Positions 1 through 64,000 are shown, numbered from the stretch's first letter. The stretch is DNA of 64,000 nt from Anaerolineae bacterium (GCA_019912965.1 JAIOHM010000213.1:62001-126000), one strand, 5' to 3'. The notes: generated by a model not told the origin, from the sequence alone. Numbers and translations: made by a program.

Positions 1-2
1 CA

Positions 3-2612
3 TTGTGGCGGGATCCACCACAAACAACGGCACAATTGGATGATAGATGGCTGCTGCGCTACCTCCATTTGCCCGCACTTGTGGTACTACTCCGCAGCAT
101 TGGCGTCATTACGATTTTTATGCTGCCGTTTGTCATTCAAGTTATTGTTGTTCATCCAACGGTCCGATTTGTCTTGACGGTTGGTGGGTTGTTATTTGGC
201 GCAGTGGCAGGTTCTCAGTTATGGGAATTTTCGGATAAAATTCTTGCTTGGCAACCACAGCAGCAGACAGCACGAGAACAGGCGACAGCTCTCTTGCAGC
301 AGCAGCAAGCTGAGGTCGTCACTCATCAGCCGCCGCAAACGATTTATACACTTTACCCTGCTCACAGCAAAGCGGATTATGTAAGTGATAGCAAATTATT
401 GGCAGCGCTCTTGGCGACTGCGCCCTGTTTGACCTTCCAAATTATTGGCACGAAAGGGGAGACTATCTGGCGAGTGGTTGATCCAACATCCACCTACGAG
501 CCAGCGAGGGTCATGGCACTCCTCAAAAGTCATCTCCCACCGCTCAGTCAAGTTGTTTTCCATCAGCGCAAGACAAGCAAACATGAGGGTTTATCCCTGC
601 CGTTTTACCGTCAGCATCTGCTGTTTGATGCTGTTCATGAATATGGAGTGCCATTGCCCTTTTTGGAACATATGAAAGTCTACGATCCACTGATGGCAAT
701 TACACAACATATGGGACTGCTGGAAACTGAGGATCGGATCGTCTATTCGGTGATGACGTTGACATCCAGTGCTGAGGCACGTCGACGTGCCCAAGAACGG
801 TTTCGGGCAGGCTTCATTACCCCCTTAACGATGGTGCGGCAGGACGTGCAGCGGCAGAGTGCTCGATTTGAATTTGATGAAGCGGTTGTGACCGCCAAGC
901 TGTCTGGAGAACTGTATCATTGCTATTTGGTGGTCACGGTTGAGAGTAGTCGTCCACAACGCGTAGGGGAATTGGCGCAACTGGCGTATCAAATTCCGCA
1001 GTTTCAATTGTTGGGTCATAATCAGATGCGGCATACCTTTGCACTGGGACGAGTGGAGGTGACAACAGAAGCTGAGAATGTAGTGAGTGATTTTGCTGCG
1101 ATCCTTGAATCGTGGGTTAGGGAGTATGAAACTGCATGGCGGCTTCATTTACTGGTGCTTTCACCTGCTGAGATTGCTGCCCTGTGGCATCTCCCCAATG
1201 AGACTTTTACCAGTCGGCGCATCGCTTGGGCGGGTCCTCCAGTTCCCGCAGAACTGCTGAGCCAATACCGAGAACGGGTGTGGCTAGGCGAGGCAGTTGG
1301 CCCTCAAGGTTACAGCCCGGTTTCACTGACGCTTAAAGATCGCGCTTACCATCACTACATCGCGGGTAAAACCGGGATGGGCAAATCCACGCTCCTTCAT
1401 AACCTCATTCATCAGGACATCCAAGCCGGACGCAGTGTGGTGGTAATTGATCCACACGGAAAACTGATTGATGACATCTTGGGACACAGCATCCCCGAAA
1501 AACGGGTCAAAGATGTGGTATTGCTGGAATGTGGCAATCGGGAGTATCCGGTGCCACTTAATCCGCTGCGGATACCCACCGGAGTATCTTATGAAACCGC
1601 TTTTAACTACCTGTATTGGATCCTACGGAAACTGTATGAGAGTGTATGGCGTGATCGAATGGATTTGGTGTATCGCAATGTGCTCCATGCACTCTTGTGC
1701 GATCCAGCGGCAACACCACTGGATATTGACCGGATATTTACCAGCCATTCCTATCGGGATTATCTCATTGAGCGGATGGACAAGCACCCGCAAGTTTCCA
1801 CAGCAGTGCAGGCTTTTTGGCGTGACTACGGACGGCGGGGAAAAAGTGAACAGGCAGAGATGGCAGCACCCATTCGCAACCGCACCGCCATTTTCTTGGG
1901 CAACAGGGCGCTGGAATTGATGACTTGTCATCCCCAAATGCTCAACTTTCGCAGTTTTATCGAGCAGAAAAAGATTGTGCTGATTAATCTTTCCGGCGAG
2001 GCAATCCGCTCTGAGGTCGGTAGTTTAGGGCTGATGTTTCTCTCTGGGTTTTACATGGCAAATGAGACACTTGGCTATTTAGCAGACAACCAGCCCCCAC
2101 GTTGTTTTGTATATGTGGACGAGGTGGAGCGGATTGTCAGTAGCCCAATCCCAGAGATGTTTGCTCACGAACGCAAGTTTGGCTTATCCCTCACACTTGC
2201 TAACCAATATCTTGACCAATTGAGTGAGGCTACTTTGAACGGGATACTTGGCAATGTCGGGACACTCATGCTTTTTGAGTGCGGTGAACGCGATGCCCGC
2301 CGTCTTGGGCTTCACCTTGAGCCAGATATTGAGCGGGGACGTTTGCTCAATTTGGGAGCATATCAGGCGGTTGTTAAAACCCGCTATGCAGGCCGTACAC
2401 TCCCTGCATTTGTTTTGAAAACGCGGCCCGCGCCGAAAGCTAGAAGCGCACTTCCGGCGCGGGAGTTGCGCGCGGCGTTACTGAGAAACTCCAAATTGCC
2501 CACCAGTGCCGCCGTTGCAGCATGGCTGACTGATCGCTACACCGTAAAACTCCCACAACCAGAGCCAAGTACAGATGGCAATCATCATGCACCGTTAGAG
2601 GATTACGAATGA
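3..2612 (+). CDS. VirD4/TraG-like coupling ATPase of a transfer system (5' end may lie outside the window)
   Basis: Probable inner-membrane hexameric ATPase that couples DNA to a conjugation channel. The N-terminus has two hydrophobic segments (about residues 25-75). A long middle domain is followed by the P-loop domain: Walker A GKTGMGKST near residue 455, Walker B VVVIDPHG near 480, and a second acidic motif YVDEVE near 703 followed by NQYLDQL, as in the TraG/TraM-recognition ATPases. The frame is open to the window edge and the first usable start is a TTG at position 3, so the true start may be upstream. Its stop overlaps the start of the next gene (ATGA type), indicating an operon with the replication-relaxation protein. 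The family is clear; which transfer system it serves is inferred, because no relaxase or VirB gene is in view. Confidence 0.8.
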   Translation: MWRDPPQTTAQLDDRWLLRYLHLPALVVLLRSIGVITIFMLPFVIQVIVVHPTVRFVLTVGGLLFGAVAGSQLWEFSDKILAWQPQQQTAREQATALLQQQQAEVVTHQPPQTIYTLYPAHSKADYVSDSKLLAALLATAPCLTFQIIGTKGETIWRVVDPTSTYEPARVMALLKSHLPPLSQVVFHQRKTSKHEGLSLPFYRQHLLFDAVHEYGVPLPFLEHMKVYDPLMAITQHMGLLETEDRIVYSVMTLTSSAEARRRAQERFRAGFITPLTMVRQDVQRQSARFEFDEAVVTAKLSGELYHCYLVVTVESSRPQRVGELAQLAYQIPQFQLLGHNQMRHTFALGRVEVTTEAENVVSDFAAILESWVREYETAWRLHLLVLSPAEIAALWHLPNETFTSRRIAWAGPPVPAELLSQYRERVWLGEAVGPQGYSPVSLTLKDRAYHHYIAGKTGMGKSTLLHNLIHQDIQAGRSVVVIDPHGKLIDDILGHSIPEKRVKDVVLLECGNREYPVPLNPLRIPTGVSYETAFNYLYWILRKLYESVWRDRMDLVYRNVLHALLCDPAATPLDIDRIFTSHSYRDYLIERMDKHPQVSTAVQAFWRDYGRRGKSEQAEMAAPIRNRTAIFLGNRALELMTCHPQMLNFRSFIEQKKIVLINLSGEAIRSEVGSLGLMFLSGFYMANETLGYLADNQPPRCFVYVDEVERIVSSPIPEMFAHERKFGLSLTLANQYLDQLSEATLNGILGNVGTLMLFECGERDARRLGLHLEPDIERGRLLNLGAYQAVVKTRYAGRTLPAFVLKTRPAPKARSALPARELRAALLRNSKLPTSAAVAAWLTDRYTVKLPQPEPSTDGNHHAPLEDYE

Positions 2613-3493
2613 GTGGGCAACGGCTTCCACGCCATCGCCGCGTGCAACCTGAAGTGCGACCACCCATGAAACTGACTGAGCGAGACGTGGAGATCATCAG
2701 CGCTGTTAATGACTATCGGGCATTGTTGGGCAGCCAGCTTGAAGCTCTCTTCTTCACCTCGCGTTCTACCTGCCAATATCGCTTGTCACGGCTATTTCAG
2801 CACGAATTTTTGGAACGGCATTTTTTGACGGTTGTCTCAGGTGGGCCAGGGAGCAGCCCAACGGTTTACACGTTGGGCAAGCGCGGCGCACAAGTGTTGA
2901 TTGATACATTGGGGTATGAACAAAGTGCATTGCGCTTACCCAAGAAAGCAGGTTTTGCATGGGGATTTTTGGAACACCTGCTGAAGATCAATGACGTGCG
3001 TCTTGCTGTAACGCTGGCTTGTCGAGCGAACGGTTGGGAACTAGAAACGTGGTGGGATGAACCCATCTTTCGTAGTAACCCCGACCATGTGACCTTAACT
3101 GACAAACGTGGCACCAGCCGTCAGAAACCTGTTCTTCCCGATGGCTATTTTTGTTTAACTGTGCCACATGGCAAGGCGCGTTTTTTCCTTGAAGTTGATC
3201 GGGGCACCGAGTTACACAGTGCATTCAAGCCGCAAGTGCAGGTTTATGAAGCCTACACTGCTAGTGGGCAGTATCAAGCCCGTTATCAGGCTAAGAGTTT
3301 GCGGGTACTCATTGTGACCACTACTCCCCGACGACTGACTAATCTCAAAGCCGTCACGAAAAAGGCTGGGGGAGACCGTAAATACTGGTTCACCACTTTT
3401 GCTCAACTTACACCGGAGACGGTGCTGACCACTCCCATCTGGCAGTCACTTGAGGGAAACACCCTGTACCCCCTTATTGCACCCATTGCATAG
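2609..3493 (+). CDS. Replication-relaxation (Replic_Relax) family protein 1
   Basis: A 294-aa protein with an N-terminal winged-helix segment (KLTERDVEII near residue 21, then a DNA-reading helix region to about 75) typical of the Replic_Relax family of plasmid and integrative elements. The family is named for an inferred role in replication or DNA relaxation; its biochemistry is poorly known. The start overlaps the stop of the TraG-like gene by four bases, so the two are translationally coupled. It is clearly paralogous to the protein at 4279-5205: shared LTERD, the ALFF motif, NDVRxAV, a PDGY segment, a (L)xVDR/IDRxTE segment, and the C-terminal LTxxTVLTxPIWQ. The two copies flank a toxin-antitoxin pair. 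Confidence 0.8.
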   Translation: MSGQRLPRHRRVQPEVRPPMKLTERDVEIISAVNDYRALLGSQLEALFFTSRSTCQYRLSRLFQHEFLERHFLTVVSGGPGSSPTVYTLGKRGAQVLIDTLGYEQSALRLPKKAGFAWGFLEHLLKINDVRLAVTLACRANGWELETWWDEPIFRSNPDHVTLTDKRGTSRQKPVLPDGYFCLTVPHGKARFFLEVDRGTELHSAFKPQVQVYEAYTASGQYQARYQAKSLRVLIVTTTPRRLTNLKAVTKKAGGDRKYWFTTFAQLTPETVLTTPIWQSLEGNTLYPLIAPIA

Positions 3494-3500
3494 TATCTCA

Positions 3501-3529
3501 TTGACAACAGATAAACGATATATTATTAT
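3501..3529 (+). promoter_or_regulatory. Sigma70-type promoter for the toxin-antitoxin pair
   Basis: TTGACA (3501-3506), a 17-base spacer, then TATTAT (3524-3529). The predicted transcription start at about 3535-3537 lies at or next to the ATG at 3538, so the antitoxin mRNA would be leaderless or nearly so; no Shine-Dalgarno sequence precedes that ATG. A second ATG follows at 3541. This gives the pair its own promoter, separate from the upstream transfer operon. Confidence 0.65.
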
Positions 3530-3537
3530 GACATCAT

Positions 3538-3819
3538 ATGATGAGAACAACTATTTATCTATCGGAAACACTCCATCAACGCCTACAAATAGCCTCTAAA
3601 CGCCGCAATCAGTCGGTGTCACAACTCGCCCAAGATTTGCTGGATCGCGCTTTAGCCGATGAAGAAAAAGTTCGGCTAGACAAGATGTACACTGCCCTAG
3701 AAGGACTTGAAGGGTTTATTAAGACCCCCGTCAAAGACGCCTCAACAACTATTGATGAGGTGTTGTACGGCAAACACGGTATCTGGCGGGGCACTATCCC
3801 CCCGGAGGAACATGAGTAA
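3538..3819 (+). CDS. Ribbon-helix-helix antitoxin (VapB-like)
   Basis: A 93-aa protein whose N-terminal 45 residues have the ribbon-helix-helix pattern: a short strand (RTTIYLSE) followed by two amphipathic helices (QRLQIASKRR and SVSQLAQDLLDRAL). Such proteins dimerise, bind their own operator and neutralise a partner toxin through the C-terminal tail. The stop overlaps the start of the PIN-domain gene by eight bases, the usual toxin-antitoxin arrangement. It has a strong, near-leaderless promoter of its own. The function follows from fold and neighbour; the exact antitoxin subfamily is not resolved. Confidence 0.75.
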   Translation: MMRTTIYLSETLHQRLQIASKRRNQSVSQLAQDLLDRALADEEKVRLDKMYTALEGLEGFIKTPVKDASTTIDEVLYGKHGIWRGTIPPEEHE

Positions 3820-4231
3820 ATTTCAAGCGTTGGTGGATAGCGATGCCTTTGTGGGCTTTTTCTACCGAGAGGATGCCCATCATGTGCAAGCGCGGCGGCT
3901 GTTTCGAGAAGTTCGGCAGTTTCGCATCCCCATTGCAGCTACCAATCTTGTCATCGCTGAGACCGCTACCGTTCTGAGTAATCGAGAGGGACAATCTACA
4001 GCGGTAGCATTTCTGGATTTTGCTCGTACACTACCTGTGATCTATATTACCGAAGCATTGGAGCAGGAAACATTCGCGCTCTTTCGCCGCCAAACGGCAA
4101 AAAGAACCAGCATCGTGGACTGCGCCAATGTAGTTATCATCCAGCATTTTGCCATTCCCAGTATCTTCAGTTTTGATCGTTTCTACACCCGTTTCCACAT
4201 CCCCACTGAGCGGGTGACGAAAGCTACCTAA
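3812..4231 (+). CDS. PIN-domain ribonuclease toxin (VapC-like)
   Basis: A 139-aa PIN domain. Acidic residues expected of the metal site are visible: the N-terminal aspartate in VDSDAF (about residue 8), the glutamate in VIAETATVL, and DCANVV and FSFDRF near the C-terminus. PIN toxins cleave RNA, often tRNA, when the antitoxin is lost. I chose the ATG at 3812 because a GGAGG sits at 3804-3808 and the mature PIN fold begins there; the frame is open further upstream but only inside the antitoxin gene. It lies between two paralogous replication-relaxation genes, so it probably stabilises the element. Confidence 0.75.
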   Translation: MSKFQALVDSDAFVGFFYREDAHHVQARRLFREVRQFRIPIAATNLVIAETATVLSNREGQSTAVAFLDFARTLPVIYITEALEQETFALFRRQTAKRTSIVDCANVVIIQHFAIPSIFSFDRFYTRFHIPTERVTKAT

Positions 4232-4278
4232 TTCCCAACTGGCTTGCAGATATGGTTTGAACCTGCTAGGGTAACAGT

Positions 4279-5205
4279 ATGCCCACTCCCACTAGCATGG
4301 TTCTATTTGACCATTCGCATAACGGTCATCGCCCGATCCAGAAACGCCTACCAATCTTTCAGCGCGCTGACCATACCCCCATCATGCGTCTAACCGAACG
4401 TGATAAGCATATTCTCGAAGCGGTTCATGCGTATGATGGGATGCTGGCAGACTACCAGATTCACGCCTTGTTTTTCACAGGCAAAAGCCAGATGCAAGTA
4501 CGTACCAAATTACTTTATCAGCATGGCTACTTGAGCCGTCCTGACCGTCGCAAACGCGCCATGCTACCCTATATGCTCTATTGGTTGGGTGTACAAGGGG
4601 CAGCCTATGTTGCTGGCCTTGATGGGCAATCTGTAAACGAGTTTGGCTATCGGCGCGAACCCAAATGGCAACAGGTGGAACATGATTTGACGGTGAATGA
4701 TGTGCGAATAGCGGTTGTCCATGCTTGTCGCACAAGCAAACTGCTCGCCCTTGAGGAATGGATACCGCAGAGCGAGTTTTGGGCGCATCCCGATGGTGTG
4801 GAATATACCGATAGCACAGGCAAGATGCTCAAGCGCAAAGTGCGACCGGATGGGTATTGTGTCATCTTGTTGGGCGGCAAACGGTTTCGGCTGTTATGGG
4901 AGATTGACCGTCGCACTGAGGACAATCCCCGTTTTGTGCGTGAAAAAGTGTATCCCGGTATTGCCTACATCCGATCTGAAGCTTATCGCCAGCGGTTTGG
5001 CTACAATGCGGGCAAAATCCTGATTGTGACCACAGGTGAGCGGCGCTTGAACAATATGAAACGACAGGCTGAGCAAGCTGTTGGCAAAGATGCTCGTTTG
5101 TTTTATTTCACCACTTTGGAACAGCTTACATCTCAAACCGTGTTGACCGCTCCTATCTGGCAGCGTGGGGGAGAGCCAAATACAATGCCACTATTCACCC
5201 TTTAG
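4279..5205 (+). CDS. Replication-relaxation (Replic_Relax) family protein 2
   Basis: A 308-aa paralogue of the protein at 2609-3493, with the same winged-helix start (MRLTERDKHILEAV near residue 36), ALFFTGKSQ, NDVRIAVVHACR, RPDGY, WEIDRRTE and the C-terminal TVLTAPIWQ. It carries an extra 35-residue N-terminal extension before MRLTERD, so an internal start at 4384 is also possible. Two divergent copies in one transfer region could act on different partners or substrates. The coding strand is the same as for the transfer ATPase, but about 50 bases separate it from the toxin gene. Confidence 0.75.
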   Translation: MPTPTSMVLFDHSHNGHRPIQKRLPIFQRADHTPIMRLTERDKHILEAVHAYDGMLADYQIHALFFTGKSQMQVRTKLLYQHGYLSRPDRRKRAMLPYMLYWLGVQGAAYVAGLDGQSVNEFGYRREPKWQQVEHDLTVNDVRIAVVHACRTSKLLALEEWIPQSEFWAHPDGVEYTDSTGKMLKRKVRPDGYCVILLGGKRFRLLWEIDRRTEDNPRFVREKVYPGIAYIRSEAYRQRFGYNAGKILIVTTGERRLNNMKRQAEQAVGKDARLFYFTTLEQLTSQTVLTAPIWQRGGEPNTMPLFTL

Positions 5206-5230
5206 CATCCATATTTGATATGCTGGGAAG

Positions 5231-5415
5231 ACCGTGCGTGGGAGGGGTTCTAGTCAGACCTCACCGGGCAAACAGGGCTGGTTGGTTGGGGGACACCTGC
5301 GCCCCACACCGCAGCGAGACAGGCCGTTGCAGGTGGACGTGCCCCGCTGTGAGAACCACCCGCGCACGGATTCAAGTCTCCAATATATATGCCACTGTAA
5401 CTGCGGTTGCAGTGG
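5231..5415 (+). ncRNA. Candidate structured RNA, GC-rich, possibly related to the HEARO/omega-RNA class
   Basis: This GC-rich patch in otherwise AT-rich noncoding DNA folds into a closed multi-stem structure. 5232-5242 pairs with 5359-5369 (11 bp, one G-U) and 5246-5251 with 5352-5357 (6 bp). Inside, CACCTGC (5294-5300) pairs with GCAGGTG (5329-5335) and GGGG (about 5288-5291) with CCCC (5342-5345). A second perfect 10-bp hairpin with loop TGCG lies at 5392-5415. No convincing reading frame covers it. The overall look recalls the RNA of IscB/IsrB elements (HEARO, omega-RNA), but that is from memory and no iscB-like gene is adjacent. The strand is assumed from the G-U pairing and neighbours. 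Confidence 0.5.
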
Positions 5416-5561
5416 AGCGAACTAAGTTACGACACTGGCATCAGTAATACATTTCATCAGTTGCACCCTAAAGATGGTTGCGCGTAGGTATCAAATATTC
5501 ATACCCTTAAAAAGATAAACCCTAAAGTGCGCAAATCTAAAACCTTAGCCTAGCACCTTAT

Positions 5562-7181
5562 TCAGTTAACTTCTGTTTTGGGAAACCATTTGTCAAAGCG
5601 AAGATAAATTTCATTTCGGTCAATCTCGAAGACTGTTTGTACTGATGTATCATCGGTAATATCTTCTTGAGAAAAAACATTCCGCAATTCTTCCGCGTTG
5701 ATGATCTTTGTATTGGCGAACGCATACCACGCTAAACCGAGATGAAGTGTGTGATTTAATAACTCAACCTCCATTTCATTAGCCGAACCAAGCGCGATAA
5801 TAGAAAGCTGTCCATGCTCCTCAAAATCGGTAAGCATCTTGCGGGCTATATTTGCGGGATCGCCGCAGATGAGTACGCTGTCATCGGGAATGAAGTCTAC
5901 ATTGTTAACTTTCACGAAACCATCTCGTAAAGCCTCTGCAATCCATTCCACTCGGCCTAAGAGCGATCCATCAACTGTTTTGGGTATTTCAAATGTCACA
6001 TTCAGTCTATCTTCTATGGTAACGAGCGCTAATGCCATTTTCTCGCACACTTCTTCCTGAAAGGTCGGCTTTCTGTTAAACAAGTCAAAGCCATCTCTTT
6101 CTATAATCCCCTCTGTTTTTAGATTTGTTATACGTAGTTTCGTTACTGTGCGTAAGAGATTAAGGCGATCAAAATAATATCTCAATGCCCGTGCATTTGA
6201 GATTGACGGCTGGAAATGGACGTTGTAGGTTGTAGTGTTTGCACGCCCATCAAATGTGAAACTATAAGTAATACCTAAGTCGGCATCTGTACCTTCAAGC
6301 CGCTTTATCACTGTTCCTAGTTTTACTTGGCGTAACTCCACGAACGGGCTTTTGAGAACAACTTTGTCGGTTTCATTTAAAAGCTCAATCTTCAGCACTG
6401 AAATTGGGTTTTCAGGCACATAGGGAACAAGCCAAGCAGCTTCAATCGTTTCGTGCATTTTTTCGAGCATAAGTTCGGGAACATTAGAAAAAGCAATAGA
6501 ACCAACTAGGGGGACGATTTCCCCTGTTTCGATAGCCTGAATCATGGCATCACTTGCACTCTGGTCGAGTGCATGTATCGTAGGGATTGCTTTTTCGTGC
6601 TTTGGATCGAAAACAGTAGTAATCTCCATTTTACCAATCCCAACATGCACGTTGTAGTCATTGGCATATTGGCGAGCGACCATTTCTGCATGTTCTTTTC
6701 TTTTTTGCTTGTGATGTTCCCACCTCGCATATTGCTCTATCTTTGTTACAGCACGAACATCCAGCACATTCTTTTTAGGAATATCTACAGCAATCGCCTT
6801 TTTTCCTTTGAGCTTACTCGTGTGTGTGGGATACCACTCATTCAACCATAACCAGTAACTAGTTCTGGTTTTAAGATCATAGCCGTGAATGAGTACGGGG
6901 CGCTGCAAACTCATTAATCGGGTAATATCATCTATCCCTAGTTTTACCGTCACATGACGCTTTCGGATTTTGAGGTCAGTCTTGTTTTGAACGCCGAACT
7001 CGACACCTGACACAGTGCGCCTTGCATCATCGTTTACAATCTCAATGATGAGATCTTCACTATACTCTTTTCCGCCAAATATATTAGCAGGGTCTTTATA
7101 AATCCAATAAGTAGGAAGCACTCGACGTAATGCATCAATTGCAACACCATCTCGATCATGGTGAATTGTACTCTTAGCCAA
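5562..7181 (-). CDS. DUF4365-domain protein, PD-(D/E)XK nuclease-like
   Basis: A 539-aa protein. Residues about 10-130 match the DUF4365 pattern: an acidic strand (EDLIIEIV), then VEFGVQNKTD with the Q-x-K signature of restriction-endonuclease-like folds, a short strand VTVKL, and RPVLIHGYDL...YWLWLNEW. The family is a predicted nuclease often found in defence islands. The remaining 400 residues show no motif I recognise and may sense or oligomerise. The start is TTG at 7181 with GAGG about eleven bases upstream. It is transcribed alone, away from the genes on either side. A role in phage or plasmid defence is an inference from domain type and island context. Confidence 0.6.
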   Translation of the reverse strand: MAKSTIHHDRDGVAIDALRRVLPTYWIYKDPANIFGGKEYSEDLIIEIVNDDARRTVSGVEFGVQNKTDLKIRKRHVTVKLGIDDITRLMSLQRPVLIHGYDLKTRTSYWLWLNEWYPTHTSKLKGKKAIAVDIPKKNVLDVRAVTKIEQYARWEHHKQKRKEHAEMVARQYANDYNVHVGIGKMEITTVFDPKHEKAIPTIHALDQSASDAMIQAIETGEIVPLVGSIAFSNVPELMLEKMHETIEAAWLVPYVPENPISVLKIELLNETDKVVLKSPFVELRQVKLGTVIKRLEGTDADLGITYSFTFDGRANTTTYNVHFQPSISNARALRYYFDRLNLLRTVTKLRITNLKTEGIIERDGFDLFNRKPTFQEEVCEKMALALVTIEDRLNVTFEIPKTVDGSLLGRVEWIAEALRDGFVKVNNVDFIPDDSVLICGDPANIARKMLTDFEEHGQLSIIALGSANEMEVELLNHTLHLGLAWYAFANTKIINAEELRNVFSQEDITDDTSVQTVFEIDRNEIYLRFDKWFPKTEVN

Positions 7182-7403
7182 TTGTTATTACCTCTTGTCA
7201 GTACATTTATTCTATTATATCACTGTAAACACCCATTTTATTGCTTGCCTATTTGCCTGTAGCACAGCAAACGCTCCTACATGGAAACACAAAAATATGC
7301 AACCGCGCAAACACTAAACTCATTGCCATAATCAGCCAAAAGGGGGCGCAGGTATACCGTGTTGAGGCGGGTATGAGGGATGTGATATGCTTGCCTATGT
7401 CCT

Positions 7404-8123
7404 ATGTCCTGGCACGAGAAAACCCAACCTACAGCATTCGATGCCGCTCCCATTCCGGGTCTGCTCAACTTGCATGGGGATGTATTGGCCCGGCGGTACA
7501 AGCAGGACTGGCTCAAAGGCAAGAAGTATCCCCTCATCACCTTTCCCTCTGGTCTGCAACGCGAACTCTCGGATAGCTCCAGCGAAGGCGGCATCGTCAA
7601 TGTGTTTGGTGGGCTGGATTTGCTGCGGCACAGCACCCGTGATGAAGCCATTCAAGTTGCCCTTGAGTTTGCAGCAGAACATGACTACACCGTTGGCAGA
7701 CGAGGGGACGATGAACTGCTGATTTTCCATCCGCATTCGGGAAATGGCTACACCATCAAATATGACAATCGGGCGAAACAGATGGTAGATATCAAGCGGA
7801 TTCCAGCCCATGCGATGGATTTACTGGATGGGATGAGCCGTGCCGCCTTGCCTCCATTGTACAGTGGGGAACAGGCGGGACTGAGTGCTGTTGTACCCGT
7901 TAAGTTCTTCACCCCCGATGCCAACTGGACATGGTATCCGACCGAGTTTGATGGTGAAAATCTCTTCTTTGGGCTGGTGGCTGGTTTTGAGGTGGAGTTA
8001 GGCTATTTTGCCCTGACAGAACTGGAAGGACTACGGGGAGGGTTGGGCTTGCCTCTTGAGCGGGATTTGTACTACACCCCCAAGACACTACGCGAACTGC
8101 AACAGCTTCATCGCTCAGCATGA
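7404..8123 (+). CDS. DUF2958-domain protein
   Basis: A 239-aa protein of two parts. Residues 1-135 are a module also encoded alone at 16927-17334: both begin MSWxxK, then PIxGL, a PLIxFPSG segment and a YDNxAKxxVD segment. Residues about 160-235 match DUF2958, found on plasmids and integrative elements: VKFFTPDANWTWYPTEFD, then FGLVAGFEVELGYFALTELE and RDLYYTPKTL. No catalytic residues are evident and the biochemical role is unknown. Its stop overlaps the start of the next gene by four bases. There is no strong ribosome-binding site before the ATG at 7404. Confidence 0.65.
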   Translation: MSWHEKTQPTAFDAAPIPGLLNLHGDVLARRYKQDWLKGKKYPLITFPSGLQRELSDSSSEGGIVNVFGGLDLLRHSTRDEAIQVALEFAAEHDYTVGRRGDDELLIFHPHSGNGYTIKYDNRAKQMVDIKRIPAHAMDLLDGMSRAALPPLYSGEQAGLSAVVPVKFFTPDANWTWYPTEFDGENLFFGLVAGFEVELGYFALTELEGLRGGLGLPLERDLYYTPKTLRELQQLHRSA

Positions 8124-9133
8124 ACAAGGAAGGTATCCCGCTTCAGCATAATATGTTCACCGGGGCATGGGTAGACAACCGCTCTCGCAACCAAAGGCAG
8201 ACCGCTGGATTACAGCAGATGCCGATGTTCTCCATTCATCAGACCTTTACCTTTGGCGAGCGGATACGCCCCTATCTAGCGAATGCACCCCGCCCAACGT
8301 TGGAACTGATCTCTGAGGACACCCGTACTCCCGAAGAGGTTGAGCAAGACCTGCTGCGGGAAGCACAACGTCATACTGTCCTCATGCCCGGTTTGAACCT
8401 ATTGGATACAGCCACTCAGAATGGCGAAAAACCAGATGAATCACTTATCCGAGAGGGAATTGGTCAACCTGTGGCTGTAGCAGTGGAGGGAAGCACCGTA
8501 CAAACTCAACCCCAAATGGCTGATACGACTCTCGAAACAATATTTGCCAGCCCAGCGGTTATTCCGATTGAAGAACCAGTTGATGACGATACCGAGGATG
8601 AAGCAGAAGAAGAGGTGTTACCCGCTACTAGTCCACCACTGTCCAAATATGCAGCCTATCTGGAACTGGTACGAGTAGCCGAAGAAAGGGCAGCAACGCT
8701 TTCACAGTCGCCAGCAGCAGCCCTGTCGGAAACCATCTCGGCAAGCCTCGCACAGTTCGATGCAAAACGGGCAGGCCTAACCGGAAATGAAATCCAAATG
8801 GCAGTAGCCATCGGCACATTTCGCGGTAAACAACAATCAGATCAACAAGCTACTCTGCTGAACCCTGAGCCTGAACCAACAGATGAAGACATCCCGATTC
8901 TGTGGCTGAACCGGAGTGATCTCATAAAGCGGCGACCAGATTTAGCATCGGTGATTCAGAAATTAGGCGAGCATGAAATCGAGTTTATTGCCTCAAAGGT
9001 CGGGGAAGCACTTGAGGAGTTTTACTTAATACAGCTGAATGTTGTGTTGTCGCTGTTTCTTGACCATGAGTTACGGCTGTTTCTCAAATCACCTAGAAAT
9101 CGAGGGGAAACTGCAACATTAAGCAAACAGTGA
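8120..9133 (+). CDS. Unknown acidic protein coupled to the DUF2958 gene
   Basis: A 337-aa protein I do not recognise. The start overlaps the DUF2958 stop (ATGA). Residues 150-175 are very acidic (VDDDTEDEAEEEV), and there is a long, probably disordered, Pro/Glu-rich region between about 60 and 180. The C-terminal 90 residues look folded and helical (LASVIQKLGEHEIEFIASKV, then VLSLFLDHELRLFLKS). No signal peptide or membrane segment is seen. The arrangement suggests a partner of the DUF2958 protein in element maintenance, but that is inference. Confidence 0.6.
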   Translation: MNKEGIPLQHNMFTGAWVDNRSRNQRQTAGLQQMPMFSIHQTFTFGERIRPYLANAPRPTLELISEDTRTPEEVEQDLLREAQRHTVLMPGLNLLDTATQNGEKPDESLIREGIGQPVAVAVEGSTVQTQPQMADTTLETIFASPAVIPIEEPVDDDTEDEAEEEVLPATSPPLSKYAAYLELVRVAEERAATLSQSPAAALSETISASLAQFDAKRAGLTGNEIQMAVAIGTFRGKQQSDQQATLLNPEPEPTDEDIPILWLNRSDLIKRRPDLASVIQKLGEHEIEFIASKVGEALEEFYLIQLNVVLSLFLDHELRLFLKSPRNRGETATLSKQ

Positions 9134-9184
9134 GGACTACGGCATTTATCGAACCCAAATAGGTTAAAATCGGAAAACTGTTTA

Positions 9185-9586
9185 TCACTGCTCATTTTGT
9201 GGCTGAAAGTGGATTTGCAAAGACTTCAACAATGTCCCAAGAGCCTTATCATAGTTGCCTGTGAAATCTACCCTTTGCTTTAGTCTGAGGCGATATGGAA
9301 TTTTACTAGGTTGCAGAAGTACTGGATACATTGGTTTTACCAAATCAAGGCAGAAATTCCACTCTGCTTTAACATTTGCGGAATTCACAGCTTCAGGACT
9401 TATCACATAAATGATGGCAATGGCTAACTGAACTGCATTTTCAATTGCACTATCCCAATCTTCGCCTGCCAAGATATTTTCATGATCCACATAGGTGTTC
9501 AAACCCTTTTCGCGTAGACTTAAGGCAAGTTTGGTCACGAAATCGTCATCAGTTGTGGAGTGAATAATGAAGATGTGGGTCATCAT
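9185..9586 (-). CDS. Stand-alone TIR-domain protein
   Basis: A 133-aa protein that is essentially one TIR domain. It starts with strand HIFIIHSTTDDDFV and continues with LREKGLNTYVDHENI, then GEDW, a strand IIYVISPEAVNSANVKAEW, and YPVLLQPSKIPYRL. The glutamate in KAEW (about residue 79) is in the position of the catalytic glutamate of bacterial TIR NAD-hydrolases. Such proteins either act with a sensor or are recruited by one. No sensor gene is adjacent: the next gene is a divergently evolved double-HTH protein about 80 bases upstream on the same strand, which could co-transcribe with it. The defence role is inferred. Confidence 0.7.
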   Translation of the reverse strand: MMTHIFIIHSTTDDDFVTKLALSLREKGLNTYVDHENILAGEDWDSAIENAVQLAIAIIYVISPEAVNSANVKAEWNFCLDLVKPMYPVLLQPSKIPYRLRLKQRVDFTGNYDKALGTLLKSLQIHFQPQNEQ

Positions 9587-9664
9587 GAACTCGCTTTCGA
9601 CTATCCGTAATGGGAGTTCTCGACATCAGGTAGAAAATATTATAATAAATTAGCATTGGATGTA

Positions 9665-10156
9665 TTAACCTGTGTTGTTTTCGTTTTCGTCTAAATCGTT
9701 ATTTATGGTTAAATCCTTAAGTTCTATCCCTAGGGCATCGAGAATCGAAACCATTTTTTTATCATTTAGCAATATTTCGTTGTCTAGAAATTGATAGAGT
9801 TCTGATTTGTCTATACCAGTTTTTTCTGCTAATTTTGCGATGCTCATAATTCTCCCAGTTTTGACTTGATATACGCCAATAGCATGTTCGAGTTGAAATT
9901 GGATTATTGGTTTTTTACTATCGTTAATTCTTTTAGTGTCAGTTCTTATAATCAGTTTATTAACGTCCTCCATGCCTAGTATTTTGAGAATAATGTTGAT
10001 TTGCTCAAGGCTTGGGGATGATTCCCCCGATTTAAGTCGATAGAGAGCTGATTTAGAAATGCCCGTTTCTTCAGCCAATTTTTCAATAGTCATAATTCTT
10101 CCAGTTTTGACTTGATAAGCAGCAATAACACTGCTGAGATCAAATTTAGTAGGCAT
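9665..10156 (-). CDS. Tandem XRE/HTH regulator with two duplicated DNA-binding domains
   Basis: A 163-aa protein made of two copies of one HTH module. Copy 1 spans about residues 8-70 and copy 2 about 90-150. Each starts with the near-identical YQVKTGRIM segment, followed by IEKLAEETGISKSALYRLK or IAKLAEKTGIDKSELYQFL. This is an internal duplication that would let one chain read two half-sites. An inverted repeat plus a third half-site (10242-10278) lies about 90 bases upstream of the start, which suggests autoregulation. It probably also governs the TIR gene immediately downstream (79-bp gap). Confidence 0.7.
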   Translation of the reverse strand: MPTKFDLSSVIAAYQVKTGRIMTIEKLAEETGISKSALYRLKSGESSPSLEQINIILKILGMEDVNKLIIRTDTKRINDSKKPIIQFQLEHAIGVYQVKTGRIMSIAKLAEKTGIDKSELYQFLDNEILLNDKKMVSILDALGIELKDLTINNDLDENENNTG

Positions 10157-10241
10157 TTTTACACCTTAAATCCAATGTTGCTTTTACTTAAAGTTTATTA
10201 TGAGCTTGGTTTGCGCTGGAACAAGTAATTTTTGTGAAAAT

Positions 10242-10278
10242 TTCCCGAATTTCGGGAATCAGTCTCACTTTTCGGGAA
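10242..10278. promoter_or_regulatory. Operator: inverted repeat plus extra half-site
   Basis: TTCCCGAA (10242-10249), one spacer base, then TTCGGGAA (10251-10258) form a perfect inverted repeat. A third copy, TTCGGGAA, follows at 10271-10278, 20 bases on in the same orientation. It lies upstream of the tandem-HTH gene (start at 10156, minus strand), whose duplicated domains fit multi-half-site binding. Binding is inferred. Confidence 0.6.
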
Positions 10279-10695
10279 AACGAGCTAGTTCGGTAGTGCC
10301 ATGAGATTATCTCGTACCGTGCAAAGAAGGGTACAGTTTACCTCTTGTAACCTGCTCTGATTTTTTCATCAAATCTTGTTCCTACTTTTCATCTTTACAC
10401 GAATGTAAGGGATCGATTTTAGGATTGTCTCATTGGGATAAAAATTAGGCTTTCGAATGAGATATTACCAAGATACGCCAAATAGCGCATGTACTGGGAA
10501 ACTATTTGCGTTAAGGTAAATGTGTGCTTGCCAATGAAGGGGCGGAACTCCTCATGCGTCTATAGTAAATCCTGACTTTTATGTCTTTTAGTGCCAAAAT
10601 CTGGAACATAAAAATCTTGACTTTATACGCAATGATAGAGTCGAGTAGTCAACCAACCTACTACATTTGATCCTGACAGAGCATCGAGGGTTAGT
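10279..10695. other. Intergenic region, no gene seen
   Basis: About 420 bases between the regulator and the glycosyltransferase gene, without a convincing reading frame. It contains an imperfect inverted repeat (TTTTATGT near 10578 and ACATAAAA near 10604) of unknown meaning, and presumably the promoter of the downstream gene. A GAGGG at 10687-10691 serves the ATG at 10696. Confidence 0.5.
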
Positions 10696-12396
10696 ATGCA
10701 CTTATCCGTTTCTCCCTCACAACAATCAGACAAAATTTCACGCAATGCTTTATTAGTGCATTATATAAAGATGACTCTAGTGACATTGCACCCACCACCG
10801 AAACGTGCACTGGTGATCATCTTGCTGGCGTTGCTCTTTCGGCTGCCGCTGGTCTTCACACCGCTTACTTACGCTCTCAGCGATACGTGGCGCGCAGCGG
10901 ATACGGCGTCTATCGCCCACAATTTTGTCGGACAGTACAACATCCTGTATCCGCAGATTGATTGGGGCGGCACTGGTCCAGGTTACGTAGAGGCAGAATT
11001 TCAACTGTACACTTTCATTATCGCCTTGTCTTATGGGGTATTTGGTGAGCATGTCATTTTAGGACGATTGGTATCGCTAACCTTTTCAGCCGGAATGCTG
11101 GTCGTGTTCTATTACCTGGCACGTCGGTTGACAGGTGAACGCGTCGCCTTGTGGTCGCTCATTTTTATGGCGATCTCGCCGCTTAGTGTGCGCTATAGCG
11201 TAGCCTTTATGCCGGAAGCAACGGTGTTTTTCTTTTATGTATTGGCTTTATATCTTTTTCAACGATGGTTGGATACCAACTATACCTCTACTCTGATGCT
11301 GACGGGCGTGGCGACTGCCCTCGCATTGTTGGTCAAACCCACTTCCATTCACATCGGGCTGATTTTCTTACTATTGATGCTAGTGAAATGGCGGTTAAGC
11401 TTTTTGAAGCAGGGACGGGTGTGGGTGTTTGCTTTGATAAGCATCGTACCATCTCTATTATGGTACTGGCACGCACGAAACCTGTACCTGACCTATGGCA
11501 ATACCTTCGGCATCATCTCTGGGGGGGATAGCAAATTCGCCTCTCTACAAGACCTGGTTAATCCCAAATTCTACTCACGATTAGCAATGCTGGATATAAA
11601 CTGGGTGTTTGCTTGGGGTGGTGCACTCCTGTTCGGAGTGGGCTTGATCGTGGTTCTACGCCGTCGTAAACCGCTGATGATATTATTCGGCTTAATCGTT
11701 GTCGGGCTGTACTACATCATTGTCGGTCGTTACTCGCAAGAGGCATGGGGAATTCAGTATCACATCTACATCCTACCTTACGCTGCACTTGGTGTCGGCA
11801 TGGGCGTGGTGCGGTTGCTGCGTGTCATTGTTATGCAAGATGATCCACGTAAATGGATTGGTAGAGCCTACGCTGTTGTTGGAGTAGTGCTGTTGGTTAT
11901 TATGGCGGCACGCAGCGGTATGATCTATTACAATGATCTGCTAGAACCGTCCGGCCAACCACAGTGGGATTGTGCCCAGGTGGTGCGCGAAATTGTACCT
12001 GAAGCAGATCATATTATTGTCAGTTCACCCTCACCTGCCAAAGAAAACGGCCAAGCCAACAACTATCAGGAACCGAATATCTTTTTCTACAGCCATCGGC
12101 ATGGCTGGAGCTTGCCTTCGGATTGGCATACGCCGCAACAGGTGGAAGCCTATCGAAAGCAAAGTGCAACCTACTTTGTCATTTATGATAAGACGCTATA
12201 TGATAGCGTTCCTGATCTGATTACTTATTTGGCAGCGTCAGCTGAGCAAGTTGGACCAGGCATTGAATTTGGTTGTGGGATTTTCCAGTTGAATAGTCAG
12301 GGAGGTAGTGCCATCTCCAAAGGTATTTGGATTCGATCAAACAGTCCATTCACAATCTTCATATTTTTGATAACACAAGCCACATATTACTGGTAA
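10696..12396 (+). CDS. GT39/ArnT-type membrane glycosyltransferase-like protein
   Basis: A 566-aa integral membrane protein with about ten hydrophobic segments and a soluble C-terminal tail from about residue 400. The first luminal loop carries an acidic pair (SDTWRAADTAS, about residues 55-65), typical of the dolichyl-phosphate-mannose-type and ArnT-like enzymes that transfer a sugar from a lipid carrier on the outer membrane face. The ATG at 10696 is preceded by GAGGG; an internal ATG at 10771 just before the first membrane helix is a possible alternative. It stands alone between a regulator and a modification-enzyme remnant. The acceptor is unknown. Confidence 0.7.
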   Translation: MHLSVSPSQQSDKISRNALLVHYIKMTLVTLHPPPKRALVIILLALLFRLPLVFTPLTYALSDTWRAADTASIAHNFVGQYNILYPQIDWGGTGPGYVEAEFQLYTFIIALSYGVFGEHVILGRLVSLTFSAGMLVVFYYLARRLTGERVALWSLIFMAISPLSVRYSVAFMPEATVFFFYVLALYLFQRWLDTNYTSTLMLTGVATALALLVKPTSIHIGLIFLLLMLVKWRLSFLKQGRVWVFALISIVPSLLWYWHARNLYLTYGNTFGIISGGDSKFASLQDLVNPKFYSRLAMLDINWVFAWGGALLFGVGLIVVLRRRKPLMILFGLIVVGLYYIIVGRYSQEAWGIQYHIYILPYAALGVGMGVVRLLRVIVMQDDPRKWIGRAYAVVGVVLLVIMAARSGMIYYNDLLEPSGQPQWDCAQVVREIVPEADHIIVSSPSPAKENGQANNYQEPNIFFYSHRHGWSLPSDWHTPQQVEAYRKQSATYFVIYDKTLYDSVPDLITYLAASAEQVGPGIEFGCGIFQLNSQGGSAISKGIWIRSNSPFTIFIFLITQATYYW

Positions 12397-12452
12397 AACA
12401 GTTACTACAACAATGAAGTTCGATAACACCCTCAATCACTGGCAGGAGGTTC

Positions 12453-12599
12453 ATGGAACTCACAACGTTTGGAAATTCGCTAAGGAAAGCATCTCACTCA
12501 GACACTGCTGGATACTACAAGGATTACATTCTACCGCTCATCTTCTACAAGGGATTGGCACCCGCTGACTGCCTAATGTCATTATGGAAAACAAGATGA
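12453..12599 (+). pseudogene. N-terminal stub of a type I restriction-modification methylase (HsdM-like)
   Basis: A 48-codon frame with a strong AGGAGG at 12444-12449. Its peptide contains SLRKASHSD, then YYKDYILPLIFYKGL, matching the N-terminal helical region of HsdM subunits (pattern: W-A-A..., then YKDYILPLIFLKRLSD). It then stops at 12597-12599, long before any SAM-binding motif. No hsdR or hsdS remains. The reading is a deletion remnant whose 3' end overlaps the start of the histidine kinase gene. The good ribosome-binding site means a short peptide may still be made, and may couple translation to the kinase. Confidence 0.55.
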
Positions 12600-15500
12600 A
12601 AGACAAATATAAATCAAAACCCCAACTTATTAACGAATTAGAGCAATTAAGAGCCGAACTTGCCAGTGAAAAAATCCTATCTCGTACATTGATGGATAAC
12701 ATGCCCGATTCAATTTATGTTAAGGACACTAAAGGGCGTTTTGTAAGTGCAAATGTGACAGTTGCTCGACTTATGGGTGTTAAAGAGCCAGAGGCGCTTG
12801 TTGGCCGGAAGGATAGCGATTTTCTGTCCCCAGAACTTGCCACGCAATTTTACAAGGATGAACAAAAGCTATTTAGGACGGGGCAACCATTGATTGGGAA
12901 GGAAGAAATAAATATCTACCCAACAGGTGATATAAGATGGGTTTCAACAACAAAAGTTCCGCTTAAAAATTCTGATGGGAAAGTAATTGGATTAGTTGGT
13001 ATTAATCGAGATGTTACTGAGATTGAAAATGAACGTAGGTTGTTGCGTTTATTAATAGACAACATGCCAGATTATATCTATGTCAAGGATATTGAAAGTC
13101 GCTTCGTAATTGCAAACCAGACAGCAGTAGAGCGTATGAAGCAAAATACAGAAACCGACCTGAAAGGAAGAACTGATTTCTATTTTTTTCCTGAGAAACT
13201 CGCCGCCAAGTACTTTGCTGATGAACAAGAAGTAATTCGCACTGGTGCTCCTATCGATACTGAAGAGCCAATCATTGATTTGCGGACAGGGAAGCAGGGA
13301 TGGCTCTCGACAAAAAAAGTACCTTTACGAGATGAATACGGGCGAATTGTGGGCATTATTGGAATTGGCCGTGATATTACACAACTTAAAGAAATACAGG
13401 AAACATTAGAGAAGCGAGTTGAACAATTAGAAGCCCTTCGTCATACAACTTTGGCTATTACCTCCCAATTAAAATTGATACCTCTTCTAAAGCTAATCAC
13501 ACAAGAAGCAGTGAAGCTACTAGGGTCAAAAAGTGGTAGCCTATATCAATATTATCCAAATCGTAAAGAGTTTGAACTCGTAGCAACTGAAAACCCGAAT
13601 ATCCCAATTGGCTTTATAGTGAAGGAGAGTCAAGGTATTCCCGAACAACTTTTTGAAACCCAACAATCGTCACTATTTATTCCCAATTATAGGACTTGGA
13701 AGCATCGAATTGAAATTCTTGCAGAAAAAGGTGACTTGGGTGCGATTTTAGCTGTGCCTCTAAAATGGCAAGACAAGATTATTGGAACTCTTTATGTAGA
13801 GGATGATATTGGAAGAGTGTTTGATGAGCAGGATGCAAACTTCTTATTGCTTTTCGCAACTTGTGCCGCCGTTGCAATCAAGAATGCCAGCCTATTTGAA
13901 GATTTACAACGGCATATTCAGAGTTTAGATGTTGTCAACGATGTTGCCCGAATTATCAATAGCCAACATGATATCAAGAAATTATTGCAAACTGTCGTTG
14001 AGCAAGTAAAAAAGAATTTGGACTGCACCCACTGCACCATATTTCTTGCAGAACAAGTTGGTGACGAAATTTTATTAGTGCCAAAGGACACACACGGACA
14101 AGGCCGGAGAAGTATTTTAGGCAGACGATTCAAAGTCGGAGAAGGTATAGCTGGCGAAGTTTTTAAAACAGGAAAGTCTCGCATCCTCAAAGATGCGAGA
14201 CGCGCCAAAGGTTTTGTAAAAGCTCGTAAAAAGAAAAATCTGCCGCGCTCAATGTTGGTCGCACCAATCAAGATTGGAGAGCGAATTATCGGTGTTATTA
14301 GTGCAGATCAGGATAAATTTGATTGGTTCGATGAAGCAGGACGGCAATTTGTTGACACATTAGCAGGTCATGTTGGCATTGCTATTGAACGAACAAAGTC
14401 ACTAAATTCAGGGATTGTGAACAATATTGTCAGCATCATAAGCTTGAAACTTGATACAGATGAGTTGCTGCAAACAATAGCAGATCAGATTGCAGAGATG
14501 TTAGATTGTCGCCACTGTAATATTCTTCTTGCTGAACAGAATAATAATGAAACACTATTGGTATCAAAAGCTATCTATGGGATTGATGCTGAACAAGTTA
14601 AACAGCGGACATTCCGCCCCGGTGAAGGAATAGCTGGAATAGTATTCGCAGAAAAACGTTCGCGTATTGTGGATAATACAAGTGATGACCCCTTATTTTT
14701 GTCGCCACAAAAATCAAACAATCGGCATCGTTCAATGTTAGTTGCCCCCATAACAATTGGTGATCGAGTCATTGGAGTGATTAGTGCAGACCAAAATTTA
14801 CCCGGTTGGTTTGATGAAAATGGTTGTCAGCTTGTTGATGCATTAGCTGGGCATATAGGAATTGCCATAGAGATTAATCAACTCATTATAGAAAATAAAC
14901 GACTTATTGAGATTCGCACCGAACTTGCCTTAAGAGGCATGACAAATACAACCTCACGTCATAATAATAGGAGAGAGGCTATAAAAATTCGAGATGCATT
15001 CACAGATGTAGTTGATGCAATACCGGAGGGGAGTTTGATGATCTCAAATGATTATCAGGAAAGATTCATCACCCTGCAAAGAATTATTGAATCTTCTGCT
15101 CAACTCTTAATAACTACGAATGCTGAGACTCAACCACTAGATCAAAATGTCGCAAGAACTGTACCCATTAAATATTGGCTGACAAACCAAGAAATAGTAC
15201 ATCACACAAAAGTGCGGGGGTATGAAATCGTACTAGATTTAGATGGATTGAACGAAAACACTACCCTAAAAGTTGACCCTGAATGGCTTTCCTGTGCTTT
15301 CCAAATACTAATAGCAAATGCCGAAAAAGCTATGGTCGTTAGCGCAACTCAATGTCTTACCATCATTGCTCAGGAAATAGATCGAGACAACTTGCGTTGG
15401 GTCGAGATAGATTTTAGAGATACCGGGCTAGGTATACCATCCCAGATACGCCCACTTATTTTTAAGGAGAGAATTGTGGATCCAAATGATCTTAACAGCG

Positions 15501-15631
15501 GAATGGGGTTGTTGATGGTTGATTTAATCATTAAAACATTTAATGGCAAGATTCTATTGGTTTCTACAAGTTCAACGGGTACTACATTCAGAGTCCAACT
15601 TCCGGTTGAGGCGAAAACTAATATGGTGTGA
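12584..15631 (+). CDS. PAS-PAS-GAF-GAF-GAF histidine kinase with an atypical phosphoacceptor region
   Basis: A 1015-aa soluble sensor kinase. Two PAS domains (about 30-145 and 147-270) each contain the DNMPDxIYVKD motif. A short coiled coil (267-290) is followed by three GAF domains (about 285-440, 445-600, 605-765). The last two are near-duplicates: GEGIAG, SMLVAPI, GDRVIGVISADQ. The kinase core lacks a standard SHELRTPL H-box; His793 in SRHNNRREA is the best phosphoacceptor candidate. The ATPase domain (about 890-1010) has ANAEKA (N-box), DTGLGIP and NSGMGL. The next gene, 160 bases on, is a receiver-TIR fusion, its likely phosphotransfer partner. No membrane segment is present, so the stimulus is probably cytoplasmic. 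Confidence 0.85.
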   Translation: MENKMKDKYKSKPQLINELEQLRAELASEKILSRTLMDNMPDSIYVKDTKGRFVSANVTVARLMGVKEPEALVGRKDSDFLSPELATQFYKDEQKLFRTGQPLIGKEEINIYPTGDIRWVSTTKVPLKNSDGKVIGLVGINRDVTEIENERRLLRLLIDNMPDYIYVKDIESRFVIANQTAVERMKQNTETDLKGRTDFYFFPEKLAAKYFADEQEVIRTGAPIDTEEPIIDLRTGKQGWLSTKKVPLRDEYGRIVGIIGIGRDITQLKEIQETLEKRVEQLEALRHTTLAITSQLKLIPLLKLITQEAVKLLGSKSGSLYQYYPNRKEFELVATENPNIPIGFIVKESQGIPEQLFETQQSSLFIPNYRTWKHRIEILAEKGDLGAILAVPLKWQDKIIGTLYVEDDIGRVFDEQDANFLLLFATCAAVAIKNASLFEDLQRHIQSLDVVNDVARIINSQHDIKKLLQTVVEQVKKNLDCTHCTIFLAEQVGDEILLVPKDTHGQGRRSILGRRFKVGEGIAGEVFKTGKSRILKDARRAKGFVKARKKKNLPRSMLVAPIKIGERIIGVISADQDKFDWFDEAGRQFVDTLAGHVGIAIERTKSLNSGIVNNIVSIISLKLDTDELLQTIADQIAEMLDCRHCNILLAEQNNNETLLVSKAIYGIDAEQVKQRTFRPGEGIAGIVFAEKRSRIVDNTSDDPLFLSPQKSNNRHRSMLVAPITIGDRVIGVISADQNLPGWFDENGCQLVDALAGHIGIAIEINQLIIENKRLIEIRTELALRGMTNTTSRHNNRREAIKIRDAFTDVVDAIPEGSLMISNDYQERFITLQRIIESSAQLLITTNAETQPLDQNVARTVPIKYWLTNQEIVHHTKVRGYEIVLDLDGLNENTTLKVDPEWLSCAFQILIANAEKAMVVSATQCLTIIAQEIDRDNLRWVEIDFRDTGLGIPSQIRPLIFKERIVDPNDLNSGMGLLMVDLIIKTFNGKILLVSTSSTGTTFRVQLPVEAKTNMV

Positions 15632-15793
15632 TGAGTATGTAGTTCGTACAGACTCATTGTCACAACAAAACCATTTTATATGTGAGTTGCGAAAAACCCA
15701 AATATAAATATACTACTGTAAGTAAGTTAGATACCCTAATACACCTGCCAACACTACACAAAATCGGCAGGAAATTACTTATAGGAAATTTGA

Positions 15794-16615
15794 ATGAATC
15801 CAATACCCCCAGTTATTCTTTTTGTAGATAATGATAAAGATTTTATCGAAATTCGAAAACATTGGCTTGAAAAAGAAGGTTTTATCGTCCAACCCGCATA
15901 TAACTTAGCCGAGGCAAGGGATATTCTAGCGGAAGGCAAACCGATAAATTTGGCAATCTTAGATGTTCGTCTAATGCCAAATGATCCTGATGGTGATGAA
16001 AGTGGACTTTATCTTGCAATTGAAACAGTTCAGTCCCATATTCCCACAATGATATTAACCAATTTCACTGCTTACGAGTATGTTAGAAGAGTTCAAACGT
16101 GGTATCGAGGAGGAGATATTAGTTTTGTAGACAAACGCGAGAAGAAATCTGCTTTTTTGCAAGCTATAAGAGGCTTGCTCAAAAAACGTAACATTTTTAT
16201 CGTCCATGGTCATGATACAAATGCAAAAGATGCTGTTGAGAAGTTTATTTTGCAGCTAAAACTTGAACCTGTGGTTTTAGCCAATGAGGTAGATGATGGC
16301 CGAACCATTTTTCAGAAACTAGAAGATTATGCTAGTGTTGCCTACGTAATTGCACTTTTGACTTCAGATGATGTGTGCGTAGCTCAACAACACACCTCTA
16401 CCCCCAGAGCACGTCAGAATGTCATCTTTGAACTAGGTTATTTTATAGGAAAATATGGAACTACTAGGGTAAAGGCATTAGTTTCTGATAATGTTGAACT
16501 CCCTTCTGATATTCATGGACTGCTATATATTCCTTTCCACAAAGATAGCGAAGATTGGAAAGTGAGGTTGGTGCGGGAGATGCGAAGCGTTGGACTCGAT
16601 GTTCATTATCCATAA
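15794..16615 (+). CDS. Receiver-TIR fusion (response regulator with CAP12/Pycsar-type TIR effector domain)
   Basis: A 273-aa two-domain protein. Residues 6-128 are a receiver domain with a complete phosphorylation site: Asp12 and Asp14, Asp57 in AILDVRL, Thr89 and Lys114. Residues 132-273 match the TIR-like nucleotide-binding family known from CBASS and Pycsar effectors: IFIVHGHD (134-141), then VIALLTSDD and RQNVIFELGYFIGKYG (207-222), with Glu213 as the probable catalytic residue of an NAD-hydrolase. The output is therefore an NADase-like domain rather than DNA binding. It follows the orphan-looking sensor kinase at 12584. I infer kinase-controlled NAD depletion or signalling; the pairing rests on adjacency. 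Confidence 0.75.
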   Translation: MNPIPPVILFVDNDKDFIEIRKHWLEKEGFIVQPAYNLAEARDILAEGKPINLAILDVRLMPNDPDGDESGLYLAIETVQSHIPTMILTNFTAYEYVRRVQTWYRGGDISFVDKREKKSAFLQAIRGLLKKRNIFIVHGHDTNAKDAVEKFILQLKLEPVVLANEVDDGRTIFQKLEDYASVAYVIALLTSDDVCVAQQHTSTPRARQNVIFELGYFIGKYGTTRVKALVSDNVELPSDIHGLLYIPFHKDSEDWKVRLVREMRSVGLDVHYP

Positions 16616-16660
16616 CTTAGTGTCAGTTGTGGATAACGAGGTGTTTCTCCCAAAGTTCTT

Positions 16661-16678
16661 GCCGCTAAACGGCTTTTT
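16661..16678 (+). terminator. Weak intrinsic terminator after the receiver-TIR gene
   Basis: GCCG (16661-16664), a five-base loop, CGGC (16670-16673), then TTTTT. The stem is only four base pairs, so the call is tentative. The rest of 16616-16926 shows no gene. Confidence 0.35.
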
Positions 16679-16926
16679 ATTAGTATTTTCTGGGTAAAAT
16701 TGTTTTATCCCTAAACTCGAACACTCCCTTATGGATGTATCATTATGATTGCAACAGGTAGAGAAAGTAAAACCTGAAAGTACATTATTGCAATTGAGTG
16801 GAATATTGTAGCGACCTAACGTGATTCTGAAGGTGTTGCCACACAGCACCGCCTACCTTTGAGCAGCTTTGCGTTTCGTGGTTGCGGGATCTATGGCATG
16901 ATGGAGAAGTTAAACAATCCAGCCAA

Positions 16927-17334
16927 TTAAGCAGCCCAAACAGTGACATCCACCACCCGTTTAGCCAGATTGTCATACTGCACAAAATAGACTTCCTCGG
17001 TTTCACTCGCCCATAACTCAAGCTGGTCGATGCCGTTGCCAAACACGCTAAACCATGCATCCTCAACCTGCTCATGAGCGTGCTGCAAAGCGGTGATATA
17101 TTCATCAAACAGCGGCAGGGTCAGCCCCGGAAAAAGCTGAAGATGGGGACTCTGTTCCCGATCCCAGTCAATTTGGAAGACACTGCCAGAGGGGAAAAGG
17201 ATGAGCGGACACTTCATTTCCACCATCTGGAACAAGGGGAGATGTTGGTTGATGAGGCTGCCATCCATAAAAAACAGCCCTTCAATGGGTGTGTGGTCAA
17301 ATGGGGTGACGGCTTCTTTATGATACCAACTCAT
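16927..17334 (-). CDS. Paralogue of the N-terminal module of the DUF2958 protein
   Basis: A 135-aa protein of unknown function. It aligns end to end with residues 1-135 of the protein at 7404: MSWYHKE, then DHTPIEGLFFMDG, CPLILFPSG and YFVQYDNLAKRVVDV. The DUF2958 part is missing here, which shows that the N-terminal module is an independent unit. It is on the opposite strand from the 7404 copy and lies downstream of the double-sigma-like gene at 17411, with a gap of about 75 bases. The two may be co-transcribed. No catalytic signature is visible. Confidence 0.6.
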   Translation of the reverse strand: MSWYHKEAVTPFDHTPIEGLFFMDGSLINQHLPLFQMVEMKCPLILFPSGSVFQIDWDREQSPHLQLFPGLTLPLFDEYITALQHAHEQVEDAWFSVFGNGIDQLELWASETEEVYFVQYDNLAKRVVDVTVWAA

Positions 17335-17410
17335 AATAAGTGTGGTGGCAGTATAGCATATGCTCCTCGCCTCATACGCCGCAGTTTTGGAACCCCAACC
17401 CGGATGGCGG

Positions 17411-19420
17411 TTATCCTTTGGGTGCAGCGTGGCGATTAGTACGATACGCGGCGGCTAACAATTCCTTGATCTGGCGAATCGTCTCGGCAAATTGAGTCAT
17501 TCCCAAGTGAAAGGTTTCGGCAACCGCCTTGCGGGTGACGGAGGTTGTAACCACATACAGCGCCAGCAGCAACCGTTGGTCGTGGAGTACCTGCTGCGCC
17601 ACTTCAGCAACATGTTCCAATCCCTGCCCGTTTTTGAGTTGGGTTTCCCAATCAAGGTACTGATTGGTGGTTGGTTTGCCAAGCAATGTTTGAAGATCAG
17701 CCTTGACCGTATTGCCAACAGTGGCAGCAAAGTTTTTCTCATGCAGCCCAACGATAGGAGCGATTGCTTTGACCGATGTTGAGGTGGTGAGTGCGTAGAG
17801 AGCAAAGAGTTTGCGCGGTTCGTGAGCATACTGCTGGGCAAGCTGCCCCATAAGCTGTTCCAGATCAATGGCTTCATCCAGCCAGCGGAAAGGATCATGC
17901 TCACTTCGGGCGGCGAGGGGTAAATACTCATCGGCTACTGCCCAATCCCAGTCAGGACGATCAAAGTGCTGCTCCTGACGATATAAACGGTGGAAGCGGC
18001 GGCTGTTGCCGCTGTAGGCCAGGTAGATCCCGGTCCAGAGTGGGCCTTTGTCAGCCAGCAAATCAGGAGATTTGAGCAAGGTTGTCCATAAGCGGATGCT
18101 TCCCCGCTGAATACAATCTTGACTGTCGGCATCACTCAAGCCGAGATTGCGGGCTTTGGCATGGGCGGCCCGCTGCACCACTGGATCATCCAAGATAGCA
18201 GCCAATGGCAGTGTCCCAGCCCATCGGGTAGGAAAAGTGGGAGGTGGCGCGGGGGGTTGAAATGGACGGATTTGAGCGCGGATGTGCGCTCGCCGCTGCT
18301 GAGTCTCATCCGGTTGGGACGCGGGTATAGCGGCGGGGGATGGGTGTGCTGTCCGTTGAGAGACTGGCTCATCTATCGTTTGCAACAGCCGCGATACCAC
18401 CAAACCTTCGTGTGGTGTGGTTATTCTGGCTGTACTGGCAGTGGTAGTGAAGGAGGGTTGTGGCAGGACGAGGGCATGGGTGCTGTCTCGTACCTTTCCA
18501 TAACCATCCAGCAGCACCGTGAGTGTTGCCCGGATTTGCCGCCGATAGCTGGTGAGGGTTGAAAAGCCATACTTGAAGGTGGCAGCCACATCCTGTTGTC
18601 GAACATCGGTAATCAGGCAGTACAACCCCAAGAGCAGTGGCGGTTTTTGTTCAACATGGCGGGCAACTTGACCCAGTGCTTGTTCGAGGTCGATCCATGT
18701 ATCTACTCGATTGGTCGTCAAATGGCTGGTGTCTTGATTGGGCTGGGCATCGTACACCAGTTTGCGATAGTGGCGTTGGTGGCTGAAGCGCTGGGCTTTG
18801 GAACGAAAGACCACTGCTTGGACAATGTAGCGCTTGGGTTTGCCTGCAAACCATGCGGGATTGGCTTCCAGTTTTTGCCAGATTTTGCTGTAGGCGGATT
18901 GTAGGCAGTCGTCAATATCCTCTGGGTTAAGCATCTCATGGCGGGTATACAAGATTGATCCTACAACCCGTCGGGTCTGTTCATATAACTGGGTGAAGGT
19001 GAGATCACCCATCCCGGTCGGGTAGGTAGTGGGTGGCTGCTCAACGGTTAGCGGTAGGGGTGGCAGGGGGTAACTGTCATCTTTGGGCACAGCCGTGCGT
19101 TGGAGGAGGCGGTAAAGCTGTCGCAGGCGGGTGATTTGGTCATCATACCGCTGGCGGTAGGGAGTGAAGTCCGGGTAGGCTCGTGGAAGCGGCGGAATAG
19201 CTGGGATGGGTTCAGCTTGGATTGACGGATTGGTGACAGACTGTTCGGGGTTGGCAAAGATAATCCCGGCTTGGGGTAGTTCCCCTCCCTTGTCAATAAC
19301 GGTGTTGTTGGCGATGGGGAAATGCGGTGTTTCAGGTTGTTGATAATCTGTCGAGGGGAGCGCCTCGATGGGCGTTTGGGAAGGGGAAATAGACTGGTGA
19401 GCGGGCTTATGCCGCTCCAC
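17411..19420 (-). CDS. Large protein with two sigma-factor-like modules
   Basis: A 669-aa protein. After a Pro-rich first 120 residues, two similar modules follow. Module 1 (about 130-310) has PEDIDDCLQSAYSKIWQKL, then KRYIVQAVVFRSKAQRFSHQ. Module 2 (about 395-650) has SDADSQDCIQRGSIRLWTTL, then GIYLAYSGNSRRFHRLY. Both resemble sigma70 region 2 (acidic D-x-x-D-C/V-Q-x-x-x-x-x-x-W). Each is followed by a helical region containing a (L)xGLYxLxT or LFALYALTTS segment and then an HTH-like helix pair, comparable to region 4. A Pro-rich linker (about 320-395) separates them. This may be a duplicated ECF-like regulator or a DNA-binding protein built on that fold. GTG start behind AGGAGG. Confidence 0.55.
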   Translation of the reverse strand: MERHKPAHQSISPSQTPIEALPSTDYQQPETPHFPIANNTVIDKGGELPQAGIIFANPEQSVTNPSIQAEPIPAIPPLPRAYPDFTPYRQRYDDQITRLRQLYRLLQRTAVPKDDSYPLPPLPLTVEQPPTTYPTGMGDLTFTQLYEQTRRVVGSILYTRHEMLNPEDIDDCLQSAYSKIWQKLEANPAWFAGKPKRYIVQAVVFRSKAQRFSHQRHYRKLVYDAQPNQDTSHLTTNRVDTWIDLEQALGQVARHVEQKPPLLLGLYCLITDVRQQDVAATFKYGFSTLTSYRRQIRATLTVLLDGYGKVRDSTHALVLPQPSFTTTASTARITTPHEGLVVSRLLQTIDEPVSQRTAHPSPAAIPASQPDETQQRRAHIRAQIRPFQPPAPPPTFPTRWAGTLPLAAILDDPVVQRAAHAKARNLGLSDADSQDCIQRGSIRLWTTLLKSPDLLADKGPLWTGIYLAYSGNSRRFHRLYRQEQHFDRPDWDWAVADEYLPLAARSEHDPFRWLDEAIDLEQLMGQLAQQYAHEPRKLFALYALTTSTSVKAIAPIVGLHEKNFAATVGNTVKADLQTLLGKPTTNQYLDWETQLKNGQGLEHVAEVAQQVLHDQRLLLALYVVTTSVTRKAVAETFHLGMTQFAETIRQIKELLAAAYRTNRHAAPKG

Positions 19421-20072
19421 ATCCCTCCTGAAGCTGAAGGTCTGATGTCATTACAACCATTTGCATACGGAAAAATTCATCGTAGCAAATTGGTTTTTGT
19501 TCAGCAAGAACTCAAAGATAATTGCACAGCAAAAGATCTGCGTTTATATCCCTGAAAAAATGAGGGTGTCTGGGTAGGCTTGACAGGCAGCGTGAAAGAT
19601 TGCCTCATCAAAAGAACCGAGCACCAATTTCTTATTTTGGCAGAGGGCTGTGTAGATTGAGCCACGTAAATCATCATCATAAATCCGCTCAGGGTGAACA
19701 TTTAATCGGATTCCATCCCTGTTGAGCACCGGGATGGTTGCTCGCATTCGCTCTAAAATAACCTTCACGCGCAATGAATTACTGCAGGCAAAGGAGAAAG
19801 CTCTTTTCCTAAAATGATTTCACTTTCTGTCTGAGAAACAAATCGGGTCAAGACCAAATGATCTAGAATTACTAACCGAGATGGATGGGATAACACCTTA
19901 AAAACGCAACTTTAAACTGATGACCACTTGATTCACTGTGTTTCCCCTTTAGAATAGTCCTATAGATGAAAATATTCAAATACTTTCATATTCACATTGT
20001 GAACTATAATGATTGAATGCAGTGGCGTCAATCCATTCACCTGATTATTGCTGAAATTAACGAATGGGGTTA
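19421..20072. other. Mostly noncoding stretch with one doubtful small gene
   Basis: About 650 bases between the double-sigma gene and the small protein at 20073. One minus-strand frame (19544-19774) is the only candidate and is listed separately. The 5' part is AT-rich and probably holds the promoters of both flanking genes. I see no RNA gene or repeat. Confidence 0.4.
19544..19774 (-). CDS. Doubtful small hypothetical protein
   Basis: A 76-aa frame with a TTG start and no obvious ribosome-binding site. The composition is protein-like (VILERMRATIPVLNRDG, then YTALCQNKKLVLGSF), but no family is recognised. It may be a fragment of a larger decayed gene. Confidence 0.25.
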   Translation of the reverse strand: MRVKVILERMRATIPVLNRDGIRLNVHPERIYDDDLRGSIYTALCQNKKLVLGSFDEAIFHAACQAYPDTLIFSGI

Positions 20073-20384
20073 ATGATGAGAAAACAGGAGATTGAAAGCA
20101 ATCTGTCCCTTAGTGCCAATGAATTCGCTCAAATTGACATCACACCTTATGCCGATTACCCTGAAGTACTTTTTTTGCATGTGATTGTTCGGCGCGGAAG
20201 GTATTGGCGTACTGCTCTCTTACAACTGGAAGGCGGAAAAGTAAAATATAGCAGTGTGAATCCCCAAAAATTCACTTTGGAAAAAGAAGCTCGTGAGGCA
20301 TGTGAGCAAGAACATAATCGAATACAACAGCTATTCAGGCTTGTTTTACCAAATTTTGATATCCGTCCTATGTGGTTTGTGTGA
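20073..20384 (+). CDS. Small hypothetical protein
   Basis: A 103-aa protein I do not recognise. I prefer the ATG at 20073, with GGGG five bases before it, over the ATG at 20064, which has no ribosome-binding site. The sequence alternates strands and helices (EVLFLHVIVRRGRYWRTALL, then an EAREACEQEHNRIQQLF helix). It lies upstream of a single-domain receiver gene on the same strand, separated by about 127 bases, so co-transcription is possible but unproven. Confidence 0.45.
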   Translation: MMRKQEIESNLSLSANEFAQIDITPYADYPEVLFLHVIVRRGRYWRTALLQLEGGKVKYSSVNPQKFTLEKEAREACEQEHNRIQQLFRLVLPNFDIRPMWFV

Positions 20385-20511
20385 TACCCGCTGAACCATC
20401 AATCACTATGTCCTGCAATATCTTTTCATATTTTTCACAAATCCTTGTGCAATGGGTAAGGATTATGCAGGCGTATGATGAGCAAAAGCATAGGTAAGAG
20501 GAGGTGTCCCA

Positions 20512-20883
20512 ATGGCACATGTTCTGGTCGTGGATGATGATCCTATCAGCCGTTCGATCATCACGCGAACCCTGCAACACATTGACCACACTACCGAGGA
20601 GACAGGAAGTGTCCGAGAAGCCTTGCAGTGCCTCACCACCAACCCCAATGCTTACGATCTGCTCACCCTCGATTTACTCATGCCCGATATGTCGGGGATG
20701 GATGTTCTCGCATGGTTGAGTGCGATGAAGATTTTTATGCCCGTGATTGTCATCAGTGCTCATTTGGGAGATTACACCCTCACCTTACCTGCCTATCCCT
20801 ATCTTTCTCGTATCCCCAAACCGTTTAGTATCCAAGACTTAATCACCGCCGCTCAACTGCTGCTTAATCGCAGTGCTGCATGA
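20512..20883 (+). CDS. Single-domain response regulator 1
   Basis: A 123-aa receiver domain without an output domain. Acidic residues Asp9-11, phosphoacceptor Asp54 (LTLDLLMPDMSG), Ser82 and Lys103 (RIPKPF) complete the site. AGAGGAGG lies about ten bases before the ATG. Single-domain receivers act as phosphate shuttles or bind target proteins. It is encoded among three receivers and hybrid kinases (20512-28078), so it may receive phosphate from the kinase at 22036 or 26240. Confidence 0.85.
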   Translation: MAHVLVVDDDPISRSIITRTLQHIDHTTEETGSVREALQCLTTNPNAYDLLTLDLLMPDMSGMDVLAWLSAMKIFMPVIVISAHLGDYTLTLPAYPYLSRIPKPFSIQDLITAAQLLLNRSAA

Positions 20884-20897
20884 GGGACAAGTTGAGC

Positions 20898-21251
20898 CTA
20901 TCCCACTAGATTCAAGGTGTGGTGGACAATACCAATAACCTCCTGAAACCCAAACGGTTTAGTGAGATAACCAATCGCTCCATGCTCACGGGCAAGCTCC
21001 ATCAATGCCTCAGCAGAAGTGCCCGACACAATGATGGTTGGGATGTGACGCAGCGTCTCCAATATCCGACTGGCCGTGCCATCTGGTAGCGACCAATCGC
21101 AGAGGATGAGATCAGGCACGTGGTGCTGAGCCAGATTAACCGCTTGTTCGACCCGACTGGCCATGAGGGTGTCATAGGCTTGGAATGCCAACATATCGGC
21201 CAGCATTTGGCACAGGGCTGGATCATCTTCGACAATCAGGATACGGGTCAT
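20898..21251 (-). CDS. Single-domain response regulator 2
   Basis: A 117-aa receiver with Glu/Asp/Asp at residues 8-10, phosphoacceptor Asp52 (CDWSLPDG), Ser76 and Lys98 (LTKPF). It converges on receiver 1 and resembles receiver 3 (21418-21765), sharing LIL(C/S)DW(S/W)LPDG, so these two are recent paralogues. No output domain is present. It is probably a phosphorelay intermediate for the neighbouring hybrid kinase. Confidence 0.85.
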   Translation of the reverse strand: MTRILIVEDDPALCQMLADMLAFQAYDTLMASRVEQAVNLAQHHVPDLILCDWSLPDGTASRILETLRHIPTIIVSGTSAEALMELAREHGAIGYLTKPFGFQEVIGIVHHTLNLVG

Positions 21252-21373
21252 GGGACTTTATTCCTATCCATTGTTTCTTAACCCCATCTTAATGCAACAG
21301 TCTGTAATGAGAGATGAGGAAAATCTGAAAAATACATATAGCATTATTTGTAAATTCAAACAGGGAAACAAAA

Positions 21374-21395
21374 ACCGCTGGTGAGTGCCAGCGGT
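21374..21395 (-). terminator. Intrinsic terminator of the receiver 3 gene
   Basis: A perfect 8-bp stem, 21374-21381 with 21388-21395, six-base loop. Read on the minus strand it is followed by TTTTT and a T-rich stretch. It lies 22 bases past the stop of the minus-strand receiver gene. Confidence 0.75.
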
Positions 21396-21417
21396 AGATT
21401 GCCTCAAATAGCTTCTG

Positions 21418-21765
21418 TTACGGTGTGGGGACGGTTCCGAACATCTGGTGAACGGTGGCGATGATAACAGATAGCCCAACAGGCTTAATCAGACACTGAA
21501 TGCCCTGTTCCCGCTTGCGCTCAGCGACGTTGGCATCGCCTGTCAGGATCAGGAGAAGGGCTTGTGGGAAGAGGCTCTGGATGTCAGCCGCATTGCCATC
21601 TGGTAGCCACCAGTCTGAGAGAATAAGATCAACCGCATCTACCGCATGAACGGCGGTTGTGGCCACATTGTGACTGACGAGAACCGTGAACCCTTCCAAT
21701 ACCAACGCGGACTGAATGCTGCTGACTAACGACCGATCATCGTCCACGACCAAAACGGATGTCAT
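21418..21765 (-). CDS. Single-domain response regulator 3
   Basis: A 115-aa receiver: Asp8-10, phosphoacceptor Asp51 (SDWWLPDG), Thr75 and Lys94 (LIKPV). I chose the ATG at 21765 because AGGAGG stands eight bases upstream and the domain starts there; an upstream in-frame start would add 18 unrelated residues. It is divergently oriented to the hybrid kinase at 22036, with about 270 bases between them, so one control region may drive both. Confidence 0.85.
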   Translation of the reverse strand: MTSVLVVDDDRSLVSSIQSALVLEGFTVLVSHNVATTAVHAVDAVDLILSDWWLPDGNAADIQSLFPQALLLILTGDANVAERKREQGIQCLIKPVGLSVIIATVHQMFGTVPTP

Positions 21766-22035
21766 CGCCCCTACCTCCTCATTTGTATTTTCAGATGCCT
21801 GTTCGGTTAGATAGTACAAACAGACTTGTAGGTGTCAAGAATACAGGGTTAGAAAATCGTAACAGAAGCTAAGGAATTGTTATTTTAATCTCTCCTATAA
21901 TGTTAATTGTAGCTTGGGTTAATGCTGTGTCCAAATACCTCGGTTATTTGGGCGAGGGCTATCACCGTATCTGTCTTCACAAGTAGTAATGTGTATCTTG
22001 GATCGCTGACAAGGAATCCAGATTGGGAGGTTTCT

Positions 22036-24627
22036 ATGCTCCCTGAACCAACTATCTCTCCATACCCGAATTTTCACCTGTTATTTGAGTCTGTGCCTGC
22101 ACTCTATCTGGTGTTAGCGCCAGATTTGACAATTGTGGCTGTCAGCGATGCATACCTGCGAGCTACGATGACCCAGCGTACCGCTATTTTGGGACGCGGT
22201 ATTTTTGAAGTTTTCCCCGACAATCCAGACGATCCAGCAGCAACGGGCGTGAGCAATTTGCACGCTTCACTGCAACGGGTGCTTCGAGATCGGGTGCCAG
22301 ATGCGATGGCGGTGCAAAAATATGATGTTCGCCGTCCAGACAGCGACGGGGGTGGATTTGAGGAACGCTATTGGAGTCCTGTCAATTCGCCTGTGTTAGG
22401 GGCGAACCAAGATCTTCATTACATCATTCATCGGGTTGAGGATGTCACCGAGTTTATTCGGCTTAAACAATTAGGCAGTGAGCAACAAAAACTGACTGAA
22501 ACGCTGCAAAGCCGTACTGAACAGATGGAAGCGGAAATTTTCCAACGGGCACAAGAATTGCAAGATGCTAACCAACGCTTACGGGGGACGAATGATGAGC
22601 TGAAAAGCAGTGAGCAGGAGGTAATCCATCTGTATGATCGGTTATATCAACTGGATCGGCTCAAGACGCAGTTATTTGCCAATGTCAGCCATGAACTGCG
22701 TACCCCGCTAACACTGATCCTCGGCTTGACTGAGAAATTAGGGGCAAATCCTGTGCTCACCAAAATGCAACAGCATGATTTGGGTGGGATTGAACGCAAT
22801 GCGCGGGTGTTGCTCAAACATGTCAATGATTTACTGGATGTTACCAAACTGGAAGCGGGGAAACTAGCAGCAGATTATGCTCAGGTAGATCTGGCACGGT
22901 TGGTGCGACAAACGGCTGCCCACTTTGACTCTTTGGCTGAGGAACGAGGCATTGCCTTCCAAGTCGAAACCCCAGAAACTGTTGTGGCTGAAATTGACCC
23001 AGATAAAACGCAGCGGATCTTCATGAATTTACTTTCGAATGCGTTTAAATTTACGCCAAATGGGGGACAGGTGCGCTGTACCCTAAGCCTTCAGGGGAGC
23101 GAGGGGAGTGTACCAGACACAGACTATGCGGTTATTACAGTCTCAGATAGTGGGGTGGGTATTCCCCCCGAACTGCGTGAAAGTGTGTTTGAACGGTTCT
23201 TTCAGGCGGAGACCAGTTCAACCCGTCGTTTTAATGGCACAGGCTTAGGGTTAGCCATTGTCAAGGATTTTGTGGAATTACATGGGGGAAGCATCCAAGC
23301 GGATGAGGCCGATGAAGGCGGTGCACGGTTGACAGTAAAATTGCCTGTGATGGCACCTTCGGGTGTAGCAGTGCGGGATAAACAAAGCGAAGTCACTCTT
23401 TTACCGCTCGAACAGATTCGTCCCCTCGTAGATGAACTGCGTCTTTCTCGAGAGGCTGTGCGTGCGGAACCTCTAATACCCAGCGTGGCTGACGATCAGC
23501 CCGTGATTTTGGTGGTTGAAGATCACCCTGAGATGCGACGGTATATTGAAGATCTGTTATCCGTTGAATATCGCATCCATACAGCAGTCAATGGGCGGGA
23601 TGGATTTGAAAAGGCACTCCGCTTACAACCCGATCTCATTCTGAGTGACATGATGATGCCAGAGATGAGCGGTGGGCAAATGGTGCAGGCGATCCGCCGC
23701 CACTCAGCTCTTGATGTTGTACCCGTGATTATGCTGACAGCCAAAGCAGATGATGAGGTGCGGATTCGCCTTTTGCGTGAGGGTGCTCAGGATTATCTGG
23801 TGAAACCCTTCTCAGCCGAGGAATTACAGGCACGCGTGAATAATTTGGTCGCTCTGAAACGTTCACGCGAACAACTGGAAGCTGCTGCTCACCGAGAAAT
23901 CCGTCGCCAACAAGTTGAGTTGGCGAAAGAGCGTGAGTTCCTTGCCCTCAAAGAGCGCTTCCTGTCGATGATTTCCCACGAGTTTCGTACCCCCTTAACC
24001 ATCATGCTCTCAGCTAGTCAACTGCTCACCCAATATGGCCCCCGTCTCTCAGCCGAAAAACAGTTGAAATATGCTCAACAGATTGAAACCGAAATTCATT
24101 TTATGAATGAACTGCTCAATGATACTTTGACGTTGAGCAAAGCCAGAGCAGGGAAATTGTCGTTCGTTCCAGCACCCGTGAATGTTGAAACGTTCTGCCG
24201 TGCTTTGTTTGAGCAGTTACAAATGGTGGATCAGCACCAACACCGCTTCGTTTTTCAGTGTGATGGGCAGTTGGAAGCTGTGATGGTTGATGAGAAATTG
24301 CTGCGCCATATCTTGGTCAATTTGATTTCCAATGCCATTAAATATACGCCAATGGGAAAAACGGTGCAGTTGGTTATATGGCGGGTAGATAATGAGGGAA
24401 TCTTTCAAGTGAAGGACGAAGGGATCGGTATTCCCATAGCTGACCAACAGCGGTTGTTTGAGCCATTTCATCGGGCAACCAATACAGGACAGATTCAGGG
24501 GACAGGACTTGGGCTGGCGATTGTCAAAACCCATGTTGAGACTCATGGAGGGACAATCTCCTGCATGAGTCAGGAAGATGTTGGAACCACCTTTGAAGTC
24601 CGCTTGCCATTGAGTTACACCTCATAG
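22036..24627 (+). CDS. Hybrid histidine kinase: PAS, kinase, receiver, second kinase
   Basis: An 863-aa cytoplasmic hybrid kinase. PAS-like domain at about 8-130. A coiled coil (150-205) leads to the first kinase core, with His219 in SHELRTPL and an ATPase domain (N-box [26 protein letters not shown]) to about 445. A receiver follows (about 485-610, phosphoacceptor Asp538). A second kinase core then has His648 in SHEFRTPL and an ATPase domain to the end ([26 protein letters not shown]). Two complete kinase modules around one receiver is an unusual layout. The ATG at 22036 has GGAGG nearby; the frame extends 38 codons further upstream without a site. Confidence 0.85.
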
Positions 24628-24661
24628 GTGGTCGCAGGCAGGGCACGGTGATACAGTTGAT

Positions 24662-25141
24662 TTACTGGAAGGCAATCCGCAGGCTGAGTGTGCCGAGAAC
24701 GATTTCATCCCCATCGCGTAGAAGCTGCGACTGGTGGGGAATAAGCCGCCGACCATTCACGAAGGTTCCATTGGCGCTTTCCATATCTTCCAATGAAACC
24801 GTTCCATCCGTGCGATGCATGACCGCATGAAGACGGGATACCCCTTTGGCATGAGCGCCAAAGGGCGTCAAATCGACACCGATTTCTTCGGATGCCTGTT
24901 CATCCAGCCGTCCCAAAATTACCAGTGGGGCTGGATGAACAGTGAGGGGGAGTTGGACACCAGTGATAAACAGCCACAGGGGAGTGCTTGCGCCGATGTA
25001 GGCTTTGCCGAGGGCATAGCGAACCAGATTGCTATCTGGCTTGGGACGGGTTTTCAGGGTTGGGGGATAATCAGAATCGGGTGTGGTATCCCGATAGGGT
25101 TGGGTTTCATCATCATCTTCGGTATGCGACCAGCCTATCAT
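24662..25141 (-). CDS. FHA-domain protein
   Basis: A 159-aa protein with a C-terminal forkhead-associated domain (about 70-155) carrying the phosphothreonine-binding residues: GRL, VSRLHA, then MESANGTFVNG and LRDGDEIVLG. The first 45 residues are polar and probably disordered, with Thr/Asp-rich segments that could be phosphorylated. FHA domains read phosphothreonine and imply Ser/Thr kinase signalling, but no such kinase is in the window. It converges with the hybrid kinase gene upstream. Confidence 0.8.
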   Translation of the reverse strand: MIGWSHTEDDDETQPYRDTTPDSDYPPTLKTRPKPDSNLVRYALGKAYIGASTPLWLFITGVQLPLTVHPAPLVILGRLDEQASEEIGVDLTPFGAHAKGVSRLHAVMHRTDGTVSLEDMESANGTFVNGRRLIPHQSQLLRDGDEIVLGTLSLRIAFQ

Positions 25142-25425
25142 TGCTCATGTTCCTGTATGAGTGCTTGTGAGATGATACATCTGTACCCATCTGATTACAC
25201 GGATTGTAACGCAGGCATCCGATTTGTCACCTAAACAATTCCACACGAAAGCCGTTCATATTTTGCAATGTGATGCATGTGAGATATTTTGGTTCAGAGG
25301 TTTGGTGGCACAAAAAATTGACACCCCCATACGAATTGTCTAAATTAACAAATTCTTTGACAACAATTAAGGAATGTTACATATCGGCGGAATTACAATA
25401 AGGTACAAAACTTCAGGAGGTCGAT

Positions 25426-25647
25426 ATGAATGCTCAGATTGGGGATTCAGTAAAGATCAGTTCTCAGGTTTCACGCGAAGCGTGCCGTTCAAAATGCGGG
25501 TATGTGACCGCCATCTACACCTTTCCCGCACCGAGTGTATGTCCAACCCTGTACACGGTTTTCTTTCCCGATACGGAGCAGCTTGCGGTCTTCAAAGCAC
25601 AGGACTTTGAGCCACTCATTCCGCTACAAGCTGAACTGGAATTTTAG
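25426..25647 (+). CDS. Small hypothetical protein
   Basis: A 73-aa protein with a good AGGAGG eight bases before the ATG. The start (AQIGDSVKIS) suggests a small beta-barrel, and two cysteines (CRSKCGY) are present. It lies 15 bases upstream of the GDCCVxC-type gene, so the two probably form a bicistronic unit. The function is unknown. Confidence 0.6.
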   Translation: MNAQIGDSVKISSQVSREACRSKCGYVTAIYTFPAPSVCPTLYTVFFPDTEQLAVFKAQDFEPLIPLQAELEF

Positions 25648-25662
25648 GCGTAGAGTTCCATC

Positions 25663-25869
25663 ATGCATACCGATACCGTTGAATTGCAGTCGATCATGAC
25701 CTGTCCAGTCTGTGGATTTTCCAAAATGGAAACCATGCCTACTCAGAGCTGCCAATTTCTCTACGAATGCACCCACTGTCATACCGTGTTGCGTCCACAA
25801 CGCGGTGATTGTTGTGTATTCTGCTCGTATGGCACGAATCCATGTCCCTCCAGGCAGGATTGTGGGTAA
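25663..25869 (+). CDS. GDCCVxC-motif small zinc-ribbon-like protein
   Basis: A 68-aa cysteine-rich protein. It has CPVC, CTHC and then the signature GDCCVFCSYG with a following C-P. This pattern belongs to the small GDCCVxC family, which often occurs near metal or stress-resistance genes. The cysteines suggest a metal-bound ribbon plus a redox-active or metal-binding CC. Position 12 offers an internal ATG (25696) that would begin at the first Cys motif. The cargo of this pair on the element is unclear. Confidence 0.7.
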   Translation: MHTDTVELQSIMTCPVCGFSKMETMPTQSCQFLYECTHCHTVLRPQRGDCCVFCSYGTNPCPSRQDCG

Positions 25870-26239
25870 TGCTTTTTAGAGGGCGCAGCCACAGTCACAA
25901 GATGAACGGTAAACCTGTCAAAATAGCGCAACTGGCATGGCGACAGCGCCACTATCAAGCGGTGTTAATGACCAATGTGCTGTACGGAGCAGCTTGCTGG
26001 AAATTGCTTTTCTCAGCCCGTAACTTTTCCCCATTAGCTGTTGGAAAACGATGGTCTACAAGGCAACGCTTGAGCACGTTATGGTGACCAACCAGTTGAT
26101 CGCTCATCAAACAGCAAGATTATTGTTCGCCAAAGCCTGACAGCCTAAGCGCAGCGTAACGTAAGAAAAGGGTGAAACCCCCTATAGCGGAATCAACAAC
26201 AGATGTTTATTTGCCCAGACTCACTATGAGGGGGAGATC
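25870..26239. other. No convincing gene
   Basis: A 370-base stretch. A frame running to 26087 overlaps the GDCCVxC gene and has an unconvincing composition. A run of short fragments gives no family match. A GAGGGGGAG at 26228-26236 is the ribosome-binding site of the histidine kinase at 26240. Confidence 0.4.
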
Positions 26240-28078
26240 ATGAATGAGCAGGCGTTGGGTCAGCTTCAGGATCAATTTAATGCCATCACCCACTATTTCC
26301 CCAATGGTCTTATCGCTTTGGTGGATCGAGACTTACTCTGTACCTTTGCGGATGGCGAGGAGATGGCATCGCTGGGGTTGACCTCAGCAGGCGTTATCGG
26401 CAAACCGCTGCAAACCATTCTGTTACCCGTAATCTATGCCCAATTGGAACAAGCTTTGCGAGCGGTGTTTGCCACAGGGGAGGCTCAATCGATAGAGGTT
26501 GTATGGGCAAAACATCAGCAGGTGCATCAGGTGCTCATCAATCCCGTGGGAGATATCCGTCCAGTGAATAGTGTGGTGGTGATGATGCAAAATGTCACCG
26601 CTCACAAACAGGTGGAACAACGCCTCCATTCCCGTGAACGGCATTACCGCCTGTTGGCTAGCAACTTACCCAATATCGGGGTGATGTTGTTTGACCGTGA
26701 TTTACGCTACAACCTGCTTGAGGGAGCTATCCTGGAGGAGGTGGGCTATACCAAGCCTATCGTCGAAGGCCGCTCGTTACATGAAGTATTGCCCCCTGAG
26801 GCGGTAGCAGAACTCGAACCCCATTACCGCGCAGCATTGGCAGGTGAAGAATCGTATTTCGAATTTCACTTGAACAGGCATATCTACATGGTACGGATTG
26901 TACCCTTGTACGAAGGCGAAACCATCACTGGGGGAATGGTAGTGATTGAGGATGTCACCGAAGCACGGGTGCAAGAAGGGATCTTGCGGGAAAGCGAGGA
27001 GAAGTTTCGGCAGTTTGCCGAAACCACCGATCATGTATTTTGGATTTTCAATCCAAAGACTGGGCGTTTGATTTACCTCAATCCTGCCTTTGAGATTATC
27101 TGGGGCATCTCTCGATTGACAATAGCGGGTAGTTTGGAACGCTGGCTGGACACCCTTCACCCCGAGGATCGTAGTGTCCTGGAAGCGACCATCCAACAGG
27201 CCGCAGCGGGCCACAATCAAGAGGATGTTGTGTATCGTATTCTGCGACCAGACGGGGATATGCGGTGGGTTGTCACACGCGCCTTTCCTGTTCGGGATAA
27301 GCAGGGAATGGTCTACCGAGTATTAGGCATTGCCAAAGATGTCACTCTGTTCCGAGAAGTCGAACAGGAACGTTTAGAACTGGTTCTAGAGAAAGAACGT
27401 ACCCATCTGTTGTCTGCCTTCATCCGTGATACCTCCCATGAACTGCGAACCCCCTTGACCATCATCGGCAGCAGTTTGTATATCCTCGCCAAATCCCCAG
27501 ATGCCCAGAAAAGGCAGCAGAAAGTCGAGCAAATTGAAGCGCAAATCATGCAGATGAACAGGCTGATAAATCAGATGCAAGAAACGCTTCGTTTAGAGCG
27601 TGAAAAAACACCCCCATTCGAACCAATTGCAGTGAATGAATTGGTGGAGAACGTGTACAAGCAGATGGTCAATCACCTGCGGACAAAAACACTGTATGTG
27701 AATACAAATCTGACTCCCAATTTACAGCTTGTTGCGGGTAACGCCGATCAACTTCAACAAGCAATTCGCAATATTGTAGAGAATGCCTGTGCTTTCACCC
27801 CAGAACAGGGAGCGATCATGCTCCGCACCTACCAACAAGAACAAGAGATCGTTATCCGCGTTGAGGATACAGGGATTGGGATCCACCCGATTGACCTGCC
27901 GCACATTTTTGAACAGTTCTATAAAGCCGATGGCGCGCGTACCAATCGAACCAGCGGTGCGGGATTAGGGCTATCCATTGCGCGTCGCATTATTCAGCAG
28001 CATGGTGGCAGGATTGAGGTAACCAGTGAACTTGGAGTAGGCAGCATTTTTCAGGTGTTTTTGCCTGTGACGGTTTGA
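26240..28078 (+). CDS. PAS-domain histidine kinase
   Basis: A 612-aa soluble kinase with three PAS domains (about 10-120, 130-245, 255-370; the third has FWIFNPKTGRLIYLNPAFE and a PAC-like tail). The dimerisation helix carries His400 in [12 protein letters not shown]. The ATPase domain spans 500-610 (IVENACAFTP, DTGIGI, SGAGLGLSIA). No membrane segment or receiver is present. It is the third kinase of the element and lies about 100 bases upstream of a CBS-pair protein that may be co-transcribed. Its cognate regulator could be one of the orphan receivers at 20.5-21.8 kb. Confidence 0.85.
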   Translation: MNEQALGQLQDQFNAITHYFPNGLIALVDRDLLCTFADGEEMASLGLTSAGVIGKPLQTILLPVIYAQLEQALRAVFATGEAQSIEVVWAKHQQVHQVLINPVGDIRPVNSVVVMMQNVTAHKQVEQRLHSRERHYRLLASNLPNIGVMLFDRDLRYNLLEGAILEEVGYTKPIVEGRSLHEVLPPEAVAELEPHYRAALAGEESYFEFHLNRHIYMVRIVPLYEGETITGGMVVIEDVTEARVQEGILRESEEKFRQFAETTDHVFWIFNPKTGRLIYLNPAFEIIWGISRLTIAGSLERWLDTLHPEDRSVLEATIQQAAAGHNQEDVVYRILRPDGDMRWVVTRAFPVRDKQGMVYRVLGIAKDVTLFREVEQERLELVLEKERTHLLSAFIRDTSHELRTPLTIIGSSLYILAKSPDAQKRQQKVEQIEAQIMQMNRLINQMQETLRLEREKTPPFEPIAVNELVENVYKQMVNHLRTKTLYVNTNLTPNLQLVAGNADQLQQAIRNIVENACAFTPEQGAIMLRTYQQEQEIVIRVEDTGIGIHPIDLPHIFEQFYKADGARTNRTSGAGLGLSIARRIIQQHGGRIEVTSELGVGSIFQVFLPVTV

Positions 28079-28180
28079 GCTTGTTGTGACAAGTGTCATG
28101 AAAAAGGCATGACCCTCCTCTCTGCATTCCACTCTATACTGCTTCCATCTGCTCCTATCTGAGAAACTCAACAAAATCCT

Positions 28181-28597
28181 ATGCGTGTTCCAGACATCAT
28201 GACCCGCAACCCCGTTACGATTCCATCTACCAGCACTGTCTGGCAAGCTCTCGAAGCAATGGAACGGGCAAGTTGCCATCATTTACCTGTGATGAGTCCC
28301 CAAAATCATGTCGTGGGTGTTATTACTGCACGAGACTGCCGCCTTGCGCTTCGGATGCCCGATGTGGTGCGGGAGTATTGGCAGGAAGATGAATTAGCCA
28401 AACGACTCTTGGTTCGAACGGTGATGACAACAGCACCAACCGTCACAACACCCGATACCAGTGCCAAAGCAGCAGCCCAGTCGATGCTGCACAACTATGT
28501 AAGCTGTTTGCCAGTGATGATTGGTGAAACACTGGTTGGTATTGTCACCATATCTGACATGCTCATAGCTTTTACCAGGATGCAGTCTGACGACTAG
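28181..28597 (+). CDS. CBS-domain pair protein
   Basis: A 138-aa protein consisting of two CBS domains (about 2-55 and 78-132): DIMTRNPVTIP, then DHLPVMSPQNHVVGVITARDC-like spacing, and VMTTAPTVTTPDT, then LVGIVTISD. CBS pairs bind adenine nucleotides and modulate partner proteins. It follows a histidine kinase on the same strand. No output domain is fused, so it presumably acts in trans. Confidence 0.8.
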   Translation: MRVPDIMTRNPVTIPSTSTVWQALEAMERASCHHLPVMSPQNHVVGVITARDCRLALRMPDVVREYWQEDELAKRLLVRTVMTTAPTVTTPDTSAKAAAQSMLHNYVSCLPVMIGETLVGIVTISDMLIAFTRMQSDD

Positions 28598-28636
28598 GGT
28601 AGACATGCCAACACCGCTAGCAGAATATGTATGTCC

Positions 28637-28911
28637 TACTGGGGAATGGGGACGGCGGTGAGTTGCTGTTCAATAACCCGCAAGGCAACCCCAAGCGCAT
28701 TCTCTTGACGGATACGCTCGCCGAAACGACGAGCGGCTGTCTGTAATGGCTCAGAGATGATCCGTCGTATTCCCGCAACCAGACGATTTTGGGTGAGCGA
28801 CTTGAAGGGAATGGTGTCGCCGATGCCCAGTTTTTTGAACTGCGATCCCCGATATTGATTGTCGGCCAGAACAGAACTTAAGGCAAACCAATCATGCTGA
28901 CAAGCTGCGTT
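28637..28911 (-). pseudogene. C-terminal remnant of a GT1-type glycosyltransferase
   Basis: On the minus strand the frame reads VLADNQYRGSQFKKLGIG, then SLTQNRLVAGIRRIIS and ARRFGERIRQENALGVALRVIE before a stop at 28637. This matches the C-terminal end of macrolide-type (GT1) glycosyltransferases (the D-Q-x-x-W/R-G segment, then L(G)xG and the IxxxxGxxRAxxxIE tail). Upstream the frame breaks (a stop at the GLP position), so only about 90 residues remain. It is directly downstream of the frame-shifted dehydrogenase gene, so this patch is decaying. Confidence 0.5.
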
Positions 28912-28917
28912 ACGCTT

Positions 28918-29858
28918 TCAATCCTTATGTTCCACCGTAATCACAACGTTGCCTTTCTTGTGACCCTGATCGACATACCTGTGCGCCTCAACCATCTGGT
29001 CTAGCGGATAGGTTTGGTCAATGACAGGTCTTAGCCTCTCTTCTTCAACGAGGGCTTTGAGGAAATCCAACCCTTCACGCGCCATCTTCGGGAAACCATC
29101 GTCCACTGAGACATACACCCCGTTCGGCGTTAAGGCTTTCTGGCTCAACTCTTTTGAAGCGAGTTCTCGACTTTTCTTTCGTCCGACTGCATCCAGAATC
29201 AAATCATAGTGCGCGCCAGTGTTCAGAAAATCATCTTTGGTGTAATCAAGGCCTGTATCCGCCCCCAAAGATTTCACCAATTCCAGATTGGCGGTACTGC
29301 AAACGCCGGTGACTTCTGCCCCAAAGTGCTTGGCAAGCTGCACCGCCGCAGTCCCGATTGCTCCCGAAGCGCCGTAAATCAGCACTTTTTGCCCGCGCTG
29401 AATATTACCTTTTCTTAGAAAATGCAGGGCTAAAAGTCCGCCGTAAGGAATAGCGGCAGATTCCTCATAAGTCAGGTTGGACGGCTTTAATCCGATTACA
29501 CCCTTCCTGGCAGACACACATACTCCGCATAGGCGCTAAAACGCAGCATGGTCGCGCCATAGACCTGATCGCCCTTTTGAAAGTATTTGACACCCTTGCC
29601 TGTGGCTTCGATCTCTCCTGCTACCACAAAGCCGAGAATGGGTTTTCTCGGTTTGGTAGTCCCCATGATAAGTCCAGCGATTAACCGCATTGGAGGCCAC
29701 CACCGAAATTTGTAACGCCGCGTGATAGCGTCACTCGCGGTCGCGGATGTCGCGTAGATTTTGATCAGCACCTCATTCTGTTTGGGAACTGGTTTTGCCA
29801 CCTCTTGAAGTTGCAGCACCTCTGGCGGTCCGAAGCGTGTGCAAATAATCGCTTTCAT
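28918..29858 (-). pseudogene. Zinc-independent quinone-oxidoreductase-like dehydrogenase, broken by a frameshift
   Basis: Medium-chain dehydrogenase/reductase family, NAD(P)-dependent quinone-oxidoreductase type. Two frames make one protein: 29496-29858 encodes the N-terminal catalytic domain (MKAIICTRFGPPEVLQL, then GDQVYG, AEYVCLP). 28918-29517 encodes the nucleotide-binding part ([25 protein letters not shown], then a C-terminal cap). They are joined by a single-base frameshift around 29500-29515. The upstream ATG at 29858 has GGGGG close to it. No other stop is seen, so a recent mutation or a sequencing error is possible. Confidence 0.6.
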
Positions 29859-30067
29859 AAACATCCCCCTTAAATTTATTTTGACCGATCTTCGACTCGT
29901 ATACGCTAAAAACCATCGTCAGGTTTCATTGTTTTGCCTTAAACTTGCTCAAACACCACCCTGCTCAATTGCTTCAGTATTTTTGATGCAGTTGCCCTAC
30001 CCAATATTCAATCGCTTCAAAACTGCTGTAATGCTCATGCTGATTAGGAAAAGGGTATGCACCACTT

Positions 30068-30955
30068 TTGGCTTACCGTTTAGGTGGAAGTTCATTCGTC
30101 GACTCATTCCTTTGGTATATTTTATTCACTAACTTATTTCGACTACTGGCCTTAAATCGTCTTGTTACATATGGCGTTCGTTGGTTAGGTATGGTTCGAG
30201 AAACAAAGTTGTTTGCAGAGCAATATATTACTTTACTGTTTTGGATTATTTTACCGTTGGGGAGATTTGATATACTATGTAAGTCTATGATCTGGAATTA
30301 TGCACACATTTTCCTCAATACCTTGAAAGTAACTTTAGATCTGCTCACCTCAGATGGTTTTTCCAAATTACTGGGTGCAATACAATTGCGTATTCCATTT
30401 TTAAGCGTTCGTCCGGGTTTCTACGAAGTGCTGGAACAGCATGTTCGACTTGAACTGCTGGATGTCGGCGGGAAAAAAGCGGTGTATTACAAACAGCAGA
30501 AAGTGCGGTTTTTGCAGGACAATGTGATTGCTTATCAGGACAAGGCATGGGGAACAGGCAACATCTTCGCAGATTACAAATGCAGTCCGGGTGTTGCGGT
30601 TGATCACTACCGGGAGGGACATCGTTATCGGGTGTTGATTTCATTGCGGGAAACCAAGAACCGAGGTGATATTGAGGAATTTCACATCCAGCGGACGATC
30701 TTGAACGGTTTTACCCAGCCAAGTGAGGATTTGCAGACGGATGTTGACCACCGAACCTCCCATCTATCTGTGAGTATTGTGTTTCCGAAAAATCGTCCTC
30801 CAAAAGAGGCCAATCTAGTTGAGCAGAACACTACTCATTTCACTCTTTTGGATAAGGACTATACTCAAGTTTTGCCCGATGGTCGTACCCAAGTAACATG
30901 GAAAACTGATCACCCTCGATTGTATGAATCCTATATCTTGGCATGGCGTTGGTGA
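30068..30955 (+). CDS. Unknown protein with hydrophobic N-terminal part
   Basis: A frame of 295 aa that I do not recognise. The first 90 residues are hydrophobic and AT-rich (MVRETKLF..., then YITLLFWIILPLG), and could be membrane helices. From about residue 95 (RIPFLSVRPGFYEVLEQHVRLELL) a polar, GC-richer, compact domain with many conserved-looking aromatic residues follows. The composition step suggests the frame joins a foreign 5' part to a conserved domain; starts further in (30190) are possible. A gene-end signal is not visible. Confidence 0.45.
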   Translation: MAYRLGGSSFVDSFLWYILFTNLFRLLALNRLVTYGVRWLGMVRETKLFAEQYITLLFWIILPLGRFDILCKSMIWNYAHIFLNTLKVTLDLLTSDGFSKLLGAIQLRIPFLSVRPGFYEVLEQHVRLELLDVGGKKAVYYKQQKVRFLQDNVIAYQDKAWGTGNIFADYKCSPGVAVDHYREGHRYRVLISLRETKNRGDIEEFHIQRTILNGFTQPSEDLQTDVDHRTSHLSVSIVFPKNRPPKEANLVEQNTTHFTLLDKDYTQVLPDGRTQVTWKTDHPRLYESYILAWRW

Positions 30956-31083
30956 GAGGGGATGGCGGCTGTACTCAGAGCCGCCTCCCACACGATCTTA
31001 GGTGCCACCGCCGCCGTTGAACATCGCCGTCTTCCTTTCTCATGGCTGATTAAACGAGGGATGGATGTGGGGTAATTCGAGTT

Positions 31084-31150
31084 ACACAATAGACATCAAT
31101 GTTTCCACACAATAGACAGTATATAACCCAATTCCTAGAATCACAATAGG
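31084..31150. repeat. Direct repeats upstream of the XRE regulator
   Basis: ACACAATAGACA occurs at 31084-31095 and again at 31107-31118, 23 bases apart. A shorter copy CACAATAGG is at 31142-31150. They flank a TATATAA box (about 31120) just before the XRE gene, so they are candidate operator sites. Confidence 0.5.
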
Positions 31151-31154
31151 TTGT

Positions 31155-31508
31155 ATGCGTTTTTGGGATATTTATCAGTTGGACAAAACAGTACTGGGCG
31201 AGCGGATACGAATTGCACGGGAACGCCGCGGGCTTTCCCAAGAGGAGTTTGCTGCGCGTATTTCCCGCGACCAACGGGCGGTATCTGAATATGAACATGG
31301 CAAGCGACGGATTTCGGTGAACGAACTGCCGCTGTTTGCAGTGGTACTCGATGTACCCCTGATGTATTTCTTTGAAGGCGATATTGTGTTGGATGATGTT
31401 GATAACGCGGTTTTGGATGAATTGCGGCGTCTGCCTAACTCGGCTGCCAAGCGTTCTGCGCTGGAACTGATGCGTGTGTTACGGGGTGCATTGGAACAAC
31501 AGCGCTAG
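31155..31508 (+). CDS. XRE-family HTH regulator
   Basis: A 117-aa protein with one HTH domain (about residues 14-68): LGERIRIARERRGLSQEEF, then ISRDQRAVSEYEHGKRRI, and a hydrophobic core VVLDVPLMYFF. The C-terminal 45 residues are acidic and probably dimerise. Three short direct repeats sit immediately upstream, consistent with self-repression. It precedes an unknown protein gene on the same strand and may regulate the block that follows. Confidence 0.8.
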   Translation: MRFWDIYQLDKTVLGERIRIARERRGLSQEEFAARISRDQRAVSEYEHGKRRISVNELPLFAVVLDVPLMYFFEGDIVLDDVDNAVLDELRRLPNSAAKRSALELMRVLRGALEQQR

Positions 31509-31636
31509 TGATGCTAACTGCAATTTGCCTCGCTGTTTAATAAATATTACTGAGAACTATCTCCAAGTTGACTGCATTGATCGTGATATGGTACAGGCTA
31601 TAAGCAGGGAAGTGAAATCACACTTATCCTGCATTT

Positions 31637-32167
31637 ATGGGAAAAGAACACGATAAGCATCCATCGTCTTTTATGCTTGAGGATGTTGTAGCCATTGCCA
31701 AGTCGATAATTTTAGAGCATGGTTGGCACGCTCCCACACTCATTATTGAAGGCAATCGCAAAAGTGTCATCATGCAGTTAGTCAATATTGAAAGCACACA
31801 TGAGGGACGAGTGCAGCAAATGTATATGGCGGGTAGAGTTGTCGGTGAAACCGGACAACTTGGCACACTCAAGCAGGTGTTTTTCGTCTCTGAAGGCTGG
31901 ATGAGTCTGGGGGATGGAGATAATGCGCCAGAGATGCCTCCCTCGCAGGATCCACAACGCAAAGAAGTATTGTTTGTATCCAGCCTGCAAGCCCAGACTC
32001 AGAAAGGGCAACTGGCGTTATTTGAGATGATCCGTGATGACCAAGCAAAGCTGGTGGAACTCAGTCCTATTCAGCAAGGAGACGAAGTACAACTACGGGT
32101 CAGTAGTCCATTGCTCACGGCTTTTGTACAGGGATTTCGGCTGGGGAGGGTGTGGAATATAAACTGA
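31637..32167 (+). CDS. Hypothetical protein
   Basis: A 176-aa protein with no family I recognise. It has alternating strand-like segments (APTLIIEG, RKSVIMQLVNI, GTLKQVFFVSEGWMSL, EVLFVSSLQ) and a long central beta-rich region without membrane segments. It is downstream of the XRE gene, with a gap of about 130 bases. Confidence 0.45.
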   Translation: MGKEHDKHPSSFMLEDVVAIAKSIILEHGWHAPTLIIEGNRKSVIMQLVNIESTHEGRVQQMYMAGRVVGETGQLGTLKQVFFVSEGWMSLGDGDNAPEMPPSQDPQRKEVLFVSSLQAQTQKGQLALFEMIRDDQAKLVELSPIQQGDEVQLRVSSPLLTAFVQGFRLGRVWNIN

Positions 32168-32377
32168 CTCAAAATAAGGATAACCAGATTCTCTGAAATC
32201 ATCTCGCACCAATTTAGCCTCTGCGACCTGCTTTTGAGCAGCTTTTGTTTGTCATGATCTCCTGATATATTGATACTCTAGGCACTTCTCGAATTTGATA
32301 AGGTATGCACTCTTCCGCAATCTTTGGAGGATGCAATGAGCACCAATTATGTCCTAATATATCAAGGAGGCAAATAC

Positions 32378-32605
32378 CTACACAGATTTGGTTTCATATG
32401 TTTCCATGACAGCGGAAATGTCTTCTTGACATACTTCCCAATGAGTTGCACTGCTTTCTAAATCCGCCAAATCTGTGAGCAAAAGTTCGACAGCTAACGG
32501 ATTTAGACTTGGAAGTATATCCATAATACGTGCCACATGATCGTAAATAGCTTGGATTTTATCGCTATGTGTCATCTCTGGGTATAAGGGATGGTATGTT
32601 GACAT
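32378..32605 (-). CDS. Small helical protein at the end of the HerA/methylase operon
   Basis: A 75-aa, mostly helical, acidic protein (SDKIQAIYDHVARIMDIL, then LNPLAVELLLTDLADLES). I chose the ATG at 32605 because GGAGG lies nine bases before it; the frame upstream is hydrophobic and unlikely to be translated. It is 25 bases past the HerA-type gene on the same strand, so it belongs to the same transcript. It could be an inhibitor or accessory subunit. Unknown. Confidence 0.5.
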   Translation of the reverse strand: MSTYHPLYPEMTHSDKIQAIYDHVARIMDILPSLNPLAVELLLTDLADLESSATHWEVCQEDISAVMETYETKSV

Positions 32606-32630
32606 TAGATATTCCTCCAAAGTCCAAACT

Positions 32631-34550
32631 TCACTCAGTATAATGACGATGCGAAGCAGCCGGACGAATACGAACAATAATTGGATGAGGGAATTGACTT
32701 GAAACAATCACTGCTCGCCCCCGCCCCAAAGTGGGTACATCGTCCCAAATGGCTTCATTGATCGAACCAGTCGCTCCCTTCAATACCCGCAAATTCTGAG
32801 CGCCTGTTGTTTGGTGGATTATCTTGTTATTTGCCAATTCAAAAAGTTCGGAAGGAAGATGTTCAGGCGACTGCGTGACGAAGTGCAGAGCTAACCAGCG
32901 TTTGCGGCCTCGCCGTGCGATCCGTCGAAGCTGATCTAAGGTCTGCTCCATTTTGTCCTGCTTTTCACGGGAGATGAAACCGTGTGCTTCCTCAATTGTG
33001 ATAAAAACCTTCCGCTTGTTTTGTTGATCTTCGGGGAGGTGCATCTTATAGTGATACATCCGCGCAAGTAAATCAGCGATCACAATATTTACAATCTGTT
33101 GACTGTCGGCATCAGACATATCAATGACTGTCAACTTACCGGGGGTGCTAAGGTCATCCATATTTAGCGGGCGAGCGTCTTCTCGATCAAATATGCCAAT
33201 CATTTTTAGCTCTTTCAGTTTGTTGAGGAGAGCGTTATATGACTGCACATCTTGGGGACTTTCAATCAGCGGCTTAAGATGCTTAAGATTATGTTTCTTG
33301 AAATAAGGCTCCCAAGCTTCCTCAACAGGTTCAGAGTCATCGGAACTGCCTTCAGGATTCCATGCAAATTCTGGCCTTCTTTGATCTATATGCTTGCCCT
33401 TTTTACTAGTTTCTGTCTTTTGTTTGGCAGCTTCCTTTTTTGCCGTCCTATAATATCTAAGCTCCTCAGACAAAATAGAAATCAGCAAGGGAAGTTTTAC
33501 ACCCGGATGCCCACCTCCTACATCCCAGTGATCGCTCGTGTCCTCCTCCGCGCTATTCTGTTTTTCTGACCCCAGACTATCAATTGCCTGTTGGTAAAGA
33601 AAAGTGAAACGCATCTGTTGCGTAGTATTCATCTCAGTTATTTCTGCGATAAGTTCAGGCGGTAATGAGTCAAATGGGACTGAGAAAGGAGTCGCATCCT
33701 TACGGGCGGAGGTTGCATTTGGTGGGCGGTAGACAGAGAGGTTCTTTACGCCTTCGGCCTTCCGCTTAAATGCACCAAGCTGGTCATCAATGTTGTCCTG
33801 AGAAGATTTCTTGTCCATAAGAATATATTCACCTTCAGGATCAATAACAATCTGTGCGTAGCCCGCCTGCAACGTTTCCTCGATGAAGACTTGATTGGTG
33901 TTTGACTTTCCACTGCCGATTGTTCCTACAGTAAGCCAGTTACGGGGCATTACCCCTTTGTCATTACCATTAATGCGTACAAAAACATTCTCGTAGCTAT
34001 CGAGTAAGCCCAAGAGAATGTTGCCGTGTAACTTCAACATTTCCTCCATCATCTCTGTGTTATACGGCTTTACTGGCGACGCAGGATGAGGACGACTTCT
34101 CAGACCCACAAGTGTGCCATCTATTTCTTCACCCAGAATCTCTATCTGAATCCAGCCATGATATTCTGGCAAGGTGAGCATTTTGCCCTTGCCTTGGTTC
34201 AAAATAATAAACTGCACAGGTGTAGAGTCTCGCTTCAATGCGTCCGGCGTGTAAAATGGCCCTTCAATGATTCGACCAGTATAGAAACGATCATCCTTCA
34301 GGCTGTACACGGACACATATAAGCCGCGACGGATCTGTGTTAGGTCTTCAAAATGAACTAATGCCTCAACGACATTGCTTTTGGCAGTATTTGGATCAAA
34401 GTGAATAAATGCAATAGCGCCTTGCCCTTCGGCGGCAAGCGCCTGAAACGCCTCGTCGTCTTGCATAGCTTCTAGCTCATTGATGCCGTTTTCAACATTT
34501 GCAATTTCTGGCTGGTATCCAATTTTTCGGCCATTGTCTTGTAAGCTCAT
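32631..34550 (-). CDS. HerA/FtsK-type bipolar DNA translocase
   Basis: A 639-aa ATPase of the HerA group. An N-terminal OB-like region (about 60-170) is followed by Walker A GTIGSGKSNTNQ near residue 210, a strand with IVIDPEGEY near 235, Walker B VFITIEEAHGF near 514, and the HerA arginine-type segment LRRIARRGRKRWL plus QSPEHLP. Members form hexamers that pump DNA and team up with a nuclease (NurA, Sir2, DUF4297 and others). The start ATG at 34550 has GGAGG eleven bases upstream. The preceding gene is a NurA-like protein, 14 bases away. Confidence 0.8.
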   Translation of the reverse strand: MSLQDNGRKIGYQPEIANVENGINELEAMQDDEAFQALAAEGQGAIAFIHFDPNTAKSNVVEALVHFEDLTQIRRGLYVSVYSLKDDRFYTGRIIEGPFYTPDALKRDSTPVQFIILNQGKGKMLTLPEYHGWIQIEILGEEIDGTLVGLRSRPHPASPVKPYNTEMMEEMLKLHGNILLGLLDSYENVFVRINGNDKGVMPRNWLTVGTIGSGKSNTNQVFIEETLQAGYAQIVIDPEGEYILMDKKSSQDNIDDQLGAFKRKAEGVKNLSVYRPPNATSARKDATPFSVPFDSLPPELIAEITEMNTTQQMRFTFLYQQAIDSLGSEKQNSAEEDTSDHWDVGGGHPGVKLPLLISILSEELRYYRTAKKEAAKQKTETSKKGKHIDQRRPEFAWNPEGSSDDSEPVEEAWEPYFKKHNLKHLKPLIESPQDVQSYNALLNKLKELKMIGIFDREDARPLNMDDLSTPGKLTVIDMSDADSQQIVNIVIADLLARMYHYKMHLPEDQQNKRKVFITIEEAHGFISREKQDKMEQTLDQLRRIARRGRKRWLALHFVTQSPEHLPSELFELANNKIIHQTTGAQNLRVLKGATGSINEAIWDDVPTLGRGRAVIVSSQFPHPIIVRIRPAASHRHYTE

Positions 34551-34564
34551 CTTAGGTTTACCTC

Positions 34565-35779
34565 CTAATCTCGTGTGGTACGTTCAGATTGATAGACACC
34601 GCTACCACCAGCGGCATATGAAAATTCGGCATTCATAAAATTGGTATACTCACTTGCTTTAAACGCCCCGGAACAATATTGATCCGCAAGATCAATGAGT
34701 AGGGGAAAACCTCGTGCTCCGGTGTTAGATGCGTCTGCAAGCAGAATGTGGACTGCCTCGTGTAATTGGTCTGCATTGCAGTAAAAAATATATGGCGGGC
34801 TGAGTGGATGTGCGCGTAATACCCCCTGCACCACTTTAGAGCCATACTTCTGCTGAAAGTCTTTGAACACTCTAATTTGACTGCGATTGCCATATTGTGG
34901 GATAGGGGTATTCGTATAATTCGCGTTGTCCAAAAAATCTTCTAGCAACTCGTCACCTGTCCTGACAACAATGTACTCACCCGGATTGAGCGCCAAACCT
35001 AGCATTTTTAAATCCCGGTACGCAGTGCTGTTGGAGATAATGCAGGCATAGTTACCAGTTTCAATCATCCTTGCGATGAGTTCTAAGCAGGTTTGCATCG
35101 TATTGGCTTTACCAGAGCCACTCAGCATCTCATGAGGGAATATCGGGCCTTGAATGAGTTTGAAATATTCCGGCGGGCTATCTAGCAAAACCTGTCGCTC
35201 CTTGTAGGTCATGAGGGCATAGAGAAATAAGTTTGGTAATTTCTGTGGTAGCGATTTACCTCGTGATTTAATTGCTCTTACAATATCCCGAACATCGGGA
35301 TTGTTTGGTAACTCTTTTCCCCAATAAACGAGGTCTGAAACAATCTGTCCGGTACTGCCACGATAGCCAACTTTTGAGACAGCAATTTGTGCGCCGACTA
35401 AACTTAGTGACTCATATTTGGCGAGTGTTCCGTCAGCAGCGACGACTTTCCCCGTAAATAGCCGCTTTTGTTTAAGAAGCTCAATGTATCTTTGGTCAGC
35501 GCATTTCCAATCGAGAAGTGTGCCGTCTTGAACCAACTCAGGGAAGTATATTTCCCGTAGCTCATGACGGAGTTGTTGATCGGATGCAACTACCCGGCCA
35601 ATGATATTTCGGGTCTTGGTTGGCATTGTCTGATAGTAGTGTCCGGGGTCATGCCAGTGCGATGAGTCTACTATCACGTCGAAATCTACCGTTTGGGCAA
35701 ATGCCTCATCTACTTCAGGCATATCATCCGGGATTTCCGAATAAGCAGTATTATCACCGTTGATAGTGTTGCTAAACAT
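34565..35779 (-). CDS. NurA-like nuclease
   Basis: A 404-aa protein. It has the NurA type of layout: VVAADGTLAKYESLSLVGAQ near residue 112 (an acidic residue in a strand-turn, then hydrophobic strand), a long helical middle, and a C-terminal ARGFPLLIDLADQY segment near 360. Partner nucleases of HerA work as 5'-3' exonucleases with a metal-binding acidic core. The assignment is by layout and by its location directly before HerA; the overall similarity is weak, so another HerA partner nuclease is possible. AAGGAA sits eight bases before its ATG. Confidence 0.55.
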   Translation of the reverse strand: MFSNTINGDNTAYSEIPDDMPEVDEAFAQTVDFDVIVDSSHWHDPGHYYQTMPTKTRNIIGRVVASDQQLRHELREIYFPELVQDGTLLDWKCADQRYIELLKQKRLFTGKVVAADGTLAKYESLSLVGAQIAVSKVGYRGSTGQIVSDLVYWGKELPNNPDVRDIVRAIKSRGKSLPQKLPNLFLYALMTYKERQVLLDSPPEYFKLIQGPIFPHEMLSGSGKANTMQTCLELIARMIETGNYACIISNSTAYRDLKMLGLALNPGEYIVVRTGDELLEDFLDNANYTNTPIPQYGNRSQIRVFKDFQQKYGSKVVQGVLRAHPLSPPYIFYCNADQLHEAVHILLADASNTGARGFPLLIDLADQYCSGAFKASEYTNFMNAEFSYAAGGSGVYQSERTTRD

Positions 35780-35887
35780 TGCTGTTCCTTTAGCGACGCA
35801 AAACCTTAACTAACTGGATAGAAGCTGAAGCGACTATGTGATTTGCTGTTCTATCTAGTTATACGACGCTGCGATGCAGTTTTCGCA

Positions 35888-36685
35888 CTAGGATTGGTTA
35901 TCGTCGAAAAATTTACGATTTTTACGTTCAATTAGTGGGGAAAACATGCGGTCAACCAAATCAGGGCGGGGAGACATATAGCGCTTCAAGTCGTCGTAAT
36001 AGTCAGCGGCGACTTTAAGGGGTAGTCCAAATGAAGACTTTATTGTTTGTGCAAATTCGGTTCGTGTTTTATGCCGATAGTGGGACTTGGTAAGCTCCCA
36101 AGGAGCAATCAACTCTCGAGCTATCAAGTCTGCTAGTATTTCACGATCTGATGTATCTTCATGTATATGCTCACCTCTGCCTGTGATTTCGGACGGACGA
36201 TCTGGAAGTCCCTTTAAAAAAGCACGTAATTCTAATCGAGGATTAAATTCCTGCCATTGAAAAGCTTTCGTTATCTCTGTTTGCTGTTCAGGCATAAATT
36301 TGTGCCAGAGTTGTTGTACTGAGAAAACATCTGCTAAAAAATGTCCTACCTCATGTGCGATAACATAGTTGACAATATGCTGCGGTAAACCTGCGCGAAC
36401 TAAAATAATGTTTGAAGGTGGCCCAATATGGAGCAATCCCAAGATTAATCGTTCAGAATTTCCTCCTCGCTCTGCAAAAATGCTACCACTTAGCGCACAA
36501 ATATAACTTCGAGCCTGCTGTATAGAGAGGTTGCGTTGGTAGACAATTGGGATTTCTAGCCCATGAGAAACCAGCATCTCAAGGTCACGGGGAAAATTGT
36601 CTGTAGCAAGACCTCTTGAATTGAGAATTAAAGTGAAACTCTCAGCTATGGAAATTGCATTCGACACAGACGAATTCTTAAGCAC
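35888..36685 (-). CDS. ImmA/IrrE-type metallopeptidase
   Basis: A 265-aa protein with a zinc-peptidase signature, VIAHEVGHFLADVF, near residue 110, and a second acidic segment DREILADLIARELIAP near 180 that would supply the third ligand. Family members cleave phage-type or XRE repressors in response to a signal. GTG start at 36685, only five bases after the stop of the HTH-like protein upstream. The pair looks like a repressor/antirepressor switch for this operon. Confidence 0.75.
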   Translation of the reverse strand: MLKNSSVSNAISIAESFTLILNSRGLATDNFPRDLEMLVSHGLEIPIVYQRNLSIQQARSYICALSGSIFAERGGNSERLILGLLHIGPPSNIILVRAGLPQHIVNYVIAHEVGHFLADVFSVQQLWHKFMPEQQTEITKAFQWQEFNPRLELRAFLKGLPDRPSEITGRGEHIHEDTSDREILADLIARELIAPWELTKSHYRHKTRTEFAQTIKSSFGLPLKVAADYYDDLKRYMSPRPDLVDRMFSPLIERKNRKFFDDNQS

Positions 36686-36690
36686 TAGCG

Positions 36691-37089
36691 TTATTCTTCC
36701 GGTAACTCATCCAAATCATCACGTTCATCGAATGCCGCTTCATAAAACTGATCCAATGTGGCCGTTTGATGGCCGTGTGACATAAGGTTGCGAGCAAGCA
36801 GCATAGAGCTTACAAAACGTTGAGGGTGTTCCAATTTGCAAAATACTGCTATGCGGTATGCATCCTCGACAAACATGTGTTTGCGCGGCAAGCGCATTGC
36901 TTTGAGGCGCAAAAACTCATCTGCTGATACACCAAAAACCTCTTGCTGTTGTTGTTCGGTTGTATTTTCGTGGGAGCGAAGGACAGCTAAATAGCTGTTT
37001 ATTGAGCCGGGTAACTCCGAGGCTTGGTGATACCAACGCATTAGTATATTTGCGTTGTCGTATTGATCTTGTGGCTTAATCATATTCAC
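36691..37089 (-). CDS. HTH-like protein partnering the metallopeptidase
   Basis: A 132-aa protein. Residues about 40-95 have a helix-turn-helix-like pattern (QQQQEVFGVSADEFLRLKAM, then LPRKHMFVEDAYRIAVFCKL), reminiscent of degenerate XRE domains. The tail is acidic (DERDDLDELPEE). Its position directly before an ImmA/IrrE-type peptidase fits the usual pairing of a repressor with its protease. No catalytic motif is seen. Confidence 0.5.
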   Translation of the reverse strand: MNMIKPQDQYDNANILMRWYHQASELPGSINSYLAVLRSHENTTEQQQQEVFGVSADEFLRLKAMRLPRKHMFVEDAYRIAVFCKLEHPQRFVSSMLLARNLMSHGHQTATLDQFYEAAFDERDDLDELPEE

Positions 37090-37096
37090 GAGCCGC

Positions 37097-37720
37097 CTAA
37101 AATAAATCAGTTAGAACAACATTCAATTCATCTGCTATGGTTCGGATTTTTCGATACAAGCGCTCTTTGGTATTTTTGACTTCCTTAGTAAGGTCGTTCA
37201 CATCTGTTCTGTGGTTCAAAAGTATAGTGACAAACCGTTCACTGTCTTTAACACCGGATCGCATTAGTCCCAAGAACTCAATCTCTAATGGCTCTAAATA
37301 TTGTTCGACCTGCTCGAAGAAACGCTGAACTGAAATATTTTGCTCTTCCTCATCTGTATAGTTATACGGAGTTGCAAGTGACTTTTCGTATTTAATGTCA
37401 GCATCAAGTGAGATAAGTTTCTTGTTTTCAGCCGCTTGCTGTAGTAAGTCTCTGACTCGTAATTTAAATAAATTCAGAATGTAGGTGGTGAGTTTAGAAC
37501 GCTTGCGGTCATATCTGTCGTGGTTGATGCAGACTTCACCAAAAACCTGATGCATTAGACTCTCAACTTCATCGGCTGCTAAACCAGCGTAATTGCTTTT
37601 CGCCCACCGGATTAAAGGGGGCAATAGGAGTTCTATGCTTTCTTGGATAGCGATAGGATCACCATTTACAAACCCATCTAGTTGTGCTGAAGTGGGCTGT
37701 GGAAACTTGCTCTCATCCAT
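37097..37720 (-). CDS. Sigma70-family-like regulator
   Basis: A 207-aa protein with a region-2-like part (about 15-90): ESIELLLPPLIRW, then ADEVESLMHQVFGEVC, RSKLTTYILNLFKLRVRDLLQ. A C-terminal part (about 145-205) has LIEI-type helices, LEPLEIEFLGLMRSG and then a basic segment KERLYRKIRTIADEL. This resembles a small ECF-like sigma factor with a region-4 substitute. It is the second gene of the operon, 19 bases after the methyltransferase, so it may direct transcription of the operon itself. Confidence 0.55.
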   Translation of the reverse strand: MDESKFPQPTSAQLDGFVNGDPIAIQESIELLLPPLIRWAKSNYAGLAADEVESLMHQVFGEVCINHDRYDRKRSKLTTYILNLFKLRVRDLLQQAAENKKLISLDADIKYEKSLATPYNYTDEEEQNISVQRFFEQVEQYLEPLEIEFLGLMRSGVKDSERFVTILLNHRTDVNDLTKEVKNTKERLYRKIRTIADELNVVLTDLF

Positions 37721-37739
37721 TCACATTCACCTTGAACCG

Positions 37740-39128
37740 CTAGTTATATTTGGTGAATACCAGAATGTATTCTTCTGGATAAACCTCGCTCGTACTTGAG
37801 ACTGTGGATGAGAAACGCCCTGTCTGTTTATCGCGTTTGCTAACAAGCACTCGTCCGGGCACTTTGCGTGGAATCTTTACATCTAGTTCAAAACCTACGC
37901 CTTCGGCTAACTCCTGCAAAGCTTTGGAAGTTTCAATGTCAATCCCTCGTTTATAGGAGTCTCCTATAACTAAAACCAGCTTTTTACCCGGTCTGATTAT
38001 TCGTTCAAATTCACGCAAAACTTTAGCCATGTCATGAAAATAGTACCGTAATGCATTTGCCTCATTCTTTGCATCTTTTATCCCATCTGCCCCAATAAGA
38101 GCGAGTCTCGCCAGAGCGCTATCGGCTGTTTCAGACCCAGTTTTGGAAACAGCATATTGCTCCAAAGTGCTACGCATAGCAATTTCATCTGAGCCAATCC
38201 AAGCAAGTTGCGATTCAGTTTGCGGGATTAATTGGTAACTCTCAAACCAAATTTGGGTGAGTTGATGTAAATCACTATAGTCATAGCAAGTTGCATAGGG
38301 AGGGCTAGTAACAACGAGATCAAATTGACAATAGTCTAATTTTGGCTGGCGAGCATCTTGCCATTCTATTGAGAAATTTTCTGTTACTGCACTAGGATTT
38401 ATACCTGAAGCTAGTAGATCATTCCAATAAAGCACATTTCGGATGACCATGTTGCGAACTTGTTTTGAAAATTCCTCAACAGGATCATTTAAGCTACAAT
38501 TGAGGTCTTTTTGCGGTTTGGTACTACCACTCAGCCAAATAGAGCAACGTCGCAAAATATTCGAAAAAGCGCACAAGAAAAACTCGCGGAATATAAGGTC
38601 TTCGACTTGTAATATTTGCTCAATGATTGCCGAAAGTGCGGTTCGATGGGGAAGAGGGAACCAGTAATCCATCCGCTCAAGATAAGATGCCTTTCGTAAA
38701 TCAAACGCGAGAATGAAATCCTTTTCTTCTGAGGTAAGTCGTCGTCGTCCAACTCGATCAATCCTCGCAACTCTTTTCAACAGTTTATTACTCGTCACCT
38801 CTAAGGATGTTGGATTTATGGGGGTGCATTTGACGCGGCTTAAGAAAAGTGCAACGTGATTGATGTCTGAACCATAAAATGTCCGTCCGGTACGCAAGGC
38901 TTCCACGCCAGTTGTTCCAGAACCTACAAATAAATCGCCCACATGGTCGCCGGGATCAGAGTAACGTTCAATAATTCTTCGTACCAATTGAGGAATGAAT
39001 TTCGCAGGATAGCGGTGGTAGCCATGAGTACCCCATAGGGTCTCGGACCGTTTTAGATGGGCAAATGACCAATCTAATTCAAGAACTGACTGAATACTTT
39101 CGAGTCCTAGCTGTGTCTTTGTTATCAA
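37740..39128 (-). CDS. DNA methyltransferase (N4-cytosine/N6-adenine type)
   Basis: A 462-aa methyltransferase. Motif I, VGDLFVGSGTTGVEAL, is near residue 52 and the catalytic motif IV, DLVVTSPPYATCYDY, near 275. A region of about 200 residues between them (target recognition) puts the order as I, recognition region, IV. The first segment contains the HRYPAKFIPQLV signature found in standalone methylases of defence loci. Start is TTG at 39128. It is the first gene of a seven-gene minus-strand operon. It probably marks self DNA for the HerA/NurA module. Confidence 0.75.
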   Translation of the reverse strand: MITKTQLGLESIQSVLELDWSFAHLKRSETLWGTHGYHRYPAKFIPQLVRRIIERYSDPGDHVGDLFVGSGTTGVEALRTGRTFYGSDINHVALFLSRVKCTPINPTSLEVTSNKLLKRVARIDRVGRRRLTSEEKDFILAFDLRKASYLERMDYWFPLPHRTALSAIIEQILQVEDLIFREFFLCAFSNILRRCSIWLSGSTKPQKDLNCSLNDPVEEFSKQVRNMVIRNVLYWNDLLASGINPSAVTENFSIEWQDARQPKLDYCQFDLVVTSPPYATCYDYSDLHQLTQIWFESYQLIPQTESQLAWIGSDEIAMRSTLEQYAVSKTGSETADSALARLALIGADGIKDAKNEANALRYYFHDMAKVLREFERIIRPGKKLVLVIGDSYKRGIDIETSKALQELAEGVGFELDVKIPRKVPGRVLVSKRDKQTGRFSSTVSSTSEVYPEEYILVFTKYN

Positions 39129-39356
39129 GTGTGTTTGCCCCGGTATGAAAGAGCATGATTCAATAATTCAGTTCATAGTGAAATTGTAACACAATAAAAC
39201 TTCAGCCGTATCGTGATTCCTATGGAGTCTCCCTCAATGTTAGTCACAGGATATTAGTTCATTAAAAACGAACGTTTATTTGACAACTTTTCTTTCCCGA
39301 AACACCCTGTTATTATGACAATAGAATTTGTCTGGCACTGCCTTTTCAGTTAATCC

Positions 39357-39974
39357 ATGCAAAGTCAACAAACTATTGCCTACTTACGAGTATCTACCAC
39401 CGACCAAGACGTTGAGAAAAACAAGTTTGATATTCTCAAACTGGCAAATGATAAAGGTCTGGGGCAGGTGAAGTGGGTCGAGGAGAAAATCTCGACCCGT
39501 GTCTCATGGCACAAACGCCAAATTGCTCGCGTTCTAGAAGACCTTCAATCCGGCGATCATCTTATTGTGAGCGAGTTATCTCGTTTGGGACGCTCGATGT
39601 TGGAGTGCATGGAAATCTTGTCGATTGCGTTTCAAAAAGGCATTCATCTGTATGCAGTCAAAGGGAATTGGCGACTAGACAACTCGATCCAGTCCAAGAT
39701 CGTAGCGATGGCTTTCTCAATGGCGGCTGAGATTGAACGTGATCTGATTAGCCAGCGAACCAAAGAAGCCCTCGCGGCACGGAAAAAAGCAGGGAAACGA
39801 CTTGGAAGACCGAGAGGGATTGGCAAGAGTAAACTGGATGCCTACCGTCCAGAGATCGAAGCGTTACTGGCGAATGGTTCCAAACAATCCTTCATCGCCA
39901 AACGCTACGGCACAACAGCCCCCAATCTCAGTCGATGGCTCAAAAGACATAGCCTAAAATCTGCCACCACCTAA
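39357..39974 (+). CDS. Serine resolvase/invertase
   Basis: A 205-aa small serine recombinase: YLRVSTTDQ with catalytic serine near residue 13, SELSRLGRSMLECMEIL, then the E-helix and RTKEALAARKKAGKRLGRPRG. The C-terminal HTH (about 155-200) has YRPEIEALLANGSKQSFIAKRYG. It carries out local inversion or cointegrate resolution. It lies just upstream of qatA, with a 142-bp gap. A diverged copy of its C-terminal HTH lies after qatD (44884-45021), so the Qat operon is bracketed by resolvase sequences. Confidence 0.85.
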   Translation: MQSQQTIAYLRVSTTDQDVEKNKFDILKLANDKGLGQVKWVEEKISTRVSWHKRQIARVLEDLQSGDHLIVSELSRLGRSMLECMEILSIAFQKGIHLYAVKGNWRLDNSIQSKIVAMAFSMAAEIERDLISQRTKEALAARKKAGKRLGRPRGIGKSKLDAYRPEIEALLANGSKQSFIAKRYGTTAPNLSRWLKRHSLKSATT

Positions 39975-40116
39975 ATCACTAATTTTTTCAGTATGCCGAC
40001 TTCTTGTGTGACATCATAAAATGTTGTATATGTGATTTGAAAAAGGCTCGCTAATATCATGCTGGGGAAGTATAACTCCTCATACACAATCAGGCATTTA
40101 AACGGGGAACAGATTT

Positions 40117-41976
40117 ATGTGGTCTGACAACGACACTGATGTTGATCTGCTTGGTTTTCAAGTACACAGTGACCTAATCCGAAGCGTAGTGACCAAAAAG
40201 ACGATGCTTCCAGTGACGGTAGGCTTGTTTGGCGATTGGGGAAGCGGTAAATCTAGTGTTATGCGTATGCTTCGGCGCGACCTCGAAAAGCAGGACGGCG
40301 TTGCCTGTATTTCATTCAATGGTTGGCAATTCGAGGGCTATGACGATGCCAAGACCGCGCTGATTCAGTCCATTTTGGAGGAACTGAAGAACCATCAGCG
40401 TATTGGGCCAAAAATTAAGGACAAGGCAGAAGGTTTACTGAAGCGCGTCAATTGGTTTCGCTTGGTGAGTGTTGGGTATCAGACGTTTTTAGCTCCGGTG
40501 ATTACATCCTATTTGTTAGCGCAGTCAGGTGGCACTCAGGCAGCAGCGCCGACACCCGAAACTAAACCGTTTGCGGAGCTAAACCTAGACGACGTAATCG
40601 AGAAGAATCCTGCAAATAGCGCCGTTGAGAATGTACGGGCATTTCACAAGGAGTTTTCCGAACTTATCACAGAAACCGGACTCAACGCACTCGTAATATT
40701 GATTGATGATCTTGATCGTTGCACACCCGAACGGCTCATAGATACGCTGGAAGCAATTAAGTTGTTTCTGGCAGTTCCCCATGTTGGTTTCATTATTGGG
40801 GCAGACCCGCGTCTTGTACGGTATGCTATTGCCACGCGGTATGACGCGCCACAGGGAGATGATGAACTTAATAGTGTGAAAAAGACAGAGTTAGTTACGG
40901 ATTACGTAGAAAAACTCATCCAAATTCCGTACTACCTACCGAGACTAGCACCCAATGAAATTGAAACGTACATCAATATGCTATTTTGCCAACTTAGTCT
41001 GGTTGAAAGTGACTTTGGAATAGTGCTGACCGCGTGCGGTGAGTCTCTAAAGCAAAAACGGACAGCGATTTTTGGGTATCAGGAAATTGTTAATTCGTTG
41101 ACAGCGCAGCAGAAGACGCCAGCAGCCGACCTCGAAACACAAATTTCGCTTTCCCGAACGATCTCACCATCATTAGCAGATATTCTCAAAGGTAATCCCC
41201 GGCAAACCAAGCGACTGCTTAATTCTTTACTGTTACGGCTGGAATTGGCGAAAGTAGCAGGGCTAACGATTAATCCGAGTGTATTAGTTAAGTTGATGGT
41301 ATTGGAGTATGTACGCCCTGACCAATTCAGGGAATTATACGACATACAGGCGCGTCAACACGGCACACCGTCTGAACTCGGAATTATGGAGGCTGAGGCA
41401 GTTTCAGCAGAAAAAGTCTCAGACGACAAGTTTCCGAACACCGATTGGCAAGATCGTACCGTCCTAAATTGGCTACGAATGCAACCCCCACTAGCGAAGG
41501 AAGACCTCCGTGATTACTTCTGGTTAACGCGGGATCGAATTAGTGGACTTTTAGCAGGCGTATCCCTTGTATCTCCAATCATTCGCACTTTGATAGCTGA
41601 TTTAGTAGGTAGAGAAGGAATCGCAATAAAGGCGTTTACAGATCAGGTTCGGGGATTACAAGGTGAAGAGCAAAGTATCCTGTTTTCGGAACTTGGCAAT
41701 GTGTTGAGGCGTGATCCGAACGCTGGACATTTGCTCGGAAATTGGATGGAACTATCAAATGGTTTTCCAGAGGCAGCGACACGATTAGTTTCATCACTAG
41801 ATCAAATACCAGTCGCTAGTATTCCCACTATCACGCCCCTTAAACTCGCACTCGTTCATAAAAATGTGCCGGATACTCGTGAAGCAATCACCAAGCTCTT
41901 TGCTAAGTGGAAAACAAATACTCGATTGAAGCCACGAGTTGAGGAGGCAGAAAATGACATTAGGGGGAGCAAATAA
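40117..41976 (+). CDS. qatA: QatA: KAP-family P-loop ATPase of the Qat defence system
   Basis: A 619-aa KAP NTPase. Walker A GDWGSGKSS is at residues 39-47, and Walker B LVILIDDLDRC near 193. The KAP signature includes FNGWQFEGYDD near 68. The helical insert near 125 (VSVGYQTFLAPVITSYL) is amphipathic and may touch a membrane. It is the first gene of a tight four-gene operon whose order (KAP ATPase, unknown, QueC-like, TatD-like) is that of QatABCD, a characterised anti-phage system. GGGG eight bases before the ATG. Its stop overlaps the qatB start by one base. Confidence 0.85.
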   Translation: MWSDNDTDVDLLGFQVHSDLIRSVVTKKTMLPVTVGLFGDWGSGKSSVMRMLRRDLEKQDGVACISFNGWQFEGYDDAKTALIQSILEELKNHQRIGPKIKDKAEGLLKRVNWFRLVSVGYQTFLAPVITSYLLAQSGGTQAAAPTPETKPFAELNLDDVIEKNPANSAVENVRAFHKEFSELITETGLNALVILIDDLDRCTPERLIDTLEAIKLFLAVPHVGFIIGADPRLVRYAIATRYDAPQGDDELNSVKKTELVTDYVEKLIQIPYYLPRLAPNEIETYINMLFCQLSLVESDFGIVLTACGESLKQKRTAIFGYQEIVNSLTAQQKTPAADLETQISLSRTISPSLADILKGNPRQTKRLLNSLLLRLELAKVAGLTINPSVLVKLMVLEYVRPDQFRELYDIQARQHGTPSELGIMEAEAVSAEKVSDDKFPNTDWQDRTVLNWLRMQPPLAKEDLRDYFWLTRDRISGLLAGVSLVSPIIRTLIADLVGREGIAIKAFTDQVRGLQGEEQSILFSELGNVLRRDPNAGHLLGNWMELSNGFPEAATRLVSSLDQIPVASIPTITPLKLALVHKNVPDTREAITKLFAKWKTNTRLKPRVEEAENDIRGSK

Positions 41977-42689
41977 TGGGAACATCGGCAGGGTATTCGC
42001 TCCCTACAAGCGGTAATTGGTCAAAGCTAAAAAGGGAGGTTACATCATGGGTATCAAGCGGAGCAACTGATCGTGCCAGCGTTGGGCGTGTGGTAAGCGG
42101 TTATGTGGGCGCACATGGCGGTGCTAGACAGGCTGCACAACAAATGTCACACGCGGCACGAGCCGGGTCACGCTTGGCGGGTTTTGTTGGGTCTGTTGCA
42201 CAGAATGGGCTTGCGGATACCCTAAGGCGCCTAAATCTAGGCGAGTACGTTGGACGAAGCGCTACAGAAGTTTTGCGGGGTCTCCGTAACTATCTGTTGG
42301 GTGACGGAAGTCTCATAGAGGACGATATAGTTCAAAACGCATATATGGATTTCTACGAAGAGCAACTTGACGGAAATGAGACGTTTGAAGGCTTAGAAAC
42401 ACTACTTAGGCAAACTGATGTTGGTGCGATGTTGGTGCGCTTTTTTGGTCACTGCATCTACCGTCAGTTCTTATTGCAGTTTCACGAACGCATGATGCGG
42501 AAAGTTGATATTCCAACCACTCAACGCCTATTGGGGCTAGTGAAGGACTATATTTTTACAAAACTCCGCCTCGTGACACACGGAAAGGATTTATCCGCCG
42601 TTGATTGGAACGGCGGGGACGGTGAAGCCCTATCAGGTCAAATCCTTCAAAGTGCATGGGAGTTCACGGAGGCTAACAATGCAGATTAG
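41976..42689 (+). CDS. qatB: QatB: unknown subunit of the Qat defence system
   Basis: A 237-aa protein with no motif of known activity. The first 80 residues are Gly/Ala/Ser-rich and contain VSGYVGAHGGARQAAQQMSH. The rest is helical (DTLRRLNLGEYVGRSATEVL, YRQFLLQFHERMM). Its identity rests on operon position between the KAP ATPase and the QueC-like gene, and on a matching length. Its start shares one base with the qatA stop, and its stop lies inside the qatC start region. Confidence 0.75.
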   Translation: MGTSAGYSLPTSGNWSKLKREVTSWVSSGATDRASVGRVVSGYVGAHGGARQAAQQMSHAARAGSRLAGFVGSVAQNGLADTLRRLNLGEYVGRSATEVLRGLRNYLLGDGSLIEDDIVQNAYMDFYEEQLDGNETFEGLETLLRQTDVGAMLVRFFGHCIYRQFLLQFHERMMRKVDIPTTQRLLGLVKDYIFTKLRLVTHGKDLSAVDWNGGDGEALSGQILQSAWEFTEANNAD

Positions 42690-44040
42690 TGTTGAGCTTG
42701 ATCCCAACAGGCGAAAAGCACTGTGGAATGGGTTTGTTGCATGTGATATTTGTGTTGCTGAACTTAATATCCGTGAACACCTTTTCATGCCGTATGAGCA
42801 GTTTCATCGCTATTGTGGAGCGCGAGAGTCATTAGTTGAAGATTTCTTATTTGTATCATCTGTGTGCTTTGGAGTTGATTTACTTGTGGGCAGGGAAAGC
42901 GCAGCGGACAATTGGACGCGAGAGCTATCAGTTGAAATCCCCGTCCGCGATGTAGACCTGTGGAATAACCAAGCCACGCTATTAGGCGAGATTTTACGGT
43001 TTCTCACTGGCGACAGATGGACTCTCAGTTTCAACAAACGGGTTGTTCCCTTGTATATTAAACGAATCAATAGAAGAAGAGTACGCCGATATGCTGCCGA
43101 CACCGTTTGCTTGTTCTCAGGCGGCCTTGATTCGTTTCTTGGTGCGCTTGATTGCCTCAGTACCTCTACCGGACATGTTGCGTTGGTAGGACATTATGAT
43201 GCAGGATTGGCCCGTACTTCTCAGTTGGAGCTATTTCAAGAGATACGAAATACTTTCGGACGATGGCGCACACATCTGTTTCAAGCGCGTATAGGATTTC
43301 AACCAGTAGAGCGAACGGAAGCGGTAGATTTCGGCGAAAGTACTCAACGTAGCCGCTCACTTGTTTTCATCGCTCTAGGTGTCTACATTGCCCATCAGCA
43401 GGGCAAGGATAGAAATGTACCTGTACTGATCCCGGAAAACGGTTTTATCGCTCTAAACCCACCGTTAACATACTCAAGGCTAGGTTCATGCAGCACCAGA
43501 ACAGTACATCCGTATTTCTTAGAGAAACTCCAGCTTTTTATAAATAACGTGGGAATCAACACACAACTGAGCAATCCATTTGCGGGTCAGTCAAAAGGAG
43601 AGATGCTAAATTCATCTCCCCAAAGTGAACTTGCAAAATCCCTTGCTCACTTATCCGTATCTTGCGCTCACCCTACCCGCCGACAGAATTGGATCAGGCG
43701 CGCCGCAAAACATTGCGGTTATTGCGTACCCTGCCTCGTTCGGCGGGCATCAATGCACGCGGCGGGCATTGACGACGGTTTACAGTACGGAATAGATGTT
43801 ATGGCGGGTGAACTGGACATCTATGAAGAGGTGGGGGCAGACTTCCGCGCTATTCTAAACCTCCTCTCTAACTGGAACTCGGATTCTCAATATGTCCGAA
43901 AACTCGTGAATCGAATGTCCATACCTGACGGACAATATGAGCAGGCGACCACGGTTATAGGCAAACAACTAGAGGAGTTTCATGAGCTAGTCAATAGCAA
44001 GGCAACTCGTGAAATCAGACAATGGGCAGGATTGACATGA
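42679..44040 (+). CDS. qatC: QatC: QueC-like PP-loop protein of the Qat defence system
   Basis: A 453-aa protein. The pyrophosphatase-loop motif FSGGLDSFLGALD is near residue 147, and a zinc knuckle CGYCVPC near 345 is followed by a RRA-type basic segment, as in QueC, which makes 7-cyano-7-deazaguanine. The N-terminal 140 residues are an extra domain absent from housekeeping QueC. I chose the ATG at 42679 because the frame upstream lies inside qatB. No other queuosine genes are present, so a role in Qat nucleic-acid or base modification is likely. Confidence 0.85.
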   Translation: MQISVELDPNRRKALWNGFVACDICVAELNIREHLFMPYEQFHRYCGARESLVEDFLFVSSVCFGVDLLVGRESAADNWTRELSVEIPVRDVDLWNNQATLLGEILRFLTGDRWTLSFNKRVVPLYIKRINRRRVRRYAADTVCLFSGGLDSFLGALDCLSTSTGHVALVGHYDAGLARTSQLELFQEIRNTFGRWRTHLFQARIGFQPVERTEAVDFGESTQRSRSLVFIALGVYIAHQQGKDRNVPVLIPENGFIALNPPLTYSRLGSCSTRTVHPYFLEKLQLFINNVGINTQLSNPFAGQSKGEMLNSSPQSELAKSLAHLSVSCAHPTRRQNWIRRAAKHCGYCVPCLVRRASMHAAGIDDGLQYGIDVMAGELDIYEEVGADFRAILNLLSNWNSDSQYVRKLVNRMSIPDGQYEQATTVIGKQLEEFHELVNSKATREIRQWAGLT

Positions 44041-44789
44041 AGTTACACGATACCCATTGCCATATTGATCTCTATGAAGACCCGCTTGTTATCGCGCGTC
44101 AGGTCGAACGTGAACGCATTTTTACGATTGCAGTCACTAATTTACCTACCGCTTACGCAGAAGCATTACCGCATGTAAAATCATTTCGGCAAGTACATCT
44201 GGCATTAGGCTTGCATCCATTGCTTGCTCAACATCATACGCAAAAGCAAAAGAGTCTTTTTCGCCAGTATTTGAGTGAGACATCTTATATAGGTGAAATA
44301 GGATTGGATTTCTCGCGTGAAGGTATTGATACAAAGGAAACGCAAGTAGCCTCATTCAGATTTGTGCTGGAACTTCTTTCAAAACACAAGAAAATAGTGA
44401 CACTACATTCACGGCGGGCTGAGAAAGAAGTCTTGACCTTGCTTGGTGAGTACACCGTTAGCCCGGTAATTTTTCATTGGTATAGCGGTTCTGCGTCTTT
44501 GATTGAGAAAATTGTCGAAGCTGGACACTATTTATCGGTAAATCCCTCAATGATTTCTGGTCAGTCAGGACAAACCATTATTCGACGCATTCCACAGGAT
44601 CGCGTTTTACTCGAAACAGATGGCCCATTCGTCAAGCTCAAAAATAGACAGGTGACGCCTTTAGATACACCCGCAATTTGTGAGCATCTTTCCCTAGTAT
44701 GGAACATGACAATCGCTGATGTTGAGAAAAACCTCCAAGAAAATCTTGAGCGCCTTTTGAGATGGTCAAATGATAACCTTACTAAATGA
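44037..44789 (+). CDS. qatD: QatD: TatD-like DNase of the Qat defence system
   Basis: A 250-aa TatD-family metal-dependent DNase. Visible ligands: DTHCHIDL near residue 4, GEIGLDFS near 88, VTLHSRR near 122, FHWYSG near 146, and ETDGPFV near 195. The start overlaps the qatC stop by four bases. In Qat defence, TatD-type nuclease is required; this one keeps the full ligand set. It is the last gene of the operon and is followed, 95 bases later, by the resolvase remnant. Confidence 0.85.
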   Translation: MKLHDTHCHIDLYEDPLVIARQVERERIFTIAVTNLPTAYAEALPHVKSFRQVHLALGLHPLLAQHHTQKQKSLFRQYLSETSYIGEIGLDFSREGIDTKETQVASFRFVLELLSKHKKIVTLHSRRAEKEVLTLLGEYTVSPVIFHWYSGSASLIEKIVEAGHYLSVNPSMISGQSGQTIIRRIPQDRVLLETDGPFVKLKNRQVTPLDTPAICEHLSLVWNMTIADVEKNLQENLERLLRWSNDNLTK

Positions 44790-44883
44790 CCGAGAACGGC
44801 ACTAGCTTTCTGGCGAAATGCTCATCGGATGTGTTGTGTGCTTCAAGGTGTTTCTAACCGCCCCATATGCGGCTCGAATATAG

Positions 44884-45021
44884 GCGAGCAAGTTGGACAC
44901 CTACCGTCCAGAGATCGAAGCCCTGCTTGCCAATAGCTCAAAGCAGTTCTTCATTGCCAAGCGCTCCGGGACAACTGAGCCAAATCTCAGTCGATGGATA
45001 AAAATTCATAGATTGAAATAA
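44884..45021 (+). pseudogene. C-terminal remnant of a second resolvase
   Basis: About 45 codons, preceded by an in-frame stop. KLDTYRPEIEALLANSSKQF, then FIAKRSGTTEPNLSRWIK repeats the C-terminal HTH of the resolvase at 39357 (39820-39960) at clearly lower than 100% nucleotide identity. The catalytic domain is absent. The two resolvase sequences flank the Qat operon in the same orientation, suggesting a hotspot or an earlier recombination event. Confidence 0.75.
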
Positions 45022-45147
45022 GTCACATAAATAACATAGTTTTGATCTATAGCATTTGGAAACTGTGTCAAATCTAGGAAACAAGGCAACAGATGAGAGT
45101 CCGTAATTTAAATATGGAAACGCATACAACACCGTCAACTGAGAAAA

Positions 45148-45354
45148 TCAAATGGTTAAGCGTAAAATTCCAAGCATCTTACTTATGAAGTAAACCAACA
45201 CGAGGCCAAAACTTACGACGACTTGTGCTATAGGATACGATAGTAATGATAATAGGAAGTCGAAAGTCCACCATTTATACAATCTAACAAGACTAGAGAT
45301 ATTCCGATTCTTGGTTCTTAACCAAAAAAGGAAATAGGCCACTGCCGTCGCCAA
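45148..45354 (-). CDS. Small hydrophobic protein, doubtful
   Basis: A 68-aa frame with two or three hydrophobic segments (MATAVAYFLFWL, then WWTFDFLLSLL and IAQVVVSFGLVLVYFISKML) and a TTG start. It would be a small membrane protein. It lies in a 760-base low-GC gap between the resolvase remnant and the LysM gene. Confidence 0.35.
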   Translation of the reverse strand: MATAVAYFLFWLRTKNRNISSLVRLYKWWTFDFLLSLLSYPIAQVVVSFGLVLVYFISKMLGILRLTI

Positions 45355-45372
45355 ATATAAGTAATAAATATA

Positions 45373-45516
45373 TCAACATAATAATTTTTTCCAGAGATCC
45401 AGCGGAAGATTACGATATTCACCATATCCATACACATGGATTGACGCAAGATTTATTCCGATGAGAAAAAGAGATAAAAACAATAAGAATCTTTCAATGT
45501 AAATTTTTCCATTCAT
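45373..45516 (-). CDS. Very small membrane or exported peptide, doubtful
   Basis: A 47-aa frame with an ATG start: positively charged start, then FLLFLSLFLIGINLASI as a single membrane or signal segment, then a Tyr/Gly-rich tail. It is directly upstream of the 45148-45354 frame on the same strand, so the two may be one bicistronic unit or one broken gene. The rest of 45022-45783 shows no gene. Confidence 0.3.
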   Translation of the reverse strand: MNGKIYIERFLLFLSLFLIGINLASIHVYGYGEYRNLPLDLWKKLLC

Positions 45517-45783
45517 AAAATTGTATTGTGCAAAAATACTATAACAATTGCAATTGCGGTAAAGTAGGTGATGAATTCATCACCTACTTGTCCCATTCTA
45601 TCAACATTGTACATGATGGACTTCCCACATTAATTTGCTCCCATACAAGGAATAATCTATTTTTCCACTCAGCTTGCCCAAGAATCCTGTGATAGAATCC
45701 GAGACAGGATTAACATAGGAAGATGGCTGAAGGAATATTTTGGCAGTAGTATAAATCAGCGTAGCAAGGGTTTCAGGTGAAAC

Positions 45784-46506
45784 CTAACTACCCCAAGTAC
45801 AGGCTACATCAGTACTGTTGAGGTCATCAAAAATACCATTGCCAGCGATCATGCAAATTTCGTCATAAGACTTCTTTGACGGACTAATGAGGTACAAACC
45901 ATTGTCAATCCACTGAAAAACAGTTGGTATTGCACCTTGTACCCAGTTGAACACATTTATATATTGTTCCGCTGAAAGTCTGAAAGGTTTAACATCTGTT
46001 GTTCCAAGTTTTGGTTTATTTGGAGTGCTGTATGCATAGACTCCCTCTACTGGTTGGTAGGCAGATATGAGACGAGATGCGAACACTTTTTGAGAAAGAT
46101 TCACAGCACCGTATTTGTACTGACCTGCTGAAGCATAAAACTGAGCTCCACTGCAATTATCTCCCGATCTGTATGTCCCGCCCCCACCTGATTTCATCAA
46201 GATATCATGATTTGTACCGCACGAAGTAGTATTTGACCATGATACATTTGCGACATTAGCTGCACTACGTCCCGGAATATTCAATATCTGTCCAGCATAA
46301 ATGCGGTTCGGGTCAGAAATGATGTTACGGTTAACATTGTAAATCTCCCGCCAACGGTTCCCATCGCCATAAACCTGCTGGGCAGCAGGCATATTTCCAG
46401 TGTCCAAGAAGGTCTGAATGTTGAGCAAATTCTGCCGCAGGGCGTCGTAGGTTGCGCTGGTCTCACCCGTCGCACTCACTCTTTTTCCAAGCAGGATTTC
46501 TACCAC
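45784..46506 (-). CDS. LysM-domain protein
   Basis: A 240-aa protein. A LysM motif (about residues 45-80: VYGDGNRWREIYNVNRNIIS, then NRIYAGQILNIP) suggests glycan binding. The rest is rich in Ser, Asn and Tyr with cysteines (SCGTNHD, NCSGAQ, CMIAGN), consistent with a secreted or cell-wall protein. No clear signal peptide is in the chosen frame (GTG start), so the export route is unknown. It stands alone. Confidence 0.6.
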   Translation of the reverse strand: MVEILLGKRVSATGETSATYDALRQNLLNIQTFLDTGNMPAAQQVYGDGNRWREIYNVNRNIISDPNRIYAGQILNIPGRSAANVANVSWSNTTSCGTNHDILMKSGGGGTYRSGDNCSGAQFYASAGQYKYGAVNLSQKVFASRLISAYQPVEGVYAYSTPNKPKLGTTDVKPFRLSAEQYINVFNWVQGAIPTVFQWIDNGLYLISPSKKSYDEICMIAGNGIFDDLNSTDVACTWGS

Positions 46507-46935
46507 ACCTTAGTCACCCATTGGTTTATTATTCAGCATAATCTACGTATGACTTCATCCCGTACTATCTGACCACTACCGATAAATAAACAGAACAAAA
46601 ATGGCTCGTTCATCGTTTTTGAAACATAGAACTTGAGCAATCAGAATGGCAATAATAGCTTCAATGTGAGATAAAACGGTTGGTTCCACATCAATTCCAG
46701 CAGGTTCAAAACGGATACAGTATAATTTGGTAGAGAATGCATAATCAAAGTTATAGGGAATAGTGTATGTTAGGATCAGGGAGTAGTGTAAAATACACTA
46801 ATTCAATATTAGCGGTTTTATCATAGTGATAATATGCTGCTGGAATGTAAAAGCTTCAATTTTCAATAACACATTGAGGGTATATTTTCTTATGTAATGT
46901 GTTGCAGCAGCACAATACTGAATGGAGTAATTTAT
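46507..46935. other. Noncoding control region
   Basis: About 430 AT-rich bases between the LysM gene and the membrane protein at 46936. GGAG lies nine bases before the ATG at 46936. I see no RNA gene or repeat array. Confidence 0.4.
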
Positions 46936-48186
46936 ATGAACATTTCAGATTACTTCGTACTAGTTCTTAGTCTGGGGCCGCTAAAGATAATTTATGATGT
47001 TGGAGTATGGGCCTTCATAATAATTCGTTTCCGCTATTTCGTTCACAATCGATATGACAATCTTTTGTCAAGCATCTATCTTGCTGCATTATTCTCTGCA
47101 ATTTATGCCTCTTCTCTAGGATTTGTGATCGATATTGTCATTGACGAATATGACAGTGAGTTTCGAATCCTCTCAGCAGTGGTGGCTGGCTATTTTTTTA
47201 CGCGATTAGCATTGGCATTTCAAACTCATTATAACTCCAGTTTGTTTTTAAGCGACAATAAACTGATAAACCGACTAAACTTTGGCTGGCTAGCTTTTGC
47301 GATTATAAGTTTCATTATTCTAGAAGCGTTTCTAGGACAACCTGCGGTTTTGGATCTTCACACAGAAGGTTTTAATATTAACGGGAATCAGTATTTAGGG
47401 GTTGGTAGAGCGGTGGTTCGATCTTATCTTGTCTTTACTATAACCTATTGTTGTCTAGCATTGATACGATATATTAAGCTATCTCCAGCAAGAGATGCTC
47501 GCTTTCGTTTACGTGCATGGAGTGGATTAGGTGTCCTTGTAACATCGGGTATTCACTACCTAGTTATAGCAATATGCAGTCTTCTGGCTGGCTTTTTCCC
47601 AGATCAACAGAATTTAGTATCTTCTGGATATGAACAGTTTGCAATAATAAATTTAATTATTGCTGGGATTTCTGTAGTTATACTTGCAAGCCCACGTAGC
47701 ATATTAGACAGAATAGCTAATGGCTATAAAAGAATACAAAATTATATCAAGTTTGGAAAACTGGATTGGCTGCGTTATGAGCTTGCTAAAGCATCTTTTC
47801 AAATGATTGGAACAAAAACAGGTTTACCATTTGTTATATTTATGCGTACTCAAGATCAGACCTATCAGATAAGCCAAGCGGTTATCGCTATCAGTGATTG
47901 CCGACGTCTATTATTGCCGTATGTATCACAGCATGATTTGAAACAAAGTATTGAAAAAGCTCAGAAACGTCAGGATTATCGGAATAGATACTCGGTAGTT
48001 GTATTAACTGAGGCAGTCGCATTAACACTAGCTATAGAAAAGTCAAAAACAGCATTAGAGTCTCCGCAGGCGGGTAGTTTTATCTTTCAAACAGAATTTC
48101 CGGCAAAGACGCTAGATGAGTTGATTGATTTTTTTTCGGAAGTAAGTGATGCAATGAAATGGCTTCGAACGAACAAAAACAGATGA
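46936..48186 (+). CDS. Multi-spanning membrane protein with cytoplasmic C-terminal domain
   Basis: A 416-aa protein with about seven membrane segments in the first 270 residues, starting with VLVLSLGPLKIIYDVGVWAF, and a soluble C-terminal domain of about 140 residues (TGLPFVIFMRTQDQTYQISQ, then AISDCRRLLLPYVSQ). The layout resembles the DUF6545/MAB_1171c type, whose genes often occur with XRE and ImmA/IrrE-type peptidases; a small HExxH peptidase is encoded at 53672. This is a tentative comparison. It starts at 46936 because GGAG precedes that ATG. Confidence 0.5.
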   Translation: MNISDYFVLVLSLGPLKIIYDVGVWAFIIIRFRYFVHNRYDNLLSSIYLAALFSAIYASSLGFVIDIVIDEYDSEFRILSAVVAGYFFTRLALAFQTHYNSSLFLSDNKLINRLNFGWLAFAIISFIILEAFLGQPAVLDLHTEGFNINGNQYLGVGRAVVRSYLVFTITYCCLALIRYIKLSPARDARFRLRAWSGLGVLVTSGIHYLVIAICSLLAGFFPDQQNLVSSGYEQFAIINLIIAGISVVILASPRSILDRIANGYKRIQNYIKFGKLDWLRYELAKASFQMIGTKTGLPFVIFMRTQDQTYQISQAVIAISDCRRLLLPYVSQHDLKQSIEKAQKRQDYRNRYSVVVLTEAVALTLAIEKSKTALESPQAGSFIFQTEFPAKTLDELIDFFSEVSDAMKWLRTNKNR

Positions 48187-48426
48187 TTTTATGTGTATTG
48201 TAAAAAAACTAACATCCGGAGCTGGTCGAGAACATTAAATCAAAATAATACAAATATAAATATCATGTTAAATATAGATTGATTATTAAATATCCCTATT
48301 CCATTTCACTGGAACTGTTGAAATGTGAAATCAATATAAGAGAGTTCCGGAAATGGAAATAGCTTTTTGATCATCAGATACAATCCCAACTAAATATGAT
48401 GTAACTATTGGTACAAATATTTACAG

Positions 48427-50850
48427 TTATGTATCATATGCACATCGAAATCCAATGTTGAACTGACTTTCTGCGGGATTGCCATAGTAGCGTGTGGCTC
48501 CTTTAGCTCCAGGTAGATTGTCAAAAGCCCATGATCCGCCTCTTAGACACCTGCTCCCATTAATATTGCTATGTTCCGTTTTATTGAGATCAAAAGGATA
48601 AGGTAAATATAGGGAAGATAACCATTCCCACGTATTTCCCGCCAAGTCTGCTATTTGCCAATCATTAATACCCTTTGGATACATTCCAACTGGGCTGGTT
48701 CGAAATAAATATTCACCATGAAATAGGTTTGCTGCATCTTCTCTGAAATCATCTCCCCATGGATAAATTTGCTTACGGTGTTTGATTTTGCTGTATGTTG
48801 CTAAATATTCCCATTCCGCCTCGTTTAGCAAACGTCCTCTTTTCCACCGGGCATAAGCATTTGCTTCATACCATGAGACACCAATTACTGGACAATTGGG
48901 TGAGTCAAAACGTGGATTATGCCAGAAAGCAGGTTGACTTCGACCAGTAAGATATACCCACTCCCAACCTTCAGGTGTCCAAAGTTCCCTTTGCTTATAT
49001 CCATTGTCATTAATGAATTTATTAAAATCGTAATTTGTCACTAAGTATTTATCAACATAAAAATCATTAATTGATACAAGGCAGGATATATATTCATCGC
49101 CTAAGTAAAACTGATCAAGTCCAGTCACATAGATTTTAGAGTCATTGTCTAGCCGCACATCGCCCAGTATTCCCAGCCAATAACCTGCAGTAAATCGAAT
49201 TCGAACAGATCTCTCTGGATCAATGAGAAGCGTCTGTAAGCGTTCTTTTGTTTGGGGCAAAATGCCTACATCAACTGGTTTTTCCAACAGGGTTAACAAA
49301 TCAGCGACAAGAAAAGTATTAATATTGAGCAATTCATTAAAGAGTTCTGCCGGAGCCCTTGCAATCCCGATAAGCATTCTGAGAGAGTTAAAATGCTCTA
49401 CCCTTGGCAGAATTGGGAGTGGAGCATCCCATGGAATCTCTTCAGTTTGCGGATCTGTAAAAATGGGAGATCGCAAAAAGCTACTTTCTCGAACTTGAGC
49501 GCTATTAATTTTCATTGTGGATATCCAAGATGAGTAGGTTGGTTTGTCAAATTCATTGATTTGAAGGGCACTAAGATATGATTGAAGCATGTTATGGGAA
49601 AAACTATACTTTGTTTTTGATCCCTCAATAGATTTATTCAGAATCCCAGCGCGCCAAGCGATTTCTAGAGACTTTGACTCAGCCTCGGTTGTTGGAAATA
49701 GTTTATCTTTTGAGCCCCAAGTTGAATTAAATGCTAGGGTCGACAAATCACGTATAATTTGGTCGATCCCATTATTAAATTCGTGCGAAGATAAAATCTC
49801 GCGCTCAAGCATTGTACGGGTGAATTTGGCAGATAGTTCCGCCAAATTATCTAAGGCAATTGGCGAATCGGAATATGAATAGAGTAGCATAAGGAGGGTG
49901 TAAGGAATTTTGGCTGCCCAAAGCAGCTCATTTGGCTTTTCGCCTTCGAAAAGCAACTGATGAAGTTCAGTGGCTCGAGCTTCTGTATAGTGCCAAGTAC
50001 GACAGTATCGTCTCATTAGCTCAAGGGCTCGTTCTGGATTTAATGGTTGAACGACAGCATTAAAAATTCCCATGTTTGATTGTAGTGAATGTAACTGTGT
50101 TGCAAATAAAAATTTATTTCCCGAATTAGAAGCAGCAAGATTGTATAATTCGGTAACAAGATGTGATCGATCCTTCGCAGGGACTCGATCCAGGTTGTCA
50201 ACGAGTAACACTGCCTGTTTTCGTTTGAGATATACCTCGAAATCGAGTCCAACTGAAGAACCAATCCACCTAGCATTGATAAAACTAGATATGTCACTGT
50301 TTTTTTCAAAATCACTTGCATCAATAAAAATCGGTAGTCGAGGCGAGTTGTGTCCTAGTCCTGTGTAAGTTGGAGCAGTTCCATGTAAAGAACTTAAAGT
50401 ACTGCGGGCTACATCAAGAGCTAGTTTCGATAATAATGTGCTTTTTCCGGATCCTGTTTCTCCTGTGAGCAACCATTGAGATCCAATCAAAAACAATTGC
50501 TCTACAGACTCCAAAATGCTAGGTGGTGAACTACTAGCTTTGGGAGAGGATTTGAGAAAACGGAACTCTGGAGGTATAGCGGATGATGCAGGATCCGACA
50601 CACTTTGATGGGTATCAATTGAGAGACTTAATGGTACAAAAAGACTATCCAATTCTGAAAACTCGCTGATAAGATGAGTCAAATACGAAATTTCAAGTTC
50701 ACGAATGGGTACCCTTCCCTCAATATAATAGAAATTATTATAATATTTATTAATATCCCTTCCCGCGACGTCCCGTATTGATCCCGAGAAAATATTTCGT
50801 TCACCAAAGCTAATTGAGGAGTTGGATTTTTTGCCAAATAGAGGATTCAT
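48427..50850 (-). CDS. NACHT-type STAND ATPase fused to an FGE-sulfatase domain
   Basis: An 807-aa protein (ATG at 50850; the frame extends ten codons further to a TTG). Residues 10-42 hold a short motif: ISFGERNIFSGSI, then RDVAGRDINKYYN. The NACHT ATPase follows (about 115-330): LLTGETGSGKSTLLSKLA, IFIDASD, and VLLVDNLDRVP. After a helical stretch (330-600), the last 200 residues are an FGE-sulfatase (C-lectin-like) domain: FYVDKYLVTNYDFNKFI, PVIGVSWYEANAYARW, LLNEAEWEYLA, WGDD, LAGNTWEWLSS, RCLRGGSW, NIGFRCA. NACHT proteins act as ligand-triggered immune switches. The gene 33 bases upstream (50884) encodes a membrane protein with two copies of the same N-terminal motif. Confidence 0.8.
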   Translation of the reverse strand: MNPLFGKKSNSSISFGERNIFSGSIRDVAGRDINKYYNNFYYIEGRVPIRELEISYLTHLISEFSELDSLFVPLSLSIDTHQSVSDPASSAIPPEFRFLKSSPKASSSPPSILESVEQLFLIGSQWLLTGETGSGKSTLLSKLALDVARSTLSSLHGTAPTYTGLGHNSPRLPIFIDASDFEKNSDISSFINARWIGSSVGLDFEVYLKRKQAVLLVDNLDRVPAKDRSHLVTELYNLAASNSGNKFLFATQLHSLQSNMGIFNAVVQPLNPERALELMRRYCRTWHYTEARATELHQLLFEGEKPNELLWAAKIPYTLLMLLYSYSDSPIALDNLAELSAKFTRTMLEREILSSHEFNNGIDQIIRDLSTLAFNSTWGSKDKLFPTTEAESKSLEIAWRAGILNKSIEGSKTKYSFSHNMLQSYLSALQINEFDKPTYSSWISTMKINSAQVRESSFLRSPIFTDPQTEEIPWDAPLPILPRVEHFNSLRMLIGIARAPAELFNELLNINTFLVADLLTLLEKPVDVGILPQTKERLQTLLIDPERSVRIRFTAGYWLGILGDVRLDNDSKIYVTGLDQFYLGDEYISCLVSINDFYVDKYLVTNYDFNKFINDNGYKQRELWTPEGWEWVYLTGRSQPAFWHNPRFDSPNCPVIGVSWYEANAYARWKRGRLLNEAEWEYLATYSKIKHRKQIYPWGDDFREDAANLFHGEYLFRTSPVGMYPKGINDWQIADLAGNTWEWLSSLYLPYPFDLNKTEHSNINGSRCLRGGSWAFDNLPGAKGATRYYGNPAESQFNIGFRCAYDT

Positions 50851-50883
50851 AACGTCACATCCCGCACGATTCAAAATCAATTA

Positions 50884-51264
50884 TTAGCGTCGGTTCCACT
50901 TATTAATGTTGCGACCAACAATATTACGGATCTTTCCTTTAAATACATTCCCATCACCCATATAAACCCCTGGTGTTTTCGCTGTATCTTTTTCATTCTG
51001 TGGTTGATTTTCTCGATCTATATTAATATCCTGGCCAGCGATGTCTTTAACATCGCTCTCATAACTATTGTATTGCCCTAAATCCACCCCTACAGTTTTG
51101 CTAGAATCTTCTTGTTGCTGTTTATTCTCAGTTTCAATATCAAGACTCATGCCTGGTAAACGCAATTTATGTCTGATAACCTGATTCTTGATTATTGCGA
51201 AGAGAGAAATGACAATAAGCAGCACAACAACTATCGTTAGTGCTAATACAGTTAGCTCTGACAT
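50884..51264 (-). CDS. Small membrane protein with two copies of the NACHT-partner motif
   Basis: A 126-aa protein (ATG at 51264 with AGAGG seven bases upstream). Residues about 6-25 are one membrane helix (VLALTIVVVLLIVISLFAII). The rest is polar and carries two related 27-residue units, about 40 apart: residues 56-82 (KTVGVDLGQYNS, then DIAGQDINI) and 96-122 (KTPGVYMGDGN, then NIVGRNINK). The NACHT protein downstream carries a third copy. This two-plus-one layout matches NLR-associated amyloid signalling, in which an NLR templates a membrane-active effector. No enzyme motif is present. The genes are 33 bases apart or less on one strand, so they are co-transcribed. Confidence 0.65.
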   Translation of the reverse strand: MSELTVLALTIVVVLLIVISLFAIIKNQVIRHKLRLPGMSLDIETENKQQQEDSSKTVGVDLGQYNSYESDVKDIAGQDINIDRENQPQNEKDTAKTPGVYMGDGNVFKGKIRNIVGRNINKWNRR

Positions 51265-51323
51265 AATCCAACCTCTCAAATCCTTAACAGATGCAAAATG
51301 ATTTTGATGCCAAATCTACTACA

Positions 51324-52121
51324 TCATCTATGCGATGATATTACCATGAGAAATAGAGGCGATATCAATGCCCAAACTAGTATCCACAAGAAACATAAAT
51401 CGAACACCAAAAATATTTGGTTAGTAAGAACACTAACTGTTATGGATGCCATAATAGTTAGTATCGCTACAATGATCATAAGCCGCATAGAACGTATGTG
51501 TATGCCAGCTCGGTTTGGATATTGGATTGGCAGTAGTTGAAGTACAGTAGAAGCAAGAACTAGGAAAAATGGCGTTGGAGTAGAGATGGTGAGTTCAAAT
51601 AAGGTGGAATTCAGAAAAACAACGATTAATATACCTGCAGGTGCTCGTGCAAGTCCAGTGCGGTCAAATTTGGTGCGTGTTGGCCGTGTCGATGCTATAG
51701 CGAATCGAATGCCTCCAGCAATAGGATATGTTGCAAGCACAAACCAACTGTATTCAACAGCTTTGGCAGCCAAACCAACATACAATAATACAGCAGATGC
51801 AATTGAGTACAACAAAAAGTCACATATGCCGTCGTAATAGCGTCCAAATTCATTCGCGGTTTTTGTAAATCGAGCGATGAAACCATCTAAGAGGTCACAG
51901 AGCATTCCAAGAAAAAAGAAGACAGTTGCTCTTTGCAATACATGGTTCTCAAGCACCAATATAGCTGCTATAGCACTCAAAAGACCTAGGGACGTTATTA
52001 TGTCTTTGATGTACCCAATAATCCAATGCCTATCAATGTGTTCGGTCCGGCTTGATGGCTGATTACTTCGGTTTCTATTGGGTTCATAGTGGTCAATTGA
52101 GTTTTGATCCAACGATATCAT
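51324..52121 (-). CDS. CDP-alcohol phosphatidyltransferase
   Basis: A 265-aa integral membrane enzyme. The CDP-alcohol motif is intact: CDLLDGFIAR, then FGRYYDGICDF (pattern D-x2-D-G-x2-A-R, then G-x3-D-x3-D) at residues about 70-105. It condenses a CDP-linked lipid or alcohol with an alcohol acceptor; which product (phosphatidylglycerophosphate or another) cannot be told. Its start overlaps the 3' end of the acyltransferase gene upstream by 29 bases, so the two form one operon. Further membrane helices follow to the C-terminus. Confidence 0.8.
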   Translation of the reverse strand: MISLDQNSIDHYEPNRNRSNQPSSRTEHIDRHWIIGYIKDIITSLGLLSAIAAILVLENHVLQRATVFFFLGMLCDLLDGFIARFTKTANEFGRYYDGICDFLLYSIASAVLLYVGLAAKAVEYSWFVLATYPIAGGIRFAIASTRPTRTKFDRTGLARAPAGILIVVFLNSTLFELTISTPTPFFLVLASTVLQLLPIQYPNRAGIHIRSMRLMIIVAILTIMASITVSVLTNQIFLVFDLCFLWILVWALISPLFLMVISSHR

Positions 52122-52746
52122 CTCTTTTCTTTATTCGCCGCTCAGTTCCCGACATGAGGCGTTGAATGTTTTCTAAGTGTCGTATTACTAAAAAAGCTCC
52201 AATTGCTATAGCAAAAGTTGTATAGTTAGAAGATAGCTTGCCTATTAGCGACAAGATAATTACTATAGCGCAACAGACTCCAATTCCAACTAAAACCCCC
52301 AAAGAAACATATCGGCTTATACGAGTAACAATGAGAGTGATTAGCATGCCTCCAAGCAGAGCTATTGGGGATACTAGGAGCAAGGCTCCTGCTGCTACTG
52401 CTACACTTCTTCCACCATGCCACTTCCCGGTTTTCAGTTTGAGAAAAACGGACCAGCTATGACCACTTAGAGTCGCAAGTGACAGGATCAACTCGATTTG
52501 ATTATTTGTATCTGGGAACTGCCTCGCTATGGCTATCGCTATGACCCCTTTTGTTGCATCGATGAGGAATACAGGAATAGCATATTTAGGGCCAGCCAAA
52601 CGCCACAAATTAGTGGAGCCAATTTTGCCACTACCAAAGGAGAGGATATCAAGTTGCAAGAAACTACTTGCAATATAGCCGGTCGGTACTGAACCGACTA
52701 CATAAAAAGCCAATATAAAGACCAAAATATTACTTGCTGAAAACAT
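52093..52746 (-). CDS. plsY: PlsY-like glycerol-3-phosphate acyltransferase
   Basis: A 217-aa membrane protein with the PlsY motifs: VGSVPTGYI near residue 16, GSGKIGSTNL near 38 (normally GSGNIGATN), and HSWSVFLKLKTGKWHGGRS near 96 (normally GHNWPVFLKFKGGKGVAT). The second and third motifs deviate, so this is a divergent member. It transfers an acyl group from acyl-phosphate to glycerol-3-phosphate, the first step of phospholipid synthesis. Its neighbours are a CDP-alcohol phosphatidyltransferase and an alpha/beta hydrolase. Confidence 0.75.
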   Translation of the reverse strand: MFSASNILVFILAFYVVGSVPTGYIASSFLQLDILSFGSGKIGSTNLWRLAGPKYAIPVFLIDATKGVIAIAIARQFPDTNNQIELILSLATLSGHSWSVFLKLKTGKWHGGRSVAVAAGALLLVSPIALLGGMLITLIVTRISRYVSLGVLVGIGVCCAIVIILSLIGKLSSNYTTFAIAIGAFLVIRHLENIQRLMSGTERRIKKRDDIVGSKLN

Positions 52747-52821
52747 AGTGCGATCTAATCTGTTTTGCCAAGTTCAAGTGTTTGTTGGAGCATAACCATA
52801 AGGCAATCAGATTAGAACACT

Positions 52822-53604
52822 TTAGTGGCTTTGTACAAAAGTCAATATTGTTTCCCAAACCTTTTCCCTTTCAATATCCAAAGTAAGCATATGACCAGAA
52901 TTTTCAAACCAAAGCAGCCGCTTGTCTGAGGTACCTAGAAGATTGTAAAGTTCTTCCGCCCCATTTTGGGGCGCAATGCGATCAAATCGACCTTGAAGCA
53001 ATAGTACTGGCACAACAATCTTTCCTGCGGTTTTTTGAGTAAGTACTGTTATGTAAGGAATCCACCGTAAACACTTTGTTGGGACCTTGGGATATGCTCT
53101 AAGCACGTAAGGAGGAGCAAATGCATTAGGATTTGTACCTTTACTAATTACATACCACTTAATGAAAATTCTGGCGATAGGTAATACTATGCTGGAGAGG
53201 AAGCTTGGATGAATCATTGTTGATGAAAGGGAGACAACGCCAGCAATTGACTCATTTAGGGTTAACTGAAGTGAAATCAGTCCTCCCATTGAATGTCCTA
53301 CGCAGAAAATGCGATCACACTTTTTCTCCAATCGCCTCAAACCCTGCCGTGCAGATTCAATCCAGTCTGGGAGGCCAGTCGTTTCCATATCCTTTTCTGT
53401 CGTACCATGACCTGCAAGTCGTACTCCCATAACAGTGTAACCATTGGAATTTAAGTAATCCCCGAGTCCTCGCATTTCTGGCGGACTAGAACTGAAACCA
53501 TGTATTAACAAAACTCCAGTATTTCCCCCCGGAAAATAAAACTCATTAGTATCATCGAACGCGGGTTTATCAAGAAATGCGTTTGTTTGCGTTTGTTGAT
53601 TCAT
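52822..53604 (-). CDS. Alpha/beta hydrolase (lysophospholipase/carboxylesterase-like)
   Basis: A 260-aa hydrolase. The oxyanion-hole segment VLLIHGFSSSP is near residue 30, the nucleophile elbow GHSMGG near 93, an acid in QGRFDRIAP near 205, and the histidine in NSGHMLTLD near 240. I chose the ATG at 53604 because GGAGGGG stands just before it; the frame upstream adds seven residues. It probably hydrolyses a lipid or ester, in keeping with its lipid-gene neighbours, but the substrate is unknown. Confidence 0.75.
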   Translation of the reverse strand: MNQQTQTNAFLDKPAFDDTNEFYFPGGNTGVLLIHGFSSSPPEMRGLGDYLNSNGYTVMGVRLAGHGTTEKDMETTGLPDWIESARQGLRRLEKKCDRIFCVGHSMGGLISLQLTLNESIAGVVSLSSTMIHPSFLSSIVLPIARIFIKWYVISKGTNPNAFAPPYVLRAYPKVPTKCLRWIPYITVLTQKTAGKIVVPVLLLQGRFDRIAPQNGAEELYNLLGTSDKRLLWFENSGHMLTLDIEREKVWETILTFVQSH

Positions 53605-53671
53605 CAAACCCCTCCCTAAATCCATTAATCAATATATAAGAATTGTTAAATTAAATAAAGTTTGGCATTCT

Positions 53672-54160
53672 TTAATCTAAATCCATCTTTTCAAGTGTAG
53701 CTTCTGTTCCTTGCCGTTCAGGGATTAAGCGCTGCATTAAACCAACTGCGAGCTGATCAACTTGTCCTTCGTCTGTCGAACGTGTCATACGTCTTAATAG
53801 CACATTTTTGGCAGCTTCTGAATACTTAGCATTAGTTTTCTTGATGGCTTCAATTACAGTCCGCTCCTCTTCCCCATTAAGTCCTTCACCTTTGTCAGCC
53901 CGCACGATATGTGTTATCTCATGGATAATTATTAATTGCTGATGCGCGATGGGTGTACCATCTGCATAGAAAATATATATGCCCTCATTTCCATGTAGAC
54001 ATGCACCAGTAATCTGAGGTGGAAAATGCCAAGACGCTACGAAAATTTCCTTCCCCACAAACTTTTTTACATTCTGTAGTAGGAGAGTAAAAGTGAATCT
54101 GGGAGGTAATTCTAGATCTGTTATGATCTGGCCAATTTCTTTTTCTACATCCATAGACAC
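53672..54160 (-). CDS. Small HExxH metallopeptidase-like protein
   Basis: A 162-aa protein with HEITH near residue 80 in a hydrophobic context (LIIIHEITHIVRAD) and an acidic helix further on (EEERTVIEAIKK). It resembles ImmA/IrrE-type or other small zinc peptidases. It is in the middle of the minus-strand lipid/kinase operon. GTG start; an ATG two codons in is the alternative. The substrate is not known. Confidence 0.55.
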   Translation of the reverse strand: MSMDVEKEIGQIITDLELPPRFTFTLLLQNVKKFVGKEIFVASWHFPPQITGACLHGNEGIYIFYADGTPIAHQQLIIIHEITHIVRADKGEGLNGEEERTVIEAIKKTNAKYSEAAKNVLLRRMTRSTDEGQVDQLAVGLMQRLIPERQGTEATLEKMDLD

Positions 54161-54223
54161 CTATTCGTGGTCTCGGTGGTCTAGTCCCAGAAGGTGGGTG
54201 CTGACCCAAATAACATTTGGCCG

Positions 54224-54937
54224 TCACTCTGTAAGTTTTGTAGCATTAATTATATTATTTCCTAATTCTTTTCCATGTAGTATTGTGCATGTGGTCAAAG
54301 ATGTGTTATCAATAACTAATTCCACATTTTGCATTTGCTCTCTTACGTACACCTCAAAATGATTTCCGTTAATAATGGAGTATCGCTCACGGATATAAGT
54401 TTCTTCCAACCCTCTTTCAATGTGATCCCGTGTTAAAACTCTATCTAGTAGAGTATCATGATCAGAAACCAGCAATACTGAGAAGTTAACCTTACCGCTC
54501 AAATATGAATGTGTAGCATACATACCTTCTAAAATAGTGATCATGCGTTCAGTTACCGTTATTTCAACAAAGTCATCTAGTTCTCCTGTTTTGTGATTGT
54601 ACAACTGCTCAAAGCGTATGATCGAAGGTCTTGATTGCAACAAAAAGTCAATTGCCCGAAGCACCTTATCTAGATCATACCAGTTGTAATGATTTGTATA
54701 TCGACTATAATCTATTGTTCGGTCTTTGCGCGAGAAACGCATGAACTGATCAGTACTTAGCACTACCGCAGTTTGGTCCAATAGCTCAAGATTTTTTCGT
54801 AGTTCGTCTGCAAAGCGGGACTTCCCGACACCATAATAACCGTCAACAGACACTACAACCCTGCCGTCCAATTTGCATATCTCTTTAGTAATTAACTCAA
54901 GTAACCTGCCCCGTGGAATTTTGACCAAATTTACCAC
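54224..54937 (-). CDS. Uridine-kinase-like P-loop kinase
   Basis: A 237-aa P-loop kinase. Walker A GYYGVGKSRFADEL is near residue 33; the STDQF region near 67, and a lid-type segment RDRTIDY follow. The fold and motif spacing match uridine kinase/phosphoribulokinase members. The substrate in this context is unknown; a lipid-head-group alcohol or glycerol derivative would fit the neighbouring genes, but that is speculation. GTG start. It is the first gene of the minus-strand operon. Confidence 0.65.
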   Translation of the reverse strand: MVNLVKIPRGRLLELITKEICKLDGRVVVSVDGYYGVGKSRFADELRKNLELLDQTAVVLSTDQFMRFSRKDRTIDYSRYTNHYNWYDLDKVLRAIDFLLQSRPSIIRFEQLYNHKTGELDDFVEITVTERMITILEGMYATHSYLSGKVNFSVLLVSDHDTLLDRVLTRDHIERGLEETYIRERYSIINGNHFEVYVREQMQNVELVIDNTSLTTCTILHGKELGNNIINATKLTE

Positions 54938-55083
54938 TCAACACCCCACAGCACAAAATGCACATATAATCTATAATGCCTATTATAGAAGTCATTTCAT
55001 ATTTCGGTCAAGAATTTGGAAATAGGGAGTAAGTGAAGTTTAAAGATATATGAAACCATTTTAAAACAAAATGGAGGTGAAGT

Positions 55084-55917
55084 GTGTTTGCTATAGTTAC
55101 AGACAGCACATGCGATTTACCTGAAGATATAATACGAAAATTTCGTATAACAATTGTTCCGCAATATATAATGATTGGCGATAAGATATTCAGAGATCGG
55201 ATTGACATTTCTTCAGACTATCTTTACTCGATCATGGCGCACCAGAATGTGGTACCCAAGACCTCACAACCTACCCCTGTCGATTATATCTCGGCATATG
55301 AAATGCTCGCGCATTTCGAATCTATTCTTTGCTTAACTCCTCCAAAGAACCTAAGTGGCGCATACAATTCCGCTATTCTTGCCTCCCAAAGTGTGTCTAC
55401 CCCTGTTTATGTAATGGATACTAATACTATCTCCATGGGGTTGGGGTTTATTGTGCTCAAAAGTTGTATGCTTCGTGATTCTGATTACAAGGTGATACCA
55501 GCAATAGACATACTCAAACAGAATATCTTGAAAATTGGGCTTTTGTTTACTGTGAGGTCTCTTGACTATCTTTATAACAGTGGTCGGGTCGATGCAATTG
55601 GGACACTTATTGGGAATGCACTGCAAGTAAAGCCAATCATATTCATTGAAAATGGAACACCTGTTATAAAAACACGAGTCAGAACGTATCAACGTGCTCT
55701 AAACTATTTCCTAGAGCATTTGCATGAAGTGAATCGGGTTGGAGTATTTCGATCAGTAGCTGTTATCCATGCAGGTGCATTTGGTGAAGCCCAGCGATTA
55801 CTGCAACACCTTGACGCCACATTTGACATACACAATAGTTATATTCACACCGTTTCCCCAACTATAGGATCACATGTTGGTCCCGGCGCAATAGGGATCG
55901 CCTACGAGATTGAATAG
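55084..55917 (+). CDS. DegV-family fatty-acid-binding protein
   Basis: A 277-aa DegV/FakB-type protein. The N-terminal signature TDSTCDLP is at residue 7, then a loop with KTSQPTPVDYISAYE near 60, and the C-terminal VSPTIGSHVGPGAIGIAYEI segment. FakB proteins bind a fatty acid and hand it to the kinase FakA, giving acyl-phosphate for PlsY. No fakA is present here. GTG start with GGAGG eight bases upstream. It is divergent from the kinase gene and shares its control region. Confidence 0.8.
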   Translation: MFAIVTDSTCDLPEDIIRKFRITIVPQYIMIGDKIFRDRIDISSDYLYSIMAHQNVVPKTSQPTPVDYISAYEMLAHFESILCLTPPKNLSGAYNSAILASQSVSTPVYVMDTNTISMGLGFIVLKSCMLRDSDYKVIPAIDILKQNILKIGLLFTVRSLDYLYNSGRVDAIGTLIGNALQVKPIIFIENGTPVIKTRVRTYQRALNYFLEHLHEVNRVGVFRSVAVIHAGAFGEAQRLLQHLDATFDIHNSYIHTVSPTIGSHVGPGAIGIAYEIE

Positions 55918-55971
55918 CCTGATATGACTGAATATTGCCTAGGGAAGCAAGCTGCGATACAGATTCGTATA

Positions 55972-56237
55972 TTAGTTGTCATATGTGCCACGATTTTGTA
56001 GGTGGTGAAGTAATCCTTCACGCCATGTCGCTACGTCCACCCGTAGATTGACGAAATGCGCCCAGCTATGTTTGGGTCTTCTACATGGGGAAACTGTTGA
56101 ACAAGCCAGATACATAAGTCGGCTAGTTGGGCTTCGGAAAGGAGGTGGGCGACTAAATCAGGATTATGATTGCTTCGTTTGCGACATTTTCTATAAATGC
56201 TTTTCCAAAGGCTGTATCTATTTGAAATACAGGCCAC
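55972..56237 (-). pseudogene. Fragment of a STAND/NACHT-associated protein
   Basis: On the minus strand, LLSEAQLADLCIWLVQQFPH, then EDPN and, after a frameshift near 56035, VATWREGLLHHLQNRGT and a stop. I recall this pattern (LSEExLADLYIWLVxQFP, then WRDxLLxHLxNRGT) from NACHT/STAND NTPase proteins. Both ends are missing, so it is a decayed remnant with no ATPase motif. Confidence 0.45.
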
Positions 56238-56339
56238 ATAACCGCCAGCTCTGAGTTGGTAAGCTTCATAACTAAAATAGAGCCAGTGGTCGCCTCGCTA
56301 AGGATTGTTCATCGGGTGAGGTAAGAGAAATAAGAGAAT

Positions 56340-56573
56340 GTGCAAATGCTTCACTACCCAATGCATTTCGTAGAAGGAGAAATCTTAGCAATGCTTGAAG
56401 AGCATTTGGCTTCAAGTAAGAATGGTGTAGCCGTAGTGTGTCAAGGAGAGCGGCAGCTAAGCGCTCATTATAGCGACATTCAAATTTCTCGTCGTGAATA
56501 TATACCCTTATTTGGCATTTTCTTTGTCTATCATGACAATAAGGGTGTTAATCATCTCATCTGGCGCATGTAG
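56340..56573 (+). CDS. Small hypothetical protein, doubtful
   Basis: A 77-aa frame with a GTG start (LHYPMHFVEGEILAMLEEHL, then VAVVCQGER). No family is recognised and no ribosome-binding site is seen. It sits among decayed genes. Confidence 0.25.
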   Translation: MQMLHYPMHFVEGEILAMLEEHLASSKNGVAVVCQGERQLSAHYSDIQISRREYIPLFGIFFVYHDNKGVNHLIWRM

Positions 56574-56639
56574 ATAAGCCATTTTGATTATGCCTTCATG
56601 CCGTTTTTTGCTCGGTACCTATATCACTAGGGTAAGCGA

Positions 56640-57184
56640 CTATGATTGAAGACCATTTTTGCCAAACCGCAGCGGATAGAGAAACAAGATAGTCTTTGCA
56701 TGATAAAAGAGCAAGAAAAGAGCATGGTAGCCCTCATAAGCAGGCCAATAAATCAGGTTTTGACTAATCCAGTTTTCAGAACTTGGTTCTCCTTCAATGA
56801 CATATTTTTTTAGTTGCTTCAATTATGTGTATTTTTGTATCATCATTGGCATCTTGCCATCCTAGCAGAAAGGTTAAATCGGCTTCAAATTTATTATCGT
56901 AATGTGTGCTGTTTTCGTTCTGAAGGGTGAGTTCTCGATTAAGCTGCCACTATGCGTCGGTTTTGACCTTGCTCAAATCGCTCAAGCAAAATAGCTACCC
57001 ACTTGGCTGGAGGTGGATCAAGTTTTGGTACCTTCTCTCATTTTTCTTCTAGTTCTTGCCAACGAAAATAATTATCTTTCATTTCTTGATCTGCTTCGGA
57101 TGTTAATTCAACCGGTCCAAATAGCTTTGTTATTTTGTGAGTTAGAATTTTGTTGACTTTATTATAATATCTTGATAGACTCAT
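56640..57184 (-). pseudogene. Degraded gene with several stops and frameshifts
   Basis: From an ATG at 57182-57184 the minus strand reads SLSRYYNKVNKILTHKI, then a stop; the same phase resumes with EKVPKLDPPPAKWVAILLER, then another stop. A second phase gives NKFEADLTFLLGWQDAND, and then a 60-aa frame (56640-56822) with VIEGEPSSENWISQNLIYWP. The pieces form one original gene broken at three or more places. The family is not recognised. Confidence 0.4.
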
Positions 57185-57679
57185 AGTGTTATGAATTGTT
57201 ACATTTTGATTTGGCGGGAATTTCAGCCTGTCATCTGTATTCTAAACCGCCGGGATAACCTAAACTGCCTAACAGATTGGGCATCCCATAAAAATCACAT
57301 AAACCCATTTCGGCTCCATCAAAGCCGATTACAAGGTGAGGGAATTCCTCTTAATCGCTATACAATTCAATACCCCTATGTGACATGTTTTATCTGCTTC
57401 TTCTACTTGCTAACTACTCTTAGCCGCCGCACTCCCCACCTCTATCCGCGCGGCGCTACTGTACAGTATCGTTTTCCAAACTTGACAATCAAAAGAAAAA
57501 AGTCCTATAGTCATAATCACAAGTAGGTATATAAAGACGCCCTCGGCAGGTGATTACACACCCACCGAGAGCTAACCCACCGCGCTGGTATGAGCAGCAT
57601 GGAAGGCTTGTTTGATTTTAGCATCCAAGTCGTCAATTGCCATTTCCGGCAGTTGGCGATTTTTTATTATATCGGCTGA
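57185..57679 (+). other. Region before the integrase, with a hairpin
   Basis: No convincing gene. A stem-loop lies at 57542-57569: 57542-57546 pairs with 57565-57569, two mismatches, then 57549-57552 pairs with 57559-57562. It may be part of the integrase control region or of the attachment site. Confidence 0.4.
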
Positions 57680-59442
<1,763 letters not shown>

Positions 59443-59520
59443 TTCCATTTGTCGCGAAGCAGTATAGCATAGGCAAAGGGGGTAGACAAGACAGATTTTA
59501 GCATTTTCGTTGGAGGCAAA

Positions 59521-60321
59521 ATGGCTCGCTGCTACTTCCTTGTATTCCTCTTATGGGGGTGTACATTCGCCCCAAATTCGACTCCGCTGCCCACGCTGAC
59601 TCCCACTCCCCAACTGACCGAAACACCGGTTGGCGTATTGAATGAGTGGGAAATCCTTGCTCCCGGTCTGGAACGGCGAACTTATTATCCAACCCCGGAA
59701 AATGAAGTCACCCAAATTGTGGCGCTGCGAATCGATCCAACGGATTACAACTTCCGCGCTCATTATCGTCCCGGTGAGCCATTGACAGCGCAAGAATGGG
59801 GTGTTGAATTGGCTGGTACAGCCGCTTTTGTGAACGCCAATTTCTTTACCGACGCGAATGAAATTATCGGCCTATTGGTTTCTGATGGTATTCCCTATGG
59901 CTCACCTTATACTGACCGGGGCGGCATGTTTTTGGTGCAGAATGGTCAACCGCGCGTTCGCTCCAATATCAATGAACCTTATCTAGGCGAAGTACTGGAG
60001 CAGGCTGTTCAGGCGTTTCCTATGCTTGTGCTGGATGGTTTACAGGCTTACACCAATAATGCACCAGATCGTTTCACGCGGCGCACAGTTGTCGCCCAGG
60101 ATACAGTCGGACGTATCATCCTTATGGTGACACCATTATTTGGTTTACCACTGCTGGATTTGAGCGTTTATTTGCCTCAAACCGATATGAACATCGTCAA
60201 TGCTTTTAATCTGGATGGAGGTGGTTCAACCTTAATGGGCGTCCAGATTGCTGGAGCGCTGGAATTTCCGGTCACATCGCTTGATCCAGTTCCAGCAGTT
60301 CTTGCGGTCTATCCGCGCTGA
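59521..60321 (+). CDS. Phosphodiester glycosidase (NAGPA-like) lipoprotein
   Basis: A 266-aa protein. A lipoprotein signal ends at Cys14 (FLLWGC), and a Pro/Thr-rich linker follows (PTLTPTPQLTETP). The rest is a phosphodiester glycosidase (NAGPA) domain with VNANFF, SDGIPYG, RGGMFLVQNG, QAFPMLVLDG and the signature NAFNLDGGGSTLM. The family removes a sugar attached through a phosphodiester. It is the first gene beyond the tRNA and so belongs to the host chromosome. GGAGG lies before the ATG. Confidence 0.8.
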   Translation: MARCYFLVFLLWGCTFAPNSTPLPTLTPTPQLTETPVGVLNEWEILAPGLERRTYYPTPENEVTQIVALRIDPTDYNFRAHYRPGEPLTAQEWGVELAGTAAFVNANFFTDANEIIGLLVSDGIPYGSPYTDRGGMFLVQNGQPRVRSNINEPYLGEVLEQAVQAFPMLVLDGLQAYTNNAPDRFTRRTVVAQDTVGRIILMVTPLFGLPLLDLSVYLPQTDMNIVNAFNLDGGGSTLMGVQIAGALEFPVTSLDPVPAVLAVYPR

Positions 60322-60408
60322 TTAAACAGCTTCCTGACTTTCCTGAATCATAACATCGCTGTTATAGTAAAGAGAGCATATCGTTGCACAAAACAGGAGC
60401 ATTGAGTC

Positions 60409-60615
60409 ATGCAGAAATGGGAATACTTAGTAGTTTATATTCAATCACAGGAAGCAACCGCCGCAGCAGTCGAATTGGGCATGGAAACCCATTTGAATGC
60501 CGATAAATTTACTGAGCGTCTGAATCATTATGCCAGCGCAGGTTGGGAATTAATGCATTTTGAATGGGATGGCAATCAGGGTGCGAAAGCAGTTTTCAAA
60601 CGCCCGCGGGGCTAA
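60409..60615 (+). CDS. DUF4177-type small protein
   Basis: A 68-aa protein. The pattern MQKWEYLVVYIQ, then LNHYASAGWELMHFEWDG, matches DUF4177 (short beta-sandwich proteins of unknown function). GGAGC lies nine bases before the ATG. It is followed closely by a TPR protein gene and may be in an operon with it. Confidence 0.7.
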   Translation: MQKWEYLVVYIQSQEATAAAVELGMETHLNADKFTERLNHYASAGWELMHFEWDGNQGAKAVFKRPRG

Positions 60616-60657
60616 TTGTCGTTTGAAAATGAACTGCTTTTAAGATTGGAAGTACAT

Positions 60658-60951
60658 ATGAGCACGAGTGATCCTCGTCTGCAAGATATTCGTTCCTTGA
60701 TCAGTACAGGACAGTTGGATGCTGCCTATGCGTTGTTGCTGGTGTACATCGATTCCGAGCCGCTAAATGCCGAAGCATGGTATCTGGTAGGGCAGTGCGC
60801 CCCGGATGATGATACCTCTATTCAGGCATTGCAACGCGCAGTAGAAATTCAGCCGGATTTTATCGAGGCCAGTGTATTATTGGCCGGGTTGAAAGGGGAT
60901 GCCGAAATCGTCACCTATCCAACCCGTCCGGAACCGGATGATGAAGAATAA
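60658..60951 (+). CDS. TPR-like repeat protein
   Basis: A 97-aa protein with two tetratricopeptide-like helix pairs (LDAAYALLLVYIDSEPLNAE, then AWYLVGQC and IQALQRAVEIQPDFIEASVL) and an acidic tail. I chose the ATG at 60658 because GGAAG precedes it and the upstream frame has no conserved features. It probably scaffolds protein-protein contacts. It is 42 bases after the DUF4177 gene. Confidence 0.65.
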   Translation: MSTSDPRLQDIRSLISTGQLDAAYALLLVYIDSEPLNAEAWYLVGQCAPDDDTSIQALQRAVEIQPDFIEASVLLAGLKGDAEIVTYPTRPEPDDEE

Positions 60952-61061
60952 ACATCCCAAACTGTTTGCGCGTACATTGACCAATGATTTCACTCTGAAA
61001 CTATTTTAGCGTCAACCTAACATTGAACAATTTAGAACCTTCCTCTACACTTTGCCGTACT

Positions 61062-63563
61062 ATGCGTCGAAGTGTATTTTTTCTCTTAACCATCATTATC
61101 CTCATAACGGCCTTCTGGTTGCGGGTGGCCGATCTCAACACCCTTCCAATCGGTCTGCATTTTGACGAAGCCGAAAATCTTCAACGGGCGTGGCGGCTCA
61201 TCAGCGGCTATGGCCTGATGCCCAATTTTGAAGGCATCCCCGAACCCTTTGATGCACATATACGCGCGGCTTTCTTGGCTTTCGTGGGTATTTCACCCTT
61301 TGCTGGACGGTTATTCAGCGGCTTTCTGGGTGTTCTTGGTGTTGGGGCGGTTATTGCGTTGGCGCGTGCCCTGTACTGGAATCATCCACGACGAGATATG
61401 ATCGTCCTTACAGCCGGATTGGTGCTGGCTTCATTGCCCCCTTATGTGATAATAGGCAGGGCGATTTACGCCTCCAACTGGATTCCCCTTACCAGCACAC
61501 TGGCGCTGACAGCCTTGCTCTGGGCATGGCGAACGAATCGCCTTCGCTATTTCGTTTTGACAAGTATCTTCACCGCTTTAACCGTGACCTTTTATTTGGC
61601 GGGTATCGCTTTTCCGGCAGCATTGATTGTATGCATCGGGTTGCTGATGCTGGCGCGGCGTTTCCGGTGGCCGGGTCGCCGTTCCCTGATCGCGCTGTTC
61701 GCTGCTTTTGGAATCACACTGCTGCCTTGGTTGTATCTGTTCGTACGGATTCCGGGCTGGCTGGCCCAGCGGATTGAAGCCTTAACCATCCAGAATTTCA
61801 ACCCATTGGCTTCCCCAGGCTCATTGCTTTATCAGATTGGACAAGCGTTTCAGCCGATTGCTATTCCTGATACAGTCCCATTCCCGGTTTATAACCCCTA
61901 CACGGCAGCTTTCCTAAATCCAGCGTTGGTCGTGTTGCTGATTACTGGCTTGCTGGCGACTGTATGGCGCTGGCGCAAACTGGAACATCTGATCCCGTTA
62001 GCAGTTTTTGCTGTGATGATCGCGCCCAATATCCTCTCCAATCGTCCGGAACAACCCGTCCGGATGGTCGGTATTTATGCGCCGCTGTCCTTATTGGTGG
62101 GGTTGGGTGCGGGTGAATTCATCCAATTGCTCTATGTCAGGTCTATCTGGTTGGGTAGGGCGGCATTGGTTGTTCTGGCAGGAGTGTTGGTCTGGACACC
62201 AATCAACACTCATGCTCACATTTGGTATCACTTCCGTGAACAACCCCGCTTGTGGAGCGACCCAACCGATGTCCGTAGCTGGGCTTACTTATTTGGAGTT
62301 GGTTACGAAGATATGTTGCGGCAACTTGCCGAATCATCTCAACCCATTTACATCCCTGTTGATTATCTGAATACCAACCGGGCAGCCGGTTTGTTGCGTC
62401 CTTTTATGACCGTAAATGCAGAAATCGATGGCGATATTTTGCCTGCTGGTTTGTTGTTCCATCCCGATAAAAGTATTACCTATGGCTTCCCCGAAGTCGA
62501 TCTGACGCGTCCTGCTTTGCAGTATGCGCTGGTACTGCCTGAGTCACAGCAGATTACCATTTTGCCGCCATTGTCTTTGATAGATGCACAGGCTTTGGAA
62601 GCACAAATTCAATCCGATGGCCGCGATTTAGCAACCACTCAAGGCTGGGTGATCGGCAAGCAGCTTGATGTTATGGCTGAAAGCAATCCCTTCATTGCAC
62701 AACAGGCTGTTTCCAATTCTCCATTAGCCATTTTTGATAATCGCCTTGAACTTCTGCAAATCGATGCTCCATCAGAACTGACGCCGGGAGAGTGGATACC
62801 CATTACGCTTTATTGGCGGCTGAAGGAACGAACAGGTGAAGATTATTTTGTGCGTTTGCAAACATGGGATTATGCCGATACCAGCCGGGGCACGCAGCGC
62901 GATTTGGATGGGCTGATTTTGCGTTATCTGTTTCCAACGGTGATGTGGCAGGTGGGACAGATCGTGGCGGAAACCCGCTGGGTACAGGTATTTGAAGATG
63001 CACCGTCAGGAGGCTATCGCTTCGCCATCTCGGTGAGTACTTATCCCGGCCCGACTGCAAAAAGCTATCAAGTTATGGCTGGCGGTTCAAATGGCGAATG
63101 GGCATTGGTGGGACAGTCTTCGATCACCTCTGAACAATTCACCATGTCAACCAATCAACCCGCACAAGCAATGGATGTTCAGTTTGGCGAATCCATCCGG
63201 CTGACTGGCATCACCTTTGATCCGCTACTAAACGAATTACATGCGGGGGAATCCGTTACGCTGCATCTGTTTTGGGAGGCCGATCAGCCTGTGACTGAAA
63301 GTTACACCCTGTTCTTGCATTTATGGGATGGGATGGATAATCAGATTGACCAGCGTGATGTTATTCCTTTTGATGGGCAGTATCCGACCTGGGCATGGCA
63401 AACCAGCGATATGATCGAAACAACCTATACCCTTACCGCGCCTGAAGACAGCACTGCTCCTTATCGTTTGTTGCTAGGTTGGTATCAATATCCTTCGCTG
63501 GAACGTTTGCCCGCTTTTCTCGATGGTCAGTCCCAACCCGATAACCTGATTGTTTTCCCGTGA
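61062..63563 (+). CDS. GT39-type membrane glycosyltransferase with a large C-terminal domain
   Basis: An 833-aa protein. The first 400 residues hold about ten membrane segments with a GT39-like acidic pair in the first luminal loop (GLHFDEAENLQRAW, near residue 30). From about 400 the protein is soluble and beta-rich, with repeated beta-sandwich-like segments (WIPITLYWRLKER, SVTLHLFWEADQP, YRLLLGWYQYP). Enzymes of this type transfer a sugar from a lipid carrier to an extracytoplasmic acceptor. The ATG at 61062 starts just before the first helix; a TTG at 61023 is an alternative. It belongs to the host chromosome. Confidence 0.75.
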   Translation: MRRSVFFLLTIIILITAFWLRVADLNTLPIGLHFDEAENLQRAWRLISGYGLMPNFEGIPEPFDAHIRAAFLAFVGISPFAGRLFSGFLGVLGVGAVIALARALYWNHPRRDMIVLTAGLVLASLPPYVIIGRAIYASNWIPLTSTLALTALLWAWRTNRLRYFVLTSIFTALTVTFYLAGIAFPAALIVCIGLLMLARRFRWPGRRSLIALFAAFGITLLPWLYLFVRIPGWLAQRIEALTIQNFNPLASPGSLLYQIGQAFQPIAIPDTVPFPVYNPYTAAFLNPALVVLLITGLLATVWRWRKLEHLIPLAVFAVMIAPNILSNRPEQPVRMVGIYAPLSLLVGLGAGEFIQLLYVRSIWLGRAALVVLAGVLVWTPINTHAHIWYHFREQPRLWSDPTDVRSWAYLFGVGYEDMLRQLAESSQPIYIPVDYLNTNRAAGLLRPFMTVNAEIDGDILPAGLLFHPDKSITYGFPEVDLTRPALQYALVLPESQQITILPPLSLIDAQALEAQIQSDGRDLATTQGWVIGKQLDVMAESNPFIAQQAVSNSPLAIFDNRLELLQIDAPSELTPGEWIPITLYWRLKERTGEDYFVRLQTWDYADTSRGTQRDLDGLILRYLFPTVMWQVGQIVAETRWVQVFEDAPSGGYRFAISVSTYPGPTAKSYQVMAGGSNGEWALVGQSSITSEQFTMSTNQPAQAMDVQFGESIRLTGITFDPLLNELHAGESVTLHLFWEADQPVTESYTLFLHLWDGMDNQIDQRDVIPFDGQYPTWAWQTSDMIETTYTLTAPEDSTAPYRLLLGWYQYPSLERLPAFLDGQSQPDNLIVFP

Positions 63564-63570
63564 ATCAAAA

Positions 63571-63592
63571 GGGCATGATCGCAATCATGCCC
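63571..63592 (-). terminator. Intrinsic terminator of the phosphoribosyltransferase gene
   Basis: A perfect 9-bp stem, 63571-63579 with 63584-63592, loop CGCA, followed on the minus strand by TTTT. It lies between converging genes, 27 bases past the stop at 63619, and may also serve the upstream glycosyltransferase gene. Confidence 0.75.
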
Positions 63593-63618
63593 AACTGATA
63601 ATCGAAAACTGCAAATGA

Positions 63619-64000
63619 CTATTTGCTATCCACCCACACGGGCAAATGTCCTAGTGCCACAATGTTTGACCATGCAGCGCGGTCGCCTTCGGTGAAGATG
63701 GCCGCTTCAGCCACAATATTCGCCCCGGCTTTGTTCATAATCAACCGCATTCCCTGAAGGGTGCTGCCTGTGGAAATGACATCGTCCACAACCACGACGC
63801 GTTTGCCCGTCACCAGTTCCCGGTCTTTCTGATCGAGATACAGCGTTTGCGGCGCGCCAGTGGTAATGCTCAATGTTTCGGATTGCAGCGCATCGCCCAT
63901 GTAAGGTTTGTAGGATTTACGCAGCACCACATATGGCAGATTGTTCATTTTGGTGGACATGGCATAAGCCAGCGGAATGCTTTTGGCTTCTGCTGTCACC
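63619..64000 (-). CDS. Phosphoribosyltransferase (adenine/xanthine type), truncated by the window edge
   Basis: The C-terminal 126 residues of a type I phosphoribosyltransferase. The PRPP-binding motif VVVVDDVISTGSTL is intact near residue 73, preceded by the flexible loop (YVVLRKSYKPYMG, then SETLSITTG). The substrate base cannot be decided; adenine or xanthine phosphoribosyltransferase is most likely. The 5' end is beyond 64000. A terminator follows it. Confidence 0.8.
   Translation of the reverse strand, partial: VTAEAKSIPLAYAMSTKMNNLPYVVLRKSYKPYMGDALQSETLSITTGAPQTLYLDQKDRELVTGKRVVVVDDVISTGSTLQGMRLIMNKAGANIVAEAAIFTEGDRAAWSNIVALGHLPVWVDSK

What the first reader, a model, noticed from the sequence alone, without database searches (positions are those of the whole stretch)
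32378..39128. Seven-gene operon: methyltransferase, sigma-like, HTH-like, ImmA/IrrE peptidase, NurA-like, HerA-type, 75-aa protein
All genes are on one strand, closely spaced (gaps of 5-108 bases). A methyltransferase with SPPY, a HerA translocase and a NurA-like nuclease are the parts of a modification-dependent restriction machine. The sigma-like factor, HTH protein and M78-type protease look like a built-in switch that could release the nuclease on infection. HerA/nuclease defence systems are known, but I know of none with this set.
Basis: partly seen in the sequence, partly recalled or inferred. Interest (0 to 1): 0.8.

Follow-up and report, generated by a model that had tools for sequence, protein, structure and literature searches.

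The report
Protease-and-sigma-switched HerA–nuclease defence operon
A bacterium carries a compact set of six genes, kept in the same order in about twenty other genomes and prophage-like elements, that looks like an antiviral DNA-destroying machine (a DNA pump plus a nuclease, with a DNA-marking enzyme) wired to its own protease and gene-expression switch; I found no earlier description of this combination.

Summary
The operon is real at the stated coordinates and is a conserved unit. The core is sigma – XRE-like HTH protein – M78 peptidase – NurA-like – HerA. In 400 genomes of the window's phylum, full-length HTH and peptidase relatives occur in the same 20 genomes, and the NurA-like protein in 19 of those. 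The set is sporadic (about 5% of genomes), coexists with separate canonical NurA genes, and lies beside QatABCD, type I/III CRISPR or PsyrTA, or in viral-catalogue contigs. An SPPY methyltransferase is linked in 15 of 22 loci, on either side, and has been exchanged between lineages. No library names the set. The NurA assignment is supported (five NurA entries in the top 12 fold matches, colinear motifs) but not proven. The 75-aa gene is not conserved. Best reading: a restriction-like defence system with methyltransferase self-marking and a HerA–NurA-like effector, controlled by a CapP/CapH-type protease–HTH pair and a dedicated ECF-like sigma factor. Defence is well supported by context; the switch is inferred. 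No sigma-specific promoter motif was found.

The parts
37740..39128 (-). SPPY-type DNA methyltransferase (N6_N4_Mtase), exchangeable modification gene
   Evidence: PF01555 4e-20, PADLOC MTase_II 6e-50; conserved GSGT and invariant TSPPY motifs; linked in 15 of 22 loci
37097..37720 (-). ECF-like sigma factor
   Evidence: TIGR02937 4e-6, best member 8e-11; Sigma70_r2 in 12/16 members; region 4 seen only by eye in alignment A3
36691..37089 (-). HTH protein with conserved C-terminal A-A-x-D motif and acidic tail; candidate repressor/anti-sigma and protease substrate
   Evidence: conserved between sigma and peptidase genes in every locus that has both; HTH_31 in 6/16 members, best 3e-5; fold matches are XRE HTHs incl. 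CapH, ImmR, C-proteins, Z about 4; A118, A119, D121 invariant
35888..36685 (-). M78 (ImmA/IrrE/CapP-type) metallopeptidase
   Evidence: Peptidase_M78 in 16/16 members; profile matches CapP 7t5t 1e-4 and IrrE 3dte 6e-4; A110 H111 E112 H115 and E182 invariant
34565..35779 (-). NurA-like nuclease (predicted)
   Evidence: no Pfam match; NurA structures rank 1, 6, 7, 9 and 12 for a low-confidence model; colinear DGT and GFPLLIDLAD motifs vs NurA profile; invariant D116, E194, E268, D349, D363
32631..34550 (-). HerA/FtsK-type DNA-translocating ATPase
   Evidence: DUF87 3e-15, PADLOC HerA 7e-24; invariant G209 T210 G212 G214 K215, E520 E521, R547 R549
32378..32605 (-). 75-aa ORF downstream of HerA; probably not part of the conserved system
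   Evidence: no family match and no relative in any locus

Best explanation
This is a mobile anti-invader (restriction-like) system. The methyltransferase marks host DNA. HerA forms a DNA-pumping ring that feeds unmarked or invading DNA into a NurA-like nuclease, which degrades it. A three-gene control cassette keeps the effector off: the XRE-like HTH protein represses the operon and/or holds the sigma factor, the M78 peptidase destroys it when infection or DNA damage is sensed (ssDNA, by analogy with CapP), and the freed ECF-like sigma factor directs transcription of the operon. Shown here: gene content, catalytic motifs, strict conservation of order, co-occurrence, defence-island and mobile-element context, exchange of the methyltransferase. 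Inferred: nuclease activity, self-marking, the protease substrate, the trigger and the sigma target.
For: Order sigma-HTH-peptidase-NurA-like-HerA in all loci long enough to show it. Same 20 of 400 genomes for full-length HTH and peptidase, 19 of these with the NurA-like gene (chance about 1e-31 ignoring shared ancestry). Sporadic, 16 of 225 genera. Separate canonical NurA in the host and in 9 of 10 other carriers examined. Neighbours: QatABCD, type I CRISPR, Cmr, PsyrTA, TnsB, and two IMG/VR contigs. MTase linked on different sides in different lineages. L032 has a core 50-65% identical (NurA-like and HerA) to one lineage but an MTase 54-57% identical to the other. M78 + XRE-HTH resembles CapP/CapH (PMC13373217). 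HerA-nuclease pairs are proven antiphage effectors, as cited in PMC12977600.
Against: No phage test exists. NurA homology is below sequence significance (hhalign E 0.07) and the model has pLDDT 42. At least two complete loci (L027, L036) lack a nearby MTase. No promoter motif shared by the operons was found. Sigma region 4 was not detected by Pfam. The role of the HTH protein as anti-sigma is a guess.
Confidence: 0.6

Rival explanations
1. Same defence effector, but the sigma factor is not released by proteolysis: the HTH protein is a plain repressor cleaved by the peptidase (CapH/CapP logic), and the sigma factor simply amplifies its own operon or controls other host genes.
For: CapH/CapP works without a sigma factor (PMC13373217); HTH fold matches are DNA-binding XRE domains.
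Against: A sigma gene is present in every locus that has HTH and peptidase and overlaps or abuts the HTH gene, which suggests a three-part switch.
Confidence: 0.25
2. Abortive-infection system: the switch turns on a nuclease that also destroys host DNA, and the methyltransferase is a separate or optional partner.
For: Two complete loci have no nearby MTase (L027, L036); elaborate control suggests a toxic effector; the MTase gene is swapped while the core is constant.
Against: MTase linked in 15 of 22 loci and also, as a C5 enzyme, in the Bacteroidetes variant L020.
Confidence: 0.25
3. DNA-repair or end-resection operon (housekeeping HerA-NurA).
For: HerA/NurA resemblance.
Against: Present in about 5% of genomes; host has its own NurA at G000:C79; HerA far below the equivalog cut-off, 72 vs 970 bits; found in defence islands and viral-catalogue contigs.
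Confidence: 0.05
4. Remnant or cargo of a conjugative or transposable element whose HerA-like ATPase moves the element's own DNA.
For: TnsB next to the module in L021, recombinase genes beside it in the window and L039, weak VirB4 matches.
Against: No transfer genes were recognised around it, and the six genes recur with unrelated mobility genes.
Confidence: 0.05

Closest known systems
SIR2-HerA and HerA-DUF4297 antiphage systems
   Same: HerA-type ATPase encoded directly beside a nuclease/effector, in defence islands
   Different: Effector is NurA-like, not SIR2 or DUF4297; has an MTase, a sigma factor and a protease-HTH pair
Archaeal/bacterial HerA-NurA
   Same: HerA plus (predicted) NurA-fold nuclease, adjacent genes, DG[ST] and G[YF]P..L..A motifs in the same order
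   Different: Not matched by PF09376 or the HerA equivalog cut-offs; sporadic; has a regulatory cassette; host keeps a separate NurA
CapH/CapP (and ImmR/ImmA, DdrO/IrrE) protease-repressor switches
   Same: Adjacent XRE-like HTH protein and M78 metallopeptidase beside an immune or mobile-element operon
   Different: HTH protein has a conserved C-terminal AARD motif and acidic tail and is always with a sigma factor; the peptidase forms its own family
Type III-E CRISPR (Craspase-Csx30-RpoE-like sigma; from my own knowledge)
   Same: A protease and an ECF-like sigma factor within an immune operon; NF041236 weakly matches the sigma (0.011 in the window, 4e-4 in the best member)
   Different: No CRISPR parts; M78 metallopeptidase instead of a caspase-like protease
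MADS (methylation-associated defence system)
   Same: Methyltransferase plus HerA-like ATPase; PADLOC mad8 matches HERA at 2e-16
   Different: No PADLOC MADS model is matched by the sigma, HTH, peptidase or NurA-like proteins
HerA/FtsK capture systems and BREX-related capture (PMC10853773, PMC12839542)
   Same: HerA translocase with a nuclease and DNA-binding regulators
   Different: No Orc/CDC6, D5, PglZ or BrxC parts; term searches of those two papers found no set with an M78 peptidase, and sigma terms only for an HTH domain in DndH and BrxL

Membership tests
Housekeeping HerA-NurA | HerA equivalog score | tested here: not met
   NF040819 71.6 bits against a cut-off of 970
Housekeeping HerA-NurA | NurA domain (PF09376) | tested here: not met
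   no member of 18 matches PF09376; the genome's PF09376 matches are elsewhere, C79 and C130
NurA fold superfamily | NurA/RNase H-like fold with catalytic D in a DGS motif and C-terminal GYPxxLxxA motif | tested here: inconclusive
   five NurA entries among the top 12 fold matches, Z 3.0-3.8, model pLDDT 42; hhalign best local match is the GYP motif, E 0.07; controls mostly weaker, but SIG scored similarly in one run
HerA/FtsK ATPase | DUF87/HerA domain with Walker A, Walker B E, Arg finger | tested here: met
M78 peptidase (ImmA/IrrE/CapP) | HExxH plus distal acidic ligand | tested here: met
ECF sigma factor | sigma-70 region 2 | tested here: met
   Sigma70_r2 in 12 of 16 members at E <= 0.1, best 1.7e-5; TIGR02937 8e-11 best, window 4e-6, below the curated cut-off
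ECF sigma factor | sigma-70 region 4 HTH | tested here: inconclusive
   C-terminal HTH-like pattern by eye; no Pfam match
CapH/CapP switch | XRE-fold HTH repressor next to M78 peptidase | tested here: inconclusive
   adjacency met; HTH fold only Z about 4
CapH/CapP switch | ssDNA-triggered cleavage of the repressor | not testable with these tools
   needs biochemistry
SIR2-HerA / HerA-DUF4297 | SIR2 or DUF4297 effector | tested here: not met
   no such match for any of the seven proteins
MADS | further MADS proteins besides the mad8 ATPase | tested here: inconclusive
   no mad model for sigma, HTH, peptidase or NurA-like proteins; the MTase list was cut at 25 of 69 families, and I did not check that PADLOC models all eight mad genes
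BREX / DISARM | PglZ, BrxC, DrmA/B/C | tested here: not met
   no matches listed among the seven proteins
Type I/II/III restriction-modification | recognised restriction subunit partnered with the MTase | tested here: not met
   only the MTase matches

The most novel reading that the evidence does not exclude
A non-CRISPR immune system in which infection-triggered proteolysis of an HTH anti-sigma protein (perhaps through its conserved AARD tail region) releases a dedicated sigma factor that switches on a HerA-NurA-like DNA-degrading effector, with an interchangeable methyltransferase defining self.
Probability: 0.35. Interest if true: 0.85.

Novelty: new variant of a known kind. Interest (0 to 1): 0.68.

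Why it matters
Each part has known cousins (HerA–nuclease effectors, CapP/CapH switches, defence methyltransferases), but this fixed six-gene combination was not found in the libraries or papers searched. If right, it adds a defence system with its own sigma factor, a form of control otherwise known to me only for type III-E CRISPR. It also poses a testable question: how a constant translocase–nuclease core can work with different methyltransferases, and in some loci apparently with none.

Tried and rejected
Single-protein scans of genome contigs with the NurA-like and HerA proteins found none and one locus. The peptidase alignment against viral contigs found nothing; plasmid and phage collections gave no matches. 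A search for a shared ECF-type promoter motif upstream of sigma and MTase genes gave nothing above shuffles, nor did sigma-70 and terminator scans. A trans-acting MTase in genomes lacking a linked one: only distant, ordinary MTases found. An invertible promoter next to the recombinase at 39357: no inverted repeats there. A first hhalign run was forced global by a wrong option and discarded. The MADS paper is not held. Considered and rejected: housekeeping repair, conjugation remnant.

Full report
What is there. The seven ORFs are present as described. Six belong together: MTase, sigma-like, HTH, M78 peptidase, NurA-like and HerA-like. The seventh (75 aa) has no relative in any locus. Direct family matches are: PF01555 for the MTase, TIGR02937 for the sigma-like protein, DUF87/HerA for the ATPase, weak M78/CapP for the peptidase, nothing usable for the HTH and NurA-like proteins.

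Conservation. A search with the NurA-like protein found it in 19 of 400 genomes of the window's phylum, in 16 of 225 genera. Mapping all six families on the flanking DNA shows the order sigma–HTH–peptidase–NurA-like–HerA, all on one strand, wherever the contig is long enough. Sigma, HTH and peptidase genes abut or overlap in most loci. Profile searches over the same 400 genomes with the peptidase and the HTH protein return full-length relatives in the same 20 genomes (the G217 peptidase is split over two contigs), with a wide score gap to anything else. 19 of these carry the NurA-like gene. The twentieth, G025, is cut by a contig end right after the peptidase. In G073 and G217 the two halves of the module lie on different contigs. 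The chance of such overlap is about 1e-31 (this ignores shared ancestry).

Beyond the phylum. Two viral-catalogue contigs (L039 and L042) carry the same five genes in the same order, followed by the MTase on the opposite strand 13-16 bases away. By my own reading their neighbours are alphaproteobacterial and prophage-like (large serine recombinase in one; endolysin and holin in the other). A Bacteroidetes contig (L020) has a variant: a small XRE protein, a C5 methyltransferase, NurA-like, HerA, a GHKL ATPase, a receiver-domain protein and an endonuclease III-like protein (the last by eye).

The methyltransferase is linked but exchangeable. It is present in 15 of 22 loci with the regulatory trio. 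In L027 and L036 it is clearly absent; five others are cut by contig ends. It lies upstream, co-directional or divergent, or downstream and convergent. In L032 the core is 50-57% (NurA-like) and 54-65% (HerA) identical to the L029/L030/L033 lineage, yet its MTase is 54-57% identical to the window/L021 type and only 24-26% to that of its core relatives. So the MTase has moved between lineages. If it sets self versus non-self, either the effector takes its specificity from the MTase, or it is not sequence-specific by itself.

Defence context. The window has a complete QatABCD system next door. Other loci sit beside type I CRISPR genes (L030, L032, L035, L036), Cmr1 (L027), PsyrTA (L029) and an MzaA-like gene with a helicase (L033). 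L021 has a Tn7-like TnsB just upstream. The host genome has a canonical NurA elsewhere (G000:C79), as do nine of ten other carriers in the sample examined, so this is not the repair pair.

The peptidase. All 16 members match Peptidase_M78; the profile's best solved structures are CapP (7t5t) and IrrE (3dte, 8slm). HExxH and a distal E are invariant.

The HTH protein. Conserved residues cluster in an HTH-like centre and in a C-terminal A-A-(R)-D motif followed by an acidic tail. Six of 16 members match HTH_31, best 3e-5. A model of the L039 member (HTH region pLDDT about 90) matches XRE domains: 434 repressor, CapH, ImmR and restriction-controller C proteins, at Z about 4, which is weak by itself. 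CapH and ImmR are partners of M78 peptidases; PMC13373217 summarises that CapP is activated by ssDNA and cleaves the repressor CapH, controlling an adjacent immune operon.

The sigma protein. Region 2 is recognised in 12 of 16 members and TIGR02937 in 7, best 8e-11. Region 4 is visible only by eye. One member also matches the type III-E CRISPR sigma model at 4e-4. I looked for a shared promoter motif upstream of sigma and MTase genes and found none above shuffles.

The NurA-like protein. No Pfam model fits. A four-sequence AlphaFold model is poor (pLDDT 42), so its matches need caution. Still, NurA from Sulfolobus (2ygk), three further NurA crystal entries (3tai, 3taz, 3tal) and the Deinococcus HerA–NurA complex (7f6d) rank 1, 6, 7, 9 and 12 (Z 3.0-3.8). 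Profile comparison with 25 PF09376 NurA proteins gives its best local match at the C-terminal GYPxxLxxA motif (E 0.07). A relaxed alignment places the NurA DGS motif on the invariant D of this family's ACDGT. Control families were lower, but the sigma family scored similarly. In T. kodakarensis NurA, Asp49 is essential for catalysis (PMC12977600); I assume, without having checked, that it is the D of the DGS motif. I judge a NurA-type nuclease likely (about 0.75) but unproven.

Mechanism. I propose: the MTase marks self; HerA pumps unmarked or invading DNA into the NurA-like nuclease; the HTH protein keeps the operon and perhaps the sigma factor off; the M78 peptidase removes it on infection; the sigma factor then drives expression. 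Only the parts list, conservation and context are shown. Cleavage, trigger, sigma target and DNA degradation are inferred.

Known systems. HerA–nuclease pairs, CapP/CapH switches and defence MTases are known separately. No PADLOC model or paper found here describes this set. MADS shares an MTase and a HerA-like ATPase (mad8 2e-16), but no other MADS model was matched by the sigma, HTH, peptidase or NurA-like proteins. The literature library lacks most subscription journals, including the MADS paper, so novelty is provisional.

Noticed in passing
window 40117-44789: Complete QatABCD antiphage system next to the operon, divergently transcribed (QatA 5e-105, QatB 9e-28, QatC 2e-97, QatD 6e-66).
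   Followed up: yes
window 39827-39967 and 44886-45026: The 3' end of the serine recombinase gene (39357-39974) recurs at 76% identity just after QatD, so Qat is flanked by a recombinase and a recombinase remnant; possible mobility of the Qat cassette.
   Followed up: partly
window 9185-10156: Small TIR-domain gene beside an HTH gene; matches TIR parts of short-Argonaute and other TIR systems (5e-17).
   Followed up: partly
window 48427-51279: STAND-like P-loop protein with a C-terminal FGE-sulfatase-like domain (by eye) and a neighbouring 131-aa protein sharing a 'GR(D/N)IN' motif; looks like an NTP-dependent conflict pair. No PADLOC match.
   Followed up: no
L020:7420-15564: Bacteroidetes variant: XRE protein, C5 methyltransferase, NurA-like, HerA, GHKL ATPase with HEF_HK match, receiver-domain protein, endonuclease III-like protein. 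The regulatory part is swapped for a two-component-like set.
   Followed up: partly
L021:11699-15083: TnsB (1e-52) and two further genes, possibly TnsC/TniQ, lie directly upstream of the module: it may be cargo of a Tn7-like transposon.
   Followed up: partly
L042:1-9662: The module lies a few kb from endolysin- and holin-like genes (by eye) in a 51.7-kb IMG/VR contig, so a temperate phage may carry it.
   Followed up: no
G321 contigs C1 and C2, G340:C8 (L076): Large-genome relatives carry partial copies of the HTH protein (nine matches in G321) and a truncated peptidase: decayed or expanded remnants of the cassette.
   Followed up: no
L043:7161-9073: Viral-catalogue contig with broken reading frames for the NurA-like and HerA genes, HerA 44% identical to the window's in the best segment.
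   Followed up: no
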